Shown here piece by piece: positions 1 through 27,422 of a stretch of 27,422 nt of DNA. The number at the start of each line of letters is the position of its first letter. Within the stretch, counting starts at the first letter, position 1. The notes beneath the pieces are model-generated. The model saw only the letters and a program-made list of their open reading frames with translations. It ran no database searches and was not told the DNA's origin. The stretch covers positions 1 to 27,422 of the IMG/VR virus record IMGVR_UViG_3300032088_001599; one strand, 5' to 3'. Source of the stretch: a virus. The translations under genes were made by a program, and so were the position numbers.

Positions 1-235
1 ATGAAGATAAAACATTTTCACCATCACTTAGTGTGCGTCTATCTAAAACTTCTCCTAGATTTTCTGCTGTTTGTCCTTCCAAACTATTTAAAACTGCAAT
101 AACTTCGTCTTGTACATATCCTGGTAAGTTATCAGGTTGTACGATTAATGCGTGGTCTTCATCGCCTGGAACTGAGTTAAACACCACAATACTTTTAGAA
201 CCGTGATATTTGCCTAAATGTTTAATAACTGACAT
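1..235 (-). CDS. Conserved hypothetical protein (3' part cut off by window edge)
   Basis: The minus strand reads an open frame from an ATG at 235 to the window edge, giving at least 78 residues that start MSVIKHLGKYHGSKSIVVFN and run on without a stop. The stop of the upstream gene (TAA at 239-237) is one base away, so the two are probably translated together behind the late-type promoter at 575-568. The visible part has no signal peptide or membrane segment and no enzyme motif that I recognise. From memory it resembles a conserved uncharacterised protein of T4-like marine phages, which was not checked. The function is unknown and the C-terminus is outside the window. Confidence 0.7.
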   Translation of the reverse strand, partial: MSVIKHLGKYHGSKSIVVFNSVPGDEDHALIVQPDNLPGYVQDEVIAVLNSLEGQTAENLGEVLDRRTLSDGENVLSS

Positions 236-236
236 A

Positions 237-536
237 TTATTCTCCGTCTGTTTCTGCTGTACCTTCTTCGCCTTCTTCATTGTTAGCATCTGATACTGCT
301 TTCAAGAACGTAAACAATTTATCATAAACTGCTCCGACTTGTGTTAATTCTGCACCTCTAAATGCGCCTCTACTACTTGCTAAGTCGACTACTGTCAAAA
401 GACCATTTAAGTCTTGTAAACTTAGATTAATAGGAGCACCTTCTTCAGTACTACTTTCAGCATCCATAACTGGTGCTTCAGTTTCGACAGTTTCTTCTAC
501 GATTTCTGTCTGTGCTTTCTTTGTTGATTTCGCCAT
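237..536 (-). CDS. Small acidic conserved phage protein, function unknown
   Basis: This 99-residue protein has a short Lys/Thr-rich start, an acidic linker (about residues 11-34), a central predicted helical part with LQDLNGLLTVVDLASSRGAF at about 41-60, and a strongly acidic Glu/Asp tail. Similar small proteins with the 'VVDLASSRGAFRG' core occur in T4-like marine phages as unannotated conserved proteins (recalled, not checked). A good Shine-Dalgarno, AAGGAG, lies just upstream, and an exact T4-type late box, TATAAATA, lies at 575-568. This suggests late expression and possibly a virion or assembly role, which is inference only. The gene ends one base before the truncated downstream gene. 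Confidence 0.75.
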   Translation of the reverse strand: MAKSTKKAQTEIVEETVETEAPVMDAESSTEEGAPINLSLQDLNGLLTVVDLASSRGAFRGAELTQVGAVYDKLFTFLKAVSDANNEEGEEGTAETDGE

Positions 537-567
537 TTTTAAAAACTCCTTAAGTTTGTTATATGAA

Positions 568-575
568 TATTTATA
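568..575 (-). promoter_or_regulatory. T4-type late promoter box TATAAATA
   Basis: The minus strand carries an exact TATAAATA octamer, 31 bases before the ATG at 536 and inside the 47-base gap after the phosphoesterase gene. This is the consensus of T4 late promoters, which need only an extended -10 box read by the phage sigma factor gp55. No -35 element is visible, as expected for this class. Confidence 0.65.
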
Positions 576-583
576 TACGTTGT

Positions 584-1348
584 TTATGATTCGAACGATA
601 AAAAGGCATCAATTTCTAGTTCTTTGCCTTTTAATATCAATCCACTAAGATGTCCGCCTTTACCAGAGCCTGTGTCCATAAAGATACAAGTGCCACCTTG
701 GTCATTGTTATAAACAAGTGGTTCTTTTAAATTATCTTCAAAGTCAGGTAACTCTTTGAACGGACTTCTGTCGTGTCCTAGTATTGCAAATTTACCTTTT
801 GGCACATCATCACACCAATTATATAATCTTGCGTGATATTGTATACCTCTGTATTCAGCAGTTCTGCTAAAGTCAACTTGTCCATACAAACAAAACTCTG
901 TTTGAGACTTGGTTAACTTATCATCTTTTTTATCCCACATATCAGGCTTTATACCTCCGTGAGCAAAATGGCAGTTTCCTATATTGATGTAATATTCGCT
1001 GTGTTCATCATAGAACTCTAACAAGTCTTTGTACACTTGTTGATTGTAATCCACTCTTTCCAATGTCTTTTGTAATACTTTACCTATCTTTATTTTATTT
1101 CCTTTGCCCCATCTGATGTTTTTGTCATCGTGATTACCCATTATAAAAACACCTTCTTGGTTTTCTACAATATGTTTGGCAAGTAAATAACATTCGATAG
1201 GCTTATCACCATAATCAACAATGTCGCCTAGACTAATAATGTATAATTTATTTTGTTTAGCATACTCGTAAGCATTCAAGAAGACATTATACATACCGTG
1301 TATATCTCCTAAAACTAATGCTCCGTTATATTTTCTAAAATCAATCAT
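584..1348 (-). CDS. Calcineurin-like metallophosphoesterase (Ser/Thr phosphatase type)
   Basis: This 254-residue protein carries the ordered motifs of the PPP/calcineurin-like metallophosphoesterase fold: GDIHG (14-18), GDIVDYG (41-47), GNHD (71-74), AHGG (129-132) and GHD (191-193). These supply the two-metal site and the general acid. The layout is closest to the lambda phosphatase/ApaH/PrpA type, which act on phosphoproteins, dinucleoside polyphosphates or 2',3'-cyclic phosphates; the substrate cannot be told from sequence. There is no signal peptide, so it should be cytoplasmic. Its start overlaps the end of the amidinotransferase gene by 8 bases, so the two are translationally coupled and may share a pathway (inference). 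Confidence 0.9.
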   Translation of the reverse strand: MIDFRKYNGALVLGDIHGMYNVFLNAYEYAKQNKLYIISLGDIVDYGDKPIECYLLAKHIVENQEGVFIMGNHDDKNIRWGKGNKIKIGKVLQKTLERVDYNQQVYKDLLEFYDEHSEYYINIGNCHFAHGGIKPDMWDKKDDKLTKSQTEFCLYGQVDFSRTAEYRGIQYHARLYNWCDDVPKGKFAILGHDRSPFKELPDFEDNLKEPLVYNNDQGGTCIFMDTGSGKGGHLSGLILKGKELEIDAFLSFES

Positions 1349-2417
1349 ACCTTTCTAAAGTACCTTCTCTAACTAAGTCAGTACTCACACAATGTGGACC
1401 TCCTGCTAGTGTTCTCATATGACGCATTTGCACTGGTATCGGTGTTATACCGTTCTTCTCCATTGCTTTCATTAATGGAACTTCTTCACTAGGTACTAAA
1501 ACGTGTTGAGGATCTATACTTAACACATTCATACCTATCCAGGCACTCGCTGGTGCATAGTCTTCATAACAAGATTGTCCTACACACATATCACTAGTAT
1601 ACCATATTTTGTCCCACTTGTCAAAGATTTTAGGTACCTTATCTTCGTCAACCCTGTCAGCATTTAGTACTACTAATCCAGGTCTTAAAGGCATAATTGT
1701 ACTGTCTACGTGAGCCCAACTATACAAGTCGTACATTTCGTGAACAGTAAACTCGGGTCCTAATGTGTTTCTTAACCATTGGGCACCCTTGGCATTGCCT
1801 GTATTAGATATCAAATATAAAATATCATATCCACATCTAATTAAATTCGCAGGATCGAGTATAGGTTCGTTGTTGTTTACACTTGGATCTCTGCCAGGCT
1901 GAATTCTAAATAAATCATCTTGAAGCATAGGTTTAGGCATAGGAAGCCAACTAGCACCTTGCATCATTTTGTCTTGAAATAGTTTGTTAAACAAGAATGT
2001 TTCGTGATATCTTGCTCTCAAACTCATAGCACCCTCTATAATCTTATCGCCTATTACTGTGACACTATCTCTAGGGCAATATGCTTCGTACTGGTCAGTA
2101 GTCCATAGTCCGTTAGAAACGTTACTAGTGAAGTCTACGTGGGTTAAATCGGGTCTATGAACCTTAACACCAAAGTCTTCAAGTACATCAATCATACCAT
2201 TTAAATCTTCTTCGGCTTCTTCGTATACTATTTCTGGGTATTTGCCTTTTGGTATGTTTGCATACTCCTCAGGACTGAGGTTTGCATAGTTTGTTGCGTG
2301 ATGACTTAGGTCACCTTTTGGAATATTAGCACCTGCACTGGTACCAATTATTATTTCTTTTAGGGGGTCCCACTCATTACAGGACCATAGATAATTGTTT
2401 TTATTGTTGTTTGACAT
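1341..2417 (-). CDS. Amidinotransferase, arginine:glycine / inosamine-phosphate type
   Basis: This 358-residue protein matches the AGAT/StrB family of guanidino-group transferases along its whole length. The catalytic triad of the pentein fold is visible: Asp198 (in IRCGYDILY), His236 (in WAHVDSTIMPLRPGLVVLN) and the nucleophile Cys343 (in AGGPHC near the C-terminus). The stretch SAWIGMNVLSIDPQHVLV (about 291-308) also follows the family pattern. Known members move the amidino group of arginine to glycine or to aminocyclitol phosphates through a covalent Cys intermediate. The acceptor here is unknown. The gene starts inside the end of the upstream small gene (17-base overlap) and overlaps the phosphoesterase downstream. 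No aminotransferase is seen nearby. The family call is firm; the substrate is not. Confidence 0.9.
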   Translation of the reverse strand: MSNNNKNNYLWSCNEWDPLKEIIIGTSAGANIPKGDLSHHATNYANLSPEEYANIPKGKYPEIVYEEAEEDLNGMIDVLEDFGVKVHRPDLTHVDFTSNVSNGLWTTDQYEAYCPRDSVTVIGDKIIEGAMSLRARYHETFLFNKLFQDKMMQGASWLPMPKPMLQDDLFRIQPGRDPSVNNNEPILDPANLIRCGYDILYLISNTGNAKGAQWLRNTLGPEFTVHEMYDLYSWAHVDSTIMPLRPGLVVLNADRVDEDKVPKIFDKWDKIWYTSDMCVGQSCYEDYAPASAWIGMNVLSIDPQHVLVPSEEVPLMKAMEKNGITPIPVQMRHMRTLAGGPHCVSTDLVREGTLERYD

Positions 2418-2721
2418 TATCTATATTTACCGATAATGCCTCTGCCATAGGATTTAGTTGTGGCGTTATACCTTGCTGTAGATTTATAAACTGAACCATA
2501 TCATTGATATTAGAAAAACTCGCTATCAAAGATTCTTCGTTTATGTATTCAACATAGTATAACCCGTAAGAAACAGTTTGCTCTAAAGCATCATAAACAG
2601 CATCAATTTTGTCTGATTCAATTTTAATTCTGTTCATCAACATATTTGCATAAGTGTCTGTGCCTTTAAGACCTTCTAAACCTTCTGCACCAACTTTTAA
2701 AATTTTAGTTACTTTTAACAT
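2401..2721 (-). CDS. Hypothetical protein, 106 aa
   Basis: This 106-residue protein starts MLKVTKILK and is preceded by GGAG seven bases before the ATG, which also lies directly after the TAA of the VWA gene, so it belongs to the same transcript. It has alternating hydrophobic and charged residues and looks like a small soluble alpha/beta protein; there is no membrane segment, metal motif or signal peptide. It overlaps the amidinotransferase start by 17 bases. I do not recognise the family. Confidence 0.7.
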   Translation of the reverse strand: MLKVTKILKVGAEGLEGLKGTDTYANMLMNRIKIESDKIDAVYDALEQTVSYGLYYVEYINEESLIASFSNINDMVQFINLQQGITPQLNPMAEALSVNIDNVKQQ

Positions 2722-4023
2722 TTATTTCTCCTTAAAGTCATATTTAATATTTGTTCCCCAAGGTGCTTCAGGAGTATGGGAACCGCCCCAGCCACCTCCG
2801 TGTACTACCCAAATAGTATCACAGTAAGTTTCGTCTCCCCAACTACCCCAAGGGTAACCATCTGTAAACACAACCAATTTGTTAGGTGTGTGGTCGTCTT
2901 CTTTCATTTTATCAAAGAAGCAATCAAACTCAGTACCGCCACCACCTTCTAACTCAAAGTCATCAATCTCATCAATATTGAAAGGTGTAAATGTTTTCAT
3001 TTCGTAACACTCAGTATCGAAACAAGCGACATTAAGTTTAAAGTTTGTAAAGGCTAACATAATACCTTTTACTTCACTTAGGAAATCTCTTAACATACTG
3101 TCCATAATAGAACCTGATGTATCAATCATACAAGTTACATCTATTTCTTCTTGTGTATCTAACCCTGGAAGATATACGCCCTCGTCTATACCTTTTCTAT
3201 TAGGACGAGAAAATGTAAAGTCATTTTTGATATAACTTTTAATTTGACCATCTAGTAATTCATTCCACGCCATTTTAGGATTAGTTAAATCATTAATAAT
3301 CTTTTTAACACCGTTTGGAACATTACCAGCACCATTGGCTTTTGCTGAACTTAGTACTGCTTCTTTAATTTCAGTCTTAAGGTCTTTTCTTTCTTCTTCT
3401 GACATAGTAACAGGACCTTTAGTAGGATCGTCATTTTTGTCTCCGCCTTTAGCACCTTGACCTTCACCGTCGCCTGGATCTAAGTGTACGTCAAGTAACT
3501 CTAGTCCCATTTGGTCTAATTCTTCTTTTGCTTTTTCGTAAAGTTCGTCATAAATTTCTTCTGATATTTTACCTCTATACTGCCAATCGTGACATATAGG
3601 AAACTCATCAATCATTGCGCCAACATTACCTTCTACAAGGTCACCGTTCACACAAAAGTCATTAGCAATATTCCACAATCTAGGATGTCTATCTCCTCGT
3701 CTGCCCATATGGTCATATACGTTGTGTAAGACTTCGTGTGCAATAAGGAAAACCAGTTTGCTAATACTGAGCATATTAACAAATTTTGCATTGTAGTATA
3801 AGTACTTGCCGTCTGTTGCGGCAGTTGGGCACCATTCACTTGCATCTGCAATTTTTAATCTAGTTGCTAAGTTACCGAAAAAGCCGTGACTCATAAGCAT
3901 TTTTACTCTTGCTTTGATTATTTTATCAAATGCCTCGTCTTTTTCTGCTTGACTAACTTCACCAATGAGGTTATCAAACTTATGTGCGTCTTGTTCTTGT
4001 TTTGGATTTACTGCTGTTGTCAT
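2722..4023 (-). CDS. VWA-domain protein with metallopeptidase-like N-terminus (DUF2201 type)
   Basis: This 433-residue protein has two regions. The N-terminal half has a zincin-type HEVLH motif (96-100) followed by WNIANDFCVN (117-126), as in the putative metallopeptidase domain of the DUF2201 family. After a Gly/Asp-rich linker (about 180-205) comes a von Willebrand A domain with the MIDAS motif DTSGS (301-305), the conserved Thr364 in a GGGGTEFD turn, and Asp388 in FTDGYP. Such proteins usually partner a MoxR/CobS-type AAA+ ATPase, and one is encoded immediately upstream. The partnership resembles CobS-CobT or MoxR-VWA chaperone systems that insert metals or remodel complexes. Its own sigma70-like promoter (4073-4046) and GGAGAAA ribosome site suggest expression separate from the ATPase. 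Confidence 0.85.
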   Translation of the reverse strand: MTTAVNPKQEQDAHKFDNLIGEVSQAEKDEAFDKIIKARVKMLMSHGFFGNLATRLKIADASEWCPTAATDGKYLYYNAKFVNMLSISKLVFLIAHEVLHNVYDHMGRRGDRHPRLWNIANDFCVNGDLVEGNVGAMIDEFPICHDWQYRGKISEEIYDELYEKAKEELDQMGLELLDVHLDPGDGEGQGAKGGDKNDDPTKGPVTMSEEERKDLKTEIKEAVLSSAKANGAGNVPNGVKKIINDLTNPKMAWNELLDGQIKSYIKNDFTFSRPNRKGIDEGVYLPGLDTQEEIDVTCMIDTSGSIMDSMLRDFLSEVKGIMLAFTNFKLNVACFDTECYEMKTFTPFNIDEIDDFELEGGGGTEFDCFFDKMKEDDHTPNKLVVFTDGYPWGSWGDETYCDTIWVVHGGGWGGSHTPEAPWGTNIKYDFKEK

Positions 4024-4045
4024 AATTTGTTTCTCCTACATTATA

Positions 4046-4073
4046 ATTATACGTCTTTTAGTATAAATGTCAA
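4046..4073 (-). promoter_or_regulatory. Sigma70-like promoter of the VWA gene
   Basis: On the minus strand TTGACA (4073-4068) is followed after 16 bases by TATAAT (4051-4046), both perfect consensus hexamers, 22 bases before the ATG at 4023. This is the form of host-sigma early promoters in T4-like marine phages. Confidence 0.8.
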
Positions 4074-4104
4074 CCATAAATTGTGGTCCATTTTAGATAA
4101 AGGT

Positions 4105-4124
4105 GGGGGAAGTTGCCTTCCCCC
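4105..4124 (-). terminator. Strong hairpin with GCAA tetraloop, terminator-like
   Basis: A perfect 8-bp stem (GGGGGAAG/CTTCCCCC) closes a four-base loop that reads GCAA on the minus strand, a GNRA tetraloop. It lies between the AAA+ gene stop (4185) and the promoter of the VWA gene. The T-run after it is weak (ACCTTTATCT), so it may be a poor intrinsic terminator or an mRNA 3'-end stabiliser. Its position fits separation of two transcription units. Confidence 0.55.
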
Positions 4125-4126
4125 TA

Positions 4127-4173
4127 TTTGCTCGATTGTAGTATGTAGGTGTAGGAGTAACATACCGAGCAAA
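4127..4173 (-). repeat. Imperfect inverted repeat / stem-loop downstream of the AAA+ gene
   Basis: The arms TTTGCTCG (4127-4134) and CGAGCAAA (4166-4173) are perfect complements. The next five bases inward, GTATG (4141-4145) and CATAC (4161-4165), also pair, leaving a six-base bulge and a 15-base loop. The structure starts 12 bases beyond the stop of the AAA+ gene and is followed at once by the GCAA hairpin. Together they form a two-hairpin element of about 70 bases. Confidence 0.5.
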
Positions 4174-4184
4174 ACTAAACTAGC

Positions 4185-5273
4185 CTACTCGTCTTCTACC
4201 CAGTACTGGATATACTTATCACTGAAGTCGTCCCAACTCTTAACATTATAGTGGTCAAACTCTAAGTCATAGTCTCTGAAGAGAGTAATTGCGGCTAATA
4301 CATTCATTTCAGTTTCAAAGTTTTTCATTGTAAACTGTAAGAAGTTATTAACATACTCGATAAGTTTTTTCTCATCTCCTGCTTTTTCTACTTCTTTAAG
4401 TTCATAACATAATGAAACTGTAAGAGCAAAGTTGGCTGATATCTCTTTTACTTTGAGTTCAGTAACGTTGCCTTCAAGAACGTCTAACGGTTTAGGTAAG
4501 TCTGCGGCGAACTTTTTATGTGTCATAAACTTCACTGCCATACCTTCGCCTACTGCAGAAGCAACCATTTCTAGTAAATCATTACCTTCAAGGTCACCAT
4601 CTGAAATAAGTTCACTTACAAAAGTCCAACTTCTTGGAGTTGCAAAACTTCTGCTTGAACTTTTTGGATCGAAGTCAAATAAGTCTGCTTTGTTGGCTGA
4701 AAGGTAACCAATAACATCTGCATTAATGCCATTATTGATTGCCCAATTTTGCCAATCATCAAAACTTACTTCAAGTTCGAAATGTAAAAATCTGTTTTCC
4801 AACGGACTAGGCATTTTATATGTAACACCTTTGTCTGTTTCTCTGTTACCAGCCGCAACAACTACAACGTTATCAGGCAAATGATATTGACCTACACGTC
4901 TGTTTAGCACTAACTGGTATGCACTGGCTTGTACTGCCGGAGGTGCCGCATTCAATTCATCTAAGAAAAGCACCACTTTGTCATACTTACTGCATAGTTC
5001 TTCTGTTGGAAGTTCTGCAGGGGAGGCCCACTCCATAGTATTTGTTTCTGGGTTTCTGTACGGATATCCTTTGATATCTGTTGGATCTAAAAGAGGCAAT
5101 CTCAAATCAATTAGAAAACCATTGTCTTCTTCTGTGATTTGTTGCATCAATTCTGATTTGCCAATACCGGGAGGACCCCATAAAAATACTGGTCTTTTCT
5201 TATCAAAAGCCTTCTTGACGTAAGATTTAGCCTTAGATAATCTAATCTTTCTAACTATTGTATCTTGTGACAT
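4185..5273 (-). CDS. AAA+ ATPase, MoxR/CobS (CbbQ-like) family
   Basis: This 362-residue protein is an AAA+ ATPase with Walker A GPPGIGKS (33-40), Walker B VVLFLDE (100-106), sensor-1 AAGN (140-143) and an ENRF arginine-finger-like motif (159-162). The sequence FLDELNAAPPAVQASAYQLV after Walker B is typical of the MoxR/CobS/NorQ branch. In T4-like marine phages such genes are often annotated cobS. Here the neighbour is a VWA/metallopeptidase-like protein, the usual partner of MoxR ATPases, so a remodelling chaperone is the better supported role. A consensus sigma70-like promoter lies upstream and a two-hairpin element downstream. Confidence 0.85.
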   Translation of the reverse strand: MSQDTIVRKIRLSKAKSYVKKAFDKKRPVFLWGPPGIGKSELMQQITEEDNGFLIDLRLPLLDPTDIKGYPYRNPETNTMEWASPAELPTEELCSKYDKVVLFLDELNAAPPAVQASAYQLVLNRRVGQYHLPDNVVVVAAGNRETDKGVTYKMPSPLENRFLHFELEVSFDDWQNWAINNGINADVIGYLSANKADLFDFDPKSSSRSFATPRSWTFVSELISDGDLEGNDLLEMVASAVGEGMAVKFMTHKKFAADLPKPLDVLEGNVTELKVKEISANFALTVSLCYELKEVEKAGDEKKLIEYVNNFLQFTMKNFETEMNVLAAITLFRDYDLEFDHYNVKSWDDFSDKYIQYWVEDE

Positions 5274-5308
5274 TTTTACTCCTATGTTTAATGTTACCTA
5301 CATATATT

Positions 5309-5337
5309 ATTATACGTCGATACCAAGGTAATGTCAA
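5309..5337 (-). promoter_or_regulatory. Sigma70-like promoter of the AAA+ ATPase gene
   Basis: TTGACA (5337-5332) and TATAAT (5314-5309) on the minus strand are both perfect consensus and are 17 bases apart, 35 bases before the ATG at 5273. GGAG, part of the ribosome site, follows. Confidence 0.8.
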
Positions 5338-5350
5338 GTATATTTTGTAA

Positions 5351-5722
5351 TTATTTTAAACTTTTTAACCATTTGTTAAAATCATTGCCTCTTAATTTTA
5401 ACATAAATGCGTCTTTACCGCTGAATAGCACCATTTGTTTGCCGTCTACATAGTAAGGAAACTTCATTACTTTATCCATTTTGATTACAATATTACTGGT
5501 AATTTTAATGTCTTTTATTTTGTATGAATAATAATCATATACCTTTTTCATAATTTTAAGACCGTATGGACTTAATCTTAACCCAGTTACATTGTTTGGA
5601 CTCAATCTAAAGTTTTTGAATATTTGGTACAATAGGTCTTCAGTTTCGTATTCTTCAATACCAAGTTCTTCTCTTAACTGTTTGGTTATTTTGTATTGTA
5701 TACTATTTCTTAACGACGTCAC
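5351..5722 (-). CDS. Conserved hypothetical protein, 123 aa
   Basis: This 123-residue basic protein has the pattern LRLSPYGLKIMKKVYDYYSY near residues 48-67 and MKFPYYVDGKQMVLF near 86-100. From memory this resembles an unannotated family in T4-like marine phages in which a short helical part is followed by a beta hairpin. No catalytic motif, signal peptide or membrane segment is seen. It overlaps the upstream gene by 20 bases, so it is probably read from the late-type promoter at 6035-6028. Confidence 0.7.
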   Translation of the reverse strand: MTSLRNSIQYKITKQLREELGIEEYETEDLLYQIFKNFRLSPNNVTGLRLSPYGLKIMKKVYDYYSYKIKDIKITSNIVIKMDKVMKFPYYVDGKQMVLFSGKDAFMLKLRGNDFNKWLKSLK

Positions 5723-6008
5723 TTTCTTTAACCTCTGTTCCTTGGTCTAATCTAACAACAGAAAACTTGTCTGTAGTGAATTTTTTGTTAAGGCGTTCTG
5801 CAAGGTTAAATGCGTGTCCAGGATTTGAAAAAGAAACTTTCTTATATTTAGGACCTGGGTAGTCCATAAAGATATGACTGACTCGTAAGTTGATAGGCTC
5901 GCCATCGAAAAATACACTATAAATTGATTCTGCTTTAAGTATCTGTTCACTTTTATGTGTTTCAGTATCTGTATGTTCTAATATTATTGTAGGCTTTGGT
6001 CTACTCAT
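5703..6008 (-). CDS. Conserved hypothetical protein, 101 aa
   Basis: This 101-residue protein begins MSRPKPTIILEH and carries PGPKYKKVSFSNPGHAFNLA (about 51-70), a pattern I associate with a conserved unannotated family of marine T4-like phages. It looks like a small beta-rich soluble protein. A strong ribosome site (AGGAG) precedes the ATG, and a GATAAATA late-type box lies 19 bases upstream. Late expression is likely; the function is unknown. Confidence 0.75.
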   Translation of the reverse strand: MSRPKPTIILEHTDTETHKSEQILKAESIYSVFFDGEPINLRVSHIFMDYPGPKYKKVSFSNPGHAFNLAERLNKKFTTDKFSVVRLDQGTEVKESDVVKK

Positions 6009-6027
6009 TGTCTGTCTCCTGTATACT

Positions 6028-6035
6028 TATTTATC
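6028..6035 (-). promoter_or_regulatory. Late-type promoter box GATAAATA
   Basis: The minus strand reads GATAAATA at 6035-6028, one base different from the T4 late consensus and identical to the box in front of the tail-fibre gene at 26889. It is in a 56-base gap, 19 bases before the ATG at 6008. Confidence 0.5.
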
Positions 6036-6064
6036 AAAAAAATAATTAAAACTACTGTTAATGA

Positions 6065-6331
6065 TTAATATTTACTTCTTAGGAGTCCAAACAATCCTGC
6101 GTCTCTACGCCTCTCAAACGTTATATATGCTATTTTGGTTTTGTCTACTACGTTAAAGTGCCAACCAAATCTACCTTTACATCTCTTGTTGATACGACTC
6201 AATACACCTGATGGTATACCAACACTTTCCCAAGGTTCATCAGGACCTCTGCCCCATTCGACTCTGTATTGGAATATTTTATTATACCCGCAATCTTTAC
6301 GCCAATCGAAATCTTTAGAAGTGTCCGCCAT
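6065..6331 (-). CDS. Hypothetical protein, 88 aa
   Basis: This protein of about 88 residues starts MADTSKDFDWRKDCGYNK and has a C-terminal basic part with ITFERRRDAGLFGLLRSKY. I chose the ATG at 6331; another ATG at 6343 would give a longer overlap with the upstream gene, and no convincing Shine-Dalgarno separates them. Aromatic and basic residues are frequent, which may suggest nucleic-acid contact, but no known fold is recognised. Confidence 0.6.
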   Translation of the reverse strand: MADTSKDFDWRKDCGYNKIFQYRVEWGRGPDEPWESVGIPSGVLSRINKRCKGRFGWHFNVVDKTKIAYITFERRRDAGLFGLLRSKY

Positions 6332-6500
6332 CTGCGTCAACATCAAAAATTGTTTTGTCTGGTTTATTGAACAATGATATTTCGTCTTCTATTGCTACTA
6401 ATTGGTCCAGTAACCATTGCGAGTCTAATATAGCAGTTGGTGAAATGTTTGCTTTTTGTTCTACAAGAATTTTAAGACTGGTCAATACTTCGCTTTTCAC
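6315..6500 (-). CDS. Hypothetical protein, 61 aa
   Basis: This 61-residue protein looks mostly helical (MKSEVLTSLKILVEQKANIS near the start) and ends in an acidic Asp-rich tail. It overlaps the upstream gene by 29 bases and the downstream one by about 17, as is usual in this region. No family is recognised, and support rests on its place in a tightly overlapping gene series. Confidence 0.55.
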   Translation of the reverse strand: MKSEVLTSLKILVEQKANISPTAILDSQWLLDQLVAIEDEISLFNKPDKTIFDVDADGGHF

Positions 6501-6990
6501 GATTAAGTTCCCTTAGTCTTCTTCGGCATTCAATTTTGTTAGCAAATGGTCCTTCATAACCATACTCTAATAGAGTAGAAAGTTTAGGACAGTTACCGTG
6601 TTTCCAAGCCTTGTCAAAGTTAATGCAATACCAACCAGCGGCATAGTATACATCACTGTTTGATGTCTTTGCAAAAGTTGGTATCTTTGGATTATAACTA
6701 GGATGGTATTCATCAATTGGATAAGGATTCTTATACTTGATAGGATGTCCTTGTATAAAGAAAGTACCTGGTTCATTTACATTATCTAGTTGTGTACTAA
6801 ACACATCTTTAGTAGTGCCTAAGAATCTTAAACAGTCTTTTTTACTTTCGAATGTTTCTCTCTCACCACTTTTATCAAGTAAGTCAAATTTACCTTGTAT
6901 TGTTTGGCTTAGTATACCAACATTACCTTTCTTACCTGCATCTAAAACTAACCAACTATTATCAGTTATGGCTTTCAATTTTGCTTTCAT
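6472..6990 (-). CDS. Hypothetical protein, 172 aa
   Basis: This 172-residue protein starts inside the end of the exonuclease gene (29-base overlap) behind a good AAGGAG ribosome site. It has a short N-terminal beta part (NSWLVLDAGKKGNVGILSQT) and a later segment rich in Tyr/Trp/Cys, with ECRRRLRELNREKR at about 154-167 that could form a basic helix. No enzyme motif is visible. Co-transcription with the exonuclease hints at a DNA-metabolism role (inference). Confidence 0.65.
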   Translation of the reverse strand: MKAKLKAITDNSWLVLDAGKKGNVGILSQTIQGKFDLLDKSGERETFESKKDCLRFLGTTKDVFSTQLDNVNEPGTFFIQGHPIKYKNPYPIDEYHPSYNPKIPTFAKTSNSDVYYAAGWYCINFDKAWKHGNCPKLSTLLEYGYEGPFANKIECRRRLRELNREKRSIDQS

Positions 6991-7981
6991 CTTTCATCGC
7001 TCCTTTATTTAACATAGTAGCAAACTCTGTGGCATCATCTGCCAACCTTTGCATATCCCATTTAGCACAAAACTTCATAAAAGCAAATCCTACGTTAGTA
7101 GCACGTGGCTTTTGTAATGCTTCGTTAATACTTTCTATACACTTCTGCCTAATCTCATCTGGCTGTTCTGTTAAGTCTATAAGTATTTTGTTTCTCATAA
7201 AGTCATCTCTAACTCTATGCTCCTCTTCATTATGGTCTGTCCATCGCTGTAACATAAAGTTGTTATAGTTGAACCCGCCTGTATTTCTATCTTCAAAGGC
7301 TTCCATAATACCTGTCTTGTTCTTACTGCCTTTCTTTCTAGCACCAGGGTAAGCACTAAAAATGTTATCACTAGAGTCACCTCTAACACACTTTTCAAAC
7401 AATGCAAACTCTGGATCTATTGGTGTTTTAACATCTTTGGTCTTTTTATCTATTACCCATTCGCCTGTTTTAACACTTTTAAAGCCTTCTAAACTAACTA
7501 GTTCATCTGTAGTACCGTTATACTGCGTTACATTGGGTGCTATGAGTTGATAGAAGTCACTATCAGTACTAACAATAATATGCTCATCATCAGGATGTTC
7601 TTGTGTCCATATAGCAATCATATCATCTGCTTCTGCTTCTCTATTTCGCAACATAGTTACATTAGTCTTTTCTGATAAGAAATCAATGAAGTCATTGTAT
7701 GCTTCAAAATACAATTCATCATCTTCTTGTTCTCTAACACTTCTTTGGTCAGCAACTACTTTTCTATTCTTTTTGTAAGGTTCGTAAAAGTCTTTTCTCC
7801 AACTTCTACCTTCTAAACAAAATACAACGTGGTCGCCACCAAAATCCCTATAGGCTTTCCTAATACTGTTTAAGGTAATGTGCATAGCCATACCGATTTT
7901 CATATCAATACTTTGCCCTCTACCGCCAACGTGTTTGGCTCGCATAAACATATTAAGACTGTCTACTAGGATATACTTCAC
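6962..7981 (-). CDS. rnh: RNase H / 5'-3' exonuclease of FEN family (T4 rnh-like)
   Basis: This 339-residue protein has the acidic metal-binding motifs of the PIN/FEN 5'-nuclease family: Asp7 in ILVDSLN, EAEADD (115-120), STDSDF (138-143) and RGDSSDNI (200-207), the last being the helix-hairpin-helix entry. A Lys/Arg-rich stretch (about 61-74, WRKDFYEPYKKNRK) fits the helical arch region. T4 Rnh (305 aa) removes RNA primers from Okazaki fragments together with gp32 and gp45; the same role is expected here. It overlaps the upstream gene by 4 bases. The C-terminal tail is longer than in T4. Confidence 0.85.
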   Translation of the reverse strand: MKYILVDSLNMFMRAKHVGGRGQSIDMKIGMAMHITLNSIRKAYRDFGGDHVVFCLEGRSWRKDFYEPYKKNRKVVADQRSVREQEDDELYFEAYNDFIDFLSEKTNVTMLRNREAEADDMIAIWTQEHPDDEHIIVSTDSDFYQLIAPNVTQYNGTTDELVSLEGFKSVKTGEWVIDKKTKDVKTPIDPEFALFEKCVRGDSSDNIFSAYPGARKKGSKNKTGIMEAFEDRNTGGFNYNNFMLQRWTDHNEEEHRVRDDFMRNKILIDLTEQPDEIRQKCIESINEALQKPRATNVGFAFMKFCAKWDMQRLADDATEFATMLNKGAMKDESKIESHN

Positions 7982-8487
7982 TCTTTATCTTCCCCTTGTG
8001 TTTCTTCTGATTCTTTTACAAAGTCTACGTCTGGATTAGCCTGTAAGCCAAAGTCCATATCTGCTCTTTCTTGTAGTAATACAGTTCTACATAAATCATT
8101 AAACCAAGTATTAACCACAACTTCATCGCTTTCGCCTTTGTAACCATTTTCGTGTAACATTTCTACAAACTTGTCATTCCAATCTAGTTCCATAAAACCT
8201 GCTTTAGGATTCTCAGGATCTACATCCATCTTAAGAACATTTACATAAGGTTCATCATTTACTTCTGCTTTCTTCTTATGAAATTCTTGCTCAGTAATTA
8301 CACCTTCTCTAAGGTCAATTTCTAACTTAACAACTTCTGCATTGTCTGGGTCATTTATTTCTGCTAGACGTTTGTCTAAATCTGCACCCTCATAAAAGTA
8401 TTCTGCTTCTGCAACAAGTCTTGTTTTGCCTTTTAGACCCCAACTTGCAGGCATCATACTAAACGGTAATTTTGTTTTCTTCTTCAT
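7978..8487 (-). CDS. Conserved hypothetical protein, 169 aa
   Basis: This 169-residue acidic protein begins MKKKTKLPFSMMPASWGLKG. The 'LPFS..PASWGLKGK' start followed by an AEAEYFYEG segment is a pattern I recall from uncharacterised proteins of T4-like phages. The middle is a likely helical segment rich in Glu/Asp and the C-terminus is strongly acidic. It ends in a 4-base overlap with the exonuclease gene, so the two are translated together. No catalytic motif is visible. A TATACT hexamer lies in the 31-base gap upstream but lacks a clear -35. Confidence 0.7.
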   Translation of the reverse strand: MKKKTKLPFSMMPASWGLKGKTRLVAEAEYFYEGADLDKRLAEINDPDNAEVVKLEIDLREGVITEQEFHKKKAEVNDEPYVNVLKMDVDPENPKAGFMELDWNDKFVEMLHENGYKGESDEVVVNTWFNDLCRTVLLQERADMDFGLQANPDVDFVKESEETQGEDKE

Positions 8488-8518
8488 ATAACCTCTCTAT
8501 GTATATAGTATAACATCT

Positions 8519-8983
8519 TTATCCAACGTCTGCAACCAAAGTAATTGATTTAATAATACAAGTATCTCTATTTGGTCTGCCAAAACTAATTGGTATAACT
8601 TTGTCGCCTTTGCCTATAGTAGAAAATCCTCCCCAAGGCACAAACACAATTTTTCCTGCAAATTCAAGTCCAGAACAAAAATATAATTCTATATCATATT
8701 CTTGTTTACCAATAGTTCTGACTCTTATTACATTATTATTTTTTATAGTATAACCTCTAATGCTTCTTACACTGATGTTTTTAACTTGTAAATCTTCTTT
8801 AGTTACAGCAATACCGTGTTCTGTATAACCAACAATACCAACTGGTTCTCCTGTTGTGCTATAAAGTGTTTCTGTTTTGGCTTCTGCTCTTGTTTCATAT
8901 GCTACCATCATAAAGAACATAACCAGTGCCGCTATCAATAACGGACTCATATTTTTTATAAAGTTTTTATCAAATTCATTCAT
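8519..8983 (-). CDS. Membrane-anchored or exported hypothetical protein
   Basis: This 154-residue protein has one hydrophobic segment at about residues 14-28 (LLIAALVMFFMMVAY) after a Lys/Asn-containing start, so it is either an inner-membrane anchored protein with a C-terminal periplasmic domain or a secreted protein. The rest is predicted beta-rich, with two Cys (one in LYFCSGL, one in RDTCIIK) that could form a disulphide in the periplasm. It follows QueE with a one-base gap. I do not recognise the family. Confidence 0.6.
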   Translation of the reverse strand: MNEFDKNFIKNMSPLLIAALVMFFMMVAYETRAEAKTETLYSTTGEPVGIVGYTEHGIAVTKEDLQVKNISVRSIRGYTIKNNNVIRVRTIGKQEYDIELYFCSGLEFAGKIVFVPWGGFSTIGKGDKVIPISFGRPNRDTCIIKSITLVADVG

Positions 8984-8984
8984 A

Positions 8985-9875
8985 TTATTTTCCTATTGCG
9001 TTACCGTATATGTGTACGTGAACTCTGCTTGTATAATTATATCCACGTTGTATGGCTTCATCGGCAATACTGGCTTCAGTTTGTACTAAGCCTTCAAACG
9101 TGCCACCAACTCCCATAATCCATACAGGGAAGTTACAGCCGGCATCTCTGAACATTTTTGTGTTCTCTTCTACTTCCTTCCAACTTTCTTCTGTACCATT
9201 TACTACGAACTTTAATTGACCTTTATTACTTACTTCAGCATACCTACCAATTACTTCTGGCTTAATTGCTTTCTTTGGCTTCTCACCAGCAGTACTCCAC
9301 AGTTTAGGACTTAGACTCCAGTACCATTCTCTGCCGTCTGCCCAATTAGAATACTCACGTTGCACCCATTCAGCAAACTCATCACTAATAGGTCTAGTAC
9401 CATTTGTTTCCACAGTAACATTCATTGGTTGATTCTTTCTGCGTTTGAACTCTTCGATAATGTTCTTCATACCAGGCTGTGTATTTTTAAGCATTGGCTC
9501 GCCGCCTGTAAACACCATATGAGCAGACTGCCCTGTTACAGGATGTACAAATTGGGAGTGCGGTAGAAGTGCTGTAAGTTCGTCTACTGCCTCTTCCACC
9601 GTCTTATCTGTTATTAAGTGCTTATACTTTTTACTCCAAGTATAACTGCTATCACAACCTTTATCAAACACAGGCAAATCAAATACATTGTCTATGTTTG
9701 TAATATCTATTGTTTCATATGGTAGTTCATATGTGTCAGGGTTGGTTGGATCTTTTTGTCCAAACCCATTACATTGTAAATTGCATAGAAAAAATCTCAT
9801 CCATAGACTAGGTATGCCTACATAAGCACCTTCTCCTTGTGCTGAATAGAATGTTTCGCTATACTTTAATGTCAT
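8985..9875 (-). CDS. queE: QueE-like 7-carboxy-7-deazaguanine synthase (radical SAM)
   Basis: This 296-residue protein matches QueE: FYSAQGEGAYVGIPSLWMRF at about 9-28, the radical-SAM glycine motif TGGEP (123-127), VETNGT (155-160) and SLSPK (187-191). QueE turns 6-carboxy-tetrahydropterin into 7-carboxy-7-deazaguanine. The cluster cysteines are unusual: Cys31 and Cys35 keep the first spacing, but the third appears to be Cys74 in GCDSSYTW, which matches the usual CDTxxTW after an insertion. The same extended form is, to my recollection, common in T4-like marine phages. Its start shares a TAATG junction with FolE, so the two are coupled. Bacterial QueE is usually near 210-230 residues, so this one is long. 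Confidence 0.85.
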   Translation of the reverse strand: MTLKYSETFYSAQGEGAYVGIPSLWMRFFLCNLQCNGFGQKDPTNPDTYELPYETIDITNIDNVFDLPVFDKGCDSSYTWSKKYKHLITDKTVEEAVDELTALLPHSQFVHPVTGQSAHMVFTGGEPMLKNTQPGMKNIIEEFKRRKNQPMNVTVETNGTRPISDEFAEWVQREYSNWADGREWYWSLSPKLWSTAGEKPKKAIKPEVIGRYAEVSNKGQLKFVVNGTEESWKEVEENTKMFRDAGCNFPVWIMGVGGTFEGLVQTEASIADEAIQRGYNYTSRVHVHIYGNAIGK

Positions 9876-10564
9876 TATTTTCCGCAGGCGTATTGTGTTT
9901 GAAGTTTAATGTTATCCATAAATTCTTTTTGCACTTTTGCTTCTTCTTTAAAAGCACCTTCTAATACAGTTGTTTGTGTTAAACTGCTATGTGCTAATAC
10001 ACCTCTATTCTCAACACAACCGTGTGTTGCTTGAATATAGACACCTAAGTTTTTACTACCTGTTGCTTTCATTATTTCTCTTGAAATATCATTAGCAAGT
10101 TCTTCTTGTAGTGTACCACGTCTTGCACACCATTGTGCAATTCTTGTATATTTGCTTAAACCAATTAATGTTTCTCCAGCAATAATACCAATGTATGCTA
10201 CGCCTTTAACTGGCTGGTGATGATGCGAACACATACTTTGTATTTCACTTCTAACCACCAACATACCTTTATACCCTTCTTCTATATCATTAGGAAATGC
10301 TGTGGCATTAGGCATATTGTTATATCTACCCCACATAAGTTCATTGATATACATTTTAGCAAGACGTTTAGCAGTACCTTGACTGTTAGGGTCATTAAAT
10401 CTGTCTATAATAAGTGAATCTAATACACCTTCGAAGTGAGGAATAAGTTCTTCGATAAGTAACTGGTCATCTCCCTCATCCATAAACTGAGAAACATTAT
10501 CACTTGCCCAATACTTATGACCTGCTTCTTTAATTCTTTTTGTTATCTTCTCACTAGTTTTCAT
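9875..10564 (-). CDS. folE: GTP cyclohydrolase I (FolE)
   Basis: This 229-residue protein shows all the hallmark motifs of GTP cyclohydrolase I: CSHHHQP (112-118) with the zinc ligands Cys112 and His115, GLSKYTRIAQWCARRGTLQE (135-154), and THGCVENRG (180-188) with His181 and zinc ligand Cys183. The enzyme converts GTP to dihydroneopterin triphosphate, the first step of both folate and 7-deazaguanine synthesis. With QueE overlapping it and a QueD-like gene about 4 kb upstream, the 7-deazaguanine role is the likely one here. Its ribosome site, GGAG, is clear. Confidence 0.93.
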   Translation of the reverse strand: MKTSEKITKRIKEAGHKYWASDNVSQFMDEGDDQLLIEELIPHFEGVLDSLIIDRFNDPNSQGTAKRLAKMYINELMWGRYNNMPNATAFPNDIEEGYKGMLVVRSEIQSMCSHHHQPVKGVAYIGIIAGETLIGLSKYTRIAQWCARRGTLQEELANDISREIMKATGSKNLGVYIQATHGCVENRGVLAHSSLTQTTVLEGAFKEEAKVQKEFMDNIKLQTQYACGK

Positions 10565-10576
10565 TCTTTTTTTCTC

Positions 10577-10777
10577 CTATTTATTGACGTGGATGTCATT
10601 TATTTTAATTTTCAATTCTTCTATTTCTCGTTTGAGTTCTAGTTTCTCAATCTTCTCGTTTGCTAACTCTGTGTCATCCATATGATGCTCGTAATCATCA
10701 GCAATCTTTTTATCCAACTCTCTGTGTCTTGTTTCTAAGACTTTAAGATGATTCTGTAAACTTTGTAATGTACTCAT
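10577..10777 (-). CDS. DUF465-like short coiled-coil protein
   Basis: This 66-residue protein is predicted to be almost entirely helical: LQNHLKVLETRHRELDKKIA followed by a second helix rich in Glu/Lys (NEKIEKLELKREIEELKIKI). This is the antiparallel two-helix pattern of the DUF465 (YdcH-like) family found in many Gram-negative bacteria and their phages. The function is not known. It overlaps the upstream gene by 35 bases and has a good AAGGAAG ribosome site, which supports the ATG at 10777. Confidence 0.7.
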   Translation of the reverse strand: MSTLQSLQNHLKVLETRHRELDKKIADDYEHHMDDTELANEKIEKLELKREIEELKIKINDIHVNK

Positions 10778-10979
10778 TGTCTTCCTTCAATATTCCATTT
10801 TCCCAATTCTCACATACATCATTTGCATAATGTATACTTTTGTCTCGCACATCAACTGTACCAAACTGTTCGTAGTTCTTCCATAAGTGTACAACAAAAC
10901 CATCCGGGTTGTCAACCACTTCTGCTTTTTTATGTATTTTATTCATTGTTTCGTGTTCTCCTGTAAATCCGCCACACAT
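10743..10979 (-). CDS. Hypothetical protein, 78 aa
   Basis: This protein of 78 residues starts MCGGFTGEHETMNKIHKKAE. I chose the ATG at 10979, which shares a TAATG junction with the stop of the phosphoribosyltransferase gene; a frame extension of four codons upstream would need a TTG start. It contains a YEQFGTVDVRDKSIHYANDV segment of likely alpha/beta type and no known motif. It is co-translated with the phosphoribosyltransferase. Confidence 0.6.
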   Translation of the reverse strand: MCGGFTGEHETMNKIHKKAEVVDNPDGFVVHLWKNYEQFGTVDVRDKSIHYANDVCENWENGILKEDNEYITKFTESS

Positions 10980-11452
10980 TATACCCACCAATCCTCATAA
11001 GGAAATACTATCCAATTCTCCTCATCTGGTAAAACATTTACTGCTCTAAAACTTACAGCATCAAAGTTACTGGATTCTTTAGCAAATATTGTAGCATACT
11101 TTACTTCTCCGTGCAAGAAGATTTCAGGTAATTTTTCAACTTCATCATTTATACCTTGTAGTGTTGCACCTGAATCATTTATGTCGTCAAATATTAAAAT
11201 GTTTTTGCCTACATAGTGTGTTAAAATATGATTTAATGTTTCTGCATCTTTGATGTCTCCGTCTCTGGTTTGCCATCTAAATCCTTCAAATGGAACTTCA
11301 TAATAATGACTGAGCATAACCCCGCCAGTATATCCACCCCTACCTGGTCCTAATATAACATCAGGTCTATATCCTTCCTTTGCCATTTCTCTTGTAATGG
11401 TTCCCATATAGGAGTTCCACTTATCCCAAGATACATAAGTTTTATCTACCAT
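10979..11452 (-). CDS. Phosphoribosyltransferase (xanthine/hypoxanthine type)
   Basis: This 157-residue protein has the type I phosphoribosyltransferase PRPP-binding loop, ILIFDDINDSGAT (85-97), preceded by the GPGRGG loop (35-40). The C-terminal VFPYEDWW resembles the end of xanthine-guanine phosphoribosyltransferase, where 'WIVFPWE' is typical. Such enzymes link PRPP to a purine base to make a nucleotide. It could salvage host purines or act on a modified base, which is inference. It lies between the GalE/191-aa genes and FolE with one-base junctions on both sides. Confidence 0.8.
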   Translation of the reverse strand: MVDKTYVSWDKWNSYMGTITREMAKEGYRPDVILGPGRGGYTGGVMLSHYYEVPFEGFRWQTRDGDIKDAETLNHILTHYVGKNILIFDDINDSGATLQGINDEVEKLPEIFLHGEVKYATIFAKESSNFDAVSFRAVNVLPDEENWIVFPYEDWWV

Positions 11453-12027
11453 TATTCAATCTCCTTAAGATTTACAACTAAAGTTTCATAATTTTCTGTG
11501 TCGTTATACTGCTTACAAATTTCTGCAATATCTATATCATTGAACTCGCACCATTTAGAAATACGTTGTGCGATGTTTACGTCTACTGAAGTATTAAAAT
11601 TACCTTCTTGTAAGTTGTTTTCAATTGGTACACTAAACTTGTATGCTCTAATCATTTGCATTACAACGTGTTTAAGACCATTTGTGAATGCGTTACCAAT
11701 ACTTCTAATTTTAGGGTTTAATAGTTTACCTCTATTAACACATCGCAAATAAATCTCGCCTGAGATTTCAAGTAGTTCTAATTCTACTGTATGTGTATCT
11801 GGATGAAAGGTTACCTTGGCTACATTGAACACTTCTTTTCTAGAATCAAATTGTGTGTTCAAACAAAAGTAATTTATACTTTCCCATATTTCTTTATCGT
11901 TTACAGGATAAAGTTCTTTTAAATCTAGTATCTCGTTGCCAACACCAATTGCTTTTACAACGTCCATAACTGGTACAGCACTTCTTTCAATTACTACGCC
12001 TGCTTTTCTTTGTTTAATTACACTCAT
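11452..12027 (-). CDS. Hypothetical protein, 191 aa
   Basis: This 191-residue protein overlaps GalE by 4 bases and the phosphoribosyltransferase by one base, so all three belong to one transcript. It has alternating strands and helices with a VFNVAKVTFHPDTHTVELEL beta part in the middle and a predicted helical C-terminal half. There is no transmembrane segment and no recognised catalytic or nucleotide-binding motif. Confidence 0.65.
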   Translation of the reverse strand: MSVIKQRKAGVVIERSAVPVMDVVKAIGVGNEILDLKELYPVNDKEIWESINYFCLNTQFDSRKEVFNVAKVTFHPDTHTVELELLEISGEIYLRCVNRGKLLNPKIRSIGNAFTNGLKHVVMQMIRAYKFSVPIENNLQEGNFNTSVDVNIAQRISKWCEFNDIDIAEICKQYNDTENYETLVVNLKEIE

Positions 12028-13001
12028 TTCTTAACCCAATTATAATGTGTTCTTACCATTTCTTCTAAGTCTAATGTAGGAGTCCAATTTAATGTTTTAC
12101 TAATTGATGTTATGTCTGCACTGGTGTAGTCTGGATCTCCTTCTCGTCTATCGCCATTAACAACATCAATTTGTTTTCCTGTAATTGATTCGACAACTTT
12201 AATAACTTCAGTAATACTTCTAGGATTACCTCCGCCACAGTTGAATACATCTATATTACCTGTGTCTTCTTTAGTCATCATATTATCGACACTTTTTCTA
12301 ATTGCTCTAGCAACGTCTACCACGTGAGTATAATCTCTAACTGGTGTACCGTCAGTTGTACTATAGTCTGTTCCATTTAGTGTAAACTGCTTGTCGTTAA
12401 TTGCACAGTCAACTAGTATAGGGATAAGATGCATTTTAGGATCTACAGTATAACCATTTCTATTATTTAAATCTGCACCTGCTACATTAAATGGTCTGAT
12501 ATGAGTGATGTTCAAACCAAATTGTGCAAAGTCATTAAGTATATGTTCGCCATACATTTTAGTTTTGCCGTATGGACTAACTGGATTTAGTTCAGTTGTT
12601 TCGTGTATAGTTCCGTCTACATTAGTTTCTTTAATGTCTCCGTACACACTACTTGAACTAATAAACACAAAGTTCTTTACTTCGTGTTCTATACAAGCAC
12701 CTAACAATGTAATTAAATGAGATATATTATTTTCATAATATGTATGAGGTTCCTCAAAACTTTTACCAACCATAGTAGAAGCCGCACAATGTACTACTGC
12801 TACAGGCTTAAACATTTTCATAATTGCATTGACACCTTTATTATTGATATCCTCAGGAAAATTAGTTACACCACTTGATGCAGTAAATTTCCTAGGATTC
12901 CTATCTATACTAATAGGTGTATATCCTTTCTCTTCTAATTCCAAACAAACTTGGTGTCCAACGTATCCACTGCCACCTGTTACTATTACTGTTCCACTCA
13001 T
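12024..13001 (-). CDS. galE: NAD-dependent epimerase, UDP-glucose 4-epimerase (GalE) type
   Basis: This 325-residue extended SDR protein has the NAD-binding GGSGYVG (9-15), the active-site serine in ISSSSVYG (114-121) and the catalytic YGKTK pair Tyr144/Lys148. HIRPFNVAGAD and VRDYTHVVDVARA, both typical of GalE, are present. It is expected to interconvert UDP-glucose and UDP-galactose or a related sugar. It sits next to a glycosyltransferase (4-base gap), so it may supply that enzyme's donor sugar. The exact sugar cannot be read from sequence. Confidence 0.88.
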   Translation of the reverse strand: MSGTVIVTGGSGYVGHQVCLELEEKGYTPISIDRNPRKFTASSGVTNFPEDINNKGVNAIMKMFKPVAVVHCAASTMVGKSFEEPHTYYENNISHLITLLGACIEHEVKNFVFISSSSVYGDIKETNVDGTIHETTELNPVSPYGKTKMYGEHILNDFAQFGLNITHIRPFNVAGADLNNRNGYTVDPKMHLIPILVDCAINDKQFTLNGTDYSTTDGTPVRDYTHVVDVARAIRKSVDNMMTKEDTGNIDVFNCGGGNPRSITEVIKVVESITGKQIDVVNGDRREGDPDYTSADITSISKTLNWTPTLDLEEMVRTHYNWVKK

Positions 13002-13005
13002 TTTC

Positions 13006-14055
13006 TTATCCTTTTAATATGTCATACATCTTAGAACCATCAAAGAAATGTTTTTTAAGAATCTTTCTTTGTTCTTCAACTTTGTCTACCAATTCATCAT
13101 TAGAGTCTAAGATATTTCTAATGAATGCAATAAGTTTATCCTTATTATTTAGGTAATTATCCCAATCTTCTGTCCAAATACTTGGATAAAGAAAGTCTTT
13201 TATAGCCATTTCGCTATAACTTAATCTGTCAGGAACAATAGGTGCGGAACCAACAATGGCGCCTTCGTACCAACTTATTCCTAAAGTTTCTTGTAAGTTC
13301 GCACTGAACACTATTTTACTTCTGCTTAAAGCAAGATGATATTCATCTTTTGTAAAATTGTGTTCTTGTGCTATTACAAACTCCACATCATCCATTGACT
13401 TTGAAAGGTCTTTGAATATTTCGACTTGTTTTTCTGGTGCTAGTCTATGTGGGAACATCACCATATCCATTTTGCTTGTTGGTATGTTATACTGAGATAA
13501 TTCATTATCCAAATACTCCATAGGCCAACCTACTTGATGAATCTTGCTACTATCCAATTCCGGAAATGCGTTAAGGAACATATCTATATGAAATTGTGTA
13601 GCAAAGAAGTTATCATCGAAGGTATTATACATTGCCTTTTCTGTATCTCTTACCCATTCCTCTTTGTGACCAATAAGTCTTCCCAAGAAATCAGCAGGGT
13701 CATACGCACCGGCGTGCCACATACCTCCGAATTTAACATCTTTTTCTAGTAATCTAGCCATATACTTTGCTTGTAAAACTGTTGGGTTCCAAGCATCTGT
13801 ATATAGGAAGTAGTCGCCATCTTGTATTGTACCGTCAGCAAACATTTGACTAATAGTCTTTAACTGTTCACTTTTCCAATAGTTCGTGCCACTAAAGTTG
13901 AGAAATGCTCCAGGAGTAGTATCTTTTGGAGCATCACTAGGACCTGTAATAACTTGAACTTCCAACCCTGCGTTTTGCATTTGCGTAGGCAAATACTTTT
14001 TCCACTGGGCAGTATATCTAGTTTCTACTGGTTCTATCTCAACTATATAAATCAT
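13006..14055 (-). CDS. Glycosyltransferase, GT-B fold (family 1/4-like)
   Basis: This 349-residue protein has a C-terminal half typical of GT-B transferases: FPHRLAPEKQ (201-210), a VIAQEHN strand, and ETLGISWYEGAIVGSAPIVP (256-275), in which the glutamates of the E-x7-E motif contact the donor sugar nucleotide. The N-terminal half holds an acceptor-side Rossmann fold. The target could be the DNA base, a virion protein or host envelope; it cannot be told. Its start shares an ATGA overlap with the small gene upstream. Confidence 0.75.
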   Translation of the reverse strand: MIYIVEIEPVETRYTAQWKKYLPTQMQNAGLEVQVITGPSDAPKDTTPGAFLNFSGTNYWKSEQLKTISQMFADGTIQDGDYFLYTDAWNPTVLQAKYMARLLEKDVKFGGMWHAGAYDPADFLGRLIGHKEEWVRDTEKAMYNTFDDNFFATQFHIDMFLNAFPELDSSKIHQVGWPMEYLDNELSQYNIPTSKMDMVMFPHRLAPEKQVEIFKDLSKSMDDVEFVIAQEHNFTKDEYHLALSRSKIVFSANLQETLGISWYEGAIVGSAPIVPDRLSYSEMAIKDFLYPSIWTEDWDNYLNNKDKLIAFIRNILDSNDELVDKVEEQRKILKKHFFDGSKMYDILKG

Positions 14056-14222
14056 TTATCTTCCTTTTTGTCGCCAAGATTACCATAATCAATTACACCA
14101 GTTACAGGTTCATTTAATTTGCCTGAATCTTGTGGCTCCTTATAATCCTTGTCTGGTGTAATCTTAACGGTTTCCTTATCGGAGTCCATTTTAGTAAAAC
14201 CTTGTTTTTTAATATTAGGCAT
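14052..14222 (-). CDS. Small hydrophilic protein, 56 aa
   Basis: This reading frame of 56 residues starts MPNIKKQGFTKMDSDKETVK at an ATG at 14222 and ends with ATGA shared with the glycosyltransferase start. It overlaps the Hc1-like gene by 8 bases, so it fills the gap between the two. The composition is Lys/Asp-rich and hydrophilic, with a short VTGVIDYGNLGD segment near the end. No fold or function is recognised. Junction geometry on both sides is the main support. Confidence 0.65.
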   Translation of the reverse strand: MPNIKKQGFTKMDSDKETVKITPDKDYKEPQDSGKLNEPVTGVIDYGNLGDKKEDK

Positions 14223-14400
14223 TATTCTTTGATTCTTGAATCTCGCCTCTTCTTGTTTTACAAAGTTTTGAAATCTCCATTAGTGCTTTTCTGGCTCTGG
14301 TGCCTGCGGCTTTGTTACCACTAGCAACGAACTTTTCGTTCTCTTCGCCATACTCTGCAAATAGAGTTTTTAGTTTTAAATGTACTTCTAAGTTGTCCAT
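14215..14400 (-). CDS. Histone H1-like (Hc1-type) small basic DNA-binding protein
   Basis: The 61-residue protein has a predicted helical N-terminus and the stretch FVASGNKAAGTRARKALMEI (24-43) followed by SKLCKTRRGEIQE. The 'GNKAA..R.RK...E..KL.K..R.EI' pattern matches the Hc1 histone-like family first known from Chlamydia, which binds DNA and condenses chromatin. I chose the ATG at 14400, which has GGAG eight bases upstream; an upstream extension to 14487 would overlap the neighbouring gene by 71 bases. A role in packing or protecting phage DNA is inference. Confidence 0.65.
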   Translation of the reverse strand: MDNLEVHLKLKTLFAEYGEENEKFVASGNKAAGTRARKALMEISKLCKTRRGEIQESKNNA

Positions 14401-14416
14401 TATTTTTCTCCTTTGG

Positions 14417-14665
14417 TTATCGATTACCTTTCGGTTTTCTCCTGCGCCTTTTAGGTCTAGGAGTATAGTCTTCTTGTTCGTCCTCATACTCTGCTTTCTG
14501 CTGAGCCTGAGTCATCACAAGTCTCGCCAGTACTTCCGGCGACTTTTTTTCTAAAACAAAATCTTTAATTGCTTTAGAGAAAATCTCTTCGGCTTCGGAC
14601 TCTTCAAATAGAATTGATATTTCTAGCATTCCATCTACTTCGTCCATTCCATTAATTTTAGCCAT
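14417..14665 (-). CDS. Hypothetical protein with Arg/Lys-rich tail, 82 aa
   Basis: This 82-residue protein has an acidic first half (SILFEESEAEEIFSKAIKDF) and a basic tail with PRPKRRRRKPKGNR at residues 69-82. The tail could bind nucleic acid. It starts at a TAATG junction with the QueD-like gene and precedes the Hc1-like gene, so two small proteins with basic stretches sit side by side. No family is recognised. Confidence 0.65.
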   Translation of the reverse strand: MAKINGMDEVDGMLEISILFEESEAEEIFSKAIKDFVLEKKSPEVLARLVMTQAQQKAEYEDEQEDYTPRPKRRRRKPKGNR

Positions 14666-15210
14666 TAGTCATCTACCTCAGGGTCGAAAGTTGATTGGCT
14701 ATCATCTTTATGTGGATTTCCGCCTTCATACCAACTACCCTCTTTGTTGTTGCTTTCAACGACGCCATCGTCGTCATCCATTAAAGAACTGAATACATCA
14801 TCTATTGCATCAGTGTCTTCAAAACTTGGACCATCCATATCATCTACTGGATAATCCATTTCACAGCCGTTTTCATTATCTTCGGCTACTGAAATCTTTA
14901 CATAACGTCCTGGATACCTATCTTGTATCTGTTCCGCTAAATTGTCTGCTATCATTTCGCAGGACTTGTTATTAAGTTGTATAACTTCTTCGTTATATAA
15001 ACTTTCAAGCCATCTTTTAAACTGAATAAACTCAATGTCTCTATCATCGTGAAACACTTCTATCCACACTTTAAAATGAAATATGTGTCTATGTTTGTAT
15101 CCTAAAAAGGACACATCATACTCGTCGCCTGTGGCAGTTGCAGGGTTTGTGTCTGCACCAGGATAGTAATGTATACCTTCCTTGCTAAATGTTACCCATA
15201 TACTTCTCAT
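14665..15210 (-). CDS. queD: QueD-like T-fold protein (6-carboxy-tetrahydropterin synthase), divergent
   Basis: This protein of 181 residues carries a likely zinc triad in YKHRHIFHFKV (His40, His42, His45), corresponding to the His-x-His of QueD/PTPS enzymes, a segment IEFIQFKRWL (59-68) at the place of the usual 'DFxxLK' strand, KSCEMIADNL (82-91) at the place of the 'PTxENxAxxI' helix, and VAEDNENGCE near 108-117 at the place of the 'ET' motif. The last 60 residues are an acidic extension of no known type. QueD makes 6-carboxy-tetrahydropterin for QueE, so it would link FolE and QueE in this genome. The identification is moderate because sequence identity to QueD is low. Confidence 0.55.
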   Translation of the reverse strand: MRSIWVTFSKEGIHYYPGADTNPATATGDEYDVSFLGYKHRHIFHFKVWIEVFHDDRDIEFIQFKRWLESLYNEEVIQLNNKSCEMIADNLAEQIQDRYPGRYVKISVAEDNENGCEMDYPVDDMDGPSFEDTDAIDDVFSSLMDDDDGVVESNNKEGSWYEGGNPHKDDSQSTFDPEVDD

Positions 15211-15392
15211 TACCACCCTCCGTCGATGTTTTCCATTACTTCATTCATATGACCTAACATTTGTGTGATAGGTTCATCATAGTCGCCTATCTCATAGTCG
15301 ACGTCATCTTGTTCTTTGAACATTGCCTTTACTTGGTCACCGTATTGGATAACCATTTCAAGTTGTTCTCTCATTTCATCTGATATTGCCAT
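15210..15392 (-). CDS. Small acidic protein, 60 aa
   Basis: This 60-residue protein starts MAISDEMREQLEMVIQYGDQ, is Glu/Asp/Met-rich and mainly helical, and ends in DGGW. I chose the ATG at 15392 because it shares a TAATG junction with the membrane-protein gene upstream and has AAGGAGG in front of it. A longer open frame upstream lacks a better start. The function is unknown. Confidence 0.65.
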   Translation of the reverse strand: MAISDEMREQLEMVIQYGDQVKAMFKEQDDVDYEIGDYDEPITQMLGHMNEVMENIDGGW

Positions 15393-15805
15393 TAAGCCTC
15401 CTTGCTTGGGTCCCACATAACTAAGTTTTTCTTTTTTAGTCTGTTGGTAACAATGGTCCATCTATTCTGTTCTTCTTTCCATTCTTTTAACCACTTATGC
15501 CCATCACGTTCTGCATCTATAAAGATTGCATTGGTAAATGCTAATGGTAGTAAAATTCCCACGTGTATAAAGATACTTACAAGTGTATTATAGTTGAAAA
15601 ATCCTAAGTAGTTTGCCGCTAAGAATCCAAAGAACACACTCCATACTGTAAACAATACTAGCATAAAGTAAGTCTGTAGACTTGGGTCTTTAATTACACT
15701 TAACGGATTGTATCTCACATCCATTACACGTCTCCAGCCATTTACAAGAGCCATTACAGTTCTTCTGAATAGACTTGGCTTTTTCATCATTGGTTCTATT
15801 TTCAT
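15392..15805 (-). CDS. Two-span membrane protein, unknown function
   Basis: This 137-residue protein has two predicted membrane spans (about 46-66 and 75-95) with a basic N-terminus (RRTVMALVNGWRRVMDVRY) and a basic C-terminal tail (KEWKEEQNRWTIVTNRLKKK). It is probably an inner-membrane protein. Similar two-span proteins are found in T4-like marine phages (recollection). Holin function is possible but nothing in the sequence proves it. Confidence 0.65.
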   Translation of the reverse strand: MKIEPMMKKPSLFRRTVMALVNGWRRVMDVRYNPLSVIKDPSLQTYFMLVLFTVWSVFFGFLAANYLGFFNYNTLVSIFIHVGILLPLAFTNAIFIDAERDGHKWLKEWKEEQNRWTIVTNRLKKKNLVMWDPSKEA

Positions 15806-15806
15806 T

Positions 15807-15914
15807 TCATTCTCCTTCTAATCTAACTCTAATATATTCTTTAATAACGTGCAAACCGTATGCTAACCAAGTTACTACGATTAGGCTAAAGAATAACAAC
15901 TTTATTTCTACCAC
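15807..15914 (-). CDS. Candidate 35-aa membrane microprotein, GTG start
   Basis: A GTG at 15914, inside the last codons of the outer-membrane barrel gene (AAGTGGTAG), opens a frame of 35 codons that ends TGA at 15809-15807, just before the ATG of the two-span membrane protein. The product starts with a short charged part (VEIK) and then a hydrophobic run LLFFSLIVVTWLAYGLHVI, with a basic tail (KEYIRVRLEGE). It is a plausible single-span microprotein filling an otherwise empty gap. The ribosome site is weak (TAGGT). Support is modest. Confidence 0.45.
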   Translation of the reverse strand: MVEIKLLFFSLIVVTWLAYGLHVIKEYIRVRLEGE

Positions 15915-16576
15915 TTAATACCTATTGTAACACCTAAAATATTATTGTCAATCGGATCTTCTGTATAAGTGTTTGTTATGCCTAAAACTAAACCATTATC
16001 AAAGTTGTAATTCAATGACGTCTCATTCCTAACATAGTCTTCTGCTTCGTCACCGAACTCAACCAAATACTTGTTGGTAAAGTTCACTTTGTCAGACAGT
16101 TTATAGAAAAACCATAAACTGTTTCTGTAAATTATTTCATCTACTAAGTCACTAGTTAAGTATCCTATTGAAAACTCATTACTTGCTTTAAATTTTTCAG
16201 TTCTCAATAACTTGTAACCATAACCAAGTGCCATACTGACTCTTTGTTCATCTGTTCTAAACTTGTCTATATCATATGTAGATGTGCTGACTACATAATG
16301 TTTAGGAGCAAAGGCATAAATTAATTTATGATTGAGGTATAACTCATTAGTACTTTCAACATCACTTTGTGTTTGATACATATAGTCTACTTCTAATGCT
16401 CTTTGCCAGTTGCCTTTTTCTGTTGAACTGTCATACGCAATTTTAAATGTTGCATCATCACTGTTTACAAAAGTGCCTCCAATTTTAGCACTACCACTTG
16501 CATAAAGGTTAACAGACAGTACTAATAATCCAACTGTTATTAACAAAAATAAAACTGCTCTTTTGATGTTGCTCAT
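15908..16576 (-). CDS. Outer-membrane beta-barrel protein (DUF481-like)
   Basis: This 222-residue protein begins with a signal peptide (basic MSNIKR, then a hydrophobic run AVLFLLITVGLLVLSVNLYA, cleavage near residue 26). The mature part alternates aromatic and polar residues in short strands separated by turns and ends in ITNTYTEDPI...IGIKW, with a C-terminal aromatic residue as in outer-membrane barrels recognised by BamA. The pattern resembles DUF481 (YdiY-like) proteins. A phage-coded outer-membrane protein could alter receptor access or permeability of a Gram-negative host. The function is unproven. Confidence 0.7.
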   Translation of the reverse strand: MSNIKRAVLFLLITVGLLVLSVNLYASGSAKIGGTFVNSDDATFKIAYDSSTEKGNWQRALEVDYMYQTQSDVESTNELYLNHKLIYAFAPKHYVVSTSTYDIDKFRTDEQRVSMALGYGYKLLRTEKFKASNEFSIGYLTSDLVDEIIYRNSLWFFYKLSDKVNFTNKYLVEFGDEAEDYVRNETSLNYNFDNGLVLGITNTYTEDPIDNNILGVTIGIKW

Positions 16577-16577
16577 A

Positions 16578-17111
16578 TTATTCCAAGTGTTCCTTTTCTA
16601 TTGGTTCTAAATCTTCTGCTGTTTCTAGCACAAATTCCTCTTCTTCTTCCGCCCATTCTAACCTACTTTCTAATATACCAAATGCTTCATTTAAATCTAT
16701 TCCATCTGGGTCCATTATCCAATAATCATCACTTTTATCTGAAATTGTAATACTTTCATCTAATGTTCCTGCAAAATCCATTGATGGTTCATAATACATC
16801 AAATCTGCACTAAAGTCTGGATTGTTATCTAGGAATGTTCTAATTGCTTCTGCAGGTGGACTCCAAGCACTCTGAAAGTTACCAGTTAAATGTGCGTGGT
16901 CCGGACCATCAGGATCAAACTCAAAATATTGTACTTCGTCTTCGTTAATTTCCCACTTAGTACCCCAAGTGTTTACTGCTACATTGTAGTCCCATTCTCC
17001 AATAGGACAAAGTGTTTCTAGCATACCTACATCTGAAAAACTTTTTTGTAACTTTTTAAGTTCCTCAGCAGGACCTTCAATGTGTATGTGATTATCGCAC
17101 CAATTAGGCAT
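16578..17111 (-). CDS. Api92/DUF1281-like ferredoxin-fold protein
   Basis: This 177-residue protein begins MPNWCDNHIHIEG, the signature of the Api92-like/DUF1281 family (ferredoxin-like fold) found in phages and plasmids, and carries WGTKW (about 49-53) and FQSAWSPP (about 79-86), both conserved in that family. The family's role is unknown. The C-terminus is a long acidic helix rich in Glu. It overlaps the upstream gene by 8 bases and ends one base before the barrel gene. Confidence 0.8.
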   Translation of the reverse strand: MPNWCDNHIHIEGPAEELKKLQKSFSDVGMLETLCPIGEWDYNVAVNTWGTKWEINEDEVQYFEFDPDGPDHAHLTGNFQSAWSPPAEAIRTFLDNNPDFSADLMYYEPSMDFAGTLDESITISDKSDDYWIMDPDGIDLNEAFGILESRLEWAEEEEEFVLETAEDLEPIEKEHLE

Positions 17112-17337
17112 ATTTTTCTCCTATCATATTTTCTAAATTACCTGCTTCACTTTCTGCTTGGTCAATATCTTGAAAGTTCCACTCAGCAAGTCCACAGTCG
17201 TTACAATCATAACCTACTTCTGTTTCAGTTGGTCCACTACTTCTACAGTCGTGCCACCAAAATTGTAACTTATCATTTATTATACCGGAATTCCTGGCAG
17301 AAGTCAAGTCCTTATTTGACAACTTTATCTCCAACAT
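17104..17337 (-). CDS. Small cysteine-containing hypothetical protein
   Basis: This protein of about 77 residues has WWHDCRSSG and, 12 residues later, YDCNDCG, an arrangement that could bind a metal, plus an acidic C-terminal half. The start is uncertain: ATG at 17361 would overlap the upstream gene by 50 bases, ATG at 17337 by 26, and a TTG at 17322 has the best ribosome site (GGAG). I list the middle choice. No family is recognised. Confidence 0.5.
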   Translation of the reverse strand: MLEIKLSNKDLTSARNSGIINDKLQFWWHDCRSSGPTETEVGYDCNDCGLAEWNFQDIDQAESEAGNLENMIGEKYA

Positions 17338-17833
17338 ATTCTGTAAAGTCTGTGTAAACATCTCTACTTCTTAAATCGTGTAAACTGTGACACCAAACAC
17401 CACTGTTACTTGCATTAAAATGCTTGTCATCTAGTTTAATAGTTGTATTATAGTTGTGTTGGGACATATAAGGTATTGGTACACTTATCATACTAATAAA
17501 TTTGTTGTATTCATTCCAACTAGTAAGTAAAACTTCTTCTGAATACTTTACATTATAATCCAATGTTACCCAATAACCATATGCCAATAAGTCCAAGATA
17601 GTCTTATTCCATTCTAACCAATCATCTTTCACTTTAGGTTCAAAACAATATCCACAACCTAAATAGACGTGTTTGACTTTGTGCTGTTTGGCACGTTTGT
17701 CAATGTCTTTTGCAGTTTGGCACCCAACAACAAATAAAGTCTCAACACCCTTTAATGGAGTATTTTCAACTTCTACGCCTGTGAAGTATGTTGGGTTTTC
17801 GCCAAAGTCTTTTCTACCATCTATTGTTGCCAT
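17312..17833 (-). CDS. Conserved hypothetical protein, 173 aa
   Basis: This 173-residue protein starts MATIDGRKDFGENPTYFTGV and has VPIPYMSQHNYNTTIKLDDK (about 118-137) followed by GVWCHSLHDL. The 'NYNT.IKLDDK.FN.SN.GVWCHSLH.L' pattern is one I recall from uncharacterised proteins of T4-like cyanophages. It is Tyr/Trp/Cys-rich and soluble. It overlaps the MDR dehydrogenase by 13 bases, so it is in the same unit as DpdA and the two oxidoreductases. The function is unknown. Confidence 0.72.
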   Translation of the reverse strand: MATIDGRKDFGENPTYFTGVEVENTPLKGVETLFVVGCQTAKDIDKRAKQHKVKHVYLGCGYCFEPKVKDDWLEWNKTILDLLAYGYWVTLDYNVKYSEEVLLTSWNEYNKFISMISVPIPYMSQHNYNTTIKLDDKHFNASNSGVWCHSLHDLRSRDVYTDFTEYVGDKVVK

Positions 17834-18765
17834 TTTATATAACCTCGTGAGTATGTTTTACTTCTATCGTTTGCATCTTTGAATGCTATTTCTAATTCTG
17901 TATCTCTGTCGTATTCATTTGTCCATAATGTGCTAGTATCAATTGTGCCATCTCTAACAAGTTCAACACCTAACACCATTGAGTCTATAAAGTTTGCATC
18001 TCTAGGACTAGGGAATAATATCTTTTTATTTTCCCATAACATTTTACTAGTATCAACATTTAAGTTCTCAGTTTTTTCTGCACATATTAAATGTACACCA
18101 TTTGTTTTTAACATATCCAAAGTGTTAATATATTTAGGATCTGAACTAATATCAAATACAGCATCAAATATAAAATTACCATTATCTAAATCTGACTGTT
18201 TTAAAAATGTACACTTTGTTTTATTCCAAAACTTCTTGTTGCTGTTACCAATTACATAAACGTTTGGCTTACTTGGTAGTGCAAACTCTAATGTTTTGTA
18301 AACTACCTGTGCTAAAAAGCCAGTACCAATAATTAAATATTTCTTTCTCTTAAAGAATGTTTTAGGTTGTCCCATAAACATTCTCAAATAGTTATCTACT
18401 ATGTTAATACCACAAGCAACTGGCTCTATGATATATTTAGGATCTGCTTCAGGAACCTTTACATAAGTACCATATTTTGCAACATATTCATCTGCAAAAC
18501 CAGGCTCACCTCTAGTAGCAACATAGTCACCTACTTTAAATCCAATCTCAGGATTTGCAACTTCTGTAATTACTCCCAAGCATTCGTGTCCTTGTATCTC
18601 TTTTGGCAATGTAATAAAGTCTCCATTATACATAGCAACATCACTTCTGCAAACACCTGTGTAAATACTTTTAACTTTGATGTCATCGCCTGTTGGCTTT
18701 GGACAGTCATATGTTGTTACACAAATATCTTTTTCGCCTTTTGTGTAAAATAATCTATTAGTCAT
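17821..18765 (-). CDS. Zinc-type MDR alcohol dehydrogenase-like protein
   Basis: This 314-residue protein is a medium-chain dehydrogenase: GVCRSDV with Cys39, IQGHECLGVI with His60-Glu61, VGDYVATRG (78-86), IEPVACGIN (113-121), and a Rossmann GTGFLA (147-152). The catalytic-zinc residues are present, but the four-cysteine structural-zinc loop of classical alcohol dehydrogenases is missing. The protein is shorter than the usual 340-350 residues. It oxidises or reduces a secondary alcohol such as a sugar or polyol with NAD(P). It overlaps the Gfo/Idh/MocA gene by 8 bases, so the two probably act in one pathway. Confidence 0.8.
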   Translation of the reverse strand: MTNRLFYTKGEKDICVTTYDCPKPTGDDIKVKSIYTGVCRSDVAMYNGDFITLPKEIQGHECLGVITEVANPEIGFKVGDYVATRGEPGFADEYVAKYGTYVKVPEADPKYIIEPVACGINIVDNYLRMFMGQPKTFFKRKKYLIIGTGFLAQVVYKTLEFALPSKPNVYVIGNSNKKFWNKTKCTFLKQSDLDNGNFIFDAVFDISSDPKYINTLDMLKTNGVHLICAEKTENLNVDTSKMLWENKKILFPSPRDANFIDSMVLGVELVRDGTIDTSTLWTNEYDRDTELEIAFKDANDRSKTYSRGYIKWQQ

Positions 18766-19660
18766 TTTCTTTATATACCTCTAATTGTTTGTGTATCCAT
18801 AAATCAATTTTTTGATGCCAATCATATGGATCATTAGGTGCATTTTCTAACATACTTCCATATGCTTCGTTTGGACATAATCCAAAGGGCCATCTAAGAC
18901 TGGAACCATCTGCAAAGTTAAGGTTAATAGATTGGTCATCTATTCCTTCTTTCCAACTTGCCTGTATAGTAATAGGTATGTTGTTTAAACTGTAAATGTC
19001 TACAGCCTTATCGCAGACGTCGTATACGCCATCTTCTTTGTATACGCCATATGCAGTCCCACTTATATTTTCTAAGTTCCATTTCTGCACTTTCCAATTT
19101 GAAAAACGTTCAAACTGCTCAGGCTCTTCATCGAACAAGTGTAACATAAAACAATACAAGTGTGGGAATAAATCGTGTGCAACTCCTCCCCAAGCATATT
19201 CTTTGTTTGTACTCCAATTGCCTGGATTAGGTATTCTGTCTTTGTTTAACCAATTAATAGTAACATCTGTGACATCATACTGTCCTGAAAACTCATCTAG
19301 TATTCCGTAAGTTTCTCTATACAAGTTATTTTTAACTAGCATAATTTTACTGTTAGGAAATCTGTCTATAGCATCTTGCCAGTCTTGGGCACTAGGCAAA
19401 CCAGGCTTCTCTACAAAAATATTTGTAACACCTGCTTCGCCTAATTGATTTAATAATTCTAAATGGGTGTAATTAGGAGTGCAAATTACTGCCAATTCAA
19501 AATCATTATTTGAAATCGCATCATCTAGATCCTCATAGTCAGGATTAGTAAGAACATTGTGCCTGTCAACAGTTACAACATCATACCCAACTTTTTTCAG
19601 TTGTGGTAAGTATACATTATAACCTATACCGCCAAGTCCTACTAATACTGCTTTAGGCAT
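18758..19660 (-). CDS. Gfo/Idh/MocA-family oxidoreductase
   Basis: This 300-residue protein has the NAD(P)-binding GLGGIG (8-13), TPNYTH (61-66), the family-defining EKP (84-86) and the catalytic-region GGVAHDLFPH (158-167) with Asp163 and His167. Members oxidise or reduce sugars, inositols or related ring compounds. The substrate is unknown. It starts inside the end of the DpdA-like gene (8-base overlap) and overlaps the MDR dehydrogenase at its other end, giving a three-gene coupled set. Confidence 0.85.
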   Translation of the reverse strand: MPKAVLVGLGGIGYNVYLPQLKKVGYDVVTVDRHNVLTNPDYEDLDDAISNNDFELAVICTPNYTHLELLNQLGEAGVTNIFVEKPGLPSAQDWQDAIDRFPNSKIMLVKNNLYRETYGILDEFSGQYDVTDVTINWLNKDRIPNPGNWSTNKEYAWGGVAHDLFPHLYCFMLHLFDEEPEQFERFSNWKVQKWNLENISGTAYGVYKEDGVYDVCDKAVDIYSLNNIPITIQASWKEGIDDQSINLNFADGSSLRWPFGLCPNEAYGSMLENAPNDPYDWHQKIDLWIHKQLEVYKEND

Positions 19661-21170
19661 TTTTAAATTCTGCCTCCAAGTTTGCTAACACTTCATCATT
19701 CTCATCAAAAGAATCATCATCTGCTTCTGTAACTTCTTCATCAAATAAACTTTGGAATAATTTGTTATTACCATCTTTATGAGGATTATTGTTTAGTGCT
19801 TCTAAGAATAATGTTGCTTCGTCAAGTAGTCCGTGTGGATCTTCACTAGCAAAAAGTTCTTGTACAAAAGTGTTAAAGTATAAAATGTTTCTAGGAACCC
19901 ACTGACTAAACTCTTTGCTTTTGTCATTTCTTTTAACCTTTTCCCAGTCTCTCCAATCTGGCTGATACTCTTGAGTTTCAATTAGTGCCAATTGATTTGC
20001 TCTTTGAACTGCTCTGATGTGCATATAAACATTGTGTATCATTAAAATACCATATGTAAAACTATCCCAACTTGTTTTGCCTTCTTTACCAATTTTGTTT
20101 AACATACCTGGCTTGTACCAGTTTACATCTTTAACTTTTGTTCTAAGACCAACTGGACTTTCAAAAGGAAATGGTAAGTCACCAATGTTTTCATTGTTAA
20201 GTTTGTTATCAAAACATTTGTCCATTAAGTAACTTTGTCTGTTTGCACTTAAAACAGTTTGTGAATAAACCAAACCATTTGCACTACTGATAAACGGACT
20301 TGCACTATCAAAACTGATTGTGATATTAGGATTAACTTTTCTAAGTTCTCTTTGAATTATAGTGAACATTACTGCCCAATCTAACTTACTTGTACCAAGA
20401 TAATGTATCCAATCTTTGCCTTCAATATTGCCGTCATCTCTCATCACAATAAGACGTTTGAGACACATCTTCATATCTCTCATATGGTTACCACCCATTG
20501 CCCATCCTTCAAATGGATAGTCTTTTACTGCATCATACCATATGCTGGCATCTTCCCAATGTGTGCCTTGCAACACATTTAAGAATTTTGTTTTGCCTTG
20601 TCTGTGTTGTACAAAGAAATCATTGTTATGTAATGTACATTTTAAACATTCATCAAAGTCTTTGAGTCCTGTACGTTCCCTTAGTTCAGGCTTACTTGCC
20701 CAACTAGGTACATCAAGTGTCATACTCCAGTCTGCTGTATGCTCTAACCAGTTTAGAATTTTATGTCTTGTTTTGTCAGCATCTCCTTTGTATCCAGGAT
20801 CGCCTGGTTTCTCAAAAAAGTTCTCCCAGTCAAATTTAATAACACCTTTACCAATTTGGAAACCACCTGAGTCTCCTAGTATCATAGTGTTATCTCTATC
20901 ACGGTCCTGAATAATGTATTCTAACTTCTTGCTTTTCTCCATATCGAGATAGGCGTGTCCTGCCGAATACAATCCCATATTATATTTGAAATAACCTTTG
21001 TCTGCGTCTAAAAAGTTTAGACCTTCAAAGCCGTGTTCGAAGCCTTCTGGAATCCTGCCATCAGGGATATAGCCTTCTATGTGTTTACATCTGCCTAGTA
21101 GTTCTGTGTAGAACCCACTAATAGCAGGCAAATAGACTGCAAAATCACCTCTATGTTTGGATAAATCCAT
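19653..21170 (-). CDS. dpdA: DpdA/TGT-like 7-deazaguanine DNA-base transglycosylase
   Basis: This 505-residue protein follows the tRNA-guanine transglycosylase core in order: GDSGGFQ (99-105, Asp100 as general acid/base), TLDVP (151-155, for FDEC), NVLQG (198-202), GWAMGGN (222-228), HYLGTSKLDW (256-265) and SFDSASPF (286-293, with Asp288 at the place of the nucleophile). The zinc-binding CxCxxC near the C-terminus of bacterial TGT is not seen, as I would expect for the DpdA branch that modifies DNA. The C-terminal third has a long acidic tail. It directly follows gp45 with a one-base gap, which fits a role at phage DNA. A tRNA-acting enzyme cannot be excluded. Confidence 0.75.
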   Translation of the reverse strand: MDLSKHRGDFAVYLPAISGFYTELLGRCKHIEGYIPDGRIPEGFEHGFEGLNFLDADKGYFKYNMGLYSAGHAYLDMEKSKKLEYIIQDRDRDNTMILGDSGGFQIGKGVIKFDWENFFEKPGDPGYKGDADKTRHKILNWLEHTADWSMTLDVPSWASKPELRERTGLKDFDECLKCTLHNNDFFVQHRQGKTKFLNVLQGTHWEDASIWYDAVKDYPFEGWAMGGNHMRDMKMCLKRLIVMRDDGNIEGKDWIHYLGTSKLDWAVMFTIIQRELRKVNPNITISFDSASPFISSANGLVYSQTVLSANRQSYLMDKCFDNKLNNENIGDLPFPFESPVGLRTKVKDVNWYKPGMLNKIGKEGKTSWDSFTYGILMIHNVYMHIRAVQRANQLALIETQEYQPDWRDWEKVKRNDKSKEFSQWVPRNILYFNTFVQELFASEDPHGLLDEATLFLEALNNNPHKDGNNKLFQSLFDEEVTEADDDSFDENDEVLANLEAEFKNA

Positions 21171-21171
21171 T

Positions 21172-21915
21172 TTAACTCCTTGCTGGTAAGATGTATGTGT
21201 ATGCTCCTATACCACTATCGATATCGATTTGCATTGCACCTGCTTCACTGAAACTAACTACACAATTACTACTATCACTTAATCTGAGAATAGTAATAAC
21301 TTTAGATAGTTCCCAACTCCAAGTGCCTTTAAGTTCGCCTTCAACATTATTGTTTACTGGGATCTTAGAACTGTCACCGTTTTGTTGTCCTATAATAAAG
21401 TTAAGAAAACCATCTTCTACTTTAGGTGTAAAACTGTTCTCATACACACCTAAGATGTTGCTAAAAAATCCTAAGTCTTTTAAGTTCTTTTGACTAGGCA
21501 CAAAACTGACGTCCCAATCAACTTCTCTCATTTTGACGTCTTTTAACTGCTGGTTAACTACATCTGCTAACATAAAGCGGTACTTTGCATTATGCCCTTC
21601 TGCACTTTTAAACTCGACTTCAACTGGAATATCATCTCCATTTCTTTCTTGTTTATTAATGCTAACAGTTGCATCATCACTATCAAAGCCTGGAAACTTT
21701 AATAGTCCGTCAATAACTGTCATTCTACTTAATCCAACTGTTGCGTCAATAAAGTCGCTAATAGGATTATGTAACTTACCCTGTATGATGACTGTTTTAT
21801 CTTGATCCATAGCAGAGATTGTGGTCTCTGTGTCTGTACCAGATACTTTCACCATTTCAACAAATCCTAATGCGTGGGTATGCTTTAGGATGTCTTTAAA
21901 AATATCTTTTATCAT
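21172..21915 (-). CDS. 45: DNA polymerase sliding clamp (T4 gp45-like)
   Basis: This 247-residue protein is similar in length and pattern to T4 gp45 (228 aa): an N-terminal DILKHTHALGFVEMVKVSG, a middle SRMTVIDGLLKFPGF segment and a C-terminal half with LSKVITILRLSDSSNCVVSF, as expected of the clamp's repeated beta-alpha-beta layout. gp45 forms the trimeric ring that tethers gp43 to DNA and also activates late transcription. A consensus sigma70-like promoter lies directly upstream, and a one-base gap separates it from the DpdA-like gene. Confidence 0.88.
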   Translation of the reverse strand: MIKDIFKDILKHTHALGFVEMVKVSGTDTETTISAMDQDKTVIIQGKLHNPISDFIDATVGLSRMTVIDGLLKFPGFDSDDATVSINKQERNGDDIPVEVEFKSAEGHNAKYRFMLADVVNQQLKDVKMREVDWDVSFVPSQKNLKDLGFFSNILGVYENSFTPKVEDGFLNFIIGQQNGDSSKIPVNNNVEGELKGTWSWELSKVITILRLSDSSNCVVSFSEAGAMQIDIDSGIGAYTYILPARS

Positions 21916-21937
21916 TATTCACTCCTGTAATTTAGAT

Positions 21938-21966
21938 ATTATACATTTATTATTTAGAAAAGTCAA
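21938..21966 (-). promoter_or_regulatory. Sigma70-like promoter of the gp45 gene
   Basis: TTGACT (21966-21961, one mismatch to consensus) and TATAAT (21943-21938) are 17 bases apart on the minus strand, in the gap after the gp43 stop. The ATG of gp45 lies 22 bases beyond, behind AGGAG. Confidence 0.78.
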
Positions 21967-21985
21967 TGTCTTTTCCGCCATAATT

Positions 21986-24688
21986 TTAGTCTGAGAATGA
22001 GAACAAATCGTGAAACGTATTACTAGTCTGCATTTGACTAAAGTCCCACTTCAACACATTCAATAAATTTTGTACCTTTTTGTCTACTACTTTCTTTTCC
22101 ATTTCATCATCATCAAAAGGTAATTTTTTAAACCATTCAGGTAATTGCAATTCATCTGTTGGGTATGCAATACTGCTGAATCCCATATTGTTTGATTTCA
22201 ACTGACACACAATAACTTTCATACCATCAGTAATTTTCATACTGTAGTTGTCCGAATTAGCCAATAACATATTATTCCAGTTAATACTTGCTCTGACGTG
22301 TCCTGGAATAGTTGCTTTCTTTTTCTTTTTGCCATCTTCTTTAAGTGCTTCTAGTCTAAACAAGGACTGACTGTTGCCTGGTGTTTGTACTGTTTTATTA
22401 TATAATTCTGTGTAAGTAGTTAAGTTATTAACACGTTTAGGCATACCTTTACGCCAAGGATCCATACCTTTAAATTCTTCTTTGAATGTTCTAATGTCTG
22501 TCATTATAGTTTTCTCATCTCCGCCATCCAGTGTTTTAGCAAGTATATCTTGCAAAAAGTCCTGCACAAACTCTGGAGTATCTGACCTCTTAATATCAAG
22601 GCCCATAATCTTTAATTTGCCACCTTCTGGTTTCCATCCTTCTAAGTCTAATACATTAATAGCATATCTCTTTTTAGTAATAAACAATCCTGCTCTTCCA
22701 ACTACTTCTCTACCTGCTTTAATAACTTCGCCTTGATGTAAGGGTACGTTGAAATCATTTTTCATAAAGTTAGGGAAACTATCACTCACTGTGTCAGATA
22801 CGGAGTCATATAACTCTGTTGCCATTTCTAAATCCATCTTTGTGCCTTCCGGCAATGCAGGTGCGGCTGAGAAATATACGGAGTCAGTGTCACCATATAT
22901 AATTGTTTCACCTTGATGATTGTAATCACCTGTAAGCAGTCTATTTGTTTCTGCACCCATATGACGTGTAATACGTCTGCCTGTAAGTGTAGTACTCTGT
23001 CCTATTCTCATATCAAAGAATCTACAACCTGCGTTTAGAATCGCACCATACAAACTGTTCAAGTTAATCTTTTTAACCAGTTGTCTTTTATCATAGAATG
23101 CAATTTGCTCTGGATCTGTTTGTTCCTTTTTCTTTGCCTGTAATTCTTGCCTTTCTGAATACCAACGTTCAAGTAAACCTGGAACTATACCTTGTACATC
23201 AGTTCTAAACAATGTGCCGTTAGCACTCAAACACCAAGGTTGATTGCTGTTAAACACCAAGTTGTAAACATCAGCACCAGTTACTTCACTGCTTGTTCCA
23301 TCTTCCATATCTATTGTAATAGGTCGTGTAACATCTTTTTGCATAACAAGTTCATACTCATTACTACCAAACTTACCTAACCAAGCATCAGCAAAACTTT
23401 TGCCTTCAATCATTATTTTGTCGTTGATTTCTTTTTCTGTATGGTCAGGTCTTAATTGACCTACTACTGTTTCAGGTGCCATATTTAATGCTCTAAACAC
23501 ACTAGGATACAGACTGTTTAAGTCCATACTGCCTACCCAATCGTGTAAACCTTTTTGTGGGAAAGCCACAAAGGCACCTGCCGCCTGTGTGTTCTCTTGA
23601 CGTTCTCGTTTTCTATCTGGAACAACCATACCACGTCTATGTGCTTCGTTAATAATTGCTTGTTCAGTTGTTGCCACAGCACCCATTGTGGTTGGAAGTA
23701 ATACAGTATTGTCGTGTGCAATAGTATTTGCCAAATCAATAAACTGTAACTTGTCATCAATCTTTTTCAACAACATTGTATCTTGAATATTATATTCTAA
23801 GAACAGTTCAAAATCGTGATTGTAAAGTCTATCTAAACTTCCTTCATATGGAACTTTCTTTTCATCGACTTCCATTTCACCGATAAAGTCTAACCTGTAA
23901 CTGTGTCGTTCTTCATAGTTGTATTTTCTATAAAGTTCCAAATAGTCCAAATGTACTCTGCCAATCAAATCATATGTTTCAGTTTCTCTTCCGTGATTTA
24001 TGTACTTTCTTTCTTTAGGCAACATATCCCACAAACACATTTTTCTTGTTTCGCTTTTGCCTAACACTTTGATAATCCTGTTTACTGTGTAAGGAATATC
24101 ATAACCTTCTGAGTTCCAACCACTTAATATATCTGCATCTTCTATCAATACCAAAAACTTTTGTAACAGTTCTTTCTCATCTTTACATATGATTGTATTA
24201 CCCACTTTGTCTGCAATTTTGGTTGCTTGTTCGTTGTCTAACGTCTTTGGAGCAACTGCTAAACAAACTATAGCATCACACCAGTTTAACACAACGGCTA
24301 CCGCTGTGATGGGCATAAATGCGTCTTGTGGGGAACTATATCCTCTCTCGGGGTCAAAGTCTACCTCGATATCAAAGAATGCAGTATGTAGTTTTGGTGA
24401 CTCAACACCTTGATAATGGTCAGAAATGACCCTATTGATTGGACGTAAATCACTTTCAAAAAGTTTTTTGCCTCTACTAAATGCTATGTTCTTTTGAAAG
24501 TCTTTGTGAGTTGAACAAGTGATTTTAGTTACGGAATCACCGTATATGCTTTTGTATTTTCCTTTGGGATCTTCTGCGTAAAAATAGTATCTAGCCGGAT
24601 GTTCTACATATTTACGTTTGCCATCTATTCGCTCTACAACATTTACCTTGTTCTTTTGTTTGTCGTAATACGCATCCACGTAACTCAT
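21986..24688 (-). CDS. 43: B-family DNA polymerase (T4 gp43-like)
   Basis: This 900-residue protein (T4 gp43 is 898) has all polymerase and proofreading motifs: Exo I FFDIEVDF (104-111), Exo II NSEGYDIPY (192-200), Exo III region YNIQDTMLL (299-307), motif A DLNSLYPS (389-396), motif B KKINLNSLYG (539-548) and motif C YGDTDS (598-603). The C-terminus ends TFHDLFSFSD, which looks like the clamp-binding peptide (T4/RB69 end with a similar F-D-x-F tail). It is the replicative polymerase with 3'-5' exonuclease. A consensus promoter and a candidate RNA operator hairpin precede it. Confidence 0.95.
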   Translation of the reverse strand: MSYVDAYYDKQKNKVNVVERIDGKRKYVEHPARYYFYAEDPKGKYKSIYGDSVTKITCSTHKDFQKNIAFSRGKKLFESDLRPINRVISDHYQGVESPKLHTAFFDIEVDFDPERGYSSPQDAFMPITAVAVVLNWCDAIVCLAVAPKTLDNEQATKIADKVGNTIICKDEKELLQKFLVLIEDADILSGWNSEGYDIPYTVNRIIKVLGKSETRKMCLWDMLPKERKYINHGRETETYDLIGRVHLDYLELYRKYNYEERHSYRLDFIGEMEVDEKKVPYEGSLDRLYNHDFELFLEYNIQDTMLLKKIDDKLQFIDLANTIAHDNTVLLPTTMGAVATTEQAIINEAHRRGMVVPDRKRERQENTQAAGAFVAFPQKGLHDWVGSMDLNSLYPSVFRALNMAPETVVGQLRPDHTEKEINDKIMIEGKSFADAWLGKFGSNEYELVMQKDVTRPITIDMEDGTSSEVTGADVYNLVFNSNQPWCLSANGTLFRTDVQGIVPGLLERWYSERQELQAKKKEQTDPEQIAFYDKRQLVKKINLNSLYGAILNAGCRFFDMRIGQSTTLTGRRITRHMGAETNRLLTGDYNHQGETIIYGDTDSVYFSAAPALPEGTKMDLEMATELYDSVSDTVSDSFPNFMKNDFNVPLHQGEVIKAGREVVGRAGLFITKKRYAINVLDLEGWKPEGGKLKIMGLDIKRSDTPEFVQDFLQDILAKTLDGGDEKTIMTDIRTFKEEFKGMDPWRKGMPKRVNNLTTYTELYNKTVQTPGNSQSLFRLEALKEDGKKKKKATIPGHVRASINWNNMLLANSDNYSMKITDGMKVIVCQLKSNNMGFSSIAYPTDELQLPEWFKKLPFDDDEMEKKVVDKKVQNLLNVLKWDFSQMQTSNTFHDLFSFSD

Positions 24689-24701
24689 ATATCAACTCCG
24701 A

Positions 24702-24721
24702 GCACCACTTCAGGCTGGCAC
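24702..24721 (-). promoter_or_regulatory. Candidate translational-operator hairpin in the gp43 leader
   Basis: On the minus strand GTGCCA (24721-24716) and TGGTGC (24707-24702) can pair in six positions, two of them G-U, around an eight-base loop GCCTGAAG. GGAG of the ribosome site follows directly at 24699-24696, before the ATG at 24688. T4 and RB69 gp43 repress their own translation through a hairpin with a five-base-pair stem and an eight-base loop next to the ribosome site. The loop length and place match; the sequence and stem strength are weaker evidence. Confidence 0.4.
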
Positions 24722-24742
24722 AATACCAAATATTAAAAATTA

Positions 24743-24771
24743 ATTATAGCAAAAACTTTGACTGATGTCAA
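24743..24771 (-). promoter_or_regulatory. Sigma70-like promoter of the gp43 gene
   Basis: TTGACA (24771-24766) and TATAAT (24748-24743) are perfect hexamers 17 bases apart on the minus strand. The TTGACA starts at the last base of the DsbA-like gene's stop codon (24774-24772 with one base overlap at most), so promoter and gene end abut. The leader to the ATG at 24688 is about 50 bases and holds the candidate operator hairpin. Confidence 0.8.
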
Positions 24772-25035
24772 TTATAATGTTTTGCCAACTACTTCTAAGA
24801 TAGTTTCAAGTTCATCAAACTTATCTCTTTCTGTTCCTAAGGAAGCCTTGTGGGCAACTCTAATCGCTTTGTTTAGTGTACCTGCATTTAGGTCCATTTC
24901 TTCTGCGATTGCTTTGACTGTATCACGAAGTCCTTCTTTGAGGGCGTCCATTTCGAAATGAACTTGCATACCTTCATTGACTAATTTCTTTAGCCTTGCG
25001 ACTTCTTCTTGATTAAATGTTTTGTTAAATGCCAT
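24772..25035 (-). CDS. Small dsDNA-binding protein, T4 DsbA-like
   Basis: This 87-residue protein is nearly all helical, with LKEGLRDTVKAIAEEMDLNA in the middle followed by NKAIRVAHKAS and an acidic C-terminal helix. Length and pattern resemble T4 DsbA (89 aa), a double-stranded DNA-binding protein that acts near late promoters, and its relatives in marine T4-like phages. The name is a similarity by eye, not a computed match. It has its own strong sigma70-like promoter and lies just before gp43. Confidence 0.6.
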   Translation of the reverse strand: MAFNKTFNQEEVARLKKLVNEGMQVHFEMDALKEGLRDTVKAIAEEMDLNAGTLNKAIRVAHKASLGTERDKFDELETILEVVGKTL

Positions 25036-25066
25036 TTATTTCTCCCTGTGTATGTAATTATCTGTT

Positions 25067-25085
25067 TAGACTATTATATAGTCTA
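25067..25085. repeat. Palindrome around the -10 box of the DsbA-like gene promoter
   Basis: TAGACTA (25067-25073) and TAGTCTA (25079-25085) are perfect inverted repeats of seven bases around a five-base centre, TTATA. The -10 hexamer (25078-25073) lies within it. A repressor or activator dimer could bind here, or the RNA could fold; neither is shown. Confidence 0.5.
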
Positions 25086-25101
25086 AGAATTGGTAAGTCA
25101 A
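25073..25101 (-). promoter_or_regulatory. Sigma70-like promoter of the DsbA-like gene
   Basis: TTGACT (25101-25096) and TATAAT (25078-25073) on the minus strand are 17 bases apart, about 37 bases upstream of the ATG at 25035; GGGAG is the ribosome site. A seven-base inverted repeat surrounds the -10 box. Confidence 0.78.
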
Positions 25102-25110
25102 TAAATTTTT

Positions 25111-25413
25111 TTAAACTGTGGTACTTGCTTCAAATTCGAAGTCAAGTTCTGGAAATTCTTCTAGTAACTCTTCAGAAATATCGTTACCTTCATTTGATGA
25201 AATATCGTCCTGTAGTAGTATCTCGTATGCAAACAAATCCTCTTCTTGATAAACTAATACGTCAAATTTATCTTCTTCTCCATCGGATACTTGCATCATC
25301 TTTTTTGTGTCTGCAAGACTGTTTACAACATTAAAAAACTTTGTAATGTCAGACCCAGCCAATTTCTCTTTGGTTATGAGTCTGCAAAAGTTCTTTATAA
25401 ACTTGTCTTCCAT
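25111..25413 (-). CDS. Small acidic hypothetical protein, 100 aa
   Basis: This 100-residue protein has a mildly basic helical first third (FIKNFCRLITKEKLAGSDIT) and a strongly acidic rest rich in Glu/Asp, including ELLEEFPELDFEFE near the end. It is soluble and has no known motif. It lies five bases after the EF-hand membrane protein gene, so the two are probably co-transcribed. The function is unknown. Confidence 0.6.
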   Translation of the reverse strand: MEDKFIKNFCRLITKEKLAGSDITKFFNVVNSLADTKKMMQVSDGEEDKFDVLVYQEEDLFAYEILLQDDISSNEGNDISEELLEEFPELDFEFEASTTV

Positions 25414-25418
25414 TACAA

Positions 25419-25745
25419 TTACTTACCTTTACTAAATGCCTGAGCACCAAAGAACGCGGCAACAATACCTGCAACTGCTACAAAGTATGTAGCCGCCATA
25501 TCGCCTAGTATTTTACTTGCTGATTCTAATCCAAACACAACTGCTAATACCACTGCAAATGGATATAAAAGCATACCGCTTAGTGCAAACCAAGCCATAC
25601 TTCTTTGTGCATCACGCATTGCGTCTAAATCTTCTAGTTCTTTTCTTTTAAATTCTAAGTACATTGCTTCTTCTTGTTTTGAAACTTTTCCATCTCCATT
25701 TGTATCAGCCGGATGGTGTACTGCTGTTTTTGTCTCTTCTGCCAT
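25419..25745 (-). CDS. EF-hand-like two-span membrane protein
   Basis: This 108-residue protein has an N-terminal canonical calcium-binding loop, DTNGDGKVSKQE (14-25), with oxygen ligands at positions 1, 3, 5, 9 and 12. A helix rich in Glu/Arg follows, then two membrane spans (about 51-71 and 82-102). A calcium-sensing or calcium-stabilised membrane protein is the natural reading. Similar proteins are, as I recall, found in T4-like marine phages. It follows the tail-fibre gene by 12 bases, so late expression is likely; a holin-like function is only one possibility. Confidence 0.7.
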   Translation of the reverse strand: MAEETKTAVHHPADTNGDGKVSKQEEAMYLEFKRKELEDLDAMRDAQRSMAWFALSGMLLYPFAVVLAVVFGLESASKILGDMAATYFVAVAGIVAAFFGAQAFSKGK

Positions 25746-25757
25746 TATGTTCTCCTA

Positions 25758-26855
25758 CTAACTTATGACTGCTCTGTCTGTCATTCGACGCCAGTTAGTG
25801 CCATCGCTAAATGCCATTACTGATCCTCCTGACTCGTTGGACACATAAATCATATGTCCTGTGTATGCAGATGCACTAGGTACTCCTGCTACTTGATATT
25901 GTGGGAACTCAACTGGTCCACCACTTGTTTCGACTACACCGTAATCACTATTTACTAATGCTACGACTGAGTCAGCAACTCCACCATAGTCAACACTATC
26001 TGTTGCTGTTGATGTAATTGCACCATAATCACTTACGGTTTCAAATAAAATTGATGATGTTGTTCCACCAACTGTTAGTTTGGCTTCTGCTTCATCGTAT
26101 ACGAAAGATCCACTACTACCCAATGCACCACTGTCATTGTATTGTATTTGAGTATTACTACCTGCTGGAGTAATACTAGGTGTAGCAAATGTTACAGCAC
26201 CTGAACCATCTGTAGTTAATACTTGACTAGCACTACCATCTGATGTTGGCATAGTATACGAGCCGTTCACAATAAGTGTGTTTGCTCTAACAACGTTAGG
26301 TACTCCATTTGGTTGTATACTACCTGTAACGTTACCACTTAGGTTACCAATTAATGCACCAGCACTAAATGTTTCACCATTTACTGTCCACTCACCTTCA
26401 CCTTCGTCCCAACGTAAGAAAACATTTCCTTCGTTACCTCTGTTGACTAAAATGCCTGCGTTAGCAGTTGCGGCTGTGTCACTTGCTAAATCACTATTAA
26501 GAACTATTTCATTATCTGCAATATTTAGAGTTTCTGTATTGATTACAGTCTGAGTACCGTTTACAGTTAAATCACCTGTAATAGTTACATCTGCACCAAA
26601 TGTTACATTACTGCTTAGTGTGGAAGATATTTGATTATCAACAACTGCTGTATTTGTTACATCAGTCCAAGCATTACCGCCTGTTCTAATTGCAAGTCTT
26701 TGATTGTTTTTGTCAAACCAAACATCACCAGCGGATACAGTATATGAACTTGCTGGATCCGAAGCACCACTGTATAAACCAGAACCTCTATTGGATAAAC
26801 CCAATCTAAATTCAGTTTTGCTGGTACCTTTTAAATTTCTAAAAATGTCTGACAT
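25758..26855 (-). CDS. Tail-fibre / structural protein, 365 aa
   Basis: This 365-residue protein is Gly/Ser/Thr/Asn-rich and beta-type. It has VNGTQTVINTETLNIADNEI (98-117) followed by VLNSD, a pattern common in fibre and baseplate proteins of marine phages, and a C-terminal YTGHMIYVSNESGGSVMAFS (331-350) followed by DGTNWRR, similar to fibre tips with a 'DGTNWRR' end. Three DYG units occur at 276-278, 289-291 and 304-306. It likely forms a trimeric fibre or whisker. A GATAAATA late-type box lies 26 bases upstream, consistent with a late virion gene. Confidence 0.75.
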   Translation of the reverse strand: MSDIFRNLKGTSKTEFRLGLSNRGSGLYSGASDPASSYTVSAGDVWFDKNNQRLAIRTGGNAWTDVTNTAVVDNQISSTLSSNVTFGADVTITGDLTVNGTQTVINTETLNIADNEIVLNSDLASDTAATANAGILVNRGNEGNVFLRWDEGEGEWTVNGETFSAGALIGNLSGNVTGSIQPNGVPNVVRANTLIVNGSYTMPTSDGSASQVLTTDGSGAVTFATPSITPAGSNTQIQYNDSGALGSSGSFVYDEAEAKLTVGGTTSSILFETVSDYGAITSTATDSVDYGGVADSVVALVNSDYGVVETSGGPVEFPQYQVAGVPSASAYTGHMIYVSNESGGSVMAFSDGTNWRRMTDRAVIS

Positions 26856-26857
26856 AA

Positions 26858-26882
26858 ACTTAAACCTTTCATATGTTTAAGT
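26858..26882 (-). repeat. Inverted repeat in the 5' leader of the tail-fibre gene
   Basis: ACTTAAAC (26858-26865) and GTTTAAGT (26875-26882) are perfect complements of eight bases around a nine-base loop. On the minus strand the loop carries AAAGG, the likely ribosome site. The hairpin begins at the end of the late box and ends three bases before the ATG at 26855. Confidence 0.5.
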
Positions 26883-26889
26883 ATTTATC
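26882..26889 (-). promoter_or_regulatory. Late-type promoter box GATAAATA
   Basis: The minus strand reads GATAAATA (26889-26882), the same octamer as at 6035-6028 and one base from the T4 late consensus. It is followed after 26 bases by the ATG of the tail-fibre-like gene, a virion gene expected to be late. Confidence 0.6.
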
Positions 26890-26905
26890 ATCTAGACTAT
26901 TGGAA

Positions 26906-27422
26906 TTAGTTGATTGTAATCCTATTAAGAATTGTTTCCTTTGCTTTGGTCCTATCGTTAGTTCTATGCTCTTTACAGTACCCAGAAACATTGTATTTGT
27001 TGTTTACTGTAAGGTCTTCTGAACTAAAAAACTTGATAATATTCTTATCAAGTGTGCCTACATACAGCCAACTTTGTGTTCTGTGTATGTATTTTCTCAT
27101 AACAAGTTCTACATCTTCAAAACTATTTCTTTCATACAATGTGCCTACAAATTTACTGTCTGAAGCAATTTCTTTCTCCATTTTTTCAGTTTCTTTGAAC
27201 TTTAAGGCATTTTTGTAGATTAAAGGCAAACTGGAAACTACCCCAATATCAGGATAACTGATGAATTCTTCCTTAATAAGTTTAAGAATTTTTGTCTCAA
27301 AATCACTTAGATTACCTTTCATTCCTTTAATAAGTAATCCTTTAAAAAACTTAATTTGTTGCGATGTGATATCAGCATCTTCTTGATTGGAATCAACATC
27401 CAAATTGTTTATAAATTCAAGT
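26906..27422 (-). CDS. Hypothetical protein, N-terminus outside window
   Basis: An open frame runs from the window edge (27422) to a TAA at 26908-26906, giving at least 171 residues. A TTG at 27403 could be a start, but the frame stays open upstream (LEFINN before it), so the gene probably begins outside. The middle is helical and Lys-rich. The end, SWLYVGTLDKNIIKFFSSED followed by YNVSGYCKEHRTNDRTKAKETILNRI, looks like an OB-fold-like beta segment seen at the ends of some phage DNA-metabolism proteins (recollection). I do not recognise the full protein. Confidence 0.6.
   Translation of the reverse strand, partial: LEFINNLDVDSNQEDADITSQQIKFFKGLLIKGMKGNLSDFETKILKLIKEEFISYPDIGVVSSLPLIYKNALKFKETEKMEKEIASDSKFVGTLYERNSFEDVELVMRKYIHRTQSWLYVGTLDKNIIKFFSSEDLTVNNKYNVSGYCKEHRTNDRTKAKETILNRITIN

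Follow-up and report, generated by a model that had tools for sequence, protein, structure and literature searches.

A putative 7-deazaguanine DNA-modification locus with a glycosyltransferase-like gene as regular partner in phages

We analysed a marine phage DNA of 27,422 nucleotides (positions 1 to 27,422 of IMG/VR record IMGVR_UViG_3300032088_001599, hereafter the window), and incline to the view that its genes (Table 1) form a phage DNA-hypermodification module in which a 7-deazaguanine is inserted and then glycosylated. The two steps carry different weight. That deazaguanine goes into the phage DNA is very probable; that the glycosyltransferase-like protein (GT) acts on the inserted base is the reading we somewhat favour. 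Deazaguanine DNA is already known in phages, and what is new here is the regular glycosyltransferase partner. The initial annotation proposed deazaguanine modification of DNA and is well supported in this, with DNA as the presumed target, but it passed over the glycosyltransferase.

The case for deazaguanine in DNA is good because the dpdA-like protein has a predicted tRNA-guanine transglycosylase (TGT) fold and is split from the tRNA TGTs, because FolE, QueD and QueE occur in large relatives, and because the dpdA-like gene keeps its place beside the polymerase and a putative clamp. The GT gene is kept beside deazaguanine genes in phages and in some bacteria, which suggests that the inserted base is also sugar-coated.

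Table 1. Genes of the window discussed in the text
Feature	Position	Strand	Basis or remark
QueE-like, 7-carboxy-7-deazaguanine synthase	8985..9875	-	phrog_2076 (QueE-like), E 3.2e-52
FolE, GTP cyclohydrolase I	9875..10564	-	PF01227, 8.6e-38; phrog_2197, 4e-44
Phosphoribosyltransferase-like	10979..11452	-	PF00156, 7.7e-9
GalE-like NDP-sugar epimerase	12024..13001	-	TIGR01179 galE, 271.1 bits (cut-off 262.3)
Glycosyltransferase-like protein (GT), 349 aa	13006..14055	-	Family matches to Glycos_transf_1; profile match to 8xsg
Divergent QueD-like protein, 183 aa	14665..15216	-	phrog_17812 (unknown function), 1.3e-30; hhalign to QueD
Conserved protein of no known family, 173 aa	17312..17833	-	In 25/26 long loci picked by the 183-aa gene
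Alcohol-dehydrogenase (ADH)-like oxidoreductase, 314 aa	17821..18765	-	PF08240, 1.4e-10
Gfo/Idh/MocA oxidoreductase, 300 aa	18758..19660	-	PF01408, 4.8e-10; directly downstream of dpdA-like gene
TGT-fold, DpdA-like transglycosylase, 505 aa	19653..21170	-	AlphaFold2 model; without library match
Putative sliding clamp, 247 aa	21172..21915	-	Phosso homologue; upstream of dpdA-like gene
DNA polymerase	21986..24688	-	phrog_262, E 4.7e-202

The dpdA-like protein

The 505-aa protein, described initially as DpdA/TGT-like, matches nothing at E <= 1 in Pfam (PF01702 included), PHROGs, NCBIfam or PADLOC, and the description is upheld by its predicted fold. With 15 close rows AlphaFold2 gave a pLDDT of only 51.5, and with a 57-row alignment 92.5 (pTM 0.91); the 57 rows are what remained after clustering, at 72%, of 198 complete ORFs that carry [AG]DSGGFQ and have 380 aa or more. 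All 50 PDB matches listed by Foldseek are TGTs, as they are in VIA-align, where Z is 18.3-19.3 across about 300 residues. The TM-scores, taken by query length, are modest (0.36-0.42) and count against the module reading. When the protein or its alignments were compared by sequence with solved structures, there were either no matches or chance ones.

Comparison with phage enzymes gave a divided answer. The DpdA2 protein of nt-1 is matched structurally by the model (Foldseek, viral, E 1.9e-9) and aligns with the 505-aa family at an hhalign probability of 90.3, the value also found for E. coli TGT, but for 9g DpdA the probability is only 0.6, with no detectable sequence link. Of 15 distant relatives that were scanned, four score above the PF01702 cut-off of 26.3 bits.

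D100, D153, G202, H256, G259 and D288 are invariant in all 57 rows, and we take D100, D153 and D288 to be the catalytic aspartates, in order, by correspondence to Zymomonas TGT. Since the rows were collected by the DSGGFQ motif, in which D100 lies, selection bias is absent only for D153 and D288.

The family is large, with at least 589 stretches confirmed in one viral scan, and its main branch matches no library; viral single-protein scans from two distant relatives confirmed no relative. Contigs bearing relatives reach 339,794 bp (first scan), and jumbo phages of the PA5oct group also carry them, the PA5oct homologue being 39.9% identical.

As was claimed initially, the polymerase is close by and the dpdA-like gene lies one base after a neighbouring ORF. 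The name of sliding clamp for that 247-aa ORF rests on the annotation of its homologue in phage Phosso (E 1.5e-73); in PHROGs its family is phrog_12062, of unknown function, and solved structures gave chance matches only.

Genes for deazaguanine synthesis

FolE and QueE were both correctly named at the outset. Window FolE scores 130 bits against PF01227 (cut-off 27) and up to 131 bits against NCBIfam FolE models, below their cut-offs; the NCBIfam QueE models match window QueE weakly (best 42.5 bits against a cut-off of 240). The pathway genes recur in related genomes: among 16 records with dpdA-like relatives FolE was found in 14 and QueE in 15 (one at just 4.1e-4), and an ordinary QueD was detected in 16 of 18 related records of large size. 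In a first search, on shorter contigs, QueD was in just 7 of 14 records, which counts against the module reading. PA5oct also holds FolE, QueD and QueE.

The divergent QueD-like protein of the initial annotation is most likely the 183-aa ORF, which looks like a distant QueD relative lacking the usual cysteine. Profile-profile comparison with QueD gives a probability of 55 (hhalign, E 1.2e-4), but a six-frame search of the window with PF01242 found nothing at E <= 0.001, and just 2 of 26 family members touch that model at E <= 0.1 (best 0.0092). H16, H42, H44, E112 and D113 are invariant across the 26 rows; C27, just ahead of the HxH pair, is invariant in 7 QueD rows, and no cysteine stands at that place in the 26-row alignment. 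Judged by its sequence the 183-aa protein is a divergent paralogue of QueD, with the true QueD located elsewhere in relatives. The proposal that the four genes serve a single modification gains from the synteny of the dpdA-like, FolE, QueE and QueD-like genes in many contigs, but needs amending in that the local QueD is this paralogue.

QueC was not found on search of PA5oct, nor convincingly in close relatives, where absence is no proof as IMG/VR records may be fragments. The route thus seems, on gene content, to stop at 7-carboxy-7-deazaguanine (CDG), which would then be the inserted base. Four relatives (G001-G004) have weak matches to PF06508 at model positions 2-61; the two of these four ORFs that were read (L041, L042) look like NAD synthetase, as we judge from their motifs, and the matches were not counted as QueC. 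A further relative (G018) has a partial PF06508 match of 25.5 bits at positions 154-208.

The glycosyltransferase-like gene and its neighbours

Window GT itself has no Pfam match above cut-off, which counts against the module reading, and no PHROG match at E <= 0.01. Its tentative assignment comes from the family: 16 of 25 members match Glycos_transf_1 (PF00534) at E <= 0.1 (best 3.4e-7), and the family profile matches the solved glycosyltransferase 8xsg at E 2.4e-7.

Representative dpdA-like loci (56) had flanks of mostly 3 kb, and linkage was also counted in longer loci. Among 26 loci of at least 20 kb picked by the 183-aa gene alone, dpdA, GT and the putative clamp are each present in 26, FolE in 25, and QueE and the GalE-like gene in 21; in 17 long loci picked by GT, the dpdA, 183-aa, FolE and QueE genes are each present in all 17. 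Both sets come from the 80 most similar loci and overlap in some contigs, and they cannot be treated as independent. Across the long loci sampled, GT is no less constant as a neighbour of the dpdA-like gene than FolE or QueE. Most phage loci are related, and the synteny may in part reflect common descent.

In PA5oct the dpdA, GT and 183-aa genes are consecutive, in Phosso the 183-aa, GT, FolE and QueE genes are grouped with dpdA elsewhere, and PhiXhv-12 has a row of Gat-QueC-like, PIG-L-like, GT and Gfo/Idh-like genes. Vibrio 2.275.O and Voja-6 have the dpdA-like gene and not this GT, which counts against the module reading; in two other relatives, G002 and G019, no match to GT was seen either, the G002 locus being cut by a contig end.

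Among the other neighbours, the Gfo/Idh/MocA gene is in 21, the ADH-like gene in 20 and the phosphoribosyltransferase-like gene in 18 of 28 dpdA loci (L001-L028). The 173-aa protein and its family have no library match above cut-off.

Bacterial loci

Genome contigs gave 41 dpdA-like loci, from which five (L410-L412, L429, L444) were dropped as phage-like, with a putative clamp beside dpdA; the 36 kept may include prophages, plasmids or chromosome. GT is present in 8 of the 36, and the same 8 have a gene of Vut_1 type, a vitamin/preQ0-transporter family. These 8 loci occupy three separate places in the tree, and were the loci independent, which they are not, two sets of 8 out of 36 would coincide with a probability of 3.3e-8. 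Three of the transporter-type genes were Pfam-scanned and two pass the Vut_1 cut-off (L437 falls below, 25.3 against 27.2); the other 5 were called by a profile seeded with those three. A genome-contig scan with PA5oct GT confirmed none, although homologues occur there, because of the limit of exact peptide patterns.

Function of the glycosyltransferase and target of the dpdA-like protein

The best-surviving alternative, which we think unlikely, is that the DNA carries plain deazaguanine, either CDG or preQ0 made via host QueC, with GT and the sugar genes serving something else. The FolE, QueE, QueD and dpdA-like genes of large relatives fit it, phages with dPreQ0, dADG, dPreQ1 and dG+ as DNA bases are known (PMC6884629, as far as the part consulted goes), and 28 of the 36 bacterial loci, some of them on short contigs, show neither GT nor transporter gene in as much of the flank as is visible, which also counts against the module reading. 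However, GT and dpdA go together in 26/26 and 17/17 long phage loci, Phosso has GT beside FolE and QueE away from dpdA, and bacterial GT is accompanied by the Vut_1-type gene as well as dpdA.

It is still less probable that GT and the GalE, Gfo/Idh and ADH-like genes are a glycan or nucleotide-sugar cluster, for surface or virion glycosylation, that lies beside dpdA by chance. These three enzyme families are common in sugar metabolism, and the sections consulted of Iyer 2021 (PMC7824862) describe jumbo-phage glycosyltransferase clusters for capsular polysaccharide modification. Against this, the Gfo/Idh and ADH-like genes are each variable (4/26 long loci picked by the 183-aa gene) whereas GT, the 183-aa gene and dpdA are constant, and the pairing of bacterial GT with Vut_1-type gene and dpdA does not fit such a cluster.

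Action of the 505-aa protein on tRNA is very improbable: the solved structural relatives listed are tRNA TGTs, one an archaeal enzyme with bound tRNA, but the phylogeny, raised initially as a means of recognising a tRNA enzyme, splits the canonical TGTs, of which it included just three, from 98 family rows by a branch of 5.36 with support 100. A search of 10 bacterial genomes with the dpdA-like family found a canonical TGT in every one as well (501-533 bits), and the zinc site of canonical tRNA TGTs, C.C..C...H, is missing from the 505-aa protein and found in 4 of 57 rows (the pattern is visible in L027 and L028); the lack of this site also counts against the module reading.

We infer that the substrate is DNA. 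In the module as we see it, the 505-aa enzyme would swap guanine for deazaguanine in phage DNA, perhaps near the replication fork, and the neighbouring GT would attach a sugar, either to the base once inserted or to the free base. The GalE-like epimerase possibly supplies the sugar donor, and with the Gfo/Idh and ADH-like enzymes of this clade may supply or tailor the 7-substituent or the sugar. Being bulky, the modified base would protect the phage DNA against nucleases of the host.

Comparison with known systems and wider meaning

The phage DpdA systems of Enterobacteria phage 9g, CAjan and nt-1 (DpdA2) likewise combine a TGT-fold enzyme with FolE, QueD and QueE, and 9g has the order polymerase, annotated clamp, dpdA, as in the window. 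Loci of the window type differ in having no convincing QueC in close relatives and GT as a frequent partner. In the parts consulted, Hutinet 2019 reports deazaguanine bases that carry small groups, and Iyer 2021 (PMC7824862) a deazaguanine synthesis and incorporation system in PA5oct, for which the main-text section names no glycosyltransferase; the portions seen of the Paride paper hold nothing on deazaguanine. By analogy with the T4-type DNA glucosyltransferases, GT would modify a base after its incorporation into DNA, with deazaguanine in place of hydroxymethylcytosine and with a GT that matches no PHROG at E <= 0.01. The huimycin cluster (PMC7439116, in the sections consulted) also has FolE/QueD/QueE-type genes and a glycosyltransferase proposed for a deazapurine, but it makes a natural product of small-molecule type and does not involve DNA; it also includes a methyltransferase and a QueC-type gene, and no dpdA was seen.

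We suggest, tentatively, that glycosylated 7-deazaguanine is present in the DNA of many large phages and some alphaproteobacteria, with insertion by a TGT-fold enzyme and a dedicated GT; the inserted base would be CDG in phages without QueC, and an imported base in the bacteria. As a class of DNA base it is not described in the literature that we searched. If present, it would be a sugar-bearing purine, parallel to the glucosylated cytosine of T4, and would predict that hosts have restriction enzymes and glycosylases to match. The large dpdA-like family would gain a function as well, and there would be leads to the roles of the conserved orphan proteins of 183 and 173 aa. Isolated phages holding these genes are those of the PA5oct group, and Phosso.

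Genes of the window

The 27,422 bases of this virus record carry the genes listed below. The initial annotation had QueE and FolE on one strand and a dpdA-like gene one base after a sliding clamp gene and close to the polymerase, and both the two matches and these positions are borne out. The clamp itself is less secure: the 247-aa ORF bears that name only because its Phosso homologue is annotated as a clamp (E 1.5e-73), while its PHROGs family is of unknown function and comparison with solved structures gave chance matches only.

Features of the window discussed in the text
Feature	Position	Strand	Evidence or context
Metallophosphoesterase	584-1348	(-)	PF00149, 6.8e-12
358-aa protein	1341-2417	(-)	arginine deiminase family PF02274, 25.3 bits (cut-off 22.8)
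QueE-like	8985-9875	(-)	phrog_2076, E 3.2e-52
FolE	9875-10564	(-)	PF01227, 130 bits
GalE	12024-13001	(-)	
349-aa putative glycosyltransferase (GT)	13006-14055	(-)	
183-aa protein	14665-15216	(-)	
173-aa protein	17312-17833	(-)	
ADH-like	17821-18765	(-)	
Gfo/Idh	18758-19660	(-)	
505-aa protein (dpdA-like)	19653-21170	(-)	one base after 247-aa ORF, near DNA polymerase
247-aa ORF (putative clamp)	21172-21915	(-)	
DNA polymerase	near 505-aa ORF		phrog_262, E 4.7e-202

The 358-aa protein, which we read as perhaps an amidinotransferase, is present in 4 of 16 records searched, these being the close relatives G001-G004 (identity 77-83%).

The 505-aa protein is TGT-like and lies outside the tRNA TGTs

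Searches of four family libraries with the 505-aa protein gave nothing at E <= 1; among 15 distant relatives scanned, 4 pass the Pfam TGT cut-off. Homologues are carried by 26 phage records, including 11 PA5oct-like Pseudomonas records with 39.9% identity across its length, and a viral scan confirmed at least 589 relatives. An AlphaFold2 model from 57 aligned rows (pLDDT 92.5, pTM 0.91) finds only TGTs among the 50 PDB matches listed by Foldseek (best E 7.5e-9, prob 1.00; TM-score 0.36-0.42 by query length), and the 50 entries listed by VIA-align are TGTs throughout (Z 18.3-19.3). In the viral structure library the nt-1 protein, which is named DpdA2 in PMC6884629, is at rank 8 (E 1.9e-9). By hhalign the family aligns to it at probability 90.3, a value that E. 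coli TGT shares. D153, G202, H256, G259 and D288 are invariant in 57/57 rows, as is DSGGFQ, the motif by which the rows were gathered. The zinc pattern C.C..C...H occurs in 4/57 rows and is absent from the window protein. Phage 9g (L320 36-3960) has annotated polymerase, clamp and dpdA genes ordered as in the window; however its DpdA gave no hhalign alignment to the 505-aa family, and the proteins have no detectable sequence link.

Placement inside the tRNA-acting TGTs would have pointed to tRNA modification. In the 102-row tree, one side of a branch with length 5.36 changes per column and support 100 consists of the canonical TGTs included, one from E. coli and two from bacterial genomes of the set, and the 505-aa protein does not sit among them; nt-1 joins them weakly (support 25) via a long branch. 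Ten bacterial genomes bearing the 505-aa family were searched, and a canonical TGT scoring 501-533 bits is present in each of the 10.

Genes linked to dpdA in phages

Of the 28 dpdA loci L001-L028, many incomplete at their ends, 21 include Gfo/Idh, 20 each ADH-like and the 173-aa gene, 18 each GT, the 183-aa gene and FolE, and 15 QueE. Clustering at 72% gave 56 representatives, most with flanks of 3 kb; 45 of them hold the putative clamp, 34 the 183-aa gene, 32 GT, 28 the 173-aa gene, 14 ADH, 11 Gfo, 8 FolE and 2 QueE. Every copy counted in phage loci is on the strand of dpdA (GT 124, 183-aa 120, 173-aa 110).

Loci were also picked by the partner genes. When the best 80 viral loci are chosen by the 183-aa gene alone, dpdA is found in 71, GT in 78 and the 173-aa gene in 74, and the 26 of at least 20 kb have dpdA, GT and putative clamp in all 26, FolE and the 173-aa gene in 25, QueE and GalE in 21, and Gfo and ADH in 4. 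The best 80 chosen by GT have dpdA in 73 and the 183-aa gene in 79; the 17 of at least 20 kb all have dpdA, FolE, QueE, the 183-aa gene and putative clamp, with the 173-aa gene in 15 and GalE in 12. QueD is found in 16 of a set of 18 larger records. Whole-record searches of 18 large records give GT in 14 (PhiXhv-12 by a partial match only, E 6.2e-14) and the 183-aa and 173-aa genes in 13 each. The 173-aa protein belongs to no known family, and in PA5oct its gene is about 28 kb from dpdA.

The 349-aa ORF has no family match over cut-off, and its identification as a putative GT comes from its relatives: of 25 proteins in its family, 16 give a Glycos_transf_1 match at E <= 0.1 (best 3.4e-7), and with the family profile the solved "putative glycosyltransferase" 8xsg is matched (E 2.4e-7), a code that appears in a paper on an Actinobacillus glucosyltransferase (PMC12159676).

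The divergent QueD-like protein initially proposed stands in part. A six-frame search of the window with PF01242 found nothing, and the best candidate is the 183-aa ORF, whose family aligns with seven QueD rows by hhalign (probability 55, E 1.2e-4) and keeps H16, H42 and H44 throughout its 26 rows, whereas the Cys invariant in the QueD rows has no counterpart there. We read it as a putative QueD-like paralogue. A QueD was found in 7 of 14 records in a first set, those without it being shorter contigs.

Proposed pathway

FolE, QueD and QueE would make 7-carboxy-7-deazaguanine (CDG), the TGT-like 505-aa enzyme would insert a deazaguanine into DNA and GT would add a sugar; GalE, Gfo/Idh and ADH-like proteins could supply the donor or tailor the base, Gfo and ADH not being constant. 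We infer DNA as substrate, and likewise the identity of the inserted base and the sugar. PF06508 (QueC) matches at E <= 0.001 in 8 of 18 large records and passes cut-off in 5, with clear QueC in Vibrio 2.275.O, Voja-6 and PhiXhv-12 and none found in PA5oct or Phosso. G001-G004 have a weak partial match, and two of the four matching ORFs, on inspection, look like NAD synthetase. As these close relatives lack a convincing QueC, their phage-encoded route appears to stop at CDG, from where a host QueC could continue.

Deazaguanine DNA made by DpdA is established (PMC6884629), and Iyer 2021 attributes a deazaguanine system to PA5oct (PMC7824862). Glycosyltransferase core genes of large aquatic phages are listed in a paper from 2025, which mentions that a role in DNA glucosylation has been reported (PMC12619734), and huimycin offers a small-molecule precedent for a GT acting on a deazapurine (PMC7439116). 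The literature searched, in part, yielded no report of glycosylated deazaguanine in DNA, and we claim novelty only with respect to that literature.

Other phages and bacterial contigs

Common descent explains less easily the contexts in PA5oct, Phosso, PhiXhv-12 and bacterial contigs. PA5oct has dpdA, GT and the 183-aa gene consecutively. Phosso groups 183-aa, GT, FolE and QueE next to annotated polymerase and clamp genes, with dpdA about 167 kb away. Xanthomonas phage PhiXhv-12 (L469 3911-7997) has four consecutive genes: one that we read as Gat-QueC-like, a PIG-L deacetylase-like gene, a GT (24% identity to the window GT; match to the GT profile at E 7.5e-38) and one that we read as Gfo/Idh-like. 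The dpdA-like gene of this phage is some 90 kb away, and the row may be a variant of the same scheme that uses an amino sugar.

After removal of five phage-like loci with a putative clamp beside dpdA, GT is in 8 of 36 bacterial dpdA-like loci (37.7-46.0% identical to the window GT), and exactly these 8 have a gene of the Vut_1 type, which we take to be the family of YhhQ. PMC6884629 gives YhhQ as a preQ0 transporter. The 8 loci are spread over three places in the tree. In two of the loci (L417, L425) the GT and Vut_1-type pair is on the strand opposite dpdA, and the pair is present in L420 but missing from L419 and L421, its near twins. On the bacterial contigs L413-L447 a large protein (seeds 538-895 aa), with no Pfam family in the two members scanned, occurs in 29 of 41 dpdA-like loci. 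Some of these loci have nearby a short ORF that we read as recombinase-like, which makes this a possible bacterial island.
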